Shown: piece by piece, positions 1 to 64,000 of the stretch
Layout: each line of letters starts with the position of its first letter
Position numbering within the stretch: the first letter of the stretch is position 1
Source: Acidimicrobiaceae bacterium
GTDB lineage: Bacteria > Actinomycetota > Acidimicrobiia > Acidimicrobiales > Poriferisodalaceae
Assembly (NCBI GenBank): GCA_026713105.1
Contig: JAPOPC010000039.1
Location: 1-64,000, forward strand
DNA: 64,000 nucleotides
Direction of reading: 5' to 3'
The notes under the pieces: generated by a model
What the model was told of the DNA's origin: nothing
Databases searched by the model: none
The model's input: the letters and a program-made list of their open reading frames with translations, nothing else
Translations under genes and position numbers: made by a program

Positions 1-349
1 GCTTCTTGGCTGAGCGATCCAGCGTGAAGCTGGCGTAGTACTCCTCGGAGATGTCCGACGCCTTCTCGATCCACAGTCGCTGCACGATGTGGCCGTTGAT
101 GTCGAGCCCGAGGATGTTGGCGGCATGGGTCCGCACGTCGTCGACAGTGGCGGCGAATTTGACGCCGCCTGCCTTGCCGCGCCCGCCGGTGTGCACCTGC
201 GCCTTGACCATCACCGGCGTGCCCAGGCGCTCCGCGGCGGCTACCGCTTCGTCCACGCTGAACGCAACTGCGCCGTCGGATACCGGCATGCCGTAGCCCT
301 GGAAGAACTGCTTGCCCTGATACTCGAAGAGATCCACGGCGGGGAGCAT
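1..349 (-). CDS. sucC: Succinyl-CoA synthetase beta subunit, ADP-forming (N-terminal part; runs off the window)
   Basis: This is the first 116 codons of the nucleotide-binding beta subunit of succinyl-CoA synthetase, the TCA-cycle enzyme that couples succinyl-CoA cleavage to ATP or GTP formation. The protein opens MLPAVDLFEYQGKQFF, the usual family start, and continues into an ATP-grasp domain with VKAQVHTGGRGKAGGVK at residues 48-64. The ATG at 349 is the only plausible start. The gene lies downstream of pcrA on the same strand, separated by 99 bp that contain a long inverted repeat. The C-terminal ligase half and the expected sucD are outside the window. Confidence 0.93.
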   Translation of the reverse strand, partial: MLPAVDLFEYQGKQFFQGYGMPVSDGAVAFSVDEAVAAAERLGTPVMVKAQVHTGGRGKAGGVKFAATVDDVRTHAANILGLDINGHIVQRLWIEKASDISEEYYASFTLDRSAKK

Positions 350-370
350 AGGAGCGAAGGGTTGTCGCCC

Positions 371-449
371 GCTGCGGAGGCGGCAGGGCCCTCCGCTCCA
401 GCAATCCAGCAGGTTGCAACGTCGCAGAGTTCCCCGCCGCCTCCGCAGC
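371..449. repeat. 14-bp perfect inverted repeat between pcrA and sucC
   Basis: GCTGCGGAGGCGGC at 371-384 pairs perfectly with GCCGCCTCCGCAGC at 436-449, leaving a 51-nt loop. The right arm touches the pcrA stop codon and the left arm lies about 20 nt before the sucC start. It could end pcrA transcription or act as a leader structure for sucC. There is no U-tract, so a classical intrinsic terminator is uncertain. Confidence 0.6.
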
Positions 450-2836
450 TAGTGAGTCTGTGCCGGGCCGCTAGAGCGCAGGCGGCGGAGGTCGGCGAAG
501 CTGGCGACGAGCGTCTTGGTGCCGATGTCGGCGAAGTGGACGGTGACCTCCCAGTCGTCGCCGTCGGGCCGCACCTCTTGCACGACACCAGCACCGAATC
601 GGGCGTGCAGCACGTCATCGCCGACGCCGTAGCCGAGATCGGCCTTCGGTGCCGGCTTGGGCTCCCCTAGCCGGGCTGCTACCCGGCGTCGGGCCTCCTC
701 GCGGCGAGACTCCCGGCCCTTGGAGGTGCTGTCGTCGTGGCGCGCGGGATCGGCCCGCTGCTGCGGGGAAGCGGCCAGCTCCGCCTCGTCGAGCTGGCTG
801 TACTCGCTGGCAGGGCCAGTTCCGCTGTCGCTGCGTACTCCAGCACCGCGATTGGCGCCCCAGTCGCTCGTTGCTGGCCGCCATGACGAGCCGTAGCGGC
901 CGGTGTCAGGCGAACGGTCGTCGATCAACTCGGGCGGGATCTCCTCGATGAACCTGCTGGGCGGGTTGTAGCTGGTCTGGCCATGCAGCAGCCGGCTCCA
1001 CGCGTGGGTCAAGTACAGCTGCTTTCGAGCCCTGGTGATGCCGACGTACGCCAACCGGCGTTCTTCTTCAAGCTCGATCGGGTCGGTCATCGAGCGATGA
1101 TGGGGGAAGACGCCGTCTTCCATGCCCGTGACCAACACGATGTCGAACTCGAGGCCCTTGGCAGAGTGGAGCGTCATCAGCGAGACCTGCGAGGCATCGG
1201 TCATCGCGTCGACGTCGCTCACCAGCGACACTTGCTCCAAGAACTCGTCACAGTCCTCGAAATCCGCCGCAGCGCCCGCCAGCTCTTCGAGATGCTCCAG
1301 GCGGCCGTCCGCTTCGACCGTCCCTTCGTCCTGCAGCGCCTGCACGTAGCCCGATTCGGCCAGTGCCACTTCCAGCACCGCAGCGGGACCGTTGGGAATC
1401 TGGGCCCGTGCACGACCCATCAGCTCGCGGAACTGCAGGAGACCGCCGCGGGCGGTGCCCCGCACGCCGAGCGATTCGAGCCCGTCGATCACTTCGGCTA
1501 TCGAGGTGTCGCCGCGCGCTGCCACGTCGTCGAGCTTGGCGATCGTGCGGTCGCCGATGCCGCGGGCGGGCAGATTCACGACTCGCTTGAGCGACACCTC
1601 ATCGGATGGGTTGACCGCGGCACGCAGGAACGCCAGCGCATCCTTGATCTCACGCCGGTCGTAGAACCGGGTGCCGCCGATGATCTGGTACGGCACGTCG
1701 TTGGCAACGAGCTCTTCCTCGATCACGCGCGACTGGGCATTCGACCGGTAGAAGATCGCCGCGTCGGACCAGTCGATCCGGCCCTCGCCGTGAAGGCGTC
1801 GCAGCTCCGAGCAGACGTAGCGCGCTTCGTCTTCCTCATTGGTGCCGCGGTAGCGGATCGGCTTTGCCCCGCCGGATTGATCGGTCCACAGGTTCTTCGG
1901 CGGCCGTCCAAGGTTGTTGCGGATGACCGAATTGGCGGTGTCCAAGATCGCCTGGCTGGAGCGGTAGTTCTGTTCCAACACATAGGTGGATGCACGATCG
2001 AAGGTGGCGCCGAACTCCAAGATGTTGCTGATGTCCGCGCCCCGGAACGCGTAGATCGACTGGTCGGAGTCGCCGACGACGAACACGTTCTGGGCGGGCC
2101 CGCTCAGCAGCCCAATCAACCGCACCTGCGCCAGATTCGTGTCCTGGTACTCGTCGACCAGGATGTGCGAGAAGCGCTGCCGGTAGTGCTCGGCCACGTC
2201 GCCATGAGTGGTGAGCAGCTCCACGCCCAGCATCAGCAAATCGTCGAAGTCCATGGCGCCGGCGCGTCGCATCCGCTTCTGGTACTCGGAGTAGACGCGG
2301 GCCACGTCGCGGTTGAAGGGGCCGCCGCCATCGGGCGAGTCGGCCAGCTCGGCTGCGTGGGTCGGCGTCCTGAGTTGGTTCTTCATGGTCGAGATCGCCG
2401 CGTGGACCGCGCGCTCGTTGTATCGCTTGGGGTCCAAGTCGAGGTCGCGCACCACATAGCGGGTGAGCCGCCGTGAGTCCGCTTGGTCGTAGATGCTGAA
2501 CGTGGCGGGGTAGCCGAGCACGTCGGCGTGGCTGCGCAGGATCCGGGCGCAGGCGCTGTGGAAGGTGGAGATCCACATCCGCTGCGCCACCGGGCCCACC
2601 AGGCTGCCGATGCGCTCGCGCATCTCCCCCGCTGCCTTGTTGGTGAAGGTGATCGCCAGCAAGCCGAACGGGCTGATGTTGAGGTGCGCCAGCAGGTAGG
2701 CGATGCGATGGCTCAGCACGCGGGTCTTGCCCGATCCGGCCCCGGCCACCACGAGCGCCGGGCCGTCGCCGTGCAGCACCGCAGCTCGCTGACCCGCGTT
2801 CAGCGGCGCAAGGATCGGGTCGTCGCCAGTGCTCAT
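449..2836 (-). CDS. pcrA: ATP-dependent DNA helicase PcrA/UvrD (SF1A)
   Basis: A 795-residue superfamily 1A 3'-5' helicase that unwinds DNA in nucleotide-excision repair and at stalled forks. Visible motifs are LNAGQRAAV (Q motif) near residue 12, Walker A GAGSGKT at 32-38, TFTNKAAGEM (motif Ia) at 63-72, Walker B DEYQDT at 228-233, and VVGDSDQSIYAFRGAD (motif III). Near the C-terminus are LMTLHSAKGLEFD and VGITRARKQLYL. The last ~70 residues (GDDVLHARFGAGVV...) form the Tudor-like, RNA-polymerase-interacting domain of actinobacterial and Gram-positive PcrA. Length and motif order are normal. ATG at 2836 gives the usual start; argJ lies 51 bp upstream. Confidence 0.97.
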   Translation of the reverse strand: MSTGDDPILAPLNAGQRAAVLHGDGPALVVAGAGSGKTRVLSHRIAYLLAHLNISPFGLLAITFTNKAAGEMRERIGSLVGPVAQRMWISTFHSACARILRSHADVLGYPATFSIYDQADSRRLTRYVVRDLDLDPKRYNERAVHAAISTMKNQLRTPTHAAELADSPDGGGPFNRDVARVYSEYQKRMRRAGAMDFDDLLMLGVELLTTHGDVAEHYRQRFSHILVDEYQDTNLAQVRLIGLLSGPAQNVFVVGDSDQSIYAFRGADISNILEFGATFDRASTYVLEQNYRSSQAILDTANSVIRNNLGRPPKNLWTDQSGGAKPIRYRGTNEEDEARYVCSELRRLHGEGRIDWSDAAIFYRSNAQSRVIEEELVANDVPYQIIGGTRFYDRREIKDALAFLRAAVNPSDEVSLKRVVNLPARGIGDRTIAKLDDVAARGDTSIAEVIDGLESLGVRGTARGGLLQFRELMGRARAQIPNGPAAVLEVALAESGYVQALQDEGTVEADGRLEHLEELAGAAADFEDCDEFLEQVSLVSDVDAMTDASQVSLMTLHSAKGLEFDIVLVTGMEDGVFPHHRSMTDPIELEEERRLAYVGITRARKQLYLTHAWSRLLHGQTSYNPPSRFIEEIPPELIDDRSPDTGRYGSSWRPATSDWGANRGAGVRSDSGTGPASEYSQLDEAELAASPQQRADPARHDDSTSKGRESRREEARRRVAARLGEPKPAPKADLGYGVGDDVLHARFGAGVVQEVRPDGDDWEVTVHFADIGTKTLVASFADLRRLRSSGPAQTH

Positions 2837-2887
2837 GGATGCAGGCTCATCGGCGGCTCATCACCCAAGAGAGTCGTGTGCAGCGCT

Positions 2888-4084
2888 TCACGTGGTGTAG
2901 TCGGCGTTGATGCGGACGTACTGGTCGGTGAGGTCGCAGCCATACACGGTGAACGAGCCCTTCGCGATGCCCAGATCCACCGAAATCAGCACCTCGTCCG
3001 ATGCCAGGTATGCCTCGAGCTCAGCAAGTGCTTCGGACGTTGCGGGCGTCGGGTACACCTCTTGGTCGCCGAAGCGAATCCGGACGCGCTCGGGGTCGAT
3101 GTCGGTTTCTTCGCTGCACTTGCCGATCGCCATCGCGACCCGGCCCCAGTTGGGATCACGACCGTGCACGGCGGTCTTCACCAGTGGGGAGTTCACAATC
3201 GCCTTGGCGACGCGCTTGGCCTGGGCATCGTCGCGTGCTTCGTTCACGGTCACCACGATCAGGGTCTCGGCGCCCTCGCCGTCGAATGCCAGTTGGCGAG
3301 TGAGGTCCAAGCTGACGGCACCCAGCGCAGCTTCCAGATCAGCTTCGTCAACCTGACCGGCTGCGCCGTTGGCCAGTATCACCACCAGGTCGTTGGTGGA
3401 GGTGTCGGTGTCCACGCTGAGCGCGTTGAACGTCACGTCGCACACGCGGCGCAGCATGGCGTCGAGCCGGTCGGGCGCGATCTCCGCGTCGGTCGTGATC
3501 ACCGAGATCATCGTGGCCATGTCGGGCTCGATCATCCCCGATCCCTTGGCCATGCCCACCACCATGGCGGCGCCCGCAGAAGCACTCGCCGTCTTGGGAT
3601 GCGTGTCGGTAGTCATGATTGCCGTGACAGCGGCCACGGCGTCGGTGCTGTCGAGCGCCGGTCCGGGGCCGGCGATCAGCCGATCGAAGTACCTGTCGAC
3701 CGCGCCTTCGGGGTACGGAACGCCGATCACGCCGGTGGACCCGACCAAGACTTGGTCGGGTTCGCAACCCACCAGCTCGGCCACCCGCTGCGCGAGGTTC
3801 GCCGTGTCCCGCTCACCCTGTTCGCCAGTTGCCACGTTGGCGTTCTTCGACACCACCACGACTGCCTGTGCCTGTCCATCGGCGACGTTTCTCCGGCTCA
3901 GCCTCACACTGGACGCGGAGAACAGGCTCTTGGTGAACACGCCTGCTGCCGCCGACACCCGATCAGCCGCCAAGACCATCACATCGTCGGATTCGTCCTT
4001 CATGCCGACATTGCCGGCATGGCAGGCGAAGCCCGTCGGCAGCTCCACCGACGCGACCGCATGTGTGGCCTCTGTTGAAGTCAT
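2888..4084 (-). CDS. argJ: Bifunctional ornithine/glutamate N-acetyltransferase ArgJ
   Basis: ArgJ (398 aa) moves the acetyl group from N-acetylornithine to glutamate and so recycles acetyl in the cyclic arginine pathway. Bifunctional forms also use acetyl-CoA. The autoproteolysis segment KGSGMIEPDMATM is at residues 180-192, with Thr191 as the expected N-terminal nucleophile after self-cleavage into alpha and beta chains. HPKTAS precedes it, and the protein ends near YVRINADYTT, a normal ArgJ C-terminus. I start at the ATG at 4084 because GAGGG lies 8 nt before it; an in-frame ATG at 4102 lacks a good ribosome site. No other arginine gene is nearby, although actinobacterial argJ usually sits in an argCJBDFR cluster. 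Confidence 0.95.
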   Translation of the reverse strand: MTSTEATHAVASVELPTGFACHAGNVGMKDESDDVMVLAADRVSAAAGVFTKSLFSASSVRLSRRNVADGQAQAVVVVSKNANVATGEQGERDTANLAQRVAELVGCEPDQVLVGSTGVIGVPYPEGAVDRYFDRLIAGPGPALDSTDAVAAVTAIMTTDTHPKTASASAGAAMVVGMAKGSGMIEPDMATMISVITTDAEIAPDRLDAMLRRVCDVTFNALSVDTDTSTNDLVVILANGAAGQVDEADLEAALGAVSLDLTRQLAFDGEGAETLIVVTVNEARDDAQAKRVAKAIVNSPLVKTAVHGRDPNWGRVAMAIGKCSEETDIDPERVRIRFGDQEVYPTPATSEALAELEAYLASDEVLISVDLGIAKGSFTVYGCDLTDQYVRINADYTT

Positions 4085-4171
4085 GATCAACCCTCGTCGC
4101 ATGCTCTCCCGCGACCCGGCCGCGGTTGTGGGGCCAAGGTAGTTGCGGTTGTGTCGAGAGCCTCTGCCAAT

Positions 4172-4843
4172 TCAGCGGTCGCTGTCGGGCACGGTGAATG
4201 GCTCGTCGATGTGCAAGACCCAGCGGGCGCGTTGACGGTTCGGATCGGCGGTGCTGGTCGCGCCGGTGGGCGACCCGGCATAGCCGACCGGCAGCACCAT
4301 GCCCCGCAGGAAGCTGGCCTCCATGGTCTCGCTGCCCCAGAACACGACCTCGTCACCGCCAGCTTCCCACCACGGCTCGCCAGGCACGCCGCCCCGGTAA
4401 CGCTCGCCGTGCTGGGAGATGTTGAAGGTGCCCCGCAGCAGGCAGCGAATCCCCGGACCGGGATGGATATGGGGATCGGAGATGTGCCCAGCTCGCGACG
4501 TGATCTGGTCGAGCCGGAACAGCCACTCGCTTCCCCGAGCCAGGTCCAGCGTGGTGATGAGCCGGCTCATCCGGTGCATGGTGAGCACGTCGGAACCCGC
4601 CAGCAGCGTGTGTGGCCTGTTGGGCAGGTCGACTTCCCAGCGCCACACCTGCGACCACTCGGCCCTGCCCGTCAACTCATATCCCGCCGAAGCCGCCGCA
4701 GACTCTCCCGCCCGGAGGATCTGCCCGTTGACGGCCACTTCGCCGTCACGCACGTACACGACCCGCGGCAACGGTTCGAGCGCCATGTCGCTGACGCCGT
4801 CAGCCATGACTTGGTCCTGGTAGAAGCTGATGTTGAACGGCAT
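4172..4843 (-). CDS. Cupin-fold protein of unknown function, paired with a ThDP enzyme
   Basis: A 223-residue protein that looks like a two-domain cupin. Residues about 20-100 form one poorly conserved half. The second half contains H120-(4)-H125-x-H127 in GHISDPHIHPGPG followed by GIRCLLRGTFNI, which resembles a metal-binding cupin motif 1. No signal peptide or membrane segment is visible. The start ATG at 4843 lies 5 nt after the stop of the upstream ThDP-enzyme gene, so the two are very likely cotranscribed. The substrate is unknown; metal binding and a link to the neighbouring enzyme are inference. A longer reading from 4900 would overlap the upstream gene and was not used. Confidence 0.75.
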   Translation of the reverse strand: MPFNISFYQDQVMADGVSDMALEPLPRVVYVRDGEVAVNGQILRAGESAAASAGYELTGRAEWSQVWRWEVDLPNRPHTLLAGSDVLTMHRMSRLITTLDLARGSEWLFRLDQITSRAGHISDPHIHPGPGIRCLLRGTFNISQHGERYRGGVPGEPWWEAGGDEVVFWGSETMEASFLRGMVLPVGYAGSPTGATSTADPNRQRARWVLHIDEPFTVPDSDR

Positions 4844-4848
4844 GGGCC

Positions 4849-6492
4849 CTACCCGCTTGGCTGCTGGCCCCGGATTCGTGGTCGCATGATGTGCGGCCAC
4901 GGGAAGGGCACCTCGCCGAAGGGCACCTCGATCACGGTCGGCTCATCGGAGCTCAGTGCTTCGCGCAGGCACGGGCGCAACTCGTCGGGCGTGGTCGCCC
5001 GCATGCCCCGGACGCCGAATGAGTCCGCCAGCTTCACGAAGTCCGGGCTCGTGAGGTCGCTGGCGATGACCCGCCCATCGAAGCGCTCCCGCTGGATCCG
5101 GCGAACGTTGCCATAAGCGTGGTCGTTGAACACGATCGTCGTCAGCGGGATCCGGTGGTGCACCGCAGTCGCCAGCTCGTTGATGGTGAACAGCGCCCCA
5201 CCGTCGCCGACAATCGACAGCACCGGCACGTCGCGCTTGGCATGTGCTGCCCCCAGCGCCGTGGCGAATCCGTATCCCAGCGTCCCCTGGTATCCCGCAC
5301 TGAGAAACGTTCTCGGCTGGTAGACGTCGTACCCGAGCCAGGACACATAACCGCACTGGGTCATCTCGTCGACGAAGATCCCTTCACCGGGCAACTCGGC
5401 CCGCATGGCGCCGAGCCAGCCGTACTGGGGCGCAAGCGCCGCGGCAGTGGCGGCTTCGGCATCAGCCCGAGCGTGCTCGAGGTCGGCGCGCCACACCGAA
5501 CGATCGGCCTGGGTGGTGCCGAGTGCATCCGAGAGCAACGGCAGCGCGTCAGCGAGATCGGCATGGATGCCCACCGTCGGCGGTCCGAAGCGGCCGATCT
5601 CATCGGCATCGATGTCGACGTGAACGATCTTGAGTTCGTCGTCGACGCCCCACGCTGACTGCTGCATAGCCATCCGGGTGCCCAGCCCGATCACCACATC
5701 GACCCGCGGCCAGAGCTGGTACGCGGTCGGCGTGGTGATGCTCAACGGATGATCCGACGGCACCACGCCGCGCCCGCTGCGGAAGGCGACGACCGGCGCA
5801 GACAGCCGCTCGGCGAGTCGGGTGACGTGCTCGGGGCACTCCTGCGCGCCACCGCCCACGACGATCATGGGTCGCTCTGCAGCTGCCATGAGCTGCGCCG
5901 CTTCGGCGACGGCGGCGTGGTCGGGCTCGGGGCCCGGTCGTGCCGGGGCAACGAGATCATCGGGCGCAGATTCGACTGTCGCACTCCAGATATCGGTCGG
6001 AACCTCCACACCGACCGGTCCGCGGCGCCCAGAGCGCAGTTCGGTCATCGCACGCTGGAGCACGGCGTGAGCACCGGCACCGTCACTGATGCGCTCGGCA
6101 TGCCGCGTGAGCCGCTCCAGCACGCCTAACTGATCGGGCAGCTCGTGGAGAGCGCCGAAACCCTTGCCGATCCCCGCAGAGGGCACCTCGCTCACCAGCG
6201 CCAGCACCGGCGCGTTGGTGGCGTACGCCGTGCTGAGCGCAGCGGCAGTGTTCAGCAGTCCGGGCCCCGGCACCACGCAGAACGCCTGCGGCTCTCCCGT
6301 CGCCAGCGCCGCGCCGAGCGCCATGTAGGCCGCTCCCTGCTCGTGACGGCTCTGGATCGGTGCCAGGGCATCACGCCGGTCGTACAGCGCATTGAAGAAA
6401 GGGTCGTTCTGCACCCCGGGCAAGCAGTACAGGTTGTCGACGCCGTTCGCGATGAGCGTCTCGACCGCCAAGCTCGCAACCGTCTGCGTCAT
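4849..6492 (-). CDS. Thiamine-diphosphate-dependent enzyme of the acetolactate synthase / benzoylformate decarboxylase family
   Basis: A 547-residue ThDP enzyme with the Pyr-central-PP domain order of the AHAS/pyruvate oxidase/benzoylformate decarboxylase family. The catalytic glutamate region is SRHEQGAAYMA at residues 48-58. The central domain begins with RPMIVVGGGAQ. The ThDP/Mg motif starts at GDG (429-431) and ends at the Asn of FNDHAYGNVR. The 2-oxoacid used cannot be read from the sequence. It is not an obvious biosynthetic IlvB, because no small subunit is nearby and its length and ends differ. The ATG at 6492 follows GGAGGGG by 3 nt. A cupin gene follows at once. A long dyad lies about 210 bp upstream and may control the pair. 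Confidence 0.88.
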   Translation of the reverse strand: MTQTVASLAVETLIANGVDNLYCLPGVQNDPFFNALYDRRDALAPIQSRHEQGAAYMALGAALATGEPQAFCVVPGPGLLNTAAALSTAYATNAPVLALVSEVPSAGIGKGFGALHELPDQLGVLERLTRHAERISDGAGAHAVLQRAMTELRSGRRGPVGVEVPTDIWSATVESAPDDLVAPARPGPEPDHAAVAEAAQLMAAAERPMIVVGGGAQECPEHVTRLAERLSAPVVAFRSGRGVVPSDHPLSITTPTAYQLWPRVDVVIGLGTRMAMQQSAWGVDDELKIVHVDIDADEIGRFGPPTVGIHADLADALPLLSDALGTTQADRSVWRADLEHARADAEAATAAALAPQYGWLGAMRAELPGEGIFVDEMTQCGYVSWLGYDVYQPRTFLSAGYQGTLGYGFATALGAAHAKRDVPVLSIVGDGGALFTINELATAVHHRIPLTTIVFNDHAYGNVRRIQRERFDGRVIASDLTSPDFVKLADSFGVRGMRATTPDELRPCLREALSSDEPTVIEVPFGEVPFPWPHIMRPRIRGQQPSG

Positions 6493-6838
6493 GGACCCCT
6501 CCGGATCAAGGCGACCGTACCCGACGCTGCTGTTCCGACCCCAGAAAGTCAACTCCGACCCGAGTCTCAGATTCAGAACCACGATGCCGCTGCCACCATC
6601 GGCAGGGCCGGGAGTTGTCGTCGATGATGCATTTGGCGGTACGACACCAAGTCCGGGGTGCGCTGAATCTCATCTATGACTGCGCTCCCGGTCAGCAATG
6701 ACTGATTCAAAATTCAATTGTGAATCAGCACACGTCCTGGCGGCACGGGCGGCATTCGCAGATCGGGCATCGGCGCGAGGTGTACCGACCCCGGTGACAC
6801 TCGGCTCGGCTATTCCTGCTCGCCGATACCCATTGCGG
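6493..6838. other. 346-bp intergenic region between guaA and the ThDP-enzyme gene
   Basis: No gene is visible here on either strand. The stretch holds the end of the guaA transcript and the probable promoter of the ThDP-enzyme/cupin operon. Its only striking element is the AT-rich dyad at 6702-6728. Confidence 0.6.
6702..6728. promoter_or_regulatory. 27-bp near-perfect dyad, candidate operator
   Basis: CTGATTCA at 6702-6709 and TGAATCAG at 6721-6728 are exact inverted arms. The 11-nt centre continues the symmetry (AATT-C-AATT) with one mismatched pair. It is markedly AT-rich in a GC-rich neighbourhood and has no U-tract, so an operator is likelier than a terminator. It lies about 210 bp upstream of the ThDP-enzyme start and 111 bp beyond the guaA stop. 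No regulator gene is adjacent. Confidence 0.5.
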
Positions 6839-8416
6839 CTATTCCCATTCGATGGTGCCGGGCGGCTTGGAGGTGATGTCGTAGACGACCCGGTTCACGC
6901 CGGGGACCTCATTCACGATTCTGGATGACATCTGCTCGAGCAGATCGTGGGGCAGGCGGGCCCAGTCAGCGGTCATTGCGTCTTCGCTGGTGACGGCGCG
7001 CACAATGATCGGGCGGGCGTAGGTGCGCTCGTCGCCCATCACGCCCACGCTGCGGATGTCGGCCAGCACGGCGAAGCCCTGCCAGACCTCGCCGTCCAAT
7101 CCCGCGTTCGCGATCTCTTCACGCACGATCACGTCGGCGGCGCGCACCGTCTCGACGGCTTCGGGCGTGACTTCGCCCACGATCCGCACGCCGAGGCCCG
7201 GCCCGGGGAACGGCTGGCGCTGCACGATCTCGGGCGGCAGGCCGAGCTCGGCCCCGACGGCCCGCACCTCGTCCTTGAACAGGTTCCGCAGTGGCTCCAC
7301 CAGCTCGAAGGTCATGTCGTCGGGCAGCCCGCCGACGTTGTGGTGGCTCTTGATCTTCGCCGCAGTCGGCGAGCCCGATTCGATCACGTCGGGATACAGA
7401 GTGCCCTGCACCAGGAAGCGGGCATCGGTGATGCCGCCGGCGGCCCGCTCGAAGATGCGCACGAACTTCTCGCCGATGATCTTGCGCTTGTCCTCGGGAT
7501 CGGTCACGCCGGCCAGCGCATCGAAGAACTCGTCGGCGGCCCGCTCGTGGATCAGCTCGATGCCCTGCGTGCGCCGGAACGTGTCAGTGACCTGGTCGCC
7601 CTCTCCGGCGCGCATGAGTCCGGTGTCTACGAACACGCAGGTGAGCTGGCTGCCGATCGCTCGCTGTGTCAGTGCGGCAGCCACGGCGCTGTCCACCCCG
7701 CCTGACAGCCCGCAGATGGCGCGGGCACTGCCCACTTGAGCGCGGATGGCCTCGACGCTCTCGGTGATGACGTTGGTCATCGTCCACTCGGAGTTGATCT
7801 GGCAGATGTCGTGGAGAAACCGTTGCAGCTGGGTTTGGCCGCTGGGGGTGTGTGCGACTTCGGGGTGGTATTGCACGCCGAAGAATCCGCGCTCGACGTC
7901 CTCGATCACAGCGGCCGGGCTGTCGGGTGTCACTGCAGTCACCACGAAGCCCTCAGGCGGTGACGTCACCGCGTCGAAGTGCGACATCCACACCGGCTCA
8001 GCAGTGCTCGCGCCGCCCGGTGAGCCGTCCAGCAGTTCCGAAGCAGTCTCGGTACGGCTGAGCGCTGTGCGGCCGTATTCGCCACGGCCGCTGCGATCCA
8101 CGGTGCCGCCGAGATCGCGGGCCAGCAGCTGCGACCCGTAGCAGATGCCCAGGATCGGCACGCCGAGTTCGTAGACACCGAGGTCGATGCCGGGCGCACC
8201 CTCAACGTGCACTGAAGCCGGTCCGCCGCTGAAGATGATGGCCGCCGGCGAGCGCTCAGCCAGCTCGGCGGCGGTCACCGAATGGGGAACGATCTCGGAG
8301 TACACCTGCGCTTCACGCACCCGCCGGGCGATCAGCTGCGCGTACTGCGCGCCGAAGTCCACCACCAAGACCGTTGGGTGAGCGACCGGGCCGGCCGCGG
8401 GCGAGTGTGGGGGCAT
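6839..8416 (-). CDS. guaA: GMP synthase (glutamine-hydrolysing)
   Basis: GuaA (525 aa from the ATG at 8416, equal in length to E. coli GuaA) aminates XMP to GMP. The N-terminal class I glutamine amidotransferase domain has its nucleophile Cys92 in GICYGSQ and the His/Glu part in [12 protein letters not shown]. The ATP-pyrophosphatase domain has the PP-loop [14 protein letters not shown], and the dimerisation domain ends PPGTIEWE, the canonical C-terminus. An upstream TTG at 8515 would add about 33 unconserved residues across the groEL terminator and is rejected. It lies 160 bp downstream of groEL on the same strand but is probably separated from it by a strong hairpin. Confidence 0.97.
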
Positions 8417-8457
8417 AAGTCCGGCGCCGCAGCCGCGCCACGTTCGGGAAAACAACG

Positions 8458-8463
8458 AGGGTA
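8458..8463 (-). promoter_or_regulatory. Possible -10 element for guaA
   Basis: TACCCT (minus strand) fits the actinobacterial TAnnnT pattern and lies about 42 nt before the guaA start, downstream of the groEL terminator. I see no good -35 at the proper distance, so this is weak. Confidence 0.3.
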
Positions 8464-8517
8464 CCGCTGGACCCTCAGCACCCTGTGGGATGCGGCTCGA
8501 GATCGACCTTCCCAACG

Positions 8518-8549
8518 ACGCAGGGCCGGCGAGATCGCCGGCCCTGCGT
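8518..8549 (-). terminator. Strong hairpin terminator after groEL
   Basis: ACGCAGGGCCGGCGA at 8518-8532 and TCGCCGGCCCTGCGT at 8535-8549 form a perfect 15-bp stem with a 2-nt centre, 28 bp past the groEL stop. There is no U-run, which is common for hairpin terminators in high-GC actinobacteria. It should separate groES-groEL from guaA. Confidence 0.8.
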
Positions 8550-8576
8550 GTGAGTTGTTGAGCGAAGCTCGGGGAG

Positions 8577-10563
<1,987 letters not shown>

Positions 10564-10634
10564 GGTCGGATGTGCCTCCTGTGGCGCTATGCCCTGTCAG
10601 TTGGGCCATATCTCATGGGACTGCCCGGCGGCAC

Positions 10635-10661
10635 TTAGCACTCTCACCGGGCGAGTGCTAA
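10635..10661. promoter_or_regulatory. CIRCE operator (HrcA-binding site)
   Basis: TTAGCACTC (10635-10643), a 9-bp spacer and GAGTGCTAA (10653-10661) match the CIRCE consensus exactly. HrcA bound here represses groES-groEL until heat shock. It lies 71 bp before the groES start and abuts the predicted -10 box. The hrcA gene is not in the window. Confidence 0.97.
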
Positions 10662-10689
10662 CGATACGAGAACAGGACACAGCCCACAA
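10661..10689 (-). promoter_or_regulatory. Predicted groES-groEL promoter
   Basis: On the minus strand, TTGTGG (10684-10689) and TATCGT (10661-10666) are 17 bp apart, a sigma-70-type arrangement. The CIRCE element begins at the -10 box, so HrcA would block polymerase directly. This was predicted by eye. Confidence 0.6.
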
Positions 10690-10741
10690 CCTCACAGCAG
10701 CCCAATCTGGGCCCGCTGCGGGGGTGGCGGGGACCCTCTTC

Positions 10742-11749
10742 TCAGTCGACGAACGCGATGCGCAGGTTGGGATCGGCGCCGCCGTCGAGGGCAGAGGGGC
10801 CATCGCTGGCCAGCCGGTACCAGGCCGTCGCGGCGATCATGGCCGCGTTGTCGGTGCACATCGACCGGCTGGGCAGGTAGGCGTTGATGCCGTCCTCCAC
10901 GCAGATATCGAGCGTGCGCTCGCGCAGTGCGCTGTTCGCCGCCACGCCCCCGGCCAGGCAGATGCCCGCTGCGGAGACCTCGTGGGCCGCCTTGCGAGCC
11001 TTGTGCGTCAGCACGTCGGTCACGCAGGCCTGAAACGACGCCGCAACGTCGGCAGTGGCGACCTCGGGGTGAGCTCGAACCCAGTTGATGACCGCGGTCT
11101 TGATGCCCGAGAACGAGAAGTCGTAGCCGTCGTCCAGCATGGCTCTCCTGAGCGGGACCGCGGTGGGGTCGCCCTGCGACGCCAGCCGGTCGATGGCGGG
11201 GCCGCCCGGGTAGCCGAGCCCCAAGTAACGGGCCACTTTGTCGAAGGCCTCGCCGGCCGCATCGTCACGCGTCGCGCCCAGCAGGCGGTATCGGCCATGC
11301 CCCTCGAACAAGATCAGCATCGTGTGCCCGCCCGAGACCAGCAGGGTGACAAGGGGAAACTGCACCTCGGCGTCGTGCTCGTCGAGCAGGGCCGCGTACA
11401 GGTGTGCTTCGTGGTGGTTGATGCCGATGTAGGGCACGTCCCACACCAGCGCCAGCGCCTTGGCTGCGGCCACCCCCACCAGCAGGCTGCCCACGAGGCC
11501 GGGGCCGCAGGTGGCCGCCACGACATCGATGTCTTCGTCGGCTGCGCCGGCTTCGACCAACGCCTCGGCCACCACCGGGGTGATCAGCGCTTCGTGGGCC
11601 CGGCCTGCGATCTCGGGCACCACGCCGCCGTAACGGGCATGGAGATCCACCTGGCTGCTGACGATGCTGGAGCGCACCTCGCGTCCGTCGTCCACGACCG
11701 CTGCGGCCGTCTCGTCGCAGGAGGTCTCGATGCCCAGGATCGTGGTCAT
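10742..11749 (-). CDS. tsaD: tRNA N6-adenosine threonylcarbamoyltransferase TsaD
   Basis: TsaD (335 aa) moves the threonylcarbamoyl group from threonylcarbamoyl-AMP onto A37 of ANN-decoding tRNAs, together with TsaB and TsaE. It has the ASKHA-fold start ILGIETSCDETAAAVV, metal ligands His112 and His116 in NHHEAH, LLVSGGHT and GGVAANSALR. Its start overlaps the rimI-like stop by 4 nt, so it ends the tsaE-tsaB-rimI-tsaD cluster, the normal actinobacterial order. The groES promoter region follows. Confidence 0.96.
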   Translation of the reverse strand: MTTILGIETSCDETAAAVVDDGREVRSSIVSSQVDLHARYGGVVPEIAGRAHEALITPVVAEALVEAGAADEDIDVVAATCGPGLVGSLLVGVAAAKALALVWDVPYIGINHHEAHLYAALLDEHDAEVQFPLVTLLVSGGHTMLILFEGHGRYRLLGATRDDAAGEAFDKVARYLGLGYPGGPAIDRLASQGDPTAVPLRRAMLDDGYDFSFSGIKTAVINWVRAHPEVATADVAASFQACVTDVLTHKARKAAHEVSAAGICLAGGVAANSALRERTLDICVEDGINAYLPSRSMCTDNAAMIAATAWYRLASDGPSALDGGADPNLRIAFVD

Positions 11750-12369
11750 GCCACCCCCAAGGCTGTGTCACATGCGCCCTCGGTAACGCCGAGGGCCGTT
11801 TCAATTTCGTCGAGGCGGTCGCCATGAGAGGGGCCGTCGATGTCGTGGCACCACATCACCAGCGCGTCCTCCCGGCCGCGGGGTCCGTCGCGGTAGTAGT
11901 TCTTGCGCGTGCCGACCGGTGCGTATCCGAACCAGCGATACAGCCGCTGCGCTGCGTCGTTTGAGGCGCGCACCTCCAGCGTCAGCGCCTCGAGCCCATC
12001 GATGCGGCGGGCCTCGCGGTGCAGTTCCAGCATCAGCCGTGCGCCCACGCGCTGGCCTTGGCATTCAGGATGGACGGCCACCGAGGTGATGTGTCCCACG
12101 CCGGCAACGATCATGAACCCGCCGTACCCCACGACGCCGGCCGGGCGGCCACGCGGTCTCCGCCGGCACGCCACGCGGTACACCCGCTCGCCGCCGCGGC
12201 GCAGCTCGTCGAGATACAGCGACATCGACCAGGGCCTCGGGTACACCAGCTGGTCGATGCGCCGGATGTCGCGCAGGTGCGTGCGGGTCATCGGGCAGAT
12301 AATCAACTGCCCCACAGCGGTGCGGCCCTCAGCGGTCGAGGCGGCGTTCGGCGGGGACGGCGCGTTCAC
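11746..12369 (-). CDS. rimI: GNAT acetyltransferase, RimI-type (ribosomal protein S18 N-alanine acetyltransferase)
   Basis: A 207-residue GNAT protein with the RimI signature: YPRPWSMSLYLDEL (acceptor-side helix), TSVAVHPECQGQRVGARLM (acetyl-CoA loop) and RASNDAAQRLYRWFGYAPVGTRKNYY (motif B). RimI acetylates the N-terminus of S18, and actinobacterial RimI can act on other N-termini. It starts with GTG at 12369, overlapping the tsaB stop (GTGA), and its own stop overlaps tsaD, so translational coupling is likely. About 27 extra N-terminal residues precede the usual family start, and the ATG at MTRTHL is an alternative. Confidence 0.9.
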   Translation of the reverse strand: MNAPSPPNAASTAEGRTAVGQLIICPMTRTHLRDIRRIDQLVYPRPWSMSLYLDELRRGGERVYRVACRRRPRGRPAGVVGYGGFMIVAGVGHITSVAVHPECQGQRVGARLMLELHREARRIDGLEALTLEVRASNDAAQRLYRWFGYAPVGTRKNYYRDGPRGREDALVMWCHDIDGPSHGDRLDEIETALGVTEGACDTALGVA

Positions 12370-13064
12370 GACCGCTCCCGCTGCTGCCAGTTGATGCGGG
12401 CGTCGGGAGCGCGCAGGTACATCGGCGTGATCTCTGATGGGCTGACGAACTCCTCGCGCAGCGCCCGGGCGTGCGCCAGCTCCACCAGGGCACCGGCATT
12501 GGGATGGCGCAGCCCTTCCCGGCCGATCTCCGCACCCCGCACGGCGCCGAGTACGTCTGCGTATCGCTGGGCACCGTCGCCGACGATCAGCGTTTCCGCA
12601 CCCGTCGCCATGAGCTGCCCCGCAACGTCGGCGGGTTGATCAACGGCCGGGGCGCTCATGAGCTGGATGCCCCCAGGCGCTCGCCGGTAGGTGGCATAGA
12701 AAATCTCGCCCCGGCGGGCATCCACTGTTGAGACGATGAGCCGATCGCTGAAACGTGCCGGGAATGCCGTGAGGTCGAGGCTGGACACACCGATCATCGG
12801 GATCCGGCAGGCGTGCGCGATGGACTTCGCCGTCGCCAAGCCCACACGCAGACCGGTGAACAGGCCCGGGCCGACGTCGACAGCGACGAGACCGATCTGC
12901 GACAGCTTCATCTGGGCCTGGGCGCACAGGAACCGGATTGCCGGCACGAGCGTCTCGGCATGGCGCCGGTCGCGAGTGGTGTGGAACGAGGCGATGATGC
13001 CCTCGTGCCCGCCGATGGCCACGCCGACCTGGGGGGTCGCAGTCTCGATGCCGAGAACTAACAC
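12366..13064 (-). CDS. tsaB: t6A complex scaffold protein TsaB
   Basis: TsaB (232 aa) is the inactive TsaD paralogue that holds TsaD and TsaE together for t6A synthesis. It begins LVLGIETATPQVGVAIGG and contains DVGPGLFTGLRVGLATAKS, the conserved family core. It lacks the metal-binding His pair of TsaD, as expected. It starts with GTG at 13064, 25 bp after tsaE, and overlaps the rimI start by 4 nt. Confidence 0.94.
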   Translation of the reverse strand: MLVLGIETATPQVGVAIGGHEGIIASFHTTRDRRHAETLVPAIRFLCAQAQMKLSQIGLVAVDVGPGLFTGLRVGLATAKSIAHACRIPMIGVSSLDLTAFPARFSDRLIVSTVDARRGEIFYATYRRAPGGIQLMSAPAVDQPADVAGQLMATGAETLIVGDGAQRYADVLGAVRGAEIGREGLRHPNAGALVELAHARALREEFVSPSEITPMYLRAPDARINWQQRERS

Positions 13065-13089
13065 AGCGCTGCCTCCACGCTGACGTGCA

Positions 13090-13593
13090 CTAGCACGGCG
13101 GCACCGGGGAGCTGTCGGCGAAGTGCCAGGCGCTGGCGAGTGCGTCGGCGCGGGCGTGCCAGCTCGGACCGACCAAGTCAGCTTCGAAGATGCGGATGTC
13201 GGGCGACTCGTCGGGGTCGGCGAGCCTGATGCGCACTCGCAGGAAATCGCGTGGCAGCTCGCCGATGACCACCTCGCCCCACTCCACGCACACCACCGCG
13301 TCGTCGTCGAGCAGCTCGGGCAAGTCCAAGTCGAGCACCTCGCCCAGGTTCTCCAAGCGGTAGACGTCGAGGTGGTGCAATCGCATGCGGCCCTGGTAGC
13401 TCTGCGCCAGGGTGAAGGTGGGGCTGGTCACGGGCTCGGCGACGCCGAGCGCCGCCGCCAGGCCTTGGGTGAACACGGTCTTGCCTGCGCCGAGGTCGCC
13501 CGACAGCAGCAGCACGTCACCGGGTTGCAGCAGCGGCGCCAGCGCCGCTGCGACCGCTCGCGTCCCCTCGGCGCTGGTGGTCCGGAACCTCAT
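13090..13593 (-). CDS. tsaE: t6A ATPase TsaE
   Basis: TsaE (167 aa) is the P-loop ATPase of the bacterial t6A complex. Walker A GDLGAGKT is at residues 32-39, followed by TSPTFTLAQSY, HHLDVYRL and VCVEWGE, all family hallmarks. The ATG at 13593 lies 12 bp after the alr stop. It is the first tsa gene in the alr-tsaE-tsaB-rimI-tsaD run. Confidence 0.96.
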   Translation of the reverse strand: MRFRTTSAEGTRAVAAALAPLLQPGDVLLLSGDLGAGKTVFTQGLAAALGVAEPVTSPTFTLAQSYQGRMRLHHLDVYRLENLGEVLDLDLPELLDDDAVVCVEWGEVVIGELPRDFLRVRIRLADPDESPDIRIFEADLVGPSWHARADALASAWHFADSSPVPPC

Positions 13594-13605
13594 GACGGAG
13601 CTTGT

Positions 13606-14859
13606 CTAGCGTGCTTCGCCAGCGGCGAGACCACATGGGTTGGATTCTCCCCGGCGGTAGATGCGCGGGACGCGCAGCGAGATCCCGGTGAGGACCTCGT
13701 ACGGGCTGCGATCCGACCGGCGGGCCAGATCGGCGATGGTGACGCACTCATCGCCCTGGGTGCCCACAAGCGTGACGCGGTCGCCGTTGTAGGCACTGGC
13801 GTCACCGATGTTCACCATCGTTTGATCCATGCAGACATTGCCGACCACCGAGTGCAGCGCGCCGCCGATGAGCACGTTCGCCGGCTCGTGGGCCGGGTTG
13901 TGCGAAGGCCCGGTGCCAAGCGAGCGGGCGTAACCGTCGGCGTAGCCCACCGGCAAGGTGATCACCCGGGTCTGGCGGTCTGCGGTCCAGGTGCTGCCGT
14001 ACCCGACGGGCATCCCTTCGGGCACGACCTTGAAGTACACGACCTCGCTGTGCCAGCTCAGCACCGGCTCGGTCGGCAGGGCCGCGGCGATCTCGGGCTT
14101 GGGAGCGACGCCGTACAGCAATATGCCCGGGCGGACGCGGTCGAGGTGGGCTTCGGGTAGTCGGGCGATGGCCGCTGATGCCGCCATGTGCCGCACGGGT
14201 GTCGGCAGCGAATGGCGTTCGTAGAAGCTCAATGCCTCGTTGAATCGGTCGAGCTGCGTGCGCGCATCGGACAGATCGGCATGGTCGGCGTTCGCGAAGT
14301 GGCTAAACACGCCCTCGATGCGGACCGAACGGCAGCGAAGCGACTCGGCGAACAGCTGGTCGGCGTTGTAGTGGTGAACGCCGATGCGTTCCATGCCGGT
14401 GTCGATCTTGAGGTGCGCCCGGGCGGTGGTGTCCACCGCGGCCGCTGCTTGGTCGATCTGGCGGAGCTTGTCGATCGACGGAGCGGTGAGAATCAGGTTG
14501 TGGGCGAGGAACAACGGGATCTGGCGTTCGACCGCGCCGCCGAGGACGTGGATGTCGATGGTCACCCCGGCGCTGCGCAGCGCCAGCGCTTCCTCGACAT
14601 AGGCGACGGCTACGCACGACACGCCGGCCAACTGCAGTGCGAGCCCCACGTGCGCGATGCCGTGACCGTAGGCATTGGCCTTAACAACGGGCACCACTTC
14701 GGCACCGCCAACATGGCGGCGGATCGTGGCCAAGTTTCGGTCGAGTGCGTCGAGATCGATGTCGCACCAGGTAGGACGCATCTCTGATGCGTCGATTGTG
14801 GGCAGCCGCATCTCCGGTGCGTCGATTGTGGGCAGCCGCATCTCCGGTGCGTCGGTCAT
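13606..14859 (-). CDS. alr: Alanine racemase with a repeated N-terminal extension
   Basis: Alr (417 aa) makes D-alanine for peptidoglycan with PLP. The PLP lysine is Lys60 in VVKANAYGHG, the second-half catalytic Tyr is in VGYGSTWTA, and GNVCMDQTMVN is present. Relative to other Alr proteins it has about 28 extra N-terminal residues built from the decapeptide APEMRLPTID twice plus a partial third copy, encoded by 30-bp tandem DNA repeats. The start could therefore lie further in, but ATG at 14859 overlaps the upstream gene stop (ATGA), which favours it. It is encoded between the NAD(P)HX repair gene and tsaE, as in mycobacteria. Confidence 0.95.
   Translation of the reverse strand: MTDAPEMRLPTIDAPEMRLPTIDASEMRPTWCDIDLDALDRNLATIRRHVGGAEVVPVVKANAYGHGIAHVGLALQLAGVSCVAVAYVEEALALRSAGVTIDIHVLGGAVERQIPLFLAHNLILTAPSIDKLRQIDQAAAAVDTTARAHLKIDTGMERIGVHHYNADQLFAESLRCRSVRIEGVFSHFANADHADLSDARTQLDRFNEALSFYERHSLPTPVRHMAASAAIARLPEAHLDRVRPGILLYGVAPKPEIAAALPTEPVLSWHSEVVYFKVVPEGMPVGYGSTWTADRQTRVITLPVGYADGYARSLGTGPSHNPAHEPANVLIGGALHSVVGNVCMDQTMVNIGDASAYNGDRVTLVGTQGDECVTIADLARRSDRSPYEVLTGISLRVPRIYRRGESNPCGLAAGEAR
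14774..14850. repeat. 30-bp tandem repeat in the 5' end of alr
   Basis: Two adjacent near-identical 30-bp units (14791-14820 and 14821-14850, core GTCGATTGTGGGCAGCCGCA) plus a degenerate partial unit at 14774-14790. The period is a multiple of three, so it expands the Alr N-terminus in frame. Confidence 0.85.
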
Positions 14860-16352
14860 GCGCTGCTCGATTCTGCGCCGCAGGCGGCGAGACCCGCTCG
14901 CGCTGCCGGCAGCAGATCGACCTGGCCCATCGCCGTCAGCGGCGTCGCAGCTGCCGCTGGATCCTGCCCGTCGACGGTGGCGGTTCGCCCGTGCCAGTGC
15001 GCCGCCGCAGCAACCTGCGACGCCACGCCAGCGGGGTCTGCTGGGCCCCCAGACAGCACCGCTGCGATCACACCCGAGAGCACGTCGCCCGACCCGGCGG
15101 TCGCAAGGCGCGCATTCCCGGAGGTGACGGCCAGCACGGTGAGCTGGTGTGACTCGGCATGCGGCTCGGCCCCGGCGGCCACGAGCGTCGTCGGTCCCTT
15201 CAGCAGGACGACGGCACCCAGCATGCTTGCGGCCTGTCGCACGGCATCGAACCGGTCGGCTGCAGGCGCTGCGCCGGTGAGCCGGGCGAATTCCCCGTCA
15301 TGGGGTGTGAGAATCGTTGGCGCGGTCCGCTCGCGCAGGCACTCGGGATGGTCTGCCACTGCCCCCAGAGCGTCTGCATCGGCGACCAGCGGTATCGGGC
15401 ATTGCGAGATGAAGCGTGCCATCTGTGCCGATGCCGTGGGGTCGGTGCCGATGCCCGGACCGATGACTGCTGCATCAAAGCGGTCAATCCCTTCGAGTGA
15501 GGGCTCTGCCCAATTGCCGGGTCGAAGATCGCGCGCAACCGTCTCGGCGGGACGTGCGACGTCGGCCGCCCGCCGTCCCGGCGAGCTGACGACCACCATG
15601 CCGGCGCCCGCTCGCTGAGCCGCCGCGCACACGAGATGTCCTGCGCCGCGCATCTGCGGCGAGCCAGCGATGACGCGCACAGCGCGACGCCACTTGTGCG
15701 CCGTCGGTTCGGCGACCGGCAGCGCGGCGTTGGCGTCAGCGTCGGTGACGAGCCACGACGCTGCCGCACTGGTGTTGAGTCCGATCCGGGCGAGCTGCAC
15801 CTCGCCCGCGGCTGCGGCGCCGGGATGCAGCAGCAGACCCGGCTTGAGCGCTCCGAATGTGACGGTCGCGATCGCCGGCCAGCAGCCATGGTCGGCGCCG
15901 GTCAGCGCGTCGATGCCTGAGGGGATGTCGACCGCCAACACCGGCACAGCCGGTGCTTGGCCAGCCCCCCACGATCCGCGCAACCCGGTGCCATATGCCG
16001 CGTCGATGACGAGGTCCCACGCCGAAGAGGCGGGGGCTCCCGCATTCGGCGCGGCAACCAGTTCGAGAGCTTGAGGTGGCGTCTCGGTCCGGCAGCGAAC
16101 GCCCCAGCGCTCCAGCGCTGCGGCTGCGACGCGCCCGTCTGCCCCGTTGTTCCCCTTGCCGGCGGCCACGAGCACTCGACGCCCGTAGGTGCCCCCCATC
16201 ATCTGGCGGGCCGCGAGAGCAACGGCTGCACCGGCACGCGCAACCAGCACGTCGGTACCTTCGGGCGCGGCCGCGTCGATTGCCGCCATCTGATCGGGCG
16301 TCACGATCGGGATCACGACCTCAGCCCCCGGCTGAGTCGAAGTGGCGCACAC
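14856..16352 (-). CDS. nnr: Bifunctional NAD(P)H-hydrate epimerase / ADP-dependent NAD(P)H-hydrate dehydratase
   Basis: This fused protein (about 498 aa) repairs damaged NADH and NADPH hydrates. The N-terminal YjeF-N domain epimerises the hydrate and contains VLVAAGKGNNGADGRVAA near residue 70. The C-terminal ribokinase-like domain dehydrates it with ADP or ATP and contains ILTPHDGEFARLTG, VVLLKGPTTLV and TAGSGDVLSGVIAA. I give the GTG at 16352 (12 bp after acpS). A GTG at 16316 (VIPIVTPDQM), preceded by a purine-rich stretch, fits the usual family start better and may be the true one. It overlaps alr by 4 nt. Confidence 0.92.
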   Translation of the reverse strand: MCATSTQPGAEVVIPIVTPDQMAAIDAAAPEGTDVLVARAGAAVALAARQMMGGTYGRRVLVAAGKGNNGADGRVAAAALERWGVRCRTETPPQALELVAAPNAGAPASSAWDLVIDAAYGTGLRGSWGAGQAPAVPVLAVDIPSGIDALTGADHGCWPAIATVTFGALKPGLLLHPGAAAAGEVQLARIGLNTSAAASWLVTDADANAALPVAEPTAHKWRRAVRVIAGSPQMRGAGHLVCAAAQRAGAGMVVVSSPGRRAADVARPAETVARDLRPGNWAEPSLEGIDRFDAAVIGPGIGTDPTASAQMARFISQCPIPLVADADALGAVADHPECLRERTAPTILTPHDGEFARLTGAAPAADRFDAVRQAASMLGAVVLLKGPTTLVAAGAEPHAESHQLTVLAVTSGNARLATAGSGDVLSGVIAAVLSGGPADPAGVASQVAAAAHWHGRTATVDGQDPAAAATPLTAMGQVDLLPAARAGLAACGAESSSA

Positions 16353-16364
16353 GCCGGCGCCGGC

Positions 16365-16733
16365 TCACTGCGCTAGCACCATGGCCGCGGCCACCGAGTC
16401 GGTATGGGTGAGGGTCACCTGCCACTCAGACAAGCCTGCGGCCGTCGCCCGTTCTGCCGCGAGACCCCGAAGCAACAGTTCGGGACGACCGCTGGAATGG
16501 CGCGCGACTTCGATATCGCGAAAGCGGCACGCGCCCAGGCCGATTCCCAGCACCTTCATCACCGCTTCCTTCGCGGCGAACCTCGCGGCGAGGCGGGTAT
16601 CGGGATTCACCGTTCCCATGGCGTAGGAGAGCTCGGCGGGGGTAAACAAGCGGGTGCGCATACCGCTGCGCCGCTCGAGCACCGCGGCGAATCGTTGGAC
16701 ATCCACCATGTCGAGCCCAATCGAGGTGCTCAT
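16365..16733 (-). CDS. acpS: Holo-[acyl-carrier-protein] synthase
   Basis: AcpS (122 aa) attaches 4'-phosphopantetheine from CoA to the acyl carrier protein. GLDMVDVQRF carries the Mg-binding Asp8, and RFAAKEAVMKVLG carries the second acidic ligand. VTLTHTDSVAAAMVLAQ is the usual C-terminal strand. It lies 12 bp after the glmS-like gene on the same strand, matching actinobacterial glmS-acpS-nnr-alr order. Confidence 0.95.
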   Translation of the reverse strand: MSTSIGLDMVDVQRFAAVLERRSGMRTRLFTPAELSYAMGTVNPDTRLAARFAAKEAVMKVLGIGLGACRFRDIEVARHSSGRPELLLRGLAAERATAAGLSEWQVTLTHTDSVAAAMVLAQ

Positions 16734-16745
16734 TTGCTGACAGTC

Positions 16746-19700
16746 CTATTTGCCCGGCTCGCCGGAGGCGTCGGCATCGCCCAGCCAGTGCTCTGCGAGC
16801 ACGTAGACCGGTCGGGTCAGCAGATCGAAGACTTCGAGCGTGCCAAGCAAGTCGTCGCGGAACCATGGCAGCGTCTCGGTGACCGCGTCGGCGAGCGCCC
16901 CGTAGCGGCCGCGGTAGCCCATCAGCACGGACCGCATCGACGGTGCGCGCAGTCGCTCGACGAAGCGGCAGTGCAACAGCGTCAGCCCGGTGGTCAAGCC
17001 GTCCTTGGTCTCGGGAATGTGGAGCACTGTGCGGCCGTCGCTGCCGCGGGCCACGGTGACTTCGCGTTCGTACGCAGCTCGGTGCTTGCTGCCGCGTAGC
17101 TGCGGGTTGGTCACCGTGCGCGACTCGATGCCGAGTGCCGTGCCGCCGCGGTCGGTCAGCCAGATGGTGACCTCAGGGCTGCTGGCAGAAGCCACGTCTC
17201 CCTGGATGCGATAGCGCGACCAACCCGTCACCTCGGCCACAGCCGGGTCAAGCGCAGCAAGCGTGCGCAAGGCCGCGTACGAGAGCCGATCCCTCGGTGC
17301 GCCGGCTTCGAGCGCTGCTGCCACCAGCATGGAGTCGAGAAGCGTCTCGTCGGCGCGCGAGATGCCGACCGTAACGGTCTTGGCCTGATGCTTGATGGTG
17401 TCGACCGGCCGGGTGAGTTCGTCGATGGCGAGGTTCAGCGCATCGGTGAGGTCGTCGATGACGACCGAGGGCAGCCCCACCTTGCCGATATCCGCCTGGT
17501 ACATCTCCAGCGGCGCGATGCCGGCGGCGTACCGCAGCACCGCTCCGAGGCGCGCCGCAGTTCCTGCCCGCAAGTGACCGTCATAGCTGCCTGCACGCAC
17601 ACCGTCCCGGAAGCGATTGGCCGGGGCGCGCAGGCGCTCCGCCAGCACGGCGAGCAAGTCCCCGTCGCGGCCTGCGGCCGCGAGCGATGCGTCAGTGCGG
17701 CCTGCGGCCGCGAGCGATGCGTCAGCGCGGCCCGCGGCCGCGAGCGATGATTCCGTGCTGTTTGCAGCCGCAAGCAGCGATTCCGTGATGGCTCGCATCT
17801 CGCGCAGCGGATCGGCAAGTGCGTCGATCGTCAGCGCCGCCTCATACCCGTACAGGTGACCAGCAGCGGTGGCCAGCAGGAAGTCCACCGCTGGATGCAC
17901 GGCAGGAACCTCCAGCAGCTCAGCGGCAGCGTCGAAGCGCCCCGTGCCCGCGGAAGCCACCACGATCGGCGTCGCCCGGTGCGCCCGGTAGATCGCCACC
18001 TCCTTCGCAGCATCGTCGGCGACAGAGCCCACCAGGCCCGTCGCGCACACCCAGATGAGCGGCTCGCACGAGAGGTCGATGTGCTTTTTGTCTTCGGTGC
18101 CGTCCTCGGCGACGGCGTGATAGCAGACCTCAGACAGCTTGATCCTGATCTCACGTGAAGCGATCCGGTTCGCACCATTTCCCACCACGGCCCAATGGCG
18201 GTGAGCTCCCACGTGGCGCCGGGCGATCCGGGCGATCTCGTCGCGCGAGGCGAACACCGATTCGAGTGCGCTGGGCAGCTTGCCCAGCGCACCGAGCAAG
18301 TCGCTGATGGCACTGGCCGTCGCAGCGTCGTCGGGACGGATGTCGGCAGCGATGGCAGCGGCGAGCAACGCGCACGCCGCAACCTGTGCATAGAACGCCT
18401 TTGTGGACGCCACCGACATCTCCACGTCGCGGCCGTCGGAGGTGTAGAGCACGCCGTCAGCCCGGTCGGTCAGGTCGCTGCCGCGCCGGTTGACGATGGC
18501 GACCACCGCAGCGCCCCGAGCGCGAGCGAGATCTACCGTGCGATTGGTGTCGGTCGTCGTGCCGGACTGGCTGACTGCCACAACCAGCGTGTCGGACAGG
18601 TCGGCGTGCAACCCGAAACCGCTGAACTCGGTCGCCAGGGGCGCCGACACTTCCACGCTGCGGAGTGCGCGCGATGGCGCCAACAGGGTCTCGAAGAAGT
18701 GTGGGAGCGCCGACGCCGCGGCAGCGGCCGTGCCCTGGCCGATGGCAACAATCCGACGGATGGAGCCGTCCCGCAGCCGCGACCGAACATCGGCGGGCAG
18801 AGCGTCGGGCCCGAGCCGGGCGCGCCGCAATGGTCCGGCTGTCTCAATGCGGCCACGCAATGTGGCTGTCTCGATGCGGCCACGCAATGTGGCCTGGAGC
18901 GAGCGGGGCGCCTCGCCGATCTCCTTGAGCAGGAAGTGAGGGTGGTCGCCCCGGTCGATGTCGCGGGTAGTGACCTCGGCGGTGACGACATCGCCCGCTT
19001 CGACGGGCAGCTCTGTGCCGTCGTAGGAGAAACACCGGAGAGCAGCGAACTCGGGCGCGGCCCACGTGCCGTCGGCTGGTGCGCTCGGAGTGCCGACCAA
19101 CATGATCTGACCGCGGCTGCCCACGGGGTTCGCCGGATCGGACGGGGTCTCGCCATCTAGGCGGACGTAGTGACGGCATTCCTCGACCAAGCCGTACGGC
19201 TCGCTGGCCACGACATATGCCCCGTCCGTTGCGCCCACGTACAGCGCCTGCCCGCTCCCCCGCAGCGCCAACGCCACCACGTCGGGCACCTCCGAAACAT
19301 GCGCTGCGATCGCTACCGAGCCCTCGAAGCTGCTGACGGCATCAGCGAAGGCTTGCCGTAGCTGCTCCGACCCAGCGAAGGCTTGCCGCAGCTGCTCCGA
19401 CTTCTCTGTGCTTGGCGATTTCGCTGCACGGTCGCGCGTCGCGGCGAGAGCCTGGCCCACCATCGTGGGGATGACCTTTGCATCGGTAGTGATTTCCGGC
19501 GCAATAGAGAGGCGCCGCTGCGCGATCAGGTCGGCGTAGTTGTCTACGTCCCCGTTCAGCACAGCAGCAACGTGCGCGCTGTTGACGTTCGGACCAGCAG
19601 CATGAGAACCGCTGAGCGTCGCATCCCACGCATCGAGCGGATGGGTGTTCGGCACCGAGACGATCCCGATGCTGGCCCAGCGCGTGTGCCCCAGCACCAC

Positions 19701-20492
19701 CACTTCGGCGGCCTCAGCGCACAGAGCCCAGCGAAGCAGGCTGTCCTGCCGAATCTGTGACCGCAGGGCGGCGGAGTTGTCGCCCAACTCGCCGATCTCC
19801 GAGGCGGTCTTGTAGACGAAGGCGAGGCCGTCGGGAGTGTTCCGCACCGCGCCAGTGCCAAAGAGCGGATCGGCCAGGCGTCCGCTGAGCGAACCCGCTG
19901 CTCCTTGCTCGGCATCGGCTTCGACATGTGCTCCCCGCACGAACACCTGCAGCCCGGCCGAATCCCGCCCTCGAACCTCGAGCCGGTCAAGTGCCGACAG
20001 CGCTACCTGGATCGACCAGAGCCCTCCCGCAGCCGCCGGCGGGGGTGTACCGCCCCAGAGCCCGACCACTTCCCGGGCCATGCGCAGGCGGTCTCGTCGC
20101 AGCGCGAACGAATGGTCCTTCAGTTCGCCCAGCGCCACAAAGATGCGCTCAATGTGTGCGCCCGCTTCAACGGCGCCGTCGATCTCAGCGATGTGTGCAT
20201 CCACTTGCGCCAGAGCGGCTTCGGTGTCCAGCACGCACTTGGCGTCTTCGACCAGCAAGCGGACGCCTGGCAGCGACCGCAGTGCCTCGTCGGCCTCCCG
20301 CAGCACGCGTGCGGCGGCTTCGAGCTGAGCGGCGAAATCAGCACTGGCGGCGGGAACACTGTCGGCCGGAGCACTGGCGACGATTGCATCAGCCAGCAGC
20401 GCCCCGGCGTCGATCAGCCGTCCTACGACGGCTGACGCTTCCAGAGCGTCTCGATTGTCACGGCGGCCGATGACAGCCACGATCCCGCACAC
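16746..20492 (-). CDS. glmS: Giant GlmS-like protein: glutamine amidotransferase and double SIS domains with large insertions
   Basis: A 1248-residue relative of glucosamine-6-phosphate synthase, twice the usual ~610. From GTG 20492 it reads M-CGIVAVIG, placing the Ntn nucleophile at Cys2. A helical insertion of ~145 residues (about 11-160) precedes RGRDSAG (174-180). GHTRW (268-272), LNGD (312-315) and TTDAKVI (Asp337) complete the glutaminase domain. KEIGEAPRSLQATLRGRI near 523 opens the isomerase half. SIS1 has SQSGTT (641-646) and STKAF (696-700). SIS2 has Glu788 and His804, and KHQAKTVTVG (Lys1038) matches the GlmS C-tail, so sugar-phosphate catalytic residues appear kept. A novel tail of ~205 residues follows. 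Three in-frame tandem repeats occur. It sits in the glmS position by synteny, so it may be the cell's GlmS; a specialised paralogue is possible. A reading from 20894 overlaps the divergent gene and is rejected. Confidence 0.82.
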   Translation of the reverse strand: MCGIVAVIGRRDNRDALEASAVVGRLIDAGALLADAIVASAPADSVPAASADFAAQLEAAARVLREADEALRSLPGVRLLVEDAKCVLDTEAALAQVDAHIAEIDGAVEAGAHIERIFVALGELKDHSFALRRDRLRMAREVVGLWGGTPPPAAAGGLWSIQVALSALDRLEVRGRDSAGLQVFVRGAHVEADAEQGAAGSLSGRLADPLFGTGAVRNTPDGLAFVYKTASEIGELGDNSAALRSQIRQDSLLRWALCAEAAEVVVLGHTRWASIGIVSVPNTHPLDAWDATLSGSHAAGPNVNSAHVAAVLNGDVDNYADLIAQRRLSIAPEITTDAKVIPTMVGQALAATRDRAAKSPSTEKSEQLRQAFAGSEQLRQAFADAVSSFEGSVAIAAHVSEVPDVVALALRGSGQALYVGATDGAYVVASEPYGLVEECRHYVRLDGETPSDPANPVGSRGQIMLVGTPSAPADGTWAAPEFAALRCFSYDGTELPVEAGDVVTAEVTTRDIDRGDHPHFLLKEIGEAPRSLQATLRGRIETATLRGRIETAGPLRRARLGPDALPADVRSRLRDGSIRRIVAIGQGTAAAAASALPHFFETLLAPSRALRSVEVSAPLATEFSGFGLHADLSDTLVVAVSQSGTTTDTNRTVDLARARGAAVVAIVNRRGSDLTDRADGVLYTSDGRDVEMSVASTKAFYAQVAACALLAAAIAADIRPDDAATASAISDLLGALGKLPSALESVFASRDEIARIARRHVGAHRHWAVVGNGANRIASREIRIKLSEVCYHAVAEDGTEDKKHIDLSCEPLIWVCATGLVGSVADDAAKEVAIYRAHRATPIVVASAGTGRFDAAAELLEVPAVHPAVDFLLATAAGHLYGYEAALTIDALADPLREMRAITESLLAAANSTESSLAAAGRADASLAAAGRTDASLAAAGRDGDLLAVLAERLRAPANRFRDGVRAGSYDGHLRAGTAARLGAVLRYAAGIAPLEMYQADIGKVGLPSVVIDDLTDALNLAIDELTRPVDTIKHQAKTVTVGISRADETLLDSMLVAAALEAGAPRDRLSYAALRTLAALDPAVAEVTGWSRYRIQGDVASASSPEVTIWLTDRGGTALGIESRTVTNPQLRGSKHRAAYEREVTVARGSDGRTVLHIPETKDGLTTGLTLLHCRFVERLRAPSMRSVLMGYRGRYGALADAVTETLPWFRDDLLGTLEVFDLLTRPVYVLAEHWLGDADASGEPGK
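17671..17790. repeat. 30-bp tandem repeat, four units, inside the glmS-like gene
   Basis: Units at 17671, 17701, 17731 and 17761 share the core GCGGCCGCGAGCGATG. The first two are nearly identical and the last two diverge. They encode the ten-residue repeat SLAAAGR(A/T)DA in a linker after SIS2 (residues about 906-945). Confidence 0.9.
18838..18893. repeat. 27-bp tandem duplication inside the glmS-like gene
   Basis: ATGCGGCCACGCAATGTGGC occurs at 18847 and again 27 bp later. It encodes ATLRGRIET twice at the junction between the glutaminase and isomerase halves, duplicating the conserved TLxGRI segment of GlmS. Confidence 0.9.
19344..19403. repeat. 30-bp tandem duplication inside the glmS-like gene
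   Basis: AGCGAAGGCTTGCCG(T/C)AGCT repeats at 19344 and 19374. It encodes SEQLRQAFAG twice (residues about 365-383) inside the glutaminase domain. Confidence 0.9.
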
Positions 20493-20499
20493 AACAGCG

Positions 20500-20505
20500 A
20501 GGGTA
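20500..20505 (-). promoter_or_regulatory. Likely -10 box for leaderless transcription of the glmS-like gene
   Basis: TACCCT (minus strand) ends 7 nt before the GTG at 20492, so a transcript would begin at about the start codon. This explains the missing Shine-Dalgarno sequence. The -35 region (CCGACG, 17 bp upstream) is poor. Confidence 0.45.
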
Positions 20506-20579
20506 CCGAGCACCCGACGGCGCGTCGGTCGAGTGTGGTCGCCTCCGGCGGCGGGGGTGGGGGATGCGTGATTAGATAG

Positions 20580-20593
20580 GTGAGCCTGCTCAC
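20580..20593. promoter_or_regulatory. 14-bp palindrome before the catechol dioxygenase gene
   Basis: GTGAGC-CT-GCTCAC is a perfect dyad just upstream of the ribosome site AAAGGGGG (20595-20602). It lies in the 117-bp divergent region and could be an operator for the dioxygenase gene. No regulator gene is adjacent. Confidence 0.4.
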
Positions 20594-20609
20594 AAAAGGG
20601 GGAATGACC

Positions 20610-21533
20610 ATGGCCATTACTGGAGTCATGCGAGCCGGGTACGTCCAGATCCGCTGCACCGACGTGGAAGCCTCCATCGTCCACTACCGCGATCGCGTCG
20701 GTCTGTCGGTTGTCGCAACCGGCGATGACGGGCGTGTCTACTTCAAGGCGTACGACGAGTTCGATCACCACAGCATCGTCCTGCGGCCCGCCGATGAGCC
20801 CGGCATGGACTTCATGGGCTTCAAGGTGCGCAACGACGACGACCTGACCGAACTCACCGACAAGCTCTACGACCATGGCGTGCAGGTCGACCACCTCGAG
20901 CCGGGTTCACAGCCCACGCTCGGGCGAGTCGTCAGCTTCACCATCCCGGCGGGTCACACCATCCACCTCTATACGGAGATGGGGACGGCCGACAAGACGC
21001 CCCCACTGCACAATCCTGACGTCTGGGACGAAGAGCCCCGAGGCATGCGGGCCACACGCATGGACCACTGCCTGCTGTACGGGCCGAACATCGCAGAAAC
21101 CGTCGATTTGTTCACCGAGGTGCTGGGCTTCGAGCTGTCCGAGGTGGTGATCGCTCCCGACGGCTCGTACATCGCGCCGTTCCTGACGTGTGCCAGCAAG
21201 GCGCACGACGTGGCGTTCGTTCACAACGACGAACCGGGCATCTTCCATCATGTGTCGTTCTACTTGGAGAGCTGGAACGACGTCGCGCACGCAGGCGACG
21301 TGATGAGCCGGTACGACATCCCCGTCGACATCGGCCCGACCCGGCACGGCATTACCCGCGGCCAGACGATCTACTTCTGGGATCCGTCGGGCAACCGCAA
21401 CGAAGTGTTCTCGGGCGGGTACATCTACTTCCCGGACAATCCCCGTCGGACATGGGATGCCGAGCAGCTCGGCAAGGGCGTGTTCTACGTCGACCGCCGG
21501 CTCAACGAGGCATTCCTGAACGTCTACACCTGA
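20610..21533 (+). CDS. Catechol 2,3-dioxygenase (type I extradiol, VOC superfamily)
   Basis: A 307-residue meta-cleavage enzyme, the same length as P. putida XylE. With the ATG at 20610 the iron ligands fall exactly at His153 (MDHCLLYG), His214 (IFHHVSFY) and Glu265 (NRNEVFSGGY). The second-sphere residues fall at His199 (KAHD), His246 (TRHG) and Tyr255 (TIYF). Two tandem VOC modules cover about 8-130 and 148-290. The ribosome site AAAGGGGG suits the ATG at 20610 (7 nt) better than the ATG at 20604 (1 nt). No other aromatic-degradation gene is nearby, so the real substrate may be a catechol from another pathway. It is convergent with glmM. Confidence 0.93.
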   Translation: MAITGVMRAGYVQIRCTDVEASIVHYRDRVGLSVVATGDDGRVYFKAYDEFDHHSIVLRPADEPGMDFMGFKVRNDDDLTELTDKLYDHGVQVDHLEPGSQPTLGRVVSFTIPAGHTIHLYTEMGTADKTPPLHNPDVWDEEPRGMRATRMDHCLLYGPNIAETVDLFTEVLGFELSEVVIAPDGSYIAPFLTCASKAHDVAFVHNDEPGIFHHVSFYLESWNDVAHAGDVMSRYDIPVDIGPTRHGITRGQTIYFWDPSGNRNEVFSGGYIYFPDNPRRTWDAEQLGKGVFYVDRRLNEAFLNVYT

Positions 21534-21560
21534 CCTGGCGCGGCACGAGCCGCGTCAGCC

Positions 21561-22940
21561 TCAGTCAGCGCCGACCGACCTGACCAGTTCGACAAGGCGG
21601 TCGGCGAGGTCTGCCGCATCGCGCTCGGTCGTCGCCTCGACCATGACGCGGATCATCGGCTCGGTGCCGCTGGGACGCACGAGCACCCGTGCGTCGGAGC
21701 CCGCCGCCGCGACGACCTCGTCGATCGCGCGGTGAGTCTCGGCATCGAGCGATCCAATCTCGGTCGGCACGTTGACCAGCACCTGGGGAGCGCTCTGCAT
21801 GGCCGCGCTCACGACTGAGCGGCCGCCGCGTGCCACCAGATCGACCAGATGCACCGCGCTTCGCACCCCGTCGCCGGTGGTGGCCTCATGGCGGAAGACG
21901 ACATGACCTGACTGCTCACCCCCGAGACGGTGACCGCCCGCGTCCAGCGCTTCGAGCACCGCTCGATCCCCTACTGCGGTCTCGACCAACTCAATGCCCG
22001 CCTCGGCCATTGCCCGGCGCAGTCCCAGGTTGGACATCACGGTCACGACCAGCGTGTTGCCGGCGAGCAGGCCACGTTCGGCGAGGTCGACGGCGAACAA
22101 CGCCATCTGCCGGTCGCCGTCGATGATCTGCCCATCGCTGTCCACACCGATCAATCGGTCGCCGTCCCCATCGAAGGCCAAGCCCATGTCGGCGCCGACG
22201 TCGAGAACTGCTGCCCGGAGCGCGCCAGGACTGACCGACCCGCAACCGTCGTTGATATTGCGGCCGTCGGGCTCGCAGAACAGCGCTGTGACCTGCGCTC
22301 CGAGCCGCCGCAGCAGTGCGGGTGCGAGCGATGCGCTCGCCCCGTTCGCACCGTCCACGACCAAGTGCACACCGTCGAGCGTGCGTTTATCGATGGCCTC
22401 GCGCAGCGATGCCTCATAGGCATCCAGCACGTGAGCTGTCGCGCCCGATGGCGCCGCGCTTGCGGTCGAGGGATTGACTTCCAGTCGACGTGCGATCTCG
22501 GCCGCCGACGGCCGATCCCCGTGCGTCAGCCCCAGATTGTCCAGGCACCGCACCACTGCAGACTGCTCGGCATCGCTGAGCTTGGTGCCGCCCGCAGCGA
22601 ACAGCTTGACGCCGTTGTCGTGCCAAGGGTTGTGAGATGCCGAGACCATCGCTCCGGCACGCTCCAGCAATTCGGCCGCGAAGGCAACCACCGGCGTCGG
22701 CACCACGCCCAAGTCAACGACGTCGGCACCGCCAGCGCGCAGGCCGGCCGTCAGCGCCGCCGCGAGAGGCTGACCCGATTCGCGTGTATCGCGGCCCACG
22801 ACCCAGCGAGCGCTGCCCGCGCGTTCGACGCCGCCCGACATAGCCCGGTTCGCTGCGCGCCCCAGCGCGTGCGCGACCACCTCGTCAAGTTCGTCGAAGG
22901 CCCGCCCTCGAATGCCGTCGGTGCCGAAACTGAGTTCCAT
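21561..22940 (-). CDS. glmM: Phosphoglucosamine mutase
   Basis: GlmM (459 aa) converts glucosamine-6-phosphate to the 1-phosphate for UDP-GlcNAc synthesis. The phosphoserine is Ser102 in SASHNP, the Mg loop is DGDGDRLIG, the sugar loop is GGEQSGHV, and the phosphate-binding loop is RPSGTEPMIRVM. The ATG at 22940 is preceded by an in-frame GTG at 22943. It follows rpsI by 70 bp. With the glmS-like gene nearby it groups two successive UDP-GlcNAc steps around the dioxygenase gene. Confidence 0.97.
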   Translation of the reverse strand: MELSFGTDGIRGRAFDELDEVVAHALGRAANRAMSGGVERAGSARWVVGRDTRESGQPLAAALTAGLRAGGADVVDLGVVPTPVVAFAAELLERAGAMVSASHNPWHDNGVKLFAAGGTKLSDAEQSAVVRCLDNLGLTHGDRPSAAEIARRLEVNPSTASAAPSGATAHVLDAYEASLREAIDKRTLDGVHLVVDGANGASASLAPALLRRLGAQVTALFCEPDGRNINDGCGSVSPGALRAAVLDVGADMGLAFDGDGDRLIGVDSDGQIIDGDRQMALFAVDLAERGLLAGNTLVVTVMSNLGLRRAMAEAGIELVETAVGDRAVLEALDAGGHRLGGEQSGHVVFRHEATTGDGVRSAVHLVDLVARGGRSVVSAAMQSAPQVLVNVPTEIGSLDAETHRAIDEVVAAAGSDARVLVRPSGTEPMIRVMVEATTERDAADLADRLVELVRSVGAD

Positions 22941-23010
22941 CACGCTGCGTTGCCGAGTCTGGACCTGAGCGCCGGATTGCTGGGACCGGCCATCGGGATC
23001 GGGCGATCGT

Positions 23011-23403
23011 TTAGCGCTTGGAGTACTGGGGCGCCTTGCGGGCCTTCTTGAGGCCGTACTTCTTGGATTCCTTCTTGCGATCGTCGCGGTGCAGCATGCC
23101 GGCGGACTTCAGCGTCGGCCGCACTTCAGGATCGAGCACCAGCAGCGAACGGGCGATGCCCAAGCGCAGAGCGCCAGCCTGTCCTGCCACGCCGCCGCCG
23201 TCCACGGTGGCGGAAACGTCATAGGCCTCGACAGACTCGGTGAGACGCAGCGGCTCGGTGATCTCCATGCGGTGCACCGACGAGGTGAAGTACTCGTCGA
23301 ACGGGCGTCCATTCACCAAGATGTTGCCGCTGCCGGGCAGGAATCTCACCCGGGCGACGGCGCGCTTGCGGCGGCCAGTGGTCTGCGTCAACGGAACGGG
23401 CAC
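23011..23403 (-). CDS. rpsI: 30S ribosomal protein S9
   Basis: S9 (130 aa) sits in the head of the 30S subunit, and its C-terminal tail reaches the P-site t[41 protein letters not shown] and the invariant end [12 protein letters not shown] are all present. It starts with GTG at 23403, 53 bp downstream of rplM in the usual rplM-rpsI pair. Confidence 0.98.
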
Positions 23404-23456
23404 GAAATCGGGATCCTTCTGGTCGGCTTGCGAATGCGGCGTGGAGAGCGTCGGCC

Positions 23457-23903
23457 CTAGCTCGCCATTGCGGCGGGCAGCTGCAGCGCTTGAGGCTGCT
23501 GGGCGGCATGGGGATGGTCTGGACCGGCGTACACCTTGAGCTTGCGAAGCTGCGCTCGGCCCAAGCGGTTGTGCGGCAGCATGCCGCGGATGCTCCGCCG
23601 CACGGCATCGGCCGGACGGCGAGCCAGCAGATCGCCGTACTTCTCGGAGTGCAGTCCGCCGGGGTAACCCGAATGGCGGTGCACGAGCTTCTGCGTCGCC
23701 TTGTTGCCGGTGAGGACCACCTTGTCGGCGTTCACGACGACGACGTGGTCACCGCAGTCGATGTAGGGGGCGAAGGTCGGCTTGTGCTTGCCGCGCAGGA
23801 TCTTGGCGACCTCAGTTGCCATACGACCCAGCACCATGCCCTCGGCATCGACAACGAACCACGTTCGTTCGATCTCCGAGGCTTTGGGGGCGTAGGTGCG
23901 CAC
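23457..23903 (-). CDS. rplM: 50S ribosomal protein L13
   Basis: L13 (148 aa) is an early 50S assembly protein. From the GTG at 23903 the sequence is [20 protein letters not shown], the normal actinobacterial start, with GGAG 8 nt upstream. [21 protein letters not shown] and [16 protein letters not shown] complete the family pattern. An upstream in-frame GTG/ATG would add about 14 unconserved residues. Confidence 0.97.
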
Positions 23904-23976
23904 GCTGGAACTCCGCTTGGGGTGGTGTCGGCTCCGTTCCTGCACCGCACATCGGCACTAAGGATCGGACCCGGCA

Positions 23977-23982
23977 AGGCTA
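23977..23982 (-). promoter_or_regulatory. Possible rplM -10 box TAGCCT
   Basis: TAGCCT on the minus strand lies 74 nt before the rplM start and matches the -10 box proposed for rpsL, tuf and the S10 operon. No recognisable -35 box lies 17 bp upstream, so support is partial. Confidence 0.35.
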
Positions 23983-24034
23983 CCGGGCGGCGGTCACGAC
24001 GCTGCGGGGCACCGGTGCCGTTGGCGCTTGCCTG

Positions 24035-25756
24035 TCAGCCGGTTGCCGTGACAGGCACCGTGTCGCGGCCGGCCCGCAGCAGGGTGCCGGGGCGGGCATC
24101 GGTGAACTCGCCGCCGCTCACCGCGACGTCGCCGTTGATGAGCACGGTGTCGATGCCGTCGGCCTCGCCGTAGAGCCGCCAAGCGCCGCCTGGCAGGTCC
24201 TCGCGCACCTCGATCGAGCGCGGCGCAACGGCGTCGGGATCGAAGACGACGACATCGGCATGGCAGCCGGGGGCCAACCTGCCCCGGCCTGCCAGGCCGT
24301 ACAGCCGGGCGGGCACGTCGGTCAGCTTGTGAACGGCGTCTTCCAGCTCGAGCATGCCGCGATCGCGGGCTGCTGCCAGCAGGTACGTCGAATAGTTGAA
24401 GGTCGCCAGGAAGTCGAGGTGTGCACCGGCGTCCGACGCTCCGATCACGCAGCGGTCGTCAGTCCACAGCTCCTTGCGAAGCTCCCAGCTGTCGTCATCG
24501 TCCCCGGCGGCTCGCGGGTAGAGACCGGTCTTGAGATCGTCCGCAACGACCAAGTCGCACAGCGCGTCCCACGGAGTGATGCCTTGGGTGTCGGCGATCT
24601 CGCCGATCGTGCGACCTTCGAACTGCGTCAGCTCGGGCTTGGTCACCTCCCCGACCGTGAGACGCTCCCAGCGGGCGACGCCGCGGAACGCACTGGGCTG
24701 CTGCGCGAGATCGTTCAGCTCGGCTCGGCGCTGCGGATCAGCCATCAGTCGCATCTTCTCGTCAGGCGGCAGCGCCATCGGCTCGGCCCAGCCGTGCAGG
24801 GTGTCGAGCAGGAAACCGCTCTCGAAGCACAGGCGGCTGACGGCGGGCATCGGGGCCGTGAGCGCGACGACTCGCCCGCCCTGGCGAGCGGCGAAGTCGC
24901 TGGCTTCGAGCTTCTGGGCAATGACTTCGCGGTGCCGGCCGTTGGCGAAGATCACGTTCCAGTTGAGCGGGCGGTCCGCCGCCACCGACATGTCAGCGAG
25001 CAGTTGGTACACGTCAGTGTCGAATCGCTCGATGCTCGGGATGAACTCAAGCGCCACTGCCGGGCTGGTGCGCAGCACCGAGCACAGCTCGACGAGCTCG
25101 TTGGTCGAGGCGTAACGCGACGGCACCATCTCGCCGTCTGCGTCGTTGTGGGTCTTGGCCCATGACGAGCTGAAGCCCAGCCCGCCTGCGGCGATGCTGT
25201 CGGCCAGCATGCGCTTCATGGCGTCGAGTTCGTCGGGCGTGGCTTCGTGGCCCACCGATCGCTCGCCCATCACCACACGTCGCAATGCGCTGTGACCTAC
25301 GAGGAATCCGGCGTTCGGCATGAGCGTGCCGTCGATGGAATCGAGGTACTCGCCGAAGCTGCGCCAGTCCCAGGGGACGCCTTGCTGCAGCGACGCGAGC
25401 GGCATGCCTTCCACCCGGGCCAGCATCCGCATCAGGTAGTCGCCGTGGTCAGGCTCCAGCGGGGCGATCGTGAATCCGCAGTTGCCGCCGATGACGGTGG
25501 TCACTCCGTGCAGTGGCGACGGCGACAGCGTGGTATCCCAGAAGACCTGCGCATCGAAGTGCGTGTGGATGTCGACGAAGCCCGGCGCAACCGCCATGCC
25601 GGAGGCATCAATGGTTCGCTTGGCGGCACCTGCCGCGCGCACCGCCTCGTCGCCCACCGCCACGATGCGCCCGTCGGCGATCCCGACGTCTCCCTGGACG
25701 CGTGGCGCCCCGGTGCCATCGATGATCGTGCCGCCCGCAATCCTCGTATCGAGCAT
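24035..25756 (-). CDS. N-acyl-D-amino-acid deacylase family amidohydrolase
   Basis: A 573-residue metal-dependent amidohydrolase of the D-aminoacylase / N-acyl-D-glutamate deacylase family. The N-terminal beta-sandwich strand (TRIAGGTIIDGTG) is followed by the metal site GFVDIHTHFDAQVFWD at about 58-73, GGNCGFTIAP, and a late catalytic Asp in GASDAGAHLDF. The C-terminal sandwich strand is GRLAPGCHADVVVFDPDAV. It removes acyl groups from N-acyl-D-amino acids or related cyclic amides; the true substrate is unknown. The ATG at 25756 is 79 bp from the divergent truA. No transporter or racemase adjoins it. Confidence 0.88.
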   Translation of the reverse strand: MLDTRIAGGTIIDGTGAPRVQGDVGIADGRIVAVGDEAVRAAGAAKRTIDASGMAVAPGFVDIHTHFDAQVFWDTTLSPSPLHGVTTVIGGNCGFTIAPLEPDHGDYLMRMLARVEGMPLASLQQGVPWDWRSFGEYLDSIDGTLMPNAGFLVGHSALRRVVMGERSVGHEATPDELDAMKRMLADSIAAGGLGFSSSWAKTHNDADGEMVPSRYASTNELVELCSVLRTSPAVALEFIPSIERFDTDVYQLLADMSVAADRPLNWNVIFANGRHREVIAQKLEASDFAARQGGRVVALTAPMPAVSRLCFESGFLLDTLHGWAEPMALPPDEKMRLMADPQRRAELNDLAQQPSAFRGVARWERLTVGEVTKPELTQFEGRTIGEIADTQGITPWDALCDLVVADDLKTGLYPRAAGDDDDSWELRKELWTDDRCVIGASDAGAHLDFLATFNYSTYLLAAARDRGMLELEDAVHKLTDVPARLYGLAGRGRLAPGCHADVVVFDPDAVAPRSIEVREDLPGGAWRLYGEADGIDTVLINGDVAVSGGEFTDARPGTLLRAGRDTVPVTATG

Positions 25757-25835
25757 CTGCCCCGCCCCCTATGAACTGGCCGATGCGGCCGAGCCGGCGT
25801 CTGCCTGTGCCCGTGCCGCTCCCAGCGAAGTTACC

Positions 25836-26717
25836 GTGCCAGCGGTGAGCGAGCACGAGGCCCGCCGCGGGGACGAGGAGCGAACAGTCCGGCTGGATCT
25901 GTCCTACCGCGGCACGAGTTTTCGCGGCTTCGCGGCAAATGCAGGCGTACGCACGGTTGCCGGCGAGCTGAGCGCTGCGCTGGAGCGCATCTTGGGCGAA
26001 GCACCGGTGCTCACTGTGGCCGGCCGCACCGATGCGGGCGTTCACGCAACGGGTCAGGTGGTGTCGTTCCGGCTCGACTCCGCCGGATTGGGGCGCGTCA
26101 CCGCAGGCCAGGGCGGCGGCAGCCAGCCGGACGGCAGACCCCGCAGAGCCGACCGACGGGCCGGCGTTGACGGGCTGGGCAAGTTGGCGGCGTCGCTGAC
26201 CCGGATGTTGCAACCCGAGATCGCGGTGACCGCGGCGTCACTCGCCGACGACGGCTTCGATGCTCGCCACTCGGCCACGTCCCGTGCCTACGAGTACCGA
26301 GTCCGCAACGCCGCCCATCCCGATCCCCGCTACGGCGACCTCGAGTGGCATGTTGGCGTGCCGCTGGACGTTGACCGGATGAATGCGGCAGCGAGGCACT
26401 TCGTCGGCGAGCACGATTTCACCTCGTTCTGCCGGCGTCCCAAAGATCGTCCCGACGCTTCGCTGGTGCGGACCGTGTCGGCGGCCCGCTGGTCGGCCGA
26501 GGACAGGCGACTGCTCTTCGAGATCGAGGCCAATGCCTTCTGTCACCAGATGGTGCGGGCCATCGTGGGCCAGTGCGTGGCGGTGGGACTCGGCGATCGC
26601 GCCGCCGACGATGTTCCTGCGGTGCTGGCAGCGCGCCGGCGCGACGCCGGCGCGCCGATAGCACCGCCCCACGGGCTGACGCTCGTCGCCGTCCGTTATC
26701 CCGACGCTGTGCCCTAG
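25836..26717 (+). CDS. truA: tRNA pseudouridine(38-40) synthase TruA
   Basis: TruA (about 293 aa) isomerises uridines 38-40 of the anticodon arm. The catalytic Asp66 is in VAGRTDAGVHATGQVVSF. RAYEYRVRN, GEHDFTSFCR and ANAFCHQMVRAIVGQ are also typical. Starts GTG 25836 and GTG 25845 are both possible, and neither has a strong ribosome site. A Gly/Arg-rich insertion of about 30 residues follows the catalytic loop (GQGGGSQPDGRPRRADRRAG). truA usually follows rplQ in actinobacteria; here it stands alone between the deacylase and the M16 peptidase. Confidence 0.94.
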   Translation: MPAVSEHEARRGDEERTVRLDLSYRGTSFRGFAANAGVRTVAGELSAALERILGEAPVLTVAGRTDAGVHATGQVVSFRLDSAGLGRVTAGQGGGSQPDGRPRRADRRAGVDGLGKLAASLTRMLQPEIAVTAASLADDGFDARHSATSRAYEYRVRNAAHPDPRYGDLEWHVGVPLDVDRMNAAARHFVGEHDFTSFCRRPKDRPDASLVRTVSAARWSAEDRRLLFEIEANAFCHQMVRAIVGQCVAVGLGDRAADDVPAVLAARRRDAGAPIAPPHGLTLVAVRYPDAVP

Positions 26718-26826
26718 TGCAGGTAGGCGAGCCTTTCGGCTGTCGCACCAGTTGTTTCCCGCTCTTGTTCGCTGTCGCTCACGGGCCGCTCGGGCCACGG
26801 CTTCGCCTGCCGGCTCAGCCTCTTGG

Positions 26827-29800
26827 CTATTCGGCGCTGCGGAACACCTCGATGCGGTTGTCGAGGTTGAACAGCAATGCGATGAATTGCTGCACATCGC
26901 CAGCAGTGACCTCGTTCAGTGCAGCACGCATGCGCTCAGGCGTGGCCACGTCGGCATCGTCGACATGGTGACGGCTCAACAACGGGTTGATGAGCAGCGA
27001 ATTGGACTCGAGCACGTAGTTGTCGCGGACGACGGCGATCGCCTGGTCGAGATCGCGCTCGGTGGGGCCGTCGGCTATCAGCTCGGTCAAGATCTCGATG
27101 ACCTCCGCGTGACCTGTGTCGAGACCCCCTGACGCGCCCGTCGAGAAGATGCGACCTTCCCAGGTTCCGACCGGCGGGTTCGACGACACCGACACGCCAA
27201 CGACATATGCGTCGCCGAGCTCCTCGCGCACACGCACGGTGAGCAGGTCGTTGATGATCGCCTCCGCAACATCGGCGATCACCAGGGAAGCCGTGTTGAG
27301 AGGCGCCGCTGCGCCGAACACGACGTCGAAGCCGGCCGCGCCGGCATCGGCATCGACCGCGATCGTGATGCGCTGAACGCCGGAGGGGAAGTCCGGACGG
27401 TGATTCACGAACGTGTCTGTCTCGCCGGGCGGCAGGCTGCCGATGTAGCGCGCCGCCAGGTCGGCCACCGTGGCACGGTCAATGTCGCCGACGACGGCGA
27501 CCACCATGTCGTCCACGTCGCTCAGCCGTGCCTCGTACAGACCGAGCAGCAAGTCCGGCGTCGTGGCGTCGATCTGAGCTTGGGTGGCGATGAACTGGTG
27601 CCACGGGCTGCCTTCGAACAGCGCATCGAGCAGTTTCAGCTCCGAGATCCACTGTGGGAAGGTCTCAGCGTTGGCGAGTCGGGTCGCCATGGCCTGGGTC
27701 TGCTCGCCGACGGCAACCTCGGTGATGCGCGGCTCGGTGATGAACAGGTGCATCAGCGTGAACAGGGCCTCGAGATCGTCGGATCCGGTGGCGCCGGAGA
27801 AGCCCTCTGAGAACTCCGCGATGAACGGGCTGACCCGCGCCGTCGTAGTGGCCAGATACTCATCGAGCTGTGTCGCAGAAGCGTCTGCGAGGCCGCTGGA
27901 AGCAACAGCCCCGACTGCATGGCGCGCCAGCGCGGAGTCGCCCTCGGACAGCGTCGACCAACCGCCCAAGCTCTCTGCGACGACGTTCACCTGGCCGGCC
28001 GCAATGTCAGATGGCACGAAGACGACCCGTGCGCCGTTGGTGAACTCCCACTCGTAGGCATCCTCGAACAGATCCACTGCTGCCTCGCGTGATGGAGCCA
28101 CAGGTGCGGGACGCTCCATCAGCGTGTCGACCGCATCTTCGGATTCCGGCGGAGCGAGGGGAACCACCGCCTCGATCGCTGCGAGGAGCTCTTCGGCTGT
28201 CGGCACCGCGGATGGATCCGGTCCGATGGACACGACGAGCGGCGGCGCCACCTCGAGCACCCAGCGCAAGTGCGCGGTCAATTCCTCGACCGAGTAGGTC
28301 TCCAGCAACGCGCTCAGACGTGCCACGCGATCGGCAGTCGACGAGATGTCGGCACCGCTCAGGAAATGCTGGACGTAGCCGGATGCGTACTCGTCGTCTT
28401 GGCGCGTCTCAGCGCTCTCAAGCTGGAATTGCAGCGAGGTCCGCAACGCCTCGACGGCCTGGTCGAGCTCGCCGGCGGTGAAGCCGTAGTGGGCGGCGCC
28501 CTCCACGACCGACAGGTAGTCGGTGGTGGCCTGCACCAAGTCGGAGCCCTGGTAGTTCGTGCCGTACAGACGCAGCCCCCGGGCCGCCGGGAACGAGCTG
28601 ATGTGAGGCTCGGAGGCTTGAGCCATCAGACCAGCCCGGTGGGCCGCGTCCAGCCGGATGTCGAGCATCCGGGCGATCACGTTCTCCATCTGCCGGAGCC
28701 GTTCGCCGCCAGTGGTGCCCGCAGGCCATGCCGGCAGCTGCCAGTCCAGTGAGATGTAGATGGGACCGTGATCAGGATGGGTCACGACGTCGGTGACCGG
28801 CTCGGTGACGAACTGCGCCGTGAACGCACTGCGATCCGGCTGGTCGGGTGCGGAAGGAGTGCGGGGCGCGAAATCGGCGAAGTACTCGACCACCAGCTCT
28901 TCCATCTGAGTCACCGGTAGGTCGCCCACCACGACGACGGCCATGTTGTCGGGCCGGTACCAGGTGTCGTAGAAGTCCCGCAGGTTTTCGGCGGTGACCG
29001 TCGAGTTCGACTCCTCGCTGCCGCCGATCAGCATCCCCTCGTAGACGGTTCCCTGGTGGTAGATCACCTGGAGGAAGTTGGAGATCCGGCCCGAGGCCGA
29101 TTCGTCTCGCAGCCGGTACTCGTCGAGGATGATGCCGCGCTCTTCCTCTACATCTTCGGGAAGGATCGTGGCCGCCGACGCCCATTCGGACAGCACGGTG
29201 AAAGCCAGATCCAGCGCCTCGGGATCGTCGAGCTGGAAGTCCAAGATGTAGACGGTCTCGTCCGGGCTGGTGTATGCGTTGAGGTCGGGGCCGAAATCGG
29301 TGCCGATGTCGCGCAGCACCTGATCCAGCTCGTTCTTCGAGAAGAGTTCGGTGCCGTTGAACAGCATGTGCTCGAGGAAGTGGGCAGTGCCTTCCTCCCC
29401 GTCGGGATCCAGCACCGCGCCGGCGTTCACGACCAGGTGCATGACCACGGCCTCGCCCGGCGAATCATTCGAGCGCAGGTAGTAGGTGAGACCGTTTCCG
29501 AGCTCGCCGATCAGCACATCTGAGTCGACCGGCAGCGGCGTCGCATCGGGATCTCCGGGTTCGTAGTCGTTGAACGCGCCCAGATCGACGGGATCACCGA
29601 TCGGCTCGGGCTCTGCGACGGTCTCTGCGGGGTCTTCGTCGTCTGACGCCTCTGGCTCGTCGGGCTCCGGCTCGTCGGCTTCGGGGGCTTCGTCCGCTTC
29701 AGCGGGAGTCTCGGGGGCCTCTTCGTGGACTTCTTCGGACTCATCGGCTGCGTCGGTGGGCGGCGTTGCGTCGGGTGAGTCGGGTGCGCAGGCGGCCGCC

Positions 29801-29856
29801 AGCAGCGCGGCAACGAGCAGGGCTGGGAGGAGATTGCGCCAGGAGCCTGGTTTCAT
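26827..29856 (-). CDS. M16-family zinc peptidase, predicted lipoprotein
   Basis: A 1009-residue double-length M16 peptidase (insulinase/PqqL type). The start MKPGSWRNLLPALLVAALL and Cys23 in LAAAC form a lipoprotein signal. Residues about 28-110 are a very acidic, Pro/Glu/Asp/Ala-rich linker. The inverted zinc motif HFLEH is at 159-163, with the third-ligand Glu in EEERGIILDEYR about 75 residues later. Two further M16 halves follow, the second lacking HxxEH as usual. It is probably tethered outside the membrane and degrades peptides. I use the ATG at 29856; upstream residues to 29988 do not look like a signal peptide. It is convergent with truA. Confidence 0.9.
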   Translation of the reverse strand: MKPGSWRNLLPALLVAALLAAACAPDSPDATPPTDAADESEEVHEEAPETPAEADEAPEADEPEPDEPEASDDEDPAETVAEPEPIGDPVDLGAFNDYEPGDPDATPLPVDSDVLIGELGNGLTYYLRSNDSPGEAVVMHLVVNAGAVLDPDGEEGTAHFLEHMLFNGTELFSKNELDQVLRDIGTDFGPDLNAYTSPDETVYILDFQLDDPEALDLAFTVLSEWASAATILPEDVEEERGIILDEYRLRDESASGRISNFLQVIYHQGTVYEGMLIGGSEESNSTVTAENLRDFYDTWYRPDNMAVVVVGDLPVTQMEELVVEYFADFAPRTPSAPDQPDRSAFTAQFVTEPVTDVVTHPDHGPIYISLDWQLPAWPAGTTGGERLRQMENVIARMLDIRLDAAHRAGLMAQASEPHISSFPAARGLRLYGTNYQGSDLVQATTDYLSVVEGAAHYGFTAGELDQAVEALRTSLQFQLESAETRQDDEYASGYVQHFLSGADISSTADRVARLSALLETYSVEELTAHLRWVLEVAPPLVVSIGPDPSAVPTAEELLAAIEAVVPLAPPESEDAVDTLMERPAPVAPSREAAVDLFEDAYEWEFTNGARVVFVPSDIAAGQVNVVAESLGGWSTLSEGDSALARHAVGAVASSGLADASATQLDEYLATTTARVSPFIAEFSEGFSGATGSDDLEALFTLMHLFITEPRITEVAVGEQTQAMATRLANAETFPQWISELKLLDALFEGSPWHQFIATQAQIDATTPDLLLGLYEARLSDVDDMVVAVVGDIDRATVADLAARYIGSLPPGETDTFVNHRPDFPSGVQRITIAVDADAGAAGFDVVFGAAAPLNTASLVIADVAEAIINDLLTVRVREELGDAYVVGVSVSSNPPVGTWEGRIFSTGASGGLDTGHAEVIEILTELIADGPTERDLDQAIAVVRDNYVLESNSLLINPLLSRHHVDDADVATPERMRAALNEVTAGDVQQFIALLFNLDNRIEVFRSAE

Positions 29857-30027
29857 CGACTGGATCGCCTTTCGGACGTATGGATGCGCTAGGGCGGATG
29901 CTGGGGAGTGAATGCGGCTGCAGTGCCGTGGACTGGCTGCCGCCATGCGGCTCAGGACGGTACTCGCAGAAGATCTCGGTTTAAACACCAGACGCAGTCT
30001 CGATGGGTTTCGAATGATGAGAATGCC
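29857..30027. other. Promoter region of the M16 peptidase gene
   Basis: A 171-bp gap without a gene. It carries the 8-bp palindrome GTTTAAAC at 29979-29986, an AT-rich spot that could belong to a promoter. I see no convincing -35/-10 pair. Confidence 0.35.
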
Positions 30028-30384
30028 TCACACTGTGGCGAGGCGCTCCAGCAGCAACTCTGCAGAGCCCTTATACGTCGCAATCTCGGCAGTGCTGAGC
30101 ACTTCAGTCCATTCGTCGCCGTCGCGCACGATGATGCTCGGCAGCGACGTGGCGGCAGCCAGTTGATCGGCAGTCGCCTCGTCGCGATGCACAAGCTCAA
30201 GCTCGACCGGCGAAGCCGCGCATGCCTGCTTCCACTGGCGGGAGCCCATCGGGTTCCAGCCGTGGGTGATGTCGCACAGAGCGCAGCTGCTGCGCCCGGT
30301 CAGCTTGCCGACCGCGTACCGCAGCTCGCCGGCCAATGTGCCGTCTGCGTCGTAAATTCCCACCAATTGCACGCCGCGCACCAT
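30028..30384 (-). CDS. Conserved hypothetical protein with a CxxC-DITHG motif
   Basis: A 118-residue soluble protein that opens with VGIYDADGTLAGELRYAVGK. It contains SSCALCDITHGW, with two cysteines spaced like a thioredoxin-type or metal-binding CxxC. The second half is charged and has LELVHRDEATADQL and LPSIIVRDGDEWTEVLS. I recognise it as a widespread uncharacterised bacterial family, but assign no function. The ATG at 30384 is chosen because longer readings run into the divergent sodB coding region. Confidence 0.7.
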   Translation of the reverse strand: MVRGVQLVGIYDADGTLAGELRYAVGKLTGRSSCALCDITHGWNPMGSRQWKQACAASPVELELVHRDEATADQLAAATSLPSIIVRDGDEWTEVLSTAEIATYKGSAELLLERLATV

Positions 30385-30525
30385 ATCTGTACGCGTGTGC
30401 GAGGTCCGGTCAGGGGCATGCTCGGCAGCGGTGAGGCCGGCCCGCGCACAACCCGCCGCATCGCGGGGGGAAGATGTCGTCGCCAGTGGCATACTCGCCC
30501 GGGCCGGAGACCACGTGACGCTCGC

Positions 30526-31185
30526 ATGACGATTCACCTTCCAGACCTTCCCTACGCGGCTGACGCGTTGGCGCCGCACATCAGCGAGCGCACGATCAGC
30601 TTTCACTATGGCAAGCACCACGCCGCGTACGTCACCGCAGTGAACGATCTGACGGCCGGCACCCCAAACGCCGATGTCTCGCTTGAATCGCTCGTACGCT
30701 CGTTGGAGCCGGGCGGCCACAGCAGCAAGCTGTTCAACGCCGCAGCGCAGGCGTGGAACCACGACTTCTATTGGCGCTCGATGTCGCCGGACGGCGGTGG
30801 CGAACCAGACGGCGACCTCGCAGCCGCACTCGTGGCGAGCTTCGGCAGCGTCGACGCGTTCTGCAGCGAATTCGCAGCAGGGGCGGTGGGCAATTTCGCC
30901 TCGGGTTGGGGCTGGCTGGTATTCGACACGGCCGCGGCCGGTGCGGGGCCCGGCTCGCTTCGCATCGTCCAGACTGATGACGCCAGCACGCCGATCGCCG
31001 GCACCAGCGCCGCCCCGAGTGAACCGCAGCAGGTGCCACTGCTGGTGATCGACGTGTGGGAGCACGCCTACTACCTCGACTACCAGAACGCCCGCGCTGC
31101 TTACGTCGATGCGTTCATAGAGCACCTGGCCAACTGGGAATTCGCCTCGGCCAACTACGCAGCCGCCCTGCGCGCACACGCCTGA
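30526..31185 (+). CDS. sodB: Superoxide dismutase, Fe type
   Basis: SOD (219 aa) dismutates superoxide in the cytoplasm. Predicted metal ligands are His27 (FHYGKHH), His79 (QAWNHDFYW), Asp176 and His180 (IDVWEHAYYLDY). The Gln in NAAAQAWNH and the AVGNFASGWGWLV context point to the iron rather than the manganese subgroup. A short insertion (about 136-167) after GWGWLV is longer than usual. The ATG at 30526 lies 141 bp from the divergent small CxxC gene. Confidence 0.95.
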   Translation: MTIHLPDLPYAADALAPHISERTISFHYGKHHAAYVTAVNDLTAGTPNADVSLESLVRSLEPGGHSSKLFNAAAQAWNHDFYWRSMSPDGGGEPDGDLAAALVASFGSVDAFCSEFAAGAVGNFASGWGWLVFDTAAAGAGPGSLRIVQTDDASTPIAGTSAAPSEPQQVPLLVIDVWEHAYYLDYQNARAAYVDAFIEHLANWEFASANYAAALRAHA

Positions 31186-31238
31186 CTCCCCCGGTCGGGT
31201 GCGGGCTTCATCGGTGACGAGATCGCTCTTGCGTCTAT

Positions 31239-31267
31239 TTGACGGCGCGGATAGTTTGTGCTACAAA
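31239..31267 (+). promoter_or_regulatory. Predicted promoter of the membrane-protein/regulator operon
   Basis: TTGACG (31239-31244) and TACAAA (31262-31267) are 17 bp apart, with four to five matches each to sigma-70 boxes. The -10 box lies inside the palindrome at 31252-31270, the usual position for a repressor site. Confidence 0.6.
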
Positions 31268-31270
31268 CTA
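31252..31270. promoter_or_regulatory. 19-bp perfect operator palindrome
   Basis: TAGTTTGT-GCT-ACAAACTA is a perfect dyad. An overlapping second dyad, ACAAA-CTAC-TTTGT, continues to about 31277. It covers the -10 box 30 bp before the membrane-protein start. The winged-helix protein encoded two genes on is the obvious candidate ligand. Confidence 0.75.
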
Positions 31271-31300
31271 CTTTGTGGTACAGCTCAGGAGGCTCCGGAA

Positions 31301-31945
31301 ATGTCAGGCAGTGCAGTGACAGACAACGACGATCCCGCAGCGCTAGGACTGGACAAAAGCTGGGAGACGGTGCTCAGCACCATGCACGGCGCCCGCAGCG
31401 CCTTGTACACCGCGGGGAGCACGGCAATCCTGCTGATGTGGGGAGGGATCATCACGATCGCCTACCTCGCCCAGTACGCCGTGGCGACGTTCGCACCCGA
31501 CTTCGCCGAGAGGTACCCGTGGTACCCGGGTCCGCTTTGGGTGATCATCACACTCCCCGGCGTGATCGCAAGCATGACCATTGGCTATCGCGCCGGTCGT
31601 GCGCTCTCGCCTGGGCTCGCGATGCAGCACGCGGGGATCCGGGTATTCGGATACTGGATGGCGGTCATCACCGCGGCGGGTCTGCTCCCCGGCGCCGCCG
31701 GCCTGTGGAACGAGGCCGGGGCAGAGAAGATCCCGTTCGTCCTGCTCGGCGTTATGGCGCTGGGCTACGTGCTCTTCGGCATCCTGAATCGGACAGTGAT
31801 CGCCGTGTTCGGTCTCGGCATGGCCGCCGCGTTCTACATCCCGCACTACGTCTTCGACGACGTCGCTCCGGCCGTCTCGGGAATCGCGTCACTGCTGTTG
31901 CTGGCGGGCGTGTTCGCATGGGTGCGCAGGAACGGCGAATGGTAG
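31301..31945 (+). CDS. Integral membrane protein paired with a wHTH regulator
   Basis: A 214-residue protein with a ~30-residue soluble N-terminus and about five to six hydrophobic segments (ILLMWGGIITIAYL, LWVIITLPGVIASM, WMAVITAAGLLPGAAG, FVLLGVMALGYVLFGIL, VIAVFGLGMAAAFYI, IASLLLLAGVFAWV). No enzymatic motif is visible. AGGAGG lies 8 nt before the ATG at 31301, and the operator palindrome is just upstream. Its stop overlaps the start of the regulator gene, so the two are coupled. This layout is common for small autoregulated sensor/repressor pairs, but the function is unknown. Confidence 0.8.
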   Translation: MSGSAVTDNDDPAALGLDKSWETVLSTMHGARSALYTAGSTAILLMWGGIITIAYLAQYAVATFAPDFAERYPWYPGPLWVIITLPGVIASMTIGYRAGRALSPGLAMQHAGIRVFGYWMAVITAAGLLPGAAGLWNEAGAEKIPFVLLGVMALGYVLFGILNRTVIAVFGLGMAAAFYIPHYVFDDVAPAVSGIASLLLLAGVFAWVRRNGEW

Positions 31946-32274
31946 ACCCCCCCCCGACGCCCGCCAGCGGCGTCATCGACCTCGATGAGATCATCCATCA
32001 GCCGACGAGGCTGCAGGTGATGTCGTTGCTGGTCTCGGTGAAGGATCGGGACCGGCTCGCGTACGGATTCGTCCAAAAGCACCTGGAGCTGACCCCCGGC
32101 AATCTGACGACGCACCTGCGGAAACTGGAAGACGCCGACTACGTGGCGATCACCAAGGAGTTCCACGGGTCCAAGCCGCGCACCTGGATCGAAGCCACCG
32201 CCGCGGGACGCAATGCGTTCACCGCATACCTGAAGAATCTGGAGCGGGCACTGGGCGTGCATACAGGTCGTTAG
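31939..32274 (+). CDS. Winged-helix transcriptional regulator
   Basis: A 111-residue protein with a single winged-helix domain: IDLDEIIHQPTRLQVMSLL, the recognition-helix region LELTPGNLTTHLRKLEDADYV and the wing ITKEFHGSKPRTWIEATAAG. It resembles the small wHTH family with ArsR/MarR-like folds. It has no cysteine or metal-site cluster. The ATG at 31939 overlaps the upstream membrane-protein gene by 7 nt. It is likely the autorepressor that binds the palindrome at 31252-31270. Confidence 0.87.
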   Translation: MVDPPPTPASGVIDLDEIIHQPTRLQVMSLLVSVKDRDRLAYGFVQKHLELTPGNLTTHLRKLEDADYVAITKEFHGSKPRTWIEATAAGRNAFTAYLKNLERALGVHTGR

Positions 32275-32306
32275 GCTTTGTCCCGAATGGTGATTGGCGA
32301 TTCCCG

Positions 32307-33245
32307 ATGCCGGTAGCGGCCGATGCCCGGACGCTCGCCGAACTTGAGCCGACCGTAGGACAGCTACTCGACCGGCATTTTCGGCAGACGAAGGAATGGC
32401 ATCCCCACGCGCTCGTGCCATGGAGCCGGGGGGAAGACTTCGCGCCCGACTACGAATGGTCGCCCGAAGAGGCGAATCTCACTCCCGAAGCTCGCAGCGC
32501 CCTGTTCGTCAACGTGCTCACCGAAGAGAACCTGCCGTACTACTTCCGTGACAGCGAGCGGCTCTTCGGCCGCGAGGGAGCGTGGGGCGAGTGGGTCCGC
32601 CGCTGGACGGCGGAGGAGGGGCGGCACGGCCGGGTCATCTACGACTACCTCTCCGTCACCCGCGCGCTCGATCCGGTCGCGTTGGAACGCGCGCGCATGG
32701 CCCAGGTGCAGTGCGGGCAGGTACCCCAGCCCCCGAGCTTGCTGGAAGGCCTCGCCTACGTAACGCTGCAGGAGTTGGCCACGCGCATCGCTCACTTCAA
32801 CACCGGTCGCCACATCGACGATCCTGCCGGCAAGGCCATCATGCGGCGGGTCGCCTTCGATGAGAACCTGCATTTCCTCTTCTACCGCGACGTCATGAGC
32901 GCTGCGGTAGAAATTGACCCCTCCAGCGCGGTGGTCGCCATCGCCAACCAGGTCAAGGACTTCGCGATGCCCGGGTTGGGCATCACCGACTTCGACGCCC
33001 ACTCGCGCATCATCGCCGAGGCGGGGATCTACGACCTGGCAATCCACCACGACCAGATCCTGCAGCCCGTCGTGCTGCGCGACTGGAACCTGCCGGCACT
33101 GACAGAGCTGTCGAGCATTGCCGAGGCTGCCCGCGATCGACTCATGACCATGATCGACCGGATCGGCCGCGTGGGACAGCGCCTTGCCGAGCGTTACGCC
33201 GAAGCGCGCAGCTCGCTGCGACGCGACGCAGCACTGGTGCGATAA
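32307..33245 (+). CDS. Acyl-ACP desaturase (soluble di-iron, DesA type)
   Basis: A 312-residue ferritin-like di-iron enzyme of the plant/mycobacterial stearoyl-ACP desaturase family, which puts a double bond into an ACP-bound acyl chain. The iron ligands are in ENLPYYF (Glu73/74), EEGRH (103-107), Glu156 in LQELATR, and DENLH (185-189), the classic E..EExxH..E..DExxH pattern. It starts with ATG at 32307, 32 bp after the regulator gene, so it may belong to the same transcript. It ends just before the convergent RraA-like gene. Confidence 0.92.
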   Translation: MPVAADARTLAELEPTVGQLLDRHFRQTKEWHPHALVPWSRGEDFAPDYEWSPEEANLTPEARSALFVNVLTEENLPYYFRDSERLFGREGAWGEWVRRWTAEEGRHGRVIYDYLSVTRALDPVALERARMAQVQCGQVPQPPSLLEGLAYVTLQELATRIAHFNTGRHIDDPAGKAIMRRVAFDENLHFLFYRDVMSAAVEIDPSSAVVAIANQVKDFAMPGLGITDFDAHSRIIAEAGIYDLAIHHDQILQPVVLRDWNLPALTELSSIAEAARDRLMTMIDRIGRVGQRLAERYAEARSSLRRDAALVR

Positions 33246-33252
33246 CGAAGAA

Positions 33253-33954
33253 CTAGTGGTCGCCCTTGGGGTCGAGCAGGGCGGTCAATCGGTTGATCGA
33301 GAATCCCTCGCTGCGGGCGGCGTCAATCAGGACGCGCTCAGCGGCGGCGATCTTGGCAGCCGCGGCAGGAACATCCGCAGCCACGTCGGCAGGCACGACA
33401 ACCGCGCCGTGGCGGTCCGCATGAATGAGGTCGCCGGGGCGGACCGTCATGCCATGGACGGTCACCGCCACGTCATATTCGACGACATGAACCCACGCGT
33501 GGGACGGGCCGATCGAGCCCGCAAGAGCGCCGAAGCCCGGCGCCCACTCTCCCAAGTCTCGTATGGAGCCGTTGGTGATGACCCCGAGCGAGCCCAGCCC
33601 GGCGTGAATGCTGCTGTTCACCTCGCCCCACCAGGCGCCATAGCCCGGGGAGGCATCGATGTCTTGGATCACCGTGATGGTGGGCTGTGGGCCAGCGGCC
33701 ATGTGCCGGTAGTAGCCCACGCGCACTGCGAGGTCGTCGGCGCCGGATCGACCCGAGGGAGCGTTCGCCCGGATCGTGGCGGTGCGGGCGTAGCCGACCA
33801 TGACGGTGTCCGGATCAGGACAGACCAGCGGCGAGGTGGTGTAGCCGTACGCACGGCGCCGTGGCGCGACGATCTCGAGTGCATTGCAGACCGTCGGGGT
33901 GTCGAACTGACGCAATTCCTCGAGCACGTCGGCGCTCAGCGGTGCAGTGTCCAT
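33253..33954 (-). CDS. RraA-like protein / class II HMG-CHA aldolase family
   Basis: A 233-residue member of the RraA fold shared by RNase E inhibitor RraA and 4-hydroxy-4-methyl-2-oxoglutarate / 4-carboxy-4-hydroxy-2-oxoadipate aldolases. FDTPTVCNALE opens the fold. GVITNGSIRDL carries the G-x-x-N-G-x-x-R-D pattern in which the Arg and Asp are aldolase active-site residues, which favours an enzyme over a pure RNase regulator. The end, from PGDLIHADRHGAVVVP, is typical. It starts 29 bp after rplQ and may be read through from the ribosomal operon. The substrate is unknown. Confidence 0.85.
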   Translation of the reverse strand: MDTAPLSADVLEELRQFDTPTVCNALEIVAPRRRAYGYTTSPLVCPDPDTVMVGYARTATIRANAPSGRSGADDLAVRVGYYRHMAAGPQPTITVIQDIDASPGYGAWWGEVNSSIHAGLGSLGVITNGSIRDLGEWAPGFGALAGSIGPSHAWVHVVEYDVAVTVHGMTVRPGDLIHADRHGAVVVPADVAADVPAAAAKIAAAERVLIDAARSEGFSINRLTALLDPKGDH

Positions 33955-33983
33955 CAGCGAACTTGGACCACGTCCGTGGAGGT

Positions 33984-34337
33984 CTAGACCAACTCGATGA
34001 GCGCCATCGGCGCGTTGTCACCCCGGCGCGGGCCGAGCTTCAAGATGCGCGTGTAGCCGCCCGGACGTCCCTCGTAGCGCGGGCCGATCTCGTCGATGAG
34101 CTTCTGGGCCATTTCCTGGTCGCCGTTGAGGCTGGCGACAATCTGGCGGTGCCGTGCCAAGCCTCCCTTGCGGGCCTTGGTGATGAGCTTCTCGGCGTAG
34201 GGCCGCAGTGCCTTGGCCTTGGCTTCGGTGGTCTCGATGGCCTCAGCCGCGAACAGCGACGCCGCCAAGTTGGCCAGCATGGAGCGTTGGTGGCTGGCGC
34301 TTCCGCCAAGGCGTCGACCCTTCGTGGGCGTGGGCAT
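33984..34337 (-). CDS. rplQ: 50S ribosomal protein L17
   Basis: L17 (117 aa) lies near the polypeptide exit of the 50S subunit. [22 protein letters not shown], the region after [12 protein letters not shown] and [25 protein letters not shown] are typical. It follows rpoA by 2 bp and ends the alpha operon core. truA, the usual next gene, has been replaced by the RraA-like gene. Confidence 0.97.
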
Positions 34338-34339
34338 GG

Positions 34340-35359
34340 TCAGCTGACCGCCGCTGGGGTGGCCGGCTCGGCCTCGGCCTCGGCCTCGGCTTCGGCGTCG
34401 GCCGAGGGGCTCATGCCGCGCAATGCCAGACCTCGCTCGTCGAGCTTCTCGATGACCTCGTCCAGCGATTTCTGGCCGAAGTTCGGGACGGTCATCAGTT
34501 CTTCGACCGATTGATCGAGCAGCTCGCCGATGGTGTTGAACTGCGCACGCTTGAGGCAGTTGCGAGCACGCTCGGACAGACCCAAGTCTTCGATCGGGCG
34601 TTCCAGATCGCTGGCCTGACCTCCACCGACCGCCACCTCAGCGATGTCGAGACCCAGAGGCTCCGATGACAGCTCGGCGATCATGAGCATGAGTCGGCAC
34701 AGGGTGTCGCCTGCCGACGCGAGCGCCTCGCGTGGAGTCATCGCGCCATCGGTCTCGATGTCGAGCACCAGCCGGTCGAAGTCGGTGGACTGCTCGACAC
34801 GAACCGGTTCGACCTCCACCGCCACACGGCGCACCGGGCTAAACAGAGCGTCCATGAGGATCACGCCGATGGTGCTGCTGGACCGCTCGCTCTCTGGCGC
34901 GGTGTAGCCCCAACCGCGCTCGACGGTGAGGTCCATCGCCAATCGGGCGCCCTCACCGAGCGTCGCGATGTGCAGGTCTGGCGTCAGGCAGTCGACATCG
35001 ATGCCCCAATCGACGTGGCCCGCCAGTACCGGGCCCACGCCTCGCTCATCGAGACGCACCGCAACGGCCTCGTCGCTGTGGCTGCGAAGCACCACATCCT
35101 TGAGATTCAGGATGATGTCGGTGACGTCCTCGACGACGCCCTCGATCGTCGTGAACTCATGCAGTGCATCATCGAACCGGACCTGAGTGACTGCGGCACC
35201 GGGAATCGACGACAACAGTGTGCGGCGCAGCGAGTTGCCCAGTGTGTGCCCGAACCCGGGCTCCAGCGGGCCAATCGCGAAGCGCTGGCGATTGCCCTCG
35301 GGCTCGCCAAGGATGTCGATCGTCGGTCGGTGCATGACCAAGGTGTCGGAAACGGACAC
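34340..35359 (-). CDS. rpoA: DNA-directed RNA polymerase subunit alpha
   Basis: RpoA (339 aa) nucleates RNA polymerase assembly and contacts promoter UP elements and activators. The N-terminal domain has [20 protein letters not shown] and the C-terminal domain has [19 protein letters not shown] and [16 protein letters not shown]. The C-terminus ends in an Ala-Glu dipeptide run encoded by tandem hexamers (34365-34400). I start at the GTG at 35359 because GAAGAGG lies 5 nt before it; an ORF to 35527 would invade rpsD. It lies 34 bp after rpsD and 2 bp before rplQ. Confidence 0.97.
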
Positions 35360-35393
35360 GTTCACCTCTTCGTGGGCGGCGGATGTTGCAGGG

Positions 35394-36011
35394 TTATTTG
35401 CTGTAGAGCTCGACGATGAGTTGCTCGCGCACCGGGATCTCGATCTGGGATCGGATCGGCAGCTCGCGCACGGTGACACGTTGGCTACCGTCGCTCGCTT
35501 CCAGCCACGCCGGTGGGGTGCGGTCAAGCACGTCGAGGTTCCAGCGGATCGTGACGATGTCGCGGGCTTTCGTCCGCAACTCGACTACGTCATCAGCGCG
35601 CGCCCGGTAGCTGGGAATGTTCACCCGCCGACCGTTGACGTCGATGTGACCGTGGTTCACGAATTGGCGAGCCTGCGGGCGGGTCGCCGCCCAGCCGGCC
35701 CGGTACACGATGTTGTCGAGCCGCAGCTCGAGCAGCCGCAGCAGGTTCTCACCGGTGACCCCGCGCTGGCGGGCGGCCTCTTCGTAGATATTGCGGAATT
35801 GCCGCTCCGTCATCCCGTAGGTGAAGCGGCACTTCTGCTTCTCCTGCAGCTGCATCAAGAACTCGGAGTTCTGGCTGCGGCGTCTTCCCCGCCCGTGCTC
35901 ACCAGGCGGATACGGACGCCGGTCGAGCGCCTTCGTCTCGCCCTCGGTGCCCCAGATGTTGGTGTTGAGCCGCCGAGAGACGCGCGCCTTGGGACCCGTG
36001 TAGCGAGACAT
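35394..36011 (-). CDS. rpsD: 30S ribosomal protein S4
   Basis: S4 (205 aa) is a primary 16S rRNA binder needed for 30S assembly and decoding fidelity. [31 protein letters not shown] and the S4 RNA-binding fold ([37 protein letters not shown]) are clear. It lacks the zinc-binding cysteines of some S4 forms. Only 1 bp separates it from rpsK. Confidence 0.98.
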
Positions 36012-36012
36012 C

Positions 36013-36405
36013 TCAGACCCTCCGGCGCTTGGGCGGACGGCAGCCGTTGTGGGGCACCGGCGTCATGTCGCGGATGCCCTTGATCTCGATGCCAGAGTTC
36101 TGGATGGAGCGGATCGCAGTCTCGCGGCCGGAGCCGGGACCCTTCACCTGAACGTGCACCCGGCGCACGCCGTGTTCCATGGCGCGCTCAGCAGCTTGCT
36201 CAGCGGCCTGCTGTGCAGCGAACGGCGTTGACTTGCGGGAGCCCTTGAAGCCGGCGTTGCCGGCCGACGCCCACGACACCACGTTGCCGCCCAAGTCTGT
36301 GAAGGTGATGATCGTGTTGTTGAACGAGCTCTTGATGTGCGCGATGCCGTCGCCGACGTTCTTGCGCTCCTTGCGCCGCCCGCGCCGGGGCTGCTGCTGA
36401 TTCAC
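36013..36405 (-). CDS. rpsK: 30S ribosomal protein S11
   Basis: S11 (130 aa) lies on the 30S platform next to the mRNA exit. [21 protein letters not shown] and the end [16 protein letters not shown] are diagnostic. I start at the GTG at 36405 ([12 protein letters not shown]), preceded by GAGGAG; a longer reading from 36462 has no conserved residues. A 61-bp gap separates it from rpsM. Confidence 0.97.
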
Positions 36406-36466
36406 TTTCGCCCGCTCCTCATGTGTCCACTCTCTCGTTGCCGACGGGCTCGCGCCGCGCACCTAT

Positions 36467-36844
36467 TCACTTGCGAACCTTCTTCTTGCCCGCCACTGTC
36501 TTGCGCGGACCCTTGCGAGTGCGTGCGTTCGTATGTGTTCGCTGGCCTCGCACCGGAAGTCCGCGGCGGTGGCGGACTCCCTGGTAGCAGCCAATCTCGA
36601 TCTTCCGCTTGACGTCTTGGGCGATGTCACGCCGCAGGTCGCCCTCGACGGTCAAACTCGCATCGATGTGGTTGCGGATCCGAGCCACCTCAGCGTCGGT
36701 CAGGTCGCGCACGCGGGTTCGCTCGGCGATGTTCAGGTCTTCGCAGATCTGCTGGCTGGCCGAGCGGCCGATGCCATAGATGTAGGTGAGCGCGATCTCC
36801 ACACGCTTCTCACGCGGTATGTCGACGCCAGCGATTCGGGCCAT
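36467..36844 (-). CDS. rpsM: 30S ribosomal protein S13
   Basis: S13 (125 aa) forms head-to-50S bridges and touches the P-site t[34 protein letters not shown] and [21 protein letters not shown] match the family, and the basic tail KKKVRK is normal. It follows rpmJ by 18 bp. Confidence 0.98.
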
Positions 36845-36862
36845 CGATTCGGGACTCCTGTC

Positions 36863-36976
36863 TTAGCCTTGCCGCTGCTTGTGCCGCGGGTTCGGGCAGA
36901 TCACCCGAATCCGCCCATGACGGCGGATGACGCGGCACTTGTCGCAGATCTTCTTGACGCTCGGACGGACTTTCAT
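36863..36976 (-). CDS. rpmJ: 50S ribosomal protein L36
   Basis: L36 (37 aa) reads [19 protein letters not shown] then [18 protein letters not shown], with the zinc ligands Cys-x2-Cys, Cys and His of the C+ form. The ATG is at 36976 and the TAA at 36863-36865. It precedes rpsM as in most bacteria, but infA, its normal upstream neighbour, is absent; 93 bp of mostly repeat DNA separates it from adk. Confidence 0.97.
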
Positions 36977-37020
36977 CGGGTGACCTGCGCTTTAGGCGAG
37001 CGAGCAAGTATAGGGGTCTC

Positions 37021-37100
37021 GACGGCGGCGACGATGCTCACGGTGCCGCCTCAATGGCGGCCACGATGCTCACGGTGCCGCCTCTATGGCAGCCACGATG
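37021..37100. repeat. 32-bp tandem repeat over the 3' end of adk
   Basis: The motif CACGATGCTCACGGTGCCGC and its flanks recur at 32-bp spacing (37031, 37063, 37095). On the minus strand each copy repeats the last codons of adk, its TGA stop and a few following bases, so extra copies of the gene end lie in the adk-rpmJ gap. Confidence 0.85.
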
Positions 37101-37630
37101 CGGCCATGGACCTGTTCGGGTGTGCCGAGGCCGTTCACGGTGACCAGCACGCCCCGGTCGGCGAACAGCTTGCGAAGCGGCGCCGTCTCGGCTTCGTACA
37201 ACTCCAGCCGGCGGGCAATGGCTTCAGGCGTGTCATCGGCCCGGCCCCGTTCCAGCATCCTGCGGGTCACGACCTCGTCAGGCACATCGAGATCGATGGC
37301 TCGCTCAACCGTGTGCGGTGCGAGGAACCCAAACAGGCCCTCAGCTTGGGCCTCGGTGCGCGGAAACCCGTCGCACAAGAAGCCCGGCTCGGTGTCGGGC
37401 TCGGTGAGCCGCTGGGCCACGATGCCCAGGATCAACTCGTCGCTGACCAGCTCGCCCGCGTCCATCACTTCTTTCACCTGGCGCCCAAGCTCGGTACCGG
37501 CGGCCACCGCAGCTCGAAGCACGTCGCCCGTCGAGATGTGCGCCACGCCGTAGCGCTCGACGAGGAGCTCGCACTGGGTGCCCTTGCCGGCTCCCTGCTT
37601 GCCCAGAATGACCAGTCGCCGCGTTGTCAT
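37070..37630 (-). CDS. adk: Adenylate kinase
   Basis: Adk (186 aa) interconverts ATP, ADP and AMP. The P-loop is GKQGAGKGTQ, the AMP-site has HISTGDVLRAAV and CDGFPRTEAQAEGL, and the LID region is short (RGRADDTPEAIARRL), without zinc-binding cysteines, as in the actinobacterial short form. It overlaps the secY stop by one base. The gene end is tandemly duplicated beyond its stop. Confidence 0.97.
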   Translation of the reverse strand: MTTRRLVILGKQGAGKGTQCELLVERYGVAHISTGDVLRAAVAAGTELGRQVKEVMDAGELVSDELILGIVAQRLTEPDTEPGFLCDGFPRTEAQAEGLFGFLAPHTVERAIDLDVPDEVVTRRMLERGRADDTPEAIARRLELYEAETAPLRKLFADRGVLVTVNGLGTPEQVHGRIVAAIEAAP

Positions 37631-38958
37631 CAGGCGAGGAATCCTTCGTAGTTGCGCATCAGCAGCTGGCTGTCGACCTGCTTCATGGTCTCCAGCGCCA
37701 CGCCCGAGGCGATCAGGATCGACACGCCGCCGAAGCCGATTGCGGCGCCGGCACCACCGCTGCCGAGCGCATCAAGATCGCTCGTCAGCGACAGCAGCAC
37801 GCTGGGCAGCAGCGCCACGGCTGCGATGAACATTGCGCCGGGCAGCGTGATGCGGTTCAGCACTCTGGCCAAGTACCGCTCGGTCTGGGGACCCGGCCGG
37901 ATGCCGGGAATGAAGCCGCCCTGCTTGCGGATGTTGTCGGCTTGGCGCACTGGATCGAACGAGATGGCTGTGTAGAAGTATGCGAAACCGACAATCAACC
38001 CGCCGAAGAACAGGATGTAGGCGATGTTGTCAGGCTGGGTGAGGTAGTCATCGACCGCGGTCTGCAGCCAGCCCCAGTTCGCGACGTTTGACAGCAGCAC
38101 CGGCAGGAACAGGATCGAGCTGGCGAAGATGACCGGGATCACGCCCGACTGGTTGACCTTCAGCGGGATGTAGGTGTTCTGCCCGCCGTAGAGCCGGCGC
38201 CCTACCTGCCGGCGGGAGAACTGCACCGGGATGCGTCGCTGGCCCTGCTCGATGAAGATGATCGCCACCATCATTCCGGTCGCCACGATGATCGCGGCCG
38301 CGAGGTACACCGTGCCCTGCACCGCCAGCAGGCGGGCTCCGTCGAAGGGGATCGTGGACACGACCGAGGCAAAGATCAGCAGCGACATGCCGTTGCCGAC
38401 GCCGCGCTGGCTGATCAGCTCGCCCATCCACATGAGCAGCGCCGTGCCTGCGGTCAGCGACAGGATCACCAGCGCCACCCGGTTGAAGGTGAAGTCGGGG
38501 ATGACGATGACACCAGCGGTGTTGCCCAGTGCAGTGCCCTGACCCCGGCCGAAGATGAACGTGATGCCCGTGGCCTGCACGAACGCAATGCCCAGCGTGA
38601 GGTAGCGGGTGTACTGGGTCAGCTTCCGCTGCCCCGTCGCACCCTCCTGCTGGAGCTGCTCGAATCGCGGGATCGCCACGGTGAGGATCTGGATGATGAT
38701 CGAGGCCGTGATGTACGGCATGATCCCCAGCGCGAAGATCGCGAACCGGGTGAGCGCTCCACCGGAGAACAGGTTCAGCAGCGCTAGCACGCCGCCGCTC
38801 GAGCTGGCCTGCTCGCGCAGCGACACCACGGCGTCGAAATCGATGCCCGGCACCGGCACCTGGGAGCCCAGCCGGTACGCCGCAATGATGAACAGCGTGA
38901 ACAAGATCTTCCGGCGCAGGTCTGCGATCAGGAAGATGTTGCGCATGTGGCCAAGCAC
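37630..38958 (-). CDS. secY: Protein translocase subunit SecY
   Basis: SecY (442 aa) is the ten-helix channel of the Sec translocon. FTLFIIAAYRLGSQVPVPGID is TM1, GIMPYITASIIIQIL is the TM2b region, PIQF-like positions read RIPVQFSRRQVGRRLYGGQ, and FIPGIRPG occurs near the end. It starts with GTG at 38958 with AGGGG upstream; ATG at 38946 is an alternative. It is 9 bp after rplO and overlaps adk by 1 nt. Confidence 0.97.
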   Translation of the reverse strand: MLGHMRNIFLIADLRRKILFTLFIIAAYRLGSQVPVPGIDFDAVVSLREQASSSGGVLALLNLFSGGALTRFAIFALGIMPYITASIIIQILTVAIPRFEQLQQEGATGQRKLTQYTRYLTLGIAFVQATGITFIFGRGQGTALGNTAGVIVIPDFTFNRVALVILSLTAGTALLMWMGELISQRGVGNGMSLLIFASVVSTIPFDGARLLAVQGTVYLAAAIIVATGMMVAIIFIEQGQRRIPVQFSRRQVGRRLYGGQNTYIPLKVNQSGVIPVIFASSILFLPVLLSNVANWGWLQTAVDDYLTQPDNIAYILFFGGLIVGFAYFYTAISFDPVRQADNIRKQGGFIPGIRPGPQTERYLARVLNRITLPGAMFIAAVALLPSVLLSLTSDLDALGSGGAGAAIGFGGVSILIASGVALETMKQVDSQLLMRNYEGFLA

Positions 38959-38967
38959 GACGAGCCC

Positions 38968-39459
38968 CTAGCGATTGGTGTGCTGGTTGCCCTGGGCGGG
39001 TGGCCGCGGGCCGCCGAAGGTGGGCGACAGGATCTCGATGCTGCCACCGGCGCTCTCGATGGCGGATCGCGCCGAACCCGACACCGCGTGGGCTTTCACC
39101 GTGACCGGCCGGTTGATCTCGCCGCGCCCGAGGATCTTGACCATGGAGCCCTTGGAGACCAAGCCGCGAGCCCGCAGCTCGTCGGGTGTGATCTCGTCGA
39201 GGCCGCAAGCTTCGAGGGCGTCGAGATTGATCGGCTGGTACTCGACACGGAACGGGTTCTTGAAGCCCTTGCGCTTGGGAACGCGCACTTGCAGCGGCAG
39301 CTGACCGCCCTCGTACCAAACGGGAACGGTGCCACGAGCGCGCGTTCCCTTGGTGCCGCGGCCTGCAGTCTTGCCGCCCTTGCCGCTGGTGCCGCGCGCT
39401 ACGCGCTTGCGCTTGCGCTTCGAACCTGGCGGCGGGGCCAGGTCATGCAGTCTCAGCAT
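38968..39459 (-). CDS. rplO: 50S ribosomal protein L15
   Basis: L15 (163 aa) is a late 50S assembly protein. [37 protein letters not shown]-like WYEGGQLPLQVRVPKRKGF and KAHAVSGSARSAIESAGG are typical. The ATG at 39459 follows GGAGG by 6 nt and overlaps the rpmD end by 17 bp. Confidence 0.97.
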   Translation of the reverse strand: MLRLHDLAPPPGSKRKRKRVARGTSGKGGKTAGRGTKGTRARGTVPVWYEGGQLPLQVRVPKRKGFKNPFRVEYQPINLDALEACGLDEITPDELRARGLVSKGSMVKILGRGEINRPVTVKAHAVSGSARSAIESAGGSIEILSPTFGGPRPPAQGNQHTNR

Positions 39460-39670
39460 CGCCGACCTCCTGGGGAGTGACATGTTCGACCGTGATCAGA
39501 TGACTCACCTTGCGCAGCATGCCGCGGATCTCAGGTCGATCCGGCAGCGTATGACTGCGGCCGATCTTGCCGAGCCCCAGCGCGCGCAGTGCGCCGCGTG
39601 CCTTGGGCTTGGCCCCGATGGCTGACCGCACCTGGGTCACCACGATCTGGGGGGTGCTGGAGGCATTCAT
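39443..39670 (-). CDS. rpmD: 50S ribosomal protein L30
   Basis: L30 (75 aa) has the short ferredoxin-like fold: [33 protein letters not shown] (a continuous conserved stretch, residues 8-40) then [14 protein letters not shown]. Its ATG at 39670 overlaps the rpsE stop (ATGA) and its 3' end overlaps rplO by 17 bp. A short C-terminal tail of about 12 residues extends past the usual end. Confidence 0.96.
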
Positions 39671-40359
39671 GACGCAGCCCCCGCTCGGGTCTCGCTCAGC
39701 TTGCGAGTGCGCTCTGTTTCCCGGTACGCCTCCAGCAGGCCCGCGGGGATGCACTCCTCAGCCGACAACCCGCGCAGCTTGGCCACTTCGTCGGGACGCT
39801 TCAGGGCCGCGAGACCCGCGATGGTGGCGCGAGCGACGTTGATGTGATTGGACGAGCCGAGCGACTTGGCCAGCACATCGCTGATGCCGGCCTCCTCGAG
39901 GATCGCCCTGGCCGCGCCGCCGGCGATGACCCCGGTGCCGGGCGCCGCCGGTTGCAGCAGCACCTTGCCGGCGCCCATGACTCCCAGCACGGGATGGATG
40001 ATGGTGGAGCCGGCCAGCGGCACGTCGAAGAGGCTCTTGCGGGCTTCCTCGGTGCCCTTCTGAATTGCCAGAGGCACTTCCTTGGCCTTGCCGTAGCCCA
40101 GGCCGACCCGCCCGGCGCCGTCGCCGATCACCACGAGCGCGGAGAACGAGAATCGGCGCCCGCCCTTGACCACCTTGGCCACGCGGTTGATGTCAATCAC
40201 CCGCGACTCGCGCAGGCCGTCGTCGCCGCTGTTACGGGGGTTGTCAAACTGGCGATCACGCGGGCGACGGCCGCCGCCGCGCTCGTTGCCGCCGCGCCCT
40301 CTCTCGTTGCTGCCGCGCTCCCGCTCGGGACGGGGATCTGAGGTTGGTGTATCTGTCAC
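39667..40359 (-). CDS. rpsE: 30S ribosomal protein S5 with an RG-rich N-terminal extension
   Basis: S5 (230 aa) shapes the mRNA entry site and affects decoding accuracy. [34 protein letters not shown] and [16 protein letters not shown] are typical. About 45 N-terminal residues before the S5 domain are rich in Arg, Gly, Asn and Glu ([18 protein letters not shown]) with an internal ~21-bp DNA repeat near 40281-40320. It starts at the GTG at 40359 with GGAGG upstream. It overlaps rpmD by 4 nt. Confidence 0.96.
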
Positions 40360-40369
40360 GAGTCCTCCC

Positions 40370-40723
40370 TCAGAACTCCAGGCCGCCCTCGCGGGCAGCA
40401 TCTGCAAGGGCCGCGACGCGGCCGTGGTATCGGTTGCCACCGCGGTCGAAGGTGACCGTGGTCGTGCCCGCCGCACGGGCGCGCTCGGCAATGAGCCGAC
40501 CGATCTCGCCGGCGGCCGCGATGTTGCCGCCGCCCGTCACCGCAGGCTCGCGCGATGACGCAGCAGCAAGCGTGCGGCCTGTTTCGTCGTCGATGAGCTG
40601 TGCGCTGATGTGACGGTTCGACCGGAAGACAGCGAGGCGCGGGCGCTCTGCGGTGCCCGTCACCTTCTTGCGGACGCGGCGACGGCGGCGGTCGCGCCGG
40701 GTTGCCTTCGTGGAAGCACTCAC
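40370..40723 (-). CDS. rplR: 50S ribosomal protein L18
   Basis: L18 (117 aa) binds 5S rRNA. The basic N-terminus is followed by [20 protein letters not shown] and the end [20 protein letters not shown], which is diagnostic. It starts with GTG at 40723, overlapping the rplF stop by 4 nt. Confidence 0.97.
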
Positions 40724-41289
40724 TTTGCGGCCTTCCCTGCTTTGCGCAGCACGCGCTCGTCGAGGTAGCGAATGCCCTTGCCCTTGTAGGGCTCGGGCTT
40801 GCGCAGCGCACGGATGTTGGCCGCGACCTGCCCGACGAGCTGCTTGTCGATGCCCTTCACGATGATCGAGGTCTGGTTCGGCACTTCGAAGCTGATGCCA
40901 TCGGGTGCCGAGACAGGCACGGTATGGCTGAACCCCAACGACAGCTCCAGCGCCGACGGCCCTCTCGCCGCCGCGCGGTATCCCACGCCGACGATCTGCA
41001 GTTCCTTGGAGAAGCCCTGCGACACGCCCTGGACCATGTTGGAGACCAGTGCCCGGCTCAGCCCGTGCAGCGAACGCTGCGAGCGACTGTCGTCGGCTCG
41101 CTCCACGACGGCCTCCCCGTCGCCGAGGCGGACCCGAATGCCCGCAGCCAGCGCCCGCGTGAGCTCGCCACCGGGACCGCTGACGGTCACCACGTCGCCG
41201 GACACAGAGCCGGCGACGTCCGCGGCCGGTTCCGCTGTGATCCTCACCCCGTCGGGAATCGAGATGGGCGTCTTGCCCACGCGTGACAT
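40720..41289 (-). CDS. rplF: 50S ribosomal protein L6
   Basis: L6 (189 aa) lies at the factor-binding site of the 50S subunit. [15 protein letters not shown] opens the protein, and VGYRAAARG and [21 protein letters not shown] are the conserved C-terminal elements. It is 9 bp after rpsH and overlaps rplR. Confidence 0.98.
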
Positions 41290-41298
41290 CGTCGCCTC

Positions 41299-41700
41299 CT
41301 ACCAGACGTAACAGAGGATCTCGCCGCCCATGCGGTTGCGGCGGGCCTCGCGATCGGTCATCAATCCCCGGCTCGTCGACAGCACGGCAATGCCGAGGCC
41401 GCCGAGTACGCGGGGAACTTTGTCGGACTTGGTGTACACCCGCAGACCTGGCTTGGAGATGCGCTGCATCCCCGAGATGGTGCGATCCCGGTCTCCGGTG
41501 TACTTCAGATCGATGGTGAGCGTCCGGTCGGGACCGGTGGCATCGTTCACCCGGTAGTCGCTCACATAGCCCTCACGCTTGAGGATCGCCGCAAGGCGCT
41601 CCTTTTGCTTCGAGGACGGCATGGCCACCTCGTCCTTGAACACCATGTTTGCGTTGCGGATGCGAGTGAGCATGTCCGCTATGGGGTCGGTCATCGACAT
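41299..41700 (-). CDS. rpsH: 30S ribosomal protein S8
   Basis: S8 (133 aa) binds the central domain of 16S rRNA and often represses its own operon. [27 protein letters not shown] and [19 protein letters not shown] are diagnostic. Two in-frame ATGs are possible; the one at 41700 has GGAGG 7 nt upstream. Confidence 0.98.
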
Positions 41701-41713
41701 GGGGGCACCTCCC

Positions 41714-41899
41714 TCACCAACTGGCCTTGGTCACGCCGGGCACCTCGCCGGCATGGACCATCTTGCGGAGGCACACTCGACACAGCCCGAACTTGCGGTA
41801 CACCGACCGCGGTCGACCGCACACGCGGCAGCGGGTGTAGGCGCGCACCTTGAACTTGGGAGTGCGCTGCTGTTTGTTGACGAGTGCCTTCTTGGCCAT
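41714..41899 (-). CDS. rpsN: 30S ribosomal protein S14, zinc-binding type Z
   Basis: S14 (61 aa) of the short, zinc-binding kind: [20 protein letters not shown] then [22 protein letters not shown], with two Cys-x2-Cys pairs. It lies between rplE and rpsH, the standard place for type Z S14. Confidence 0.98.
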
Positions 41900-41928
41900 C
41901 AGTACTCACCTTGTGAAGTAGTCGGGCG

Positions 41929-42528
41929 CTATGCCGTTGGGGTTTGGCGGAATGGGAAGCCGAGCGCAACCAGCAGGGCACGTCCGCCCTCGTCGTCGGC
42001 GGCTGACGTCACGAGCGTGACGTCCATGCCGCGTACCTGGTTGACGCTGTCGTAATCGATCTCTGGGAAGACGAGCTGTTCGGTGATGCCGAACGTGTAG
42101 TTGCCGTGCCCGTCGAAGCTGCGTGGCGACAGGCCGCGGAAGTCGCGGATACGGGGAATGGCCAACGACACGAGACGGTCGTAAAACTCCCACATCCGGT
42201 CGCGGCGCATCGTGACTCGGGCTCCGATCGCGTTGCCCTCGCGCAGCTTGAACCCCGCGATGGACTGCTTCGCTCGCGTCACTGCCGGGCGCTGACCGCA
42301 GATGCGGCTGAGATCCTCGATGGCGCCCTCGAGCAGAGCTCGATTCGTCAGCGCCGCGCCCACGCCCATGTTCACGCTGATCTTCGTCAGCGCAGGTACC
42401 TGCATGACGTTGGCAAGTCCGAGTTCGTCCTTCAGCTGAGCCCTGATGGTGTCGCGGTACAGCACCTTCATACGCGGCTCGGGCCGCGCTTGGCTGGTGT
42501 CCACCGGTTGGGTCTCGGTGACGCTCAT
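41929..42528 (-). CDS. rplE: 50S ribosomal protein L5
   Basis: L5 (199 aa) binds 5S rRNA and contacts the P-site t[35 protein letters not shown] and [17 protein letters not shown] are typical. The ATG at 42528 overlaps the rplX stop (ATGA). About 15 extra N-terminal residues precede the conserved start. Confidence 0.97.
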
Positions 42529-42863
42529 GGCAGCTCCTCCCCGGAAACCCGGTGGTAGCGCACCTTGCGACCGCCTTCGAATCGAAAGCCGACCCGGCCC
42601 GGCTGGCCGGTACGCGGGCACACCACCGCCACGTTCGACACGTCGACCGGCAGGAGGTAATCGATGATCTGGCCCTCCTGGTTCTGCTGGGAGGGTCGCT
42701 GGTGCTTGTGCCCCACGTTGACGCCTTCGACGGTGAGTCGGCGTCGGGACAGATCCACCGACACCACCTCGCCTTCTTTGCCCTTGTCGGGGCCGGACAC
42801 GACGCGCACGGTGTCGCCCTTGCGGACTCGCAGCCGTGGGAGTTGATTCTTCTGGCGTGCCAT
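42525..42863 (-). CDS. rplX: 50S ribosomal protein L24
   Basis: L24 (112 aa) starts 50S assembly. The KOW motif region is [20 protein letters not shown], followed by [14 protein letters not shown] and [20 protein letters not shown]. The ATG at 42863 is clear; the longer reading to 43202 overlaps rplN. Confidence 0.97.
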
Positions 42864-42876
42864 CACGTCACCCCCG

Positions 42877-43245
42877 TCACAGAACTTCCGGTGCGAGCGA
42901 CACGATGCGCATGAAGCGCTTGTCGCGGAGCTCGCGGCCGACGGGACCGAAAATGCGGGTGCCGCGCGGCTGGCGATTGTCGTCGACGAGCACCGCAGCG
43001 TTCTCGTCGAATCGGATGTAGCTGCCGTCAGGGCGCCGGCGCTCCTTGCGTGTGCGCACCACGACGCAGCGCACCACGTCGCCCTTGCGTACGGCTGCGC
43101 CGGGGATGGCGTCCTTGACGGTGGCGATGAACACGTCGCCGATCGAGGCGTAGCGCCGACCCGTGCCACCGAGCACGCGGATGCACAGCACCTCGCGTGC
43201 ACCGGAATTGTCGGCGACCTTGAGCCTGGATTCCTGCTGGATCAT
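42877..43245 (-). CDS. rplN: 50S ribosomal protein L14
   Basis: L14 (122 aa) takes part in an intersubunit bridge. [20 protein letters not shown] opens it, and [20 protein letters not shown] and [10 protein letters not shown] close it. It starts at 43245, 4 bp after rpsQ. Confidence 0.98.
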
Positions 43246-43249
43246 GGTG

Positions 43250-43528
43250 TCACCGCGCCCGTTCGATGATCTCCACCAAGCGCCAGCGCTTGGTCTTCGA
43301 GATCGGTCGGGTCTCCATGACGCGCACCCGGTCGCCCGGGCGGGTGTCTCCCGCGGGGTCATGGACATACAGCTTCTTGGTGCGCTGAACGGTCTTGAAG
43401 TAGCGGGGGTGGCGCACGCGCTCGGTCACCGAGACGACCGCTGTGCGGTCCATCTTGGTGGAGGTAACGATCCCCTCACGTACCTTGCGCCGGTTGCGCT
43501 CGACGGCCTCGGCAGTCTCTGTGCTCAT
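43250..43528 (-). CDS. rpsQ: 30S ribosomal protein S17
   Basis: S17 (92 aa) is an early OB-fold 30S protein. [39 protein letters not shown] and [20 protein letters not shown] are diagnostic. The ATG at 43528 overlaps the rpmC stop by 4 nt. Confidence 0.98.
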
Positions 43529-43857
43529 GACTGATCTCCTGTCGAAGCTGCGCTGTCCGCGGCCGAGCCTTGCGAGGCGCCAGCCGGCACAGCGGCCGAG
43601 CCCTGCGAGGCGCCAGCCGGTACAGCGGCCGAGCCCTGCGAGGCGTCGGCTTGCAGGTCGGCGGCGGCAATCTCGCGCTCGCGCAGCACGGTATGAATGC
43701 GGGCGATATCCCGCTTGGTCGCAGCCACCTGCGCGGAGTTGTCGAGCTGCCCGGTGGCGAACGCAAAGCGCAGATTGAACAGTTCTTTGCGGGCACTGTC
43801 GAGCTCGTCGAACAACTGATCGTCCGACAGGGTTCGAAGCGTCACGGCCTTCGCCAT
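43525..43857 (-). CDS. rpmC: 50S ribosomal protein L29 with a repeated C-terminal tail
   Basis: L29 (110 aa, usual length about 65) lies by the exit tunnel. The core TLSDDQLFDELDSARKELFN, LRFAFATGQLDNSAQVAATK and RDIARIHTVLRERE is normal. About 40 extra C-terminal residues consist mainly of the 11-residue repeat ASQGSAAVPAG (two full copies and a variant third), encoded by 33-bp tandem DNA repeats. Its ATG overlaps the rplP stop by 1 nt and its stop overlaps rpsQ. Confidence 0.95.
   Translation of the reverse strand: MAKAVTLRTLSDDQLFDELDSARKELFNLRFAFATGQLDNSAQVAATKRDIARIHTVLREREIAAADLQADASQGSAAVPAGASQGSAAVPAGASQGSAADSAASTGDQS
43559..43650. repeat. 33-bp tandem repeat at the 3' end of rpmC
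   Basis: GCGGCCGAGCC(T/C)TGCGAGGC starts at 43559, 43592 and 43625, a 33-bp period that stays in frame. It adds an Ala/Ser/Gly/Pro tail to L29. Confidence 0.92.
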
Positions 43858-44273
43858 CAGATGGCCTCCTCTCGGGAGATCACCCGCGCCCGGATGGGCA
43901 GCTTCTGGATGGCGCGCTCCATAGCGCCACGAGCCAGCTCGGCGTTGACGCCGCCTAGTTCGAACATCACCCGGCCGGGCTTCACCACGGCCACCCACTT
44001 CTCCGGATTGCCCTTGCCTGATCCCATGCGGGTCTCCGCGGGCTTGGCAGTGACGGGCTTGTCGGGGAAGATGTTGATCCAGACCTTCCCGCCGCGCTTG
44101 ACATGGCGGGTCATGGCGATGCGGGCAGCCTCAATCTGGCGGGCGGTGATCCACCCCGGCTCCAGCGCCTGGATGCCGTAGTCGCCGAAGTGCACGACGG
44201 TGCCACCCTTGGTGCGGCCTTTCATGCGGCCGCGATGCGCCTTGCGGTACTTCACCTTGCGGGGCATCAGCAT
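43857..44273 (-). CDS. rplP: 50S ribosomal protein L16
   Basis: L16 (138 aa) helps position the A-site t[38 protein letters not shown]-like [33 protein letters not shown] and [18 protein letters not shown] are diagnostic. The ATG at 44273 shares a base with the rpsC stop; the ATG at 44267 (MPRK) is an alternative. Confidence 0.97.
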
Positions 44274-45160
44274 CAGTCGTCTCCCGGCCTGAAGTTGGGA
44301 GTCTGGGACTGGTCGCGGGTTGCCCGCTCGATCTGCTCTTCCTCTTCGAGCAGGCGCTCGAATTCCGGATCGGCCTCCCGCAGCAGCGGGACGGGCTCTT
44401 CGGGCGTTTCCTCGCCATCGCCCTTGCGGCCGGCCGAGGAAACGACGCCTCCGGCGGGTGCGCCGTCGCCAGACGTCTGGCCCGTGGCCATCGCCGCCTC
44501 GCGGTGAATGCGATCGTCGGCAGAGACTTTGTAGGGGAGGATGTCGCCCTTGTAGAGCCACACCTTCACGCCGATGCGGCCCGCTGTCGTGCGGGCCTCA
44601 CGGAAGCCATAGTCGATGTCGGCACGCAGCGTGTGCAGCGGCACGCGGCCTTCGCGGTACCACTCGGTGCGGGCCATCTCCGAACCGCCGAGACGGCCTG
44701 AGCACTGCACCCGGATCCCGAGCGCACCTGCCTTCTGGGCGTTCTGGACTGCCCGCTTCATGGCCCGCCGGAAGGCAACCCGGCCGGCGAGCTGATCGGC
44801 CACGCCCTGGGCGATGAGGGCAGCCTCGAGCTCGGGTTGCTTGATCTCCTGGATGTTCAGCTGGACCTTGGGATTCCCGGAGATCTTCCCGAGCCTCGTG
44901 CGCAAACGGTCGGCCTCGCTCCCCCGCCGACCGATCACGATGCCCGGCCGAGCCGTGTGAACGTCGACCCGCAGACGGTCTCGGGTTCGCTCCACCTCGA
45001 TGCGGCTGATCGCGGCATGCGGCAGTTCAGTCTGCAGGAAGTCGCGGATCTTCCAATCCTCGATGAGGTAGTCCTGGTATTCCTTGTCGGCGTACCAACG
45101 AGACTTCCAGTCGGTGGTGATTCCCAAGCGGAAACCGTACGGGTTGACCTTCTGACCCAT
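44273..45160 (-). CDS. rpsC: 30S ribosomal protein S3 with a long acidic tail
   Basis: S3 (295 aa, E. coli 233) forms the mRNA entry helicase site. [20 protein letters not shown], the KH domain [19 protein letters not shown] and [15 protein letters not shown] are typical. About 75 C-terminal residues beyond the core are rich in Gly and Glu ([12 protein letters not shown]). It lies 2 bp after rplV. Confidence 0.97.
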
Positions 45161-45162
45161 GA

Positions 45163-45852
45163 TCAGGTCCGTTCCTCGGGGTCGGCAGCGTCGGGCTCGG
45201 CAGCTTCGGGCTCTTCGGCTCCGCTGGCTGCGTCGGCTTCGGCGGCAACTTCGACTTCGGCGGCGGCAACTGCGGTGACCTCAGTGTCGACCGCCTCCTC
45301 GGCAATGGCTTCGTCTGTCTCGTCGACCGCATCGTGCGCCGCTGCTTCGTCGACATCTGTCTCGGCGTCGCCTTCGGCGTCGCTGTCGGTGTCGGCGCGG
45401 CTGGCGGCCACGCGAGCTGCACGGGCAGCAGCGGCGGTTTGCGAACCCGAGGCGGCCATGCGGGCCTCGCGCATCTCGAGTTCCTCGGGGCTGAGCTGCG
45501 CCACGATCACGGTGATGTGACAGGTCTGCTTGAAGATGCGGGTCGCACGACCGCGTGCCCGCGGGCGCCAGCGCTTGAGCACCGGACCCTCGTCGGCCCA
45601 GCATTCAGCTACGTACAGCTCGTCCGCGTCGAGCTGCTCGTTGTTGGTGGCATTGGCCACCGCGCTCTCGAGCACCTTGGCCACCACCTCGGCGGCGCCG
45701 CGCTCGCAAAAGCGAAGGCGGTCCCTGGCGAGGGCCAGGTCCTCGTCACGGACGAGGTTGAGCACCACCCGGGCCTTCGAGGCAGACAGGCGGGCGTACT
45801 TGTGCGTCGCCTTCGCGCCGGCGATGACGTCGAGATCGATGAGCCCGCTCAT
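45163..45852 (-). CDS. rplV: 50S ribosomal protein L22 with a ~100-residue acidic/Ala tail
   Basis: L22 (229 aa, usual about 115) lines the exit tunnel. The core has [38 protein letters not shown] and [20 protein letters not shown]. After about residue 125 the sequence is a low-complexity Ala/Glu/Asp/Val tail ([20 protein letters not shown] and similar). Such tails occur in actinobacterial L22, but this one is long. Its start overlaps rpsS by 4 nt. Confidence 0.96.
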
Positions 45853-46130
45853 CGTCGCCGGCCCCCTCGTTCCTGGCCGGCGTGGAACTTGAACGTTCGC
45901 GTCGGCGCGAACTCGCCCAGTTTGTGGCCCACCATCGACTCGGTGACGTAGACGGGCAAGTGCTTGCGCCCGTCATGGACGGCAATGGTGTGGCCGATCA
46001 TCTCGGGGATGATCGTGGAGCGCCGGCTCCATGTCTTGACGACCTTGCGCTCGCCGCTCTCATTGAGTGCGTCCACCTTGGAGAGCAGGTGGTCGTCAAC
46101 GAAAGGGCCCTTCTTGAGACTGCGCGGCAT
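45849..46130 (-). CDS. rpsS: 30S ribosomal protein S19
   Basis: S19 (93 aa) sits in the 30S head with S13. [39 protein letters not shown] and [18 protein letters not shown] are diagnostic. It lies 4 bp after rplB and overlaps rplV. Confidence 0.98.
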
Positions 46131-46134
46131 CGCT

Positions 46135-46971
46135 CTACCTCCGGGACCCGCGCGTCCGGCGGCGGCGGACGATGAGGTCGTTGGACTTGCGGTTCTTCGA
46201 GCGCGTGCGGCCTTCGGGCTTGCCCCACGGAGACACCGGGTGGCGGCCGCCTGAGGACTTGCCCTCGCCGCCGCCCAAGGGGTGGTCGACAGGGTTCATG
46301 GCCACGCCGCGGGTCTGGGGGCGAACGCCCTTGTAACGGTTCCGGCCGGCCTTGCCGATCTTGATGAGGTCGGCCTCGGCATTGCCCACTGAGCCGATGG
46401 TTGCGCGGCAGTCGATCGGCACCCGGCGCATCTCGGTCGAGGGCAGGCGCAACGTGGCGTAAGCGCCCTCCTTGGCCACGAGCTGCACGCTCGAACCAGC
46501 CGAGCGAGCCATGCGGCCGCCACCGCCGGGCTTGAGTTCCACGTTGTGCACGGTGGTGCCGACCGGCACGTACCGCAGCGGCATCGCATTGCCGACACGT
46601 ATTTCTGCCTGGGGGCCGTTGGCCAGCTTGTCGCCGACCTCCAGCCCGGCGGGCGCCAAGATGTAGCGCTTCTCGCCGTCGTGATAGTGGAGCAGCGCGA
46701 TGCGTGAGTTGCGGTTGGGGTCGTACTCGATGGTGGCGACCGTGGCGGGCACGCCGTCTTTGGCGCGCCGGAAGTCGACGACCCGGTATCGCTGCTTGTG
46801 GCCGCCGCCACGGTGGCGGGAGGTCTTGCGGCCGTCGTTGTTGCGGCCGCCGGTGGAGTGCTGCTTGGCAATGAGCGAGCGCTCGGGCTTGCTCGCGGTG
46901 ATGTCGGCGAAATCCGAGACGGTCTGGAACCGTCGGCCGGGACTCGTCGGTTTGCGTGTTCGTATGCCCAT
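46135..46971 (-). CDS. rplB: 50S ribosomal protein L2
   Basis: L2 (278 aa) is a core protein next to the peptidyl-transferase centre. [36 protein letters not shown] and [20 protein letters not shown] (the loop with the catalytic-centre His) are clear. It lies 27 bp after rplW. Confidence 0.98.
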
Positions 46972-46998
46972 GACGCCCTGTATCGCTTCTCTGCCTGC

Positions 46999-47289
46999 TC
47001 AGGAATTGAAGATTTGGATCGAGTCGCCCTCGACGAGGGTGACGATGGCCCGCTTGGTGTCGGGCCGCTTGCCCATGGTGTTGTTGCGCCGGTTGCGGCG
47101 GACCTTGCCCTTGCGGTTCAGCGTGTTGACCTTGGCGACCTTGACGTCGAAGATCTCTTCGACCGCTTGGCGGATCTCCGGTTTGCTTGCGGAGGGGTGA
47201 ACGCGGAATACGTAGACGCCCTCTTCGAGGAAGTCATACGACTTCTCTGAGATGACGGGGGCGATGAGCACGTCGCGGGGGTCCTTCAC
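46999..47289 (-). CDS. rplW: 50S ribosomal protein L23
   Basis: L23 (96 aa) docks trigger factor and SRP at the exit tunnel. DPRDVLIAPVISEKSYDFLE, YVFRVHPSASKPEIRQAVEE and FDVKVAKVNTLNRKGKVRR are typical. It starts with GTG at 47289, overlapping rplD by 4 nt. Confidence 0.97.
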   Translation of the reverse strand: MKDPRDVLIAPVISEKSYDFLEEGVYVFRVHPSASKPEIRQAVEEIFDVKVAKVNTLNRKGKVRRNRRNNTMGKRPDTKRAIVTLVEGDSIQIFNS

Positions 47290-47993
47290 TGGTCGTCGCC
47301 CTCGCTCTCGGCGCCATCTGTGGCTGAATCTGTGCTGGTCGGCCCAGTGCTGGTCGGCCCTGTGCTGGTTGGCCCAGAACTGGTTGGCAAGGTGTCGCGG
47401 GTGAACACCAGCCAGTCTGAGCGCAGGATGTCGTAGGCATTCAGTTCGGCCGCGCTGACGGAGCGCACCGACGGGAGGTTGCGGAAGCTGCGATCGGCGG
47501 TTCGGTGTTCGGGGCTGTCGCCCAAAACGAGCAGAACCTGTCCTTCGAGGGACAGGTTCTCAAGTACAGCGACGGCGTCCTTCGTGCGCGGCTGGGCAAA
47601 GTTCCACCCGTCGATGACCATGACTCGTTCACTGCGAGCCCGGTCGCTGAGCGCAGACCGAAGTGCCAGCCGCACGGTCTTGCGGTTCACCTTCTGGCGG
47701 TAGTCGCGAGGCTTGGGGCCGTGCGCCACACCGCCGCCGGCCCATTGCGGCGAGCGGATCGAGCCCTGACGGGCCCGGCCGGTGCCTTTTTGCCGCCACG
47801 GCTTGGCGCCGCCGCCGCGTACCTCAGAGCGGGTGAGGGTGCTGTGGGAGCCGCTGCGGCGAGCGGCGAGCTGAGCAGTGACCGCCTGGTGCAACGCCGC
47901 CATGTTCGGCTCGATGCCAAAGATGGCCTCGTCGAGCTCTACCGATCCGGCGGTGCCACCGTTGGGAGTGCGGACGTCAAGCGTGAGCGTCAT
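47286..47993 (-). CDS. rplD: 50S ribosomal protein L4 with a pentapeptide-repeat tail
   Basis: L4 (235 aa) reaches into the exit tunnel and in some bacteria represses the S10 operon. [40 protein letters not shown] and [15 protein letters not shown] are diagnostic. The C-terminus carries the pentapeptide STGPT about four times before an acidic end, encoded by 15-bp DNA repeats. It lies 10 bp after rplC. Confidence 0.96.
47332..47391. repeat. 15-bp tandem repeat, four units, at the 3' end of rplD
   Basis: Units GTGCTGGTCGGCCCA-like at 47332, 47347, 47362 and 47377, the last more diverged. They encode Thr-Ser-Thr-Gly-Pro repeats in the L4 tail, in frame. Confidence 0.92.
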
Positions 47994-48003
47994 CAGAACC
48001 CCC

Positions 48004-48651
48004 TCAGACCGCGGCCGGTGCTTTGACTGCGTTGCGAACGATGACCGTGCCGCCCTTGGGTCCGGGGACTGAGCCGCGAACGAGCAACAGGCCGCGTTCA
48101 GCGTCGGCCTCGACGACCGAGAGGTTCAACGTGGTGACCTTCTCGCCACCCATGCGCCCGGCCATGCGGGTGCCCTTGAACACCCGTGAAGGCGTAGCGC
48201 AGGCACCAATCGCGCCGGGCGCCCGGTGGACCCGGTGCGCACCGTGGCTGGCGCGCTGGCCTGAGAAGTTGTGCCGCTTCATCGTGCCTGCGAAGCCCTT
48301 GCCCTTGGAGGTTGCCGTCACGTCGACGAGCTCTCCAGGACTGAAAAGGTCGGCACCCAATTCGGTGCCGACCGGTACTTCACTCACATCATCGAGCCGC
48401 AGCTCTACGAGGCGTACGCCGGGATCGATCCCGGCACGCTCGTAGTGGCCGACGGTGGGCTTGTTGAGCTTGCGGGCCTCGCGGTGGCCATAGGTGACCT
48501 GGACCGCGGTGTAACCGTCTTGTTCGGTGGTGCGAACGCGGGTGACCCGACAATCATCGACGCGCAGCACCGTGACCGGGACGACCTGATTGTCGTCGTC
48601 CCAGAGCTGTGTCATGCCGATCTTGGTGGCGACAAGCGCCTTGTTCAACAT
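48004..48651 (-). CDS. rplC: 50S ribosomal protein L3
   Basis: L3 (215 aa) starts 50S assembly and approaches the peptidyl-transferase centre. [55 protein letters not shown] and [18 protein letters not shown] are diagnostic. It is here the first gene of the S10 operon, because rpsJ lies about 10 kb away next to tuf. A leader of about 250 nt with repeats and a strong hairpin precedes it. Confidence 0.98.
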
Positions 48652-48685
48652 GGGCGTCTCTCTCGGGCCTTCACCGGATTCATGG

Positions 48686-48767
48686 TCGCCCGCAAAGCGG
48701 CCGACTTCGTTGCTGGTCGCCCGCAGAGCGGCCGACCTAGTTGCCGATCGCCCGCAGAGCGGCCGAC
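48686..48767. repeat. 31-bp tandem repeat array in the rplC leader
   Basis: TCGCCCGC(A)AGCGGCCGAC-type units start at 48686, 48717 and 48748 (31-bp period), each able to form a small CCGC-nnn-GCGG stem. On the minus strand the core reads GTCGGCCGCTCTGCGGGCGA, close to the array core at the other end of the island (58498-58611) in inverted orientation. Confidence 0.88.
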
Positions 48768-48776
48768 CATGCGAAC

Positions 48777-48802
48777 GCTCCGCACGGCACTGCCGGCGGA
48801 GC
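48777..48802 (-). terminator. Strong bulged hairpin upstream of rplC
   Basis: GCTCCGC (48777-48783) pairs with GCGGAGC (48796-48802), and CGGC-ACT-GCCG forms the inner stem with one bulged base. It lies inside the predicted S10 leader and downstream of the small membrane-protein gene, so it is either the terminator of that operon or an attenuator for the ribosomal genes. Confidence 0.6.
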
Positions 48803-48913
48803 GGTTTGGAGGTTGTGCCGACTGGTTCCGCGCACCCGCTGCGTTCTGGCTTTGGGCACCCGGCCTTGCCGGACGTCGGTTCGGCGCGAGTCGTCTCGCA
48901 CCGCGGACATCAG

Positions 48914-48942
48914 AGGCTACCGAGGCGCCATCGACGCCCCAA
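48914..48942 (-). promoter_or_regulatory. Predicted S10-operon promoter
   Basis: On the minus strand TTGGGG (48937-48942) and TAGCCT (48914-48919) are 17 bp apart. The same -10 sequence and spacing occur before rpsL and tuf. It lies 12 bp past the stop of the membrane-protein gene. The S10 operon needs its own promoter, because oppositely oriented genes separate it from rpsJ. Confidence 0.55.
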
Positions 48943-48953
48943 CCCGGCGGCGC

Positions 48954-49412
48954 TCAGCGCGACTGCTGCAGCTGACCCCTCTGATACGCCGCAAACAGCA
49001 TCAATTCACACGCCAAGACCAAGTGGAAAGACGTCGGCAGGTAAGCGGTGAACCACTTGCCGGCAGCGATGCTGTCATCGCCGAACACACCGGCGTCGCC
49101 TCCGAGTCCGATGAACAGCCGCATCGACATAGCGGTGAAGTACAGGATCCCAAACCAGCCGACAGGCTTCACCCAGTTCAGCCCGAAGAGATTCTTGCCG
49201 GCGCCTATCCGCAGCGTCGCGATCGCGATGATCACCAAGATCACAAGCTGTGCCCCCAACAGCGCCGGGAACGGCAGGCTGCTGCCCTGCCATGCGTCCT
49301 GCGATGGCAGAAAGCTCACATCCCACCATCGCTGGACGGCCTGGCCTGCCACGCGTGCAAAGAACGCCAGACCCAACGCCGTGCTCACTGCGGCGAAGCG
49401 AGCATTGGTCAT
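48954..49412 (-). CDS. Small integral membrane protein of the GH3/hydroxylase operon
   Basis: A 152-residue protein with about four hydrophobic segments (AAVSTALGLAFFARVAG, FPALLGAQLVILVIIAIATL, PVGWFGILYFTAMSMRLFIG, LPTSFHLVLACELMLFAAYQ). No known catalytic motif is visible. The layout resembles small four-helix membrane proteins of unknown function. Its ATG overlaps the stop of the enolase-family gene (ATGA), so it belongs to that operon and may be a transporter helper or membrane anchor; this is inference. Confidence 0.75.
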   Translation of the reverse strand: MTNARFAAVSTALGLAFFARVAGQAVQRWWDVSFLPSQDAWQGSSLPFPALLGAQLVILVIIAIATLRIGAGKNLFGLNWVKPVGWFGILYFTAMSMRLFIGLGGDAGVFGDDSIAAGKWFTAYLPTSFHLVLACELMLFAAYQRGQLQQSR

Positions 49413-50539
49413 GGGCCCGCCGCCGGTTCGAGGAGGTTCTCAGGCCCGAGCCGCAGGCCCAGCCCGCCATTGCTGCGATCGGGCACGTCGCGGCCCCGCA
49501 GCACGCCGCCGTAGCCGAACATGATCGTCGGGTCGGTCAAGTCCCGGCTCAGCAGATGCGTTCCGAAGGCACCTTCCGCCGCGATGACGGCGCCGGGAGC
49601 GCTCGCGATGACCGCGAGTGCTGCTCGGGTGAGCAGGCTCGTCTCGCCCACCTGACATCCGACGATGACATCAATGCCTGCACGTGCCACAGCCGCCACA
49701 ACCTCCAGTGACCGAAGGACACCACCCATCTTCGACACACGAACATTGGCGATCCATCGTTGTGGTTCCGTCAACGTCTGCAACTGCTGGCTGGTCCGCA
49801 AGCTCTCGTCGGCGATGATCCTCACCTCGCAGTCACGCGCGATCCGGACACACCCCTCGATGTCGCCCGCCTGCAGCGGTTCCTCGATGGCGAACGCGAC
49901 ATCCCCCAGCGCATCGAGGTGCTCGGCACACTGCTCGGGCGATTCCCAGAGGTTGTTCGCGTCGAGACGAACAGAGGTGGAGCCCGAGCCTCGGGAGGCG
50001 AACGGGGCCAGCTTGGCGCGGTCACGTCTCAGCGAGCCCGAGAGTTTCACCTTGTAGTCGGTGAATCCCCGCGCCCAGTATCCGCGCAGCTGCCACCGAT
50101 AGAGCGGCAGCGGCATGTCGCCGAGTACTGCTGAGTAGGCCACGTCGGGCGGCCCCGATGCGACGCCGAGCAGCTGCTCGAGATTGCGGCCGTGTGCCTT
50201 GCCCAGCAGGTCCAGCGCGGCGATCTCCATGGCGCAGAAAGCAGCGGGATTCAGGTCGATGATGCCGCGGTGAGCGTCGGCCCAAGCCCACAGATCGTCC
50301 ACGCTCCCGACATCTGCGCAGAAGGACTCAGCATGCCGACGGACGAATGCGGCACAGCCGTGGACTGTCTCGCCTGTGACGTAGAGCCGCGGACACCCTT
50401 CCCCGTAGCCGGTCGTCCCTTCGGCGGAGTGCGCTGCGACGATGAGGTTCTCGGCATTGCGTCGACTCGCGGACGCATGTTTGAAGACGCGCTTGAACGG
50501 CACCGGGAAGGTGAATGCTTCGAGCTGGCGGATCTGCAC
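49409..50539 (-). CDS. Enolase-superfamily (mandelate racemase / muconate lactonizing) enzyme
   Basis: A 376-residue protein with an N-terminal capping domain and a C-terminal TIM barrel. The catalytic Lys motif is KVKLSG, the Mg ligands are Asp in RLDANN, Glu in EEPL and Asp/Glu in ADES, and the second-side Lys is in VRVSKMGG. The KxK...K pair belongs to the MLE subgroup, which includes dipeptide epimerases, N-acyl/succinyl-amino-acid racemases and o-succinylbenzoate synthase. The substrate cannot be read directly. Its neighbour makes acyl-amides, so an N-acyl amino acid epimerase is an attractive inference. It starts with GTG at 50539, 23 bp after the GH3 gene. Confidence 0.87.
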   Translation of the reverse strand: MQIRQLEAFTFPVPFKRVFKHASASRRNAENLIVAAHSAEGTTGYGEGCPRLYVTGETVHGCAAFVRRHAESFCADVGSVDDLWAWADAHRGIIDLNPAAFCAMEIAALDLLGKAHGRNLEQLLGVASGPPDVAYSAVLGDMPLPLYRWQLRGYWARGFTDYKVKLSGSLRRDRAKLAPFASRGSGSTSVRLDANNLWESPEQCAEHLDALGDVAFAIEEPLQAGDIEGCVRIARDCEVRIIADESLRTSQQLQTLTEPQRWIANVRVSKMGGVLRSLEVVAAVARAGIDVIVGCQVGETSLLTRAALAVIASAPGAVIAAEGAFGTHLLSRDLTDPTIMFGYGGVLRGRDVPDRSNGGLGLRLGPENLLEPAAGP

Positions 50540-50562
50540 GGTCGGTCCTCGTCGAGACTCGC

Positions 50563-52257
50563 TCAGTGAGCTGCCACAAACGCGTCGAAGCCGAAAGAAC
50601 AGTCGGCGAGGTATTGCAGGCGTAGGTACTTGAACTGCACGTCGCGCTGACCGTCTGCAACGCGCTGGCGACGGTAGGCATCACCTGTGCCTGGTGCAAG
50701 AAGCGTGACGCGCAGCGGAGCCAGCCGACCGCTGGCGCGTTTCGCGCCGTACTCGACGTTCGCGTCCCGCAGTGACTGCTCCACCAAGACGGCCAGATCA
50801 CCGGCGACCGTGCCAGCCGCTCGGGTGGGAGCAGTGCTCGCCAACTCCACATACAAGGTGTACGTCGCTTCGGATTCGTCGGCGAGCATGATGAAGAAGG
50901 GAGACACGGTCCCGAGTTCGGCAACCGACGTCGTGACGGCCGTGATGACCTGGGACTCATAGAGCTTCTCGCCCGTGATGCTCGTGACGCCCTTTCCCTT
51001 CTGAATGAACGACAGGACCGGGGTGCGGCCCACCCAGCCGGTCACCCTCACGATGTCGTTCATGTCGTAGCGGTACAGACCGTCGGCTGTGGTCACGATG
51101 ACGTAGTAGTCGTGCCCGAGCTCGAGGTCGGCCAACGTGCAGGTCTGCAAGCCTCGGTCCGCATCATCGGCAGCGTCTTCCCATGCGTCACGTTCTGCGA
51201 ATTCGAACACGTTGTCGGCCAGGGTGGCCACGCACGAACCCTCGATGGGATCGATGTTGACGGTGCCGCTGACCTCGCTGGCGAGGTACCCCAATTCGAA
51301 TACTGGGCAGCGCGATGTCAGCATCGGCGCGAGGCGCTCGACGGCGAGGCCGCAACTCCCTCCGGTCCACGTCACCACAGCGCGCAGGTTCTCCCAGATG
51401 TCCGCATACGTCAGCGCACCGGCGGCTTCGAGTCTCCGCCGCAGCGCTGCTGCTCGCTGCGGGTCGCGACGGATTCGGGGCTCCTCGCCGCGAATCGCGC
51501 CGGCGCACTCAGCGGGCAGCATCCCAGTCGCCACGGCGTCGATCACCGATTCGGCGTGTTCGTTGAGCACGTCCATCAGCCGGACGAACGTCGACGGATT
51601 GGCCGTCGCCATGGTGGTGACAGATCGGTCTGCAGCACCGAGCACTGCCATCGCCAGGTAGCGAGCGTCATAGTCCGTGATGTCCGACACCGATGCGGGC
51701 AGCACGTACCTGCGGCGAAGCAGCGCGCCTTGGCTCGCGTACAGCTGGCCCGATGCCGAGCCGTACGGGGTGCCGGCGGGCATGGTGCCTTCGTGGGCAG
51801 CGCCGCTCACCACGAACACCTTGCCGCCGAGCGCCGTTGTGCTCCTCGACAACGCGTATGCCGCGAGCCGCTGCAATCGCTGGATGCGAGCCAAGCCGGC
51901 TTGGGTCAGCGGAATGTTCTTCGGAGCGGCGACAGTTCCGCTGGTCTGGTTGTAATAGACCGGCGGCGCAGCGGTCAGGCACGGATCGCGGGTGGCCTCC
52001 TGCCGCTCGATCGCCTCGCGCAGGTCCTCGTAAGTTTGCACCGGCACGGCACGCCGGAAATCCTCGAAACCTGAGATGGAACCGAACCGGTGATCAGTGC
52101 CGAAGATGGTGTTGGCGTTGTCCGTCAGGATGCGCTGCAGGACGTCGTGCTGAGTCGCCGCCGGATCGGCGGAAGCCTCAATGATTCGGCGGTGCACGCG
52201 GCCGCTGGCCGCGGCCAATCCCGCGCGTAGCAAGCGGTAGCTCAATCCGTCGGTCAC
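50563..52257 (-). CDS. GH3-family acyl-adenylating amide synthetase
   Basis: A 564-residue protein of the GH3 (auxin-responsive/JAR1) family, ANL-related enzymes that adenylate a carboxylic acid and couple it to an amine, usually an amino acid. Nucleotide motif 1 is YYNQTSGTVAAPKNIPLT (about 101-118), motif 2 is ELGYLASEVSG, and motif 3 is GLYRYDMNDIVRVTGW, all in order. Known plant members conjugate jasmonate, auxin or benzoates; bacterial members are poorly studied. From the GTG at 52257 it overlaps the stop of the membrane hydroxylase gene (GTGA). A longer reading to 52533 lies wholly inside that gene and is rejected. Confidence 0.9.
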   Translation of the reverse strand: MTDGLSYRLLRAGLAAASGRVHRRIIEASADPAATQHDVLQRILTDNANTIFGTDHRFGSISGFEDFRRAVPVQTYEDLREAIERQEATRDPCLTAAPPVYYNQTSGTVAAPKNIPLTQAGLARIQRLQRLAAYALSRSTTALGGKVFVVSGAAHEGTMPAGTPYGSASGQLYASQGALLRRRYVLPASVSDITDYDARYLAMAVLGAADRSVTTMATANPSTFVRLMDVLNEHAESVIDAVATGMLPAECAGAIRGEEPRIRRDPQRAAALRRRLEAAGALTYADIWENLRAVVTWTGGSCGLAVERLAPMLTSRCPVFELGYLASEVSGTVNIDPIEGSCVATLADNVFEFAERDAWEDAADDADRGLQTCTLADLELGHDYYVIVTTADGLYRYDMNDIVRVTGWVGRTPVLSFIQKGKGVTSITGEKLYESQVITAVTTSVAELGTVSPFFIMLADESEATYTLYVELASTAPTRAAGTVAGDLAVLVEQSLRDANVEYGAKRASGRLAPLRVTLLAPGTGDAYRRQRVADGQRDVQFKYLRLQYLADCSFGFDAFVAAH

Positions 52258-53216
52258 GACGTCGCCGTCGCCTCGACGTCCCGCTTGTCGAGATCCCGAA
52301 CCAGCGGAGTGCGCATCTGGGCGACGAAGCCTGTCGGATACTTCCGGTTCAGCAGTCCGAGGCGGCCGACGGCTGTGTCCGCGGGCAGGAACCGGGTCCC
52401 GAACGCCACGTCCCAGATGATCAGGTTGTTGCCGAAGTTGTGATCGGATTCCGCCGGCAGCTCCGAGTGATGCCACCGGTGCAGTTCGGGTCCGCTGATG
52501 AGGTAATTGAGCCAACCCAGCTTCACGTCGCAATTCGAGTGCTGGTAGAAGCCGTTCAGGGCGTAGAAGACGAAATAGGCCGCGAGCACTTCATCCCCGA
52601 CGCCCACGAGCACGAACGGCAGTGCGTCGACGCAGTACTGAACAGCCTTCTCCGCCGGGTGGAAGCGCCCGACGTTCAGCCAATACAGCCGGTGCGGCGA
52701 ATGGTGCACCGCGTGCCATCGCCACATGAAGGCTGAACCGTGAAAGGCCCTGTGCAGCCAGTACCGAAAGAAGTCGGCGACGGCCATCATCAGTGCCGCC
52801 TGAAGGAAGACTGGCCAGGAGTGCGGCCACAGACCTCCGAGCGTGAGATCTCCCTCTCGCAACCAGCCGGCGAACGCCACGGTTGCTGCCAATGACAGCA
52901 GCAACGGCAGGACTACTTGGATCGTCAGCATGAACGCTGCGTCAGCCCGCAGGTCGCTGGGCTGCGGGCGCCACTCGAGGCGGTAGGGCAGGACGATCTC
53001 ATGCAGCGTGATCAGTCCAGCCCCGACCAGCACCGCCAGGTACGACGCAGCAATCACGGGCATGCCGAGCAGTCCGGCACCGGCATAGACAGCGATCCCC
53101 AACAGGATCACGACCGAATACGAGCCTCGTACCGCGAGCTTCGTGGCCGCCGATGTCGGGTCTCGTGGTGTCGGCAGCGGCGCGGCGCCCTGGTGCACCC
53201 GCTCATCCGCCGCCAT
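52254..53216 (-). CDS. Membrane di-iron fatty acid hydroxylase / sterol desaturase family protein
   Basis: A 320-residue integral membrane protein of the fatty-acid-hydroxylase superfamily. Histidine boxes are HRAFH (155-159), HAVHH (168-172), QHSN (His226) and HRWHH (246-250), the expected di-iron set. Hydrophobic segments lie near 33-70, 93-117, 137-151 and 200-222. It probably hydroxylates or desaturates a lipid using O2. It is the first gene of a four-gene overlapping operon with GH3, enolase-family and small membrane genes, and ends in a 4-nt overlap with GH3. Confidence 0.9.
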   Translation of the reverse strand: MAADERVHQGAAPLPTPRDPTSAATKLAVRGSYSVVILLGIAVYAGAGLLGMPVIAASYLAVLVGAGLITLHEIVLPYRLEWRPQPSDLRADAAFMLTIQVVLPLLLSLAATVAFAGWLREGDLTLGGLWPHSWPVFLQAALMMAVADFFRYWLHRAFHGSAFMWRWHAVHHSPHRLYWLNVGRFHPAEKAVQYCVDALPFVLVGVGDEVLAAYFVFYALNGFYQHSNCDVKLGWLNYLISGPELHRWHHSELPAESDHNFGNNLIIWDVAFGTRFLPADTAVGRLGLLNRKYPTGFVAQMRTPLVRDLDKRDVEATATS

Positions 53217-53271
53217 GGGCTGAGCCTAGGTGGGCCCACTCCCACGCCAAGGAGCGCAGCGGCCCGGATCG

Positions 53272-54297
53272 TCAGTCGCCGAGGCGGACGATGGTGGTGC
53301 CGACGGTGCGGCCTCCGAGCAGGTCGACGAATGCGCCGCCCGCAGCACCGAGCCCTTCGTAGGTGATGTGACGGGGCACGAGCGCGCCGGCCTCGATCCA
53401 CTCGAGCATCTGCGCACGGGCTTCGTCGTAGCGGCTGGCGTAGGAGAACACGAGAAAGCCCTGCATGCGCACCTGGTTGTTCACCAACAGACCCGGGATG
53501 CCACGCGGGCTGGGATCGGGATTGGCGGTGTCGTACGCCGACACGGCGCCGCAGCAGACGATGCGACCGAACGTGGCCATGCGGAACAGGGCCGAACCGA
53601 GAATCTCGCCGCCGGTGTTGTCGAAGTACACGTTGATGCGGTCAGGCGTCGCCGACCGGAACTCGGCCCGAAAGTCAGGCGAATGCCGGTTGAGGGCAGC
53701 ATCGAATCCGATCTCGCCCCTCAGGAGCTCGCATTTGTGGTCGGAGCCCGCCACGCCGACGACCCTGCAGCCTCGTGCTTTGGCGATTTGACCGGCAATG
53801 TGGCCCACCGAGCCCGCCGCCGCGGACACCACTACCGTCTCGCCTGGCTCAGGTTTCCCGACATCGAGCAACCCGAAGTACGCGGTGAGCCCATTTGTGC
53901 CGAGCACGCCGAGATGCAGCGCTGGATCGAGCGCTCCGTCGGCGACGCGCAAATCGCTGGCGTCCATCACAGCGTTGCGGCGCCAGCCGGTCGAGCCGAC
54001 CACTGTGTCCCCGACGCCGATGCCCTCGGCATTCGAAGCCTCGACCACGCCGGCTCCCGTGCCCGCCATGACCACGCCCACCTCGGGGGCGCCCGCGTAG
54101 CTGGCGCTGCCTTGCAGCCCGGCTCGCTGGCCTGCGCCAATCGTGATCGCCTGGACCCGTACCGATACCTGGCCTGGCCCTGGCTCGGGCACCTCTTCGG
54201 TCTGCAACGCGAAGTGCTCTGCGCTGAGCGGGCCGTCGGGGATCTTGGCCAGCACGACGCAGTCCGACACCCTCGCAGTCGTCGGTCCTTCAGCCAT
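53272..54297 (-). CDS. NADP-dependent MDR-family oxidoreductase (leukotriene B4 dehydrogenase / curcumin reductase type)
   Basis: A 341-residue medium-chain dehydrogenase/reductase of the zinc-free branch that reduces alpha,beta-unsaturated ketones and aldehydes. The Rossmann loop is VVVSAAAGSVGHIAGQIAKA, followed by GVAGSDHKCELL and DNTGGEILGSALFRM. HVLGTNGLTAYFGLL-like LGVLGTNGLTAYFGLLDVG is a signature of this branch. The ATG at 54297 follows AAGGAGC by 7 nt. It lies 55 bp upstream of the hydroxylase gene and may be the first gene of the same transcript. It is divergent from the molybdenum hydroxylase operon. Confidence 0.92.
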   Translation of the reverse strand: MAEGPTTARVSDCVVLAKIPDGPLSAEHFALQTEEVPEPGPGQVSVRVQAITIGAGQRAGLQGSASYAGAPEVGVVMAGTGAGVVEASNAEGIGVGDTVVGSTGWRRNAVMDASDLRVADGALDPALHLGVLGTNGLTAYFGLLDVGKPEPGETVVVSAAAGSVGHIAGQIAKARGCRVVGVAGSDHKCELLRGEIGFDAALNRHSPDFRAEFRSATPDRINVYFDNTGGEILGSALFRMATFGRIVCCGAVSAYDTANPDPSPRGIPGLLVNNQVRMQGFLVFSYASRYDEARAQMLEWIEAGALVPRHITYEGLGAAGGAFVDLLGGRTVGTTIVRLGD

Positions 54298-54556
54298 CGC
54301 TTGCTCCTTGAGTCGTCGGGAATTGTTGATGTCACCCGTCATGATTGCCGCTTGAGCGTGTCCGTTCCTCGCTGGGCAACTGCGGCTTCTCCATCGCTAT
54401 CGGGGAGGGTGACGATCGCTAACGCGACGAGGACGGTCCAGCGCAACTATCGTCCGCTGCCGTAAAGGCCATTGCCGCAAGGCGGCCTCTCAGACACAGC
54501 CGCCCACAGGCGGTGCTGAGACATATGCCGCAGAGACCGGATCGGGAGCTATCCGC
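54298..54556. other. Divergent promoter region of MDR and molybdenum hydroxylase genes
   Basis: A 259-bp non-coding region that must hold both promoters. A stem GCCGC-AAG-GCGGC lies at 54474-54486, and a larger bulged hairpin lies at 54489-54520. I see no clear -35/-10 pair. Confidence 0.45.
54489..54520 (+). promoter_or_regulatory. Leader hairpin of the molybdenum hydroxylase operon
   Basis: CTCAG (54489-54493) / CTGAG (54516-54520) enclose CCGCC-CACA-GGCGG (54500-54513). It ends 36 nt before the FAD-subunit start, so it could be part of a 5' UTR control element. Confidence 0.4.
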
Positions 54557-55435
54557 ATGAAATACGCCGCACCGACCACTATTGATGAGGCTCGGGCATT
54601 GCTCGCGAGCGATGCCGACGCCATCGTGTTCGCGGGCGCAACCGACGTCGTGCCGCAGATGCGCGGCGGACGGCCTGAGCCGTCAATGCTGATCGACCTC
54701 AAGAACATCGATCGCCTGATGTCGGTGAGCCTCGAAGGTGATACCTGGCACGTAGGTGCCGCAGCGCCCAGTTCGGCTCTCACCGCAAACGCTGACTTCG
54801 CTGCCGACTTCCCGGGAGTGACGGAGGCTGCTGGACTCATCGGATCCGATCAAATCCAGAATCGCTCGAGCCTCGGCGGGAACCTGTGCAATGCCTCTCC
54901 CGCGGCGGATTCGGTCCCGGCGCTGGTCGTCAACGATGCTGTCGCAGTGATCGCAGGAGCCGGCGGCGAGCGACGGGTACCCGTCGCCGACGTGGTGACC
55001 GGGCCCGGGCAGACCTCGCTGGCGCACGACGAGATCGTGGTGTGCTTCGAACTGGAGCGACCGGCGGCACGCACTTCGGATGCTTACCTGCGGCTCATCC
55101 CCCGCACCGAGATGGACATCGCCGTGGTGGGCGCCGGTGTCCGGCTCACACTGGACGGTGAAGGCGCCGTGAGCGCTGCCACCGTGGCGCTCGGCGCAGT
55201 CGCCCCCACCGTCGTGCGGGTGCCCGCGGCAGAAGCGGCACTCGTCGGCAGCCGGCTCGATGACGCATCGCTGGCCGCAGCCGCCGCAGCCGCCAGCGAG
55301 GCCTGCAACCCGATCGACGACAAGCGGGGCACGATCACCTACCGGCGCCAGGTTGCCGGCGTGCTCACCCGCCGAGCCGCCGGCATGGCCGCAGACCGCA
55401 TTCGAACCACCAACGGACAGAACGGAGCCTCCTGA
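54557..55435 (+). CDS. Molybdenum hydroxylase FAD-binding (medium) subunit
   Basis: A 292-residue CoxM/XdhB-type subunit that passes electrons from the 2Fe-2S clusters to FAD. It begins MKYAAPTTIDEARALLAS and has the FAD-binding signatures VFAGATDVVPQMRGG (residues about 22-36) and QIQNRSSLGGNLCNASPAAD. The C-terminal CODH-flavoprotein domain ends with YRRQVAGVLTRRA. Its stop overlaps the 2Fe-2S gene by one base (TGATG). The order medium-small-large is that of aerobic CO dehydrogenase operons. Confidence 0.93.
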   Translation: MKYAAPTTIDEARALLASDADAIVFAGATDVVPQMRGGRPEPSMLIDLKNIDRLMSVSLEGDTWHVGAAAPSSALTANADFAADFPGVTEAAGLIGSDQIQNRSSLGGNLCNASPAADSVPALVVNDAVAVIAGAGGERRVPVADVVTGPGQTSLAHDEIVVCFELERPAARTSDAYLRLIPRTEMDIAVVGAGVRLTLDGEGAVSAATVALGAVAPTVVRVPAAEAALVGSRLDDASLAAAAAAASEACNPIDDKRGTITYRRQVAGVLTRRAAGMAADRIRTTNGQNGAS

Positions 55436-55914
55436 TGAGCCGCACCCACGTGACCTGCGAGGTCAACGGCGACGCCGTTGATTTTCTGACCGAAGACGGT
55501 GAATCGCTGCTCAATGCACTGCGGGACGAGCTGGGGCTCATCGGGGCCAAGGAGGGCTGCGGCACCGGCGACTGCGGCGCCTGCTCGATCATCATGAACG
55601 GGCGCTTGCAGTGCTCGTGCCTGATCTTCGCCCCCGAAGCCGGCGGCGCCGCCATCACCACCTGTGAAGGTCTCGCCAGCGCCGACGAGCTGCACCCACT
55701 CCAGCAGTGCTTCCTCGAAGGCGCTGCGCTGCAGTGCGGCATCTGCACGCCCGGGTTCCTCATCGCCGCAAAGGCACTGCTCGACGAGAACCCCGACCCC
55801 ACCGAGACCGAAGTGCGCTACGCGCTCGCCGGCAACCTGTGCCGCTGCACCGGGTACGACAAGATCGTGCGCTCAGTGCTCGAGGCCGCCGTCCAGATCC
55901 GTACCCCAGCTTGA
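55435..55914 (+). CDS. Molybdenum hydroxylase 2Fe-2S (small) subunit
   Basis: A 159-residue CoxS/XdhC-type subunit with two 2Fe-2S clusters. The plant-ferredoxin-like cluster has GCGTGDCGACSIIMNGRLQC, and the C-terminal helical cluster has LQCGICTPGFL with AGNLCRCTGYDKIV. Starts with ATG at 55435, coupled to the FAD subunit, and lies 51 bp before the large subunit. Confidence 0.96.
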   Translation: MSRTHVTCEVNGDAVDFLTEDGESLLNALRDELGLIGAKEGCGTGDCGACSIIMNGRLQCSCLIFAPEAGGAAITTCEGLASADELHPLQQCFLEGAALQCGICTPGFLIAAKALLDENPDPTETEVRYALAGNLCRCTGYDKIVRSVLEAAVQIRTPA

Positions 55915-55965
55915 TCGACATCGGCTGATCGAGACTCACCCGACATCGCAGAAGGACACCTGAAC

Positions 55966-58239
55966 ATGAGCACCACCGAAGCTCCCGCAAGCACCGGCAC
56001 CAATGGCAACGGTGCATCGGGCTACCGCTGGGTCGGCACCCGTCCGGTCCGCCACGACGGCCTCGACAAGGTCGCCGGAAAGGCCCGCTACGCAGCCGAC
56101 CTGAACCTGCCGGGAATGCTGCACGGGCACATCTTGCGCTCGCCGCATCCCCACGCCCGGATCGTGTCTATTGACACGACAAAGGCAGCAGCGATGCCCG
56201 GCGTGAAGGCCGTGATCACCGGCGCCGACTTCCCCGAAGCGCCCCCCAAGGGCGCCACTCGCAACCTGATGTGCACGGTCATCGCACGCGACAAGGTGCT
56301 GTACAGCGGCCACGCCGTCGCTGCGGTGGCTGCATCGACTCGTCGCGAGGCCAAAGCGGCGGCCGAGGCAATCGAGGTGACCTACGAGCAGCTCCCCCAT
56401 GTGCTGAACATCGCCGATGCGATGGCCGATGGGGCGCCGGTGATTCACGACAACTTGCTCACGCGTGGCGTCGACCCCCGACCGACCGAGCCGTCGAATG
56501 TTGCGGCGCGCACCGTGTACGAGCGTGGCGACGTCGAGCAAGGCTTCGGCGAAGCCGACATCGTGATCGAGCGGGAGTTCTCGACCCAGGCCGTGCACCA
56601 GGGCTACATCGAGCCGCACGCCTGCGTGGTCGACTGCGACCAGGAGGGCAAGGCCGTCATCTGGGCCTCCTCGCAGGGTCATTTCATGGTTCGATCCTCC
56701 ACGGCCACGGTGCTCGGCTGGGACACCTCGCGCATCAAGGTCATCCCGGCGGAGATCGGCGGCGGCTTCGGCGGCAAGACCACCATCTACATCGAACCGG
56801 TGGCTGCGCTGCTGTCGACCAAGGCAGGCCGTCCTGTCAAGATCGTGATGAGCCGCGAGGATGTCTTCCGGGCCACCGGCCCCGCACCCGGCTCGATCAT
56901 CAAGATGAAGGTCGGTGCCCGCAACGACGGCACGATCACCACGGCGAAGGCCTGGCTGGCGTACGAGAACGGTGCTTTTCAGGGCATCGCCGCGATGCTC
57001 GGCTGCATGTGCGTCGTGTCGGCGTACACCCTCGATCACCTCTACGTCGAGGGCTTCGACGTGGTGCTCAACCGTCCGGTCAACGTGGCCTACCGGGCGC
57101 CATCGGCTCCTGCGGCGGCCTTCGCCATGGACTCGGTGGTCGACGAGATCGCGGCTCGTCTCGGCATGGACCCGATCGACTTGCGGCTCCACAACTGCCC
57201 GTCGCAGGGCGACCCGACGCCGTATGGCCCCAAGTGGCCGATGATCGGGCTGCGCGACTGCCTCGAAGCGATCCGCGACAGCGACCACTACCAGACTGCG
57301 CTGCCAGACGGCCAGGGTCGTGGCGTGGCCACGGGCTTCTGGTTCAACATCGGCGAGGCGTCGAGCGCAACGGTCAACCTGAACGAGAACGGCACTGCCA
57401 CGGTGATCACCGGGAGCCCTGACATCGGCGGCAGCCGAGCCTCGATGGCGCTGATGGCCGCCGAGGAACTGGGCCTCGACGTGCACTTGATCCAGCCGGT
57501 CGTGGGCGACACCGAAGTGGTCGGCTTCACCGACGTGACCGAGGGCAGCCGTGCCACATTTGCCACTGGCATGGCGGTCGTAGAGGCCTGCCGCGATCTC
57601 AAGACGCAGCTGCGCAAGCGTGCGGCGAAGACCTGGGATTGCGATGTGGAAGAGGTCGAGTGGGTGGACGGCTCGGCCGTTCACGGCCCGGGCGAGCAGG
57701 AGCCGCTGACGCTGGCCGCCATCACTGGCAACGCCAAGCGCACCGGCGGGCCGCTGGGCGCGACGGCGTCGCTGAACGCCCGCGGCGCCGGTCCGGCCTT
57801 CTCGGTGCAGGTTGCGGACGTGTCCGTCGACTCCGAAACCGGGCGGGTCACCGTCGAGCGCTACACCACGGCACAGGATGCCGGCACGGCAATCCACCCG
57901 AGCTACGTCGAAGGCCAGATGCAAGGCGGCGTCGTGCAGGGCATCGGCTGGGCGCTCAACGAGGAATACATCTACTCCGATGACGGCAACCTCGAGAACC
58001 CGGGTTTCCTCGACTACCGCATTCCGGTGGCGTCGGACCTGCCGATGATCGAGACGGTCATCGTGGAGGTGCCCAACCCGTCGCATCCCTATGGCGTGCG
58101 CGGCGTCGGTGAGGTGGGCATCGTGCCGCCGCTGCCGGTGCTGGCCAACGCCGTGGCAGACGCGACAGGAGTGCGGATCAGCGATCTGCCGCTCTCGCCG
58201 CCGCGAGTGCTGGATGCACTGACAGCGGCCGAGAGCTGA
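55966..58239 (+). CDS. Molybdenum hydroxylase molybdopterin-binding (large) subunit, active-site loop AYRAPSAP
   Basis: A 757-residue CoxL/XdhA-type catalytic subunit. EIGGGFGGKTTIY (GGGFGGKT at 265-272) is a cofactor-binding loop, and the conserved catalytic Glu is Glu716 in VRGVGEVGIVPP. The active-site loop AYRAPSAP (375-382) is neither the AYRCSFR loop of true (form I) CO dehydrogenase nor AYRGAGR of form II. It is therefore probably not a CO dehydrogenase but a hydroxylase of an aromatic, N-heterocyclic or acyl-CoA substrate. The N-terminal ~18 residues are a Thr/Gly/Asn linker. A moaD-like gene follows 30 bp downstream. Confidence 0.93.
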   Translation: MSTTEAPASTGTNGNGASGYRWVGTRPVRHDGLDKVAGKARYAADLNLPGMLHGHILRSPHPHARIVSIDTTKAAAMPGVKAVITGADFPEAPPKGATRNLMCTVIARDKVLYSGHAVAAVAASTRREAKAAAEAIEVTYEQLPHVLNIADAMADGAPVIHDNLLTRGVDPRPTEPSNVAARTVYERGDVEQGFGEADIVIEREFSTQAVHQGYIEPHACVVDCDQEGKAVIWASSQGHFMVRSSTATVLGWDTSRIKVIPAEIGGGFGGKTTIYIEPVAALLSTKAGRPVKIVMSREDVFRATGPAPGSIIKMKVGARNDGTITTAKAWLAYENGAFQGIAAMLGCMCVVSAYTLDHLYVEGFDVVLNRPVNVAYRAPSAPAAAFAMDSVVDEIAARLGMDPIDLRLHNCPSQGDPTPYGPKWPMIGLRDCLEAIRDSDHYQTALPDGQGRGVATGFWFNIGEASSATVNLNENGTATVITGSPDIGGSRASMALMAAEELGLDVHLIQPVVGDTEVVGFTDVTEGSRATFATGMAVVEACRDLKTQLRKRAAKTWDCDVEEVEWVDGSAVHGPGEQEPLTLAAITGNAKRTGGPLGATASLNARGAGPAFSVQVADVSVDSETGRVTVERYTTAQDAGTAIHPSYVEGQMQGGVVQGIGWALNEEYIYSDDGNLENPGFLDYRIPVASDLPMIETVIVEVPNPSHPYGVRGVGEVGIVPPLPVLANAVADATGVRISDLPLSPPRVLDALTAAES

Positions 58240-58269
58240 TCACCGGGGCAACCCGTCAGGGGCACATCG

Positions 58270-58518
58270 ATGGCGGTCGTTCACTTTTCGACCGACCAGC
58301 GCCAGCACACCGGCGTCACCGAGGTTGTCATCGACGCCGCGAATGTGCGCGCACTCGTACGGCAGCTCTCCGAGCTCTATCCGTCGCTGAACGCACACCT
58401 CGTCGAGACATCGTCAACCGCCGTCGCCATCGACGGCGAGATCATCCCCGATCCGATGCTCGAAGAACTCACTGCCACCTCAGAGGTGCACCTAGTCCGC
58501 CCGCTCGCGGGCGGATAG
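58270..58518 (+). CDS. MoaD/ThiS-family ubiquitin-like sulfur carrier
   Basis: An 82-residue beta-grasp protein ending VHLVRPLAGG. The C-terminal Gly-Gly is where MoaD and ThiS are adenylated and thiocarboxylated. It lies 30 bp after the molybdenum hydroxylase large subunit, so a dedicated role in molybdopterin synthesis for that enzyme is likely. A sulfur-donor role elsewhere cannot be excluded. The last codons and the TAG stop form the first unit of a 31-bp tandem array. The start ATG at 58270 lacks a strong ribosome site. Confidence 0.88.
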   Translation: MAVVHFSTDQRQHTGVTEVVIDAANVRALVRQLSELYPSLNAHLVETSSTAVAIDGEIIPDPMLEELTATSEVHLVRPLAGG

Positions 58519-58611
58519 GACAGCACGTCGCCCGCTCGCGGGCGGATAGGACAGCACGGCGCCCGCTTGCGGGCGGATAGGACAGCACGACGCCCGCTCG
58601 CGGGCGGAGTA
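58498..58611. repeat. 31-bp tandem repeat array between the moaD-like gene and rpsJ
   Basis: Units begin at 58498, 58529, 58560 and 58591 with core CGCCCGCTCGCGGGCGGATA. Each contains a perfect 7-bp stem CGCCCGC-TC-GCGGGCG. The first unit overlaps the last four codons and stop of the moaD-like gene, so the array looks like repeated duplication of a gene end. Lying between convergent genes, the four hairpins may act as a bidirectional terminator. Confidence 0.93.
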
Positions 58612-58616
58612 GCGCG

Positions 58617-58931
58617 CTAGGGCTGGACTTTGAGCTCGATCTCTACGCCGGCGGGCAGGTCGAGCCGCTGGAGCGAATCGACCGTCTTGTCGGTGGGATC
58701 GATCACGTCGATCAGGCGCTTGTGAATGCGCATCTCGAAGTGCTCGCGCGAGTCCTTGTCTTTGTGGGGGGACCGCACGACCGTGTAACGGTGCTTTTCG
58801 GTGGGCAGCGGCACGGGCCCGCGAACCTTGGCATTGGTTCGCAGCACCGTCTCGGTGATCTTCTGCGCCGACTGGTCCACGATCTCGTGGTCGTAGGCCT
58901 TGAGCCGCATACGGATCCGAGGTGCTGCCAT
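58617..58931 (-). CDS. rpsJ: 30S ribosomal protein S10
   Basis: S10 (104 aa) is a 30S head protein and the NusE transcription factor. [40 protein letters not shown] and [20 protein letters not shown] are diagnostic. It follows tuf by 32 bp. rplC, its normal downstream partner, lies about 10 kb away beyond the accessory island, so rpsJ here is the last gene of the str operon. Confidence 0.98.
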
Positions 58932-58963
58932 CTGAGTGCCTGACTGTTCGCTTGAGAACCGGG

Positions 58964-60148
58964 TTACTGAACGATCTTGGTGACCCGGCCGGCGCCCACA
59001 GTACGCCCACCCTCACGGATGGCGAAACGCAAGCCCTCGTCCATCGCGATCGGGTTGATCAGCTCGACGGTCATCTCGGTGTTGTCGCCCGGCATGCACA
59101 TCTCGGTGCCGCCAGGCAATTCGACCACACCGGTGATGTCGGTGGTGCGGAAGTAGAACTGCGGCCGGTAGTTCGAAAAGAACGGCTTGTGGCGGCCGCC
59201 CTCGTCCTTGTTCAGCACGTAGACCTGAGCCTCGAACTTGGTGTGCGGCGTGATCGCTCCCTTGCGGGTGCAGACCTGGCCACGCTCGACGTCTTCCTTG
59301 CCGGTGCCTCGCAGCAGCAACCCGACGTTGTCTCCTGCCTGGCCTTCGTCGAGGATCTTGCGGAACATCTCGACACCGGTCACCGTCGTGGTCTGCGTGT
59401 CGCGGATGCCGACAATCTCGATCTCTTCGCCGGTGTTGATGACGCCCTGCTCGATCTTGCCGGTCACCACAGTGCCGCGGCCGGTGATCGAGAAGACATC
59501 CTCGATCGGCATCAGGAACGGGCGCTCGTTGTCGCGCACGGGCTCGGGCACGTACTCGTCGACGGCGTTCATCAGCTCGACGACCTGCTCGGCGGCAGCC
59601 GCATCACCCTCGAGGGCATTCAGGGCCGAGACGCGCACCACCGGGACGTCGTCGCCGGGGAACTCGTACTCGCTGAGCAGTTCGCGTACCTCGAGCTCGA
59701 CGAGCTCGAGCAGCTCCTCGTCGTCGACCATGTCGACCTTGTTGAGCGCAACCACGATGTAGGGCACGCCGACCTGGCGGGCCAGCAGCACGTGCTCACG
59801 GGTCTGTGGCATCGGGCCGTCGGCAGCGGACACGACCAAGATGGCCCCGTCCACCTGGGCGGCACCGGTGATCATGTTCTTGATGTAGTCGGCGTGGCCG
59901 GGCATATCGACGTGTGCGTAGTGGCGGTTCGCCGTCTCGTACTCGACGTGCGCGATGGAGATCGTGATGCCGCGCTCGCGCTCTTCGGGTGCCTTGTCGA
60001 TCTCGTCGAAGGCCGTCGCCTGGCCGCCGACCTGTTCGGACAGCACGCGCGTGATGGCAGCCGTCAGTGTCGTCTTGCCGTGGTCGATGTGTCCCATCGT
60101 GCCCACGTTGACGTGAGGCTTGGTCCGCTCGAATCGCTCTTTTGCCAT
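58964..60148 (-). CDS. tuf: Elongation factor Tu
   Basis: EF-Tu (394 aa) brings aminoacyl-tRNA to the ribosome. [15 protein letters not shown] is the P-loop, [20 protein letters not shown] is the G3 region and [11 protein letters not shown] is G4. The C-terminal domains are normal, ending [17 protein letters not shown] at 60148 has GGCGGG upstream. A predicted promoter lies in the 174-bp gap to fusA. Confidence 0.99.
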
Positions 60149-60247
60149 GTCGTACCCGCCTTTCGGGGTTCTGCTCGCCTATCGGGGGAGAGTGAGGTGC
60201 AGGGGTTGTCTTTGCTTCTTGGTTTCTTCGCTGTTCTGAACGGTGTG

Positions 60248-60276
60248 AGGCTAGGGATGCCGTGGCCCCAAACCAA
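60248..60276 (-). promoter_or_regulatory. Predicted tuf promoter
   Basis: On the minus strand TTGGTT (60271-60276) and TAGCCT (60248-60253) are 17 bp apart, 100 nt before tuf. The -10 box is identical to those proposed for rpsL and the S10 operon, allowing tuf to be made in excess of fusA. Confidence 0.6.
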
Positions 60277-60322
60277 ATGACTTGTCACCGGCGCCAAACG
60301 TGCCCACCCAAGGCGGGCTGGG

Positions 60323-62407
60323 TCATTCGCCGCGGATGCGCTTGATGATCTCCTCGGCGATGGTGCGCGGCACTTGTTCGTAGTTGTCGAACTGCATGCT
60401 GTAGGTCGCGCGGCCCTGGGTGCGCGACCGCAGGTCGTTGGCGTAGCCGAACATCTCCGACAGCGGCACCTTGGCATCGATCACCTGGTTCACGCCACGC
60501 AGTTCCATCTGCCCGACTCGGCCGCGCCGTGAATTGAGGTCGCCGATGACGTCGCCCATGTAGTCCTCGGGCGTGACGACCTCCACCGACATGACCGGCT
60601 CAAGCAGAACCGGCCGTGCCAGCCTGGCCGCATCGCGCATGGCCATCGTGCCGGCGATCTTGAACGCCATCTCCGAGGAGTCGACGTCGTGATGGTTGCC
60701 GTCGATCAGATCGACGGACACGTCCACCAGCGGGAACCCTGCCAGCGGGCCGTTCTCCAGCGACGACTGCAAACCCGCGTCGACCGAGTTGATGTACTCG
60801 CGCGGGATCACGCCGCCCCGGATGCTGTCCTCGAAGACGTATCCCTCACCGGGCTCCGACGGGCGCACATTGATGACCACCACGGCGTACTGGCCCGAGC
60901 CGCCAGTCTGCTTGATGTGCCGGTACTCGAACTTGTTCACCGGCGCCGTGATCGTCTCGCGGTAGGCCACCTGCGGCTTGCCGATCGAGGCGTCCACTTT
61001 GAACTCGCGCAGCATGCGGTCGACCAGCACTTCGAGGTGCAGCTCGCCCATGCCCGAGATCACGGTCTGGCCGGTCTCGTCGTCGGTTTTGACCTGGAAG
61101 GTGGGATCTTCCTCGCTGAGGGCCGTGAGCGCCCTGCCCAGCTTGTCCTGGTCGCCCTTGGACTTGGGCTCGACAGCGACGTGCACGACCGGGTCGGGGA
61201 AGTCGAGCTGCTCGAGCACGATCGACTTGGACGAATCGCACAGCGTGTCGCCGGTGCGGGTGTTCTTGAGGCCGATGCCGGCGACGATGTCGCCGGTCGC
61301 GATGTCTTCACGGTCTTCGCGGTTGTTGGCGTGCATCTGCAGGATGCGCCCGATGCGCTCGCGGTTGCCCGTCGTGGTGTTGAGCACCTGGCCGCCACGC
61401 TCGAACTGGCCGCTGTACACCCGGAAGTAGGTCAGCTTGCCGACGTGAGGGTCGGTCATAATCTTGAACGCCAGCGCCGAGAACGGCTCATCGTCGCTGG
61501 GCTTGCGCTCCAGCTCTTCCTTGCCGTTGGTGGAGCTACCCGTGATCGCAGGGATGTCCACCGGCGCCGGCAGGTACATCGTCACGGCGTCGAGCAGCGG
61601 TTGCACCCCTTTGTTCTTGAAGGCGCTGCCGGTGAGCACCGGCACGATCTGGCCGTCGACCGTGCCCCGCCTGACTGCCCGCCGGATCGTGTCGGCATCG
61701 ACGTCGTCGCCTTCGAGGTAGGCCATCATGATGTCCTCGTCGACATCGGCGAGCCGCTCGAGCAGCATGCTGCGGTACTCGGCGGCTCGGTCGGCGAGAT
61801 CGGCAGGGATGTCGACGATGTCGTAGGTGGCGCCCAGATCGTCGCCCTTCCACACCACTGCGTTCATCTCGACCAGGTCGACGACACCCTCAAAATCGGC
61901 CTCGAGCCCGATTGGCAACTGCAGCACGGCGGTGTTCGGCGTCAGACGTTCCTCGATGCTCGCCAGCGAACCGAAGAAGGACGCACCGGTGCGATCGAGC
62001 TTGTTGATGAAGCACATCCGCGGTACGCCGTAGCGGTCGGCCTGTCGCCACACGGTCTCGGTTTGCGGTTCCACGCCCGCAACGCCGTCGAATACCGCGA
62101 CGGCGCCGTCGAGCACGCGCAGCGAGCGCTCCACCTCGACGGTGAAGTCAACGTGGCCTGGCGTATCGATGATGTTGATGACGTGGTCGTTCCAGTGGCA
62201 GGTGGTGGCAGCGGAGGTGATGGTGATGCCCCGCTCCTGCTCCTGCTCCATCCAGTCCATCGTGGCGGCGCCGTCGTGGACCTCGCCGATCTTGTAGTTG
62301 ACACCGGTGTAGTACAGGATCCGCTCCGTCACCGTGGTCTTGCCCGCGTCGATGTGGGCCATGATCCCGATGTTGCGGACGCGATCGAGAGGTTGCGTTC
62401 GAGCCAT
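60323..62407 (-). CDS. fusA: Elongation factor G
   Basis: EF-G (694 aa) drives translocation. [20 protein letters not shown] is the G1 region, [20 protein letters not shown] is G3 and [13 protein letters not shown] is G4. Domain IV has [15 protein letters not shown], and the C-terminus is normal. It lies 51 bp after rpsG. A single copy is present in the window. Confidence 0.99.
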
Positions 62408-62458
62408 TTCAGCGTTGTCCCATTGATCAGATATCCCGATCAGCTCACCAGTGATCGA

Positions 62459-62929
62459 TTACCAGCGGTAGTGGGCGAAGGCCTTGTTGGCCTCTGCCAT
62501 GCGGTGCGTGTCTTCACGCCGCTTGGCAGCCGAGCCGGTGCCGTTGGAGGCATCCATCAGCTCGTTCGCGAGACGTTCAGACATCGTGCGCTCGCGGCGT
62601 TCGCGGGCGAAGCCCACGATCCAACGGATCGCCAGCGCGGTGGCGCGGCGGGGGCGCACTTCGACAGGCACCTGGTAGGTGGCGCCGCCGACCCGGCGGC
62701 TCTTCACCTCGACTTGCGGTCGGGTGTTGTCGACCGCTCGCTTCAGGATCTCGAGCGGCTCGCCACCGGTTCGCTCTCCCACGGCGTCCATCGCCTGGTA
62801 CACGATGCGCTCGGCCACCGAACGCTTGCCGCGCCGTAGCACCTTGTTGATGAACTGGGTGACCAGCGTGGAGTCGTAAACCGGGTCGGGAGCAACGTCG
62901 CGGCGTGGCGCGGCGCCTCGGCGGGGCAT
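62459..62929 (-). CDS. rpsG: 30S ribosomal protein S7
   Basis: S7 (156 aa) organises the 30S head. [18 protein letters not shown] opens it, followed by [38 protein letters not shown] and [13 protein letters not shown] at the end. It is separated by 1 bp from rpsL. The ATG at 62929 is chosen over longer readings inside rpsL. Confidence 0.98.
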
Positions 62930-62930
62930 C

Positions 62931-63302
62931 TCAGGACTCCCGCTTGGCGCCGTAGCGCGAGCGTGCCTGCTGGCGGGCATTCACGCCCGAGGCGTCGAGC
63001 GCTCCACGGATGATCTTGTAACGGACACCGGGAAGGTCCTTGACCCGCCCGCCACGAACCAGGACGATGCTGTGCTCTTGCAGGTTGTGGCCCTCACCCG
63101 GAATGTAGGCGGTCACCTCGACGCCGCTGGTGAGGCGCACGCGGGCAACCTTGCGCAGCGCGGAGTTCGGCTTCTTCGGCGTGTGCGTGTAGACGCGTGT
63201 GCAGACCCCGCGCCGCTGGGGCGAGCCCTTCAACGCAGGCGTTCGCACCTTCGTCGGCTTGGACTTTCGGCCCTTGCGGACCAGTTGCTGGATCGTGGGC
63301 AC
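62931..63302 (-). CDS. rpsL: 30S ribosomal protein S12
   Basis: S12 (123 aa) controls decoding fidelity and is the target of streptomycin resistance. From the GTG at 63302 it reads [14 protein letters not shown] and includes [17 protein letters not shown] (with the K42/43-equivalent lysines) and [24 protein letters not shown] precedes the start. The longer reading to 63395 has no conserved residues. Confidence 0.98.
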
Positions 63303-63421
63303 CAGTACCTCGGGGAGTAGGGGACCCCAGTGAGTCGGGGCTGTCAGCGGGACAGATTGATGAACAGGAGTCGGCAGATCTGCGCAATGCCCCACCGGCG
63401 GCGCGCCGAAACCGGCTTTGA

Positions 63422-63450
63422 AGGCTAGGCAGCGCGCCCCAGCACGACAA
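63422..63450 (-). promoter_or_regulatory. Predicted str-operon (rpsL) promoter
   Basis: On the minus strand TTGTCG (63445-63450) and TAGCCT (63422-63427) are 17 bp apart, in the 186-bp gap between rpoC and rpsL. The -35 matches TTGACA at four of six positions. A leader of about 110 nt would result. Confidence 0.65.
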
Positions 63451-63488
63451 CCGTTCGCGTCGCGCGAGCCGCAGGGCGCAGCGGCACC

Positions 63489-64000
63489 TCAGCCGGCGTC
63501 GGTGATCGGCGCCACGTTGGGGTCGAGGCCTGCGGGGTCCGCTTCCGGATCACCGCCGATCGAGGCAAGCCAAGCGGCTGGGTCTTGGGCGTCTTCGGAC
63601 GACCAGAACTCCATCGGCTCGTACTCAGGGGCGATCGTTTCGATGTTGCGGTAAACGTCCTGGCCGGTGCCCGCAGGGATGAGCTTGCCGATGATGATGT
63701 TCTCTTTGAGGCCCTTCAAACCGTCGCGGCGCGACTCGATGGCAGCCTCGGTCAGCACGCGAGTCGTCTCCTGGAAGGAGGCAGCCGACAGCCATGACTC
63801 GGTGGCGAGCGATGCCTTCGTGATGCCCATGATGATCGGGCGGCCCTCAGCAGGCCGGCTGCTCTCGGCAACCAGCTCGCGGTTGGCTTCGCGGTAGATC
63901 CGCTGGTCGACCTGTTCGCCGGGCAGGAACGGCGAATCGCCCTGCTCGCCCACGAGCACTCGGCGGGTCATCTGGCGGATGATCAGCTCGATGTGCTTGT
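63489..64000 (-). CDS. rpoC: DNA-directed RNA polymerase subunit beta' (C-terminal part; runs off the window)
   Basis: The last ~170 residues of Rpo[21 protein letters not shown] opens the visible part, and [39 protein letters not shown] and [16 protein letters not shown] are the conserved region G/H of beta'. The C-terminus ends in a ~50-residue acidic tail ([14 protein letters not shown]). It is followed by the rpsL promoter in the normal rpoB-rpoC-rpsL order. Confidence 0.98.

Follow-up and report, generated by a model that had tools for sequence, protein, structure and literature searches.

A conserved four-gene cassette in Acidimicrobiaceae and other bacteria as a candidate route to modified N-acyl amino acids

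Introduction

In the 64,000-nucleotide stretch of Acidimicrobiaceae DNA analysed here (the window), four closely packed genes encode a membrane hydroxylase (FAH), a GH3-family enzyme (GH3), an enolase-superfamily enzyme (MLE), and a small membrane protein (MEM), which raises the question of whether these genes form one unit and what that unit might make. Bacterial GH3 enzymes are numerous, and the initial annotation of this locus regarded them as barely studied; this no longer applies, as OlsH, a GH3-like enzyme of the planctomycete Singulisphaera acidiphila reported to make N-acyl ornithine from free fatty acid, was characterised in 2025 (PMC12493201). The authors of that report expect OlsH homologues to use other amino acids, leave open the products of other bacterial GH3 enzymes, and include one Acidimicrobiaceae GH3 in their tree; the word "hydroxylase" was not found in its main text. 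OlsH was the only characterised bacterial GH3 that we found in the open-licence PMC literature, in which we found no description of the FAH-GH3-MLE-MEM cassette. The initial annotation suggested a possible undescribed pathway; this may hold for the gene set but not for the general chemistry, a class already known since the publication of OlsH.

Results and Discussion

Organization of the four genes

The four genes lay on the minus strand in the order FAH, GH3, MLE, and MEM. FAH (52254–53216) encoded a predicted OlsE-like di-iron membrane hydroxylase of 320 aa with the histidine clusters of this group (PF04116, E 7e-29). GH3 (50563–52257), with a GTG start, encoded a 564-aa member of the adenylate-forming acyl-acid amido synthetase family (PF03321, PF23571, PF23572), and MLE (49409–50539), also with a GTG start, a 376-aa protein of the MLE subgroup of the enolase superfamily (PF13378, PF02746) that is a candidate N-acyl amino acid racemase. 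MEM (48954–49412) encoded a membrane protein of 152 aa without a named family, for which the fold model gave four helices. The FAH stop and the GTG start of GH3 overlapped by 4 nt (52254–52257), MLE and MEM overlapped by 4 nt (49409–49412), and 23 nt (50540–50562) separated GH3 from MLE, in exact agreement with the overlaps and gap of the initial annotation. The same annotation had proposed a single operon, and the minus-strand layout, the overlaps, and the recurrence of the genes elsewhere confirmed that FAH, GH3, MLE, and MEM form one minus-strand operon. A promoter and terminator scan gave 0 and 2 sites, respectively, which was not above shuffled sequences. Judged by their sequences, the kinds of enzyme were clear and none of the four genes was an established equivalog; in the NCBIfam search all equivalog cut-offs were missed, so that the substrates could not be read from the sequence.

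Presence and absence among close relatives

Among 61 neighbourhood genomes, GH3 was present in 9 of 11 genomes of the same genus (its own included) and in none of the 50 others, and MEM showed an identical distribution. Close copies of MLE (at least 78% identity) and of FAH (at least 83% identity) occurred in the same nine genomes; beyond these there were only distant homologues, at no more than 31% identity for MLE (17 further genomes) and no more than 38% for FAH (12 further genomes). Of 198 genomes sampled evenly across the class, the window's own had GH3 and none of the 197 others did. In the two same-genus genomes without the cassette (G202 and G204), similarity to the window ended at 53272, where the upstream reductase gene ends, and restarted just past the MEM stop, at 48946 in G202 and 48945 in G204; the 16 to 20 bases from the end to the restart did not align. 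The cassette thus extends over 48947–53271, to about 20 bp, and the interval first given for it, 48954–53216, was nearly exact. As this block is missing as a whole from two genomes of the same genus, the unit consists of these four genes.

In G202, only about 250 bp lay between the reductase gene and rplC. In G204 (L089, about 1300–5970), the reductase-rplC junction came after about 4.7 kb of other inserted DNA, whose ORFs matched RCC1 repeats and a nucleotidyltransferase domain, and after a second, 162-bp copy of the reductase 3' end. The reductase-rplC site appears to be a hot spot for insertions.

Recurrence of the cassette across phyla

Scanning one genome per species with patterns built from the window GH3 yielded 59 GH3 loci, among which close relatives are over-represented since the patterns came from the window's own protein; some loci were near-copies of each other, and two (L023 and L032) lay in one genome bin. 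Linkage was counted by tblastn and frame tracing, because Louvain clustering of ORFs had merged some out-of-frame ORFs and hidden some copies of FAH and MEM. FAH lay immediately upstream of GH3 at 38 of the 59 loci, and MLE adjoined GH3 at 45 (40 downstream, 5 upstream) and was not seen at 14, one of which (L055) was cut at the contig start. The initial annotation had made its proposal hinge on the genes being conserved together in relatives, and FAH, GH3, and MLE were indeed found together at 38 of the 59 loci; by record title these came from Actinomycetota, Pseudomonadota, Myxococcota, Chloroflexota, Binatota, and Gemmatimonadota. In a Latescibacterota record (L040) the locus began inside GH3, and the GH3-MLE pair was visible. 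GH3-MLE pairs without FAH also occurred (L041, L043, L046, L049, and L051). MEM was found at 30 of the 59 loci, 21 times downstream of MLE and nine times upstream of or fused to FAH, five of these nine copies being separated from the downstream GH3 by importer genes and by more than 5 kb; it was missing at 9 of the 38 FAH loci, some of them cut by contig ends.

Adjacent genes were also joined into single reading frames. FAH and GH3 formed one frame of 857 aa in L036 and one of 669 aa, truncated at the contig start, in L038; in L044, where GH3 appeared broken, MEM and FAH formed one 415-aa frame in which Pfam detected FAH only. Conservation across phyla ruled out a chance adjacency of the four genes, and the presence of the cassette in many assemblies, including chromosome-titled records (L015, L025, L029, and L031), ruled out an assembly artefact. 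Taken together, the four genes are almost certainly one conserved, exchangeable unit.

A GH3 tree was built from 45 of 60 rows, after removal of 12 near-copies and 3 short sequences, and had long branches and uneven amino-acid make-up. In this tree, all 26 rows with FAH-GH3-MLE fell on one side of a single branch (support 100/100), the actinobacterial cassettes lay within a well-supported group with proteobacterial ones (99/98), and the MLE-GH3 order occurred in separate places. Trees of FAH, GH3, and MLE were built for the window and 32 of the 38 FAH loci, leaving out L013, L021, L034, L036, L038, and L044 for a broken frame, truncation, or fusion; the main groups were common to all three trees, and many deeper forks were weak. 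Over these 33 rows, the distance matrices of the three proteins correlated at 0.932, 0.924, and 0.881, and none of 2000 permutations gave values as high. Exchange of the cassette between phyla followed by joint inheritance would be the simplest reading. Among the 34 pattern matches in viral contigs there were no GH3 relatives, and the eight plasmid records that matched did so at less than 30% identity each, with no close relatives.

Ten of the 38 FAH loci came from records with the prefixes RHO, COS, IRC, CAR, or APA, which fit the initials of sponge species named in PMC8163846, and some carriers of the cassette are thus apparently from sponges. The spread of the cassette over phyla suggests a product that is useful in a shared habitat.

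GH3 and its expected amide product

GH3 scored 185 bits against the Pfam GH3 domain (PF03321; cut-off 23.6), which places it in this family, and its nucleotide-binding motifs were intact: TSGT (105–108), GYLASE (323–328), and GLYRYDMND (393–401), the counterparts of those given for AtGH3.11 and OlsH (PMC12493201). The adenylate-forming GH3 of the initial annotation was thereby upheld as far as the motifs go, and amide formation itself is a prediction. The only NCBIfam match of GH3 was OlsH (NF052613), at 97.7 bits against a cut-off of 620, and we therefore rejected an identification of GH3 as OlsH; this cut-off was passed in none of the nine genomes with related GH3 loci. The cassette resembles the OlsH/OlsI pathway in having a bacterial GH3-family enzyme with the same three nucleotide-binding motif places, encoded in an operon with lipid-modifying genes. 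However, the partners of OlsH are OlsI, an alpha/beta hydrolase, and the methyltransferase OlsG, whereas the cassette GH3 is accompanied by a hydroxylase, an enolase-family enzyme, and MEM. According to Pfam, an alpha/beta hydrolase domain of the OlsI type was absent from all four cassette proteins, and a two-chain product resembling ornithine lipid would therefore need another gene, as the cassette has no O-acyltransferase such as OlsI. The N-acyltransferase domain of OlsB and OlsF (PF13444) was not found in the window's own genome, which is 94% complete.

The substrate of GH3 would be a carboxylic acid, and most likely a fatty acid, which the enzyme would activate as an adenylate and join to an amino acid to give an N-acyl-L-amino acid, and the product of the cassette is probably an acyl-amino acid amide. 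The PDB relatives of GH3 were 10 sequences, all of them plant GH3 amido synthetases, with which (JAR1, GH3.12, and GH3.15) it shares a whole-length domain match and the nucleotide-binding motifs, although the cassette enzyme is bacterial, lies in an operon, and is distant in sequence. As these plant enzymes act on jasmonate, auxin, and benzoates, the acid might instead be other than a long-chain fatty acid, such as an aromatic or terpenoid acid, to give a small diffusible amide, with FAH oxidising the amide or its precursor. Such a product would also suit the ABC importer genes that adjoin the cassette in two lineages and the remote MLE-GH3 pairs of L049 and L051, whose P450, MFS, and heme-oxygenase-like neighbours recall a secondary-metabolite cluster. 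However, FAH and MEM are membrane proteins, the only NCBIfam match of FAH acts on membrane aminolipids, and the sole bacterial GH3 found to be characterised is reported to use fatty acids (PMC12493201), so that we consider a small amide quite improbable and a fatty acid the preferred substrate.

The gene neighbourhood of L049 and L051, both of the Myxococcota type, comprised GH3, a heme-oxygenase-like protein, a P450, an MFS transporter, and a VanW-like protein in an order common to both, and is possibly a biosynthetic gene cluster; L055 carried a gene set of this type, and L046 only its first two genes. With heme-oxygenase-like, P450, and MFS genes beside them, MLE-GH3 pairs may serve other chemistries too.

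MLE as a candidate racemase

MLE matched 13 NCBIfam models of the enolase superfamily, all below their cut-offs, and reached no racemase cut-off. The KxK lysines, the three metal ligands, and the opposed lysine (K163, K165, D193, E219, D244, and K270) were present in all 44 GH3-linked MLEs compared (the near-complete ones among 46, two cut by contig ends being left out), and MLE thus belongs to the MLE subgroup. The initial annotation had seen epimerase-like potential in this enzyme; the two-lysine residues of racemases are present, and the reaction remains a prediction. Other members of the MLE subgroup can keep both lysines too, and membership of the subgroup does not by sequence fix the reaction.

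The structures nearest to the fold model of MLE (pLDDT 89.2) were those of dipeptide epimerases, N-succinyl-Arg/Lys racemase, and N-acylamino acid racemases, closely followed by many cycloisomerases. With the racemases (PDB 1sja and 2p88) and a dipeptide epimerase (PDB 3jva), MLE has in common the subgroup fold, the metal ligands, the KxK motif, and the opposed lysine, at approximately 20–25% identity in the fold comparison; it stands apart from them by its invariant loop residues H21, R26, R51, and Y53 and by its linkage to GH3. Dipeptide epimerases have an Asp-x-Asp motif at the end of strand 8. The corresponding place in the window MLE is E322-G-A, with E322 and G323 in 44 of 44 linked proteins, and we rejected an ordinary dipeptide epimerase for absence of Asp-x-Asp. 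Eight MLE-like proteins from relatives without a matched GH3, 25–31% identical to the window MLE, served as controls: H21, R26, R51, Y53, Y135, K270, and E322 were present in 44 of 44 linked proteins versus 1, 0, 0, 0, 0, 1, and 0 of the 8 unlinked ones, a contrast that is partly built in since the loop positions were picked for invariance in linked MLEs. The invariant loop residues were also kept by the MLEs of the five remote MLE-GH3 pairs, in which identity is about 30%, and this argues for a substrate type common to GH3-linked MLEs.

These residues would permit MLE to be an N-acyl amino acid racemase. It would then remove and return the alpha proton of the N-acyl amino acid in a two-lysine 1,1-proton transfer, leaving the D form or a D/L mixture. 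The expected product of GH3, an N-acyl amino acid, is also the kind of substrate on which the nearest racemases act; it is therefore economical to suppose that MLE racemises this product, and we would favour this over another enolate reaction. In a different use of the same fold, the amino-acid part would first be hydroxylated by FAH, and MLE would afterwards remove water or form a ring, to give an unsaturated or cyclic acyl-amino acid. MLE did match models of muconate cycloisomerase (80.2 bits, the best score), cis-3-hydroxy-L-proline dehydratase (61.8 bits), and o-succinylbenzoate synthase, GH3 is flanked by FAH and MLE within one cassette, and OlsE, the only named match of FAH, is reported to hydroxylate the ornithine part of a lipid (PMC3972451). 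We nevertheless think a dehydratase or cyclase unlikely: the dehydratase, cycloisomerase, and synthase scores were all far below their cut-offs, the opposed lysines needed by racemases were both kept in 44 of 44 proteins, and in the GH3-MLE pairs without FAH, MLE needs no FAH product.

FAH, MEM, and the proposed pathway

FAH scored 101.4 bits against PF04116 (cut-off 31), as a member of the FA_hydroxylase family, and its clusters H155/H159, H168/H171/H172, and H246/H249/H250 were invariant in 16 aligned sequences. In support of the membrane hydroxylase first proposed here, its sole NCBIfam match was the aminolipid hydroxylase OlsE (NF052566), although at 166.2 bits it fell far below the cut-off of 475. 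FAH and OlsE have the fold family and the histidine clusters in common; unlike OlsE, FAH is linked to GH3 and MLE and is fused to GH3 in two genomes. PDB sequence searches with FAH and MEM profiles gave no matches. MEM, aligned with 17 relatives, hit no Pfam or NCBIfam family at E<=0.001, and the comparison of its fold model (pLDDT 90.4) gave 247 matches, none at E<=0.001. FAH would hydroxylate the head group or the acyl chain, and MEM may be its membrane partner.

By the predicted features of its proteins, the cassette is a variant of GH3-based acyl-amino acid synthesis and is distinct from OlsH, OlsE, and dipeptide epimerases, whose tested defining features it did not show. From these features we infer that a horizontally exchanged cassette encodes three successive steps: formation of an N-acyl amino acid by GH3, its racemisation by MLE, and its hydroxylation by FAH together with MEM; for this pathway as a whole, the chances seem to us evenly balanced. 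We hold the same view of its two later steps, racemisation and hydroxylation of the product, which may or may not both take place. We put forward only tentatively, as a somewhat unlikely possibility, that the product of a mobile cassette, exchanged among phyla to which sponge-associated lineages belong, is a hydroxylated N-acyl amino acid of D configuration that represents a new class and arises by enolase-superfamily racemisation after amide formation, with MEM as a new membrane-protein family partnering the hydroxylase. If MLE is a racemase, the cassette would provide a route to acyl amides containing D-amino acids and tie the enolase superfamily to lipid chemistry. With a conserved compact unit, natural fusions, and cassette-minus relatives, the question of what bacterial GH3 enzymes produce becomes testable through four genes.

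Transport genes beside the cassette

In a gammaproteobacterial lineage (L024, L026, L027, L031, and L033), a four-gene ABC importer of polyamine type lay directly upstream of FAH, at a distance of 6 bp in L026 and L027. The importer ATPase of L024 passed the potA subfamily cut-off (361.5 versus 355.6), and its binding protein matched PotD weakly (20.9 bits versus a cut-off of 582). Downstream of MLE in L036 lay genes for a solute-binding protein and two permeases. Both sets of transport genes hint at uptake of an amine substrate. Such importers could mean that the cassette is catabolic or detoxifying, with imported amines or acids being conjugated and modified for use or disposal. This is very improbable, however, as forming an amide at the expense of ATP typically belongs to synthesis or to the inactivation of hormones, importers were mostly absent at the 38 FAH loci, and a hydrolase or further catabolic gene never travelled with the cassette; synthesis of an acyl-amino acid amide thus remains the preferred function.

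Surroundings of the cassette

In the window, the ribosomal str/S10 run was interrupted at 48651–58931, between an ORF that we take to be rpsJ-like (58617–58931) and rplC (48651), by DNA containing an opposite-strand three-gene molybdenum hydroxylase set, the reductase gene, and the cassette. In G215, a genome of the same family (L090), rpsJ and rplC were likewise separated, by about 2.5 kb. The region upstream of the cassette in L008 and L037 (positions 1–6511) was without the reductase and molybdenum hydroxylase genes and had instead an ABC transporter, a YhfX-like protein of alanine racemase fold, and a protein resembling glucosamine isomerase, as judged from the domains of L037. Between MEM and rplC, the window contained a 31-bp tandem repeat of 2.8 copies (48683–48768). 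The ORF at 45163–45852, presumably in the place of rplV by its position in the ribosomal run, encoded a 229-aa protein whose long C-terminal tail was acidic and rich in alanine.
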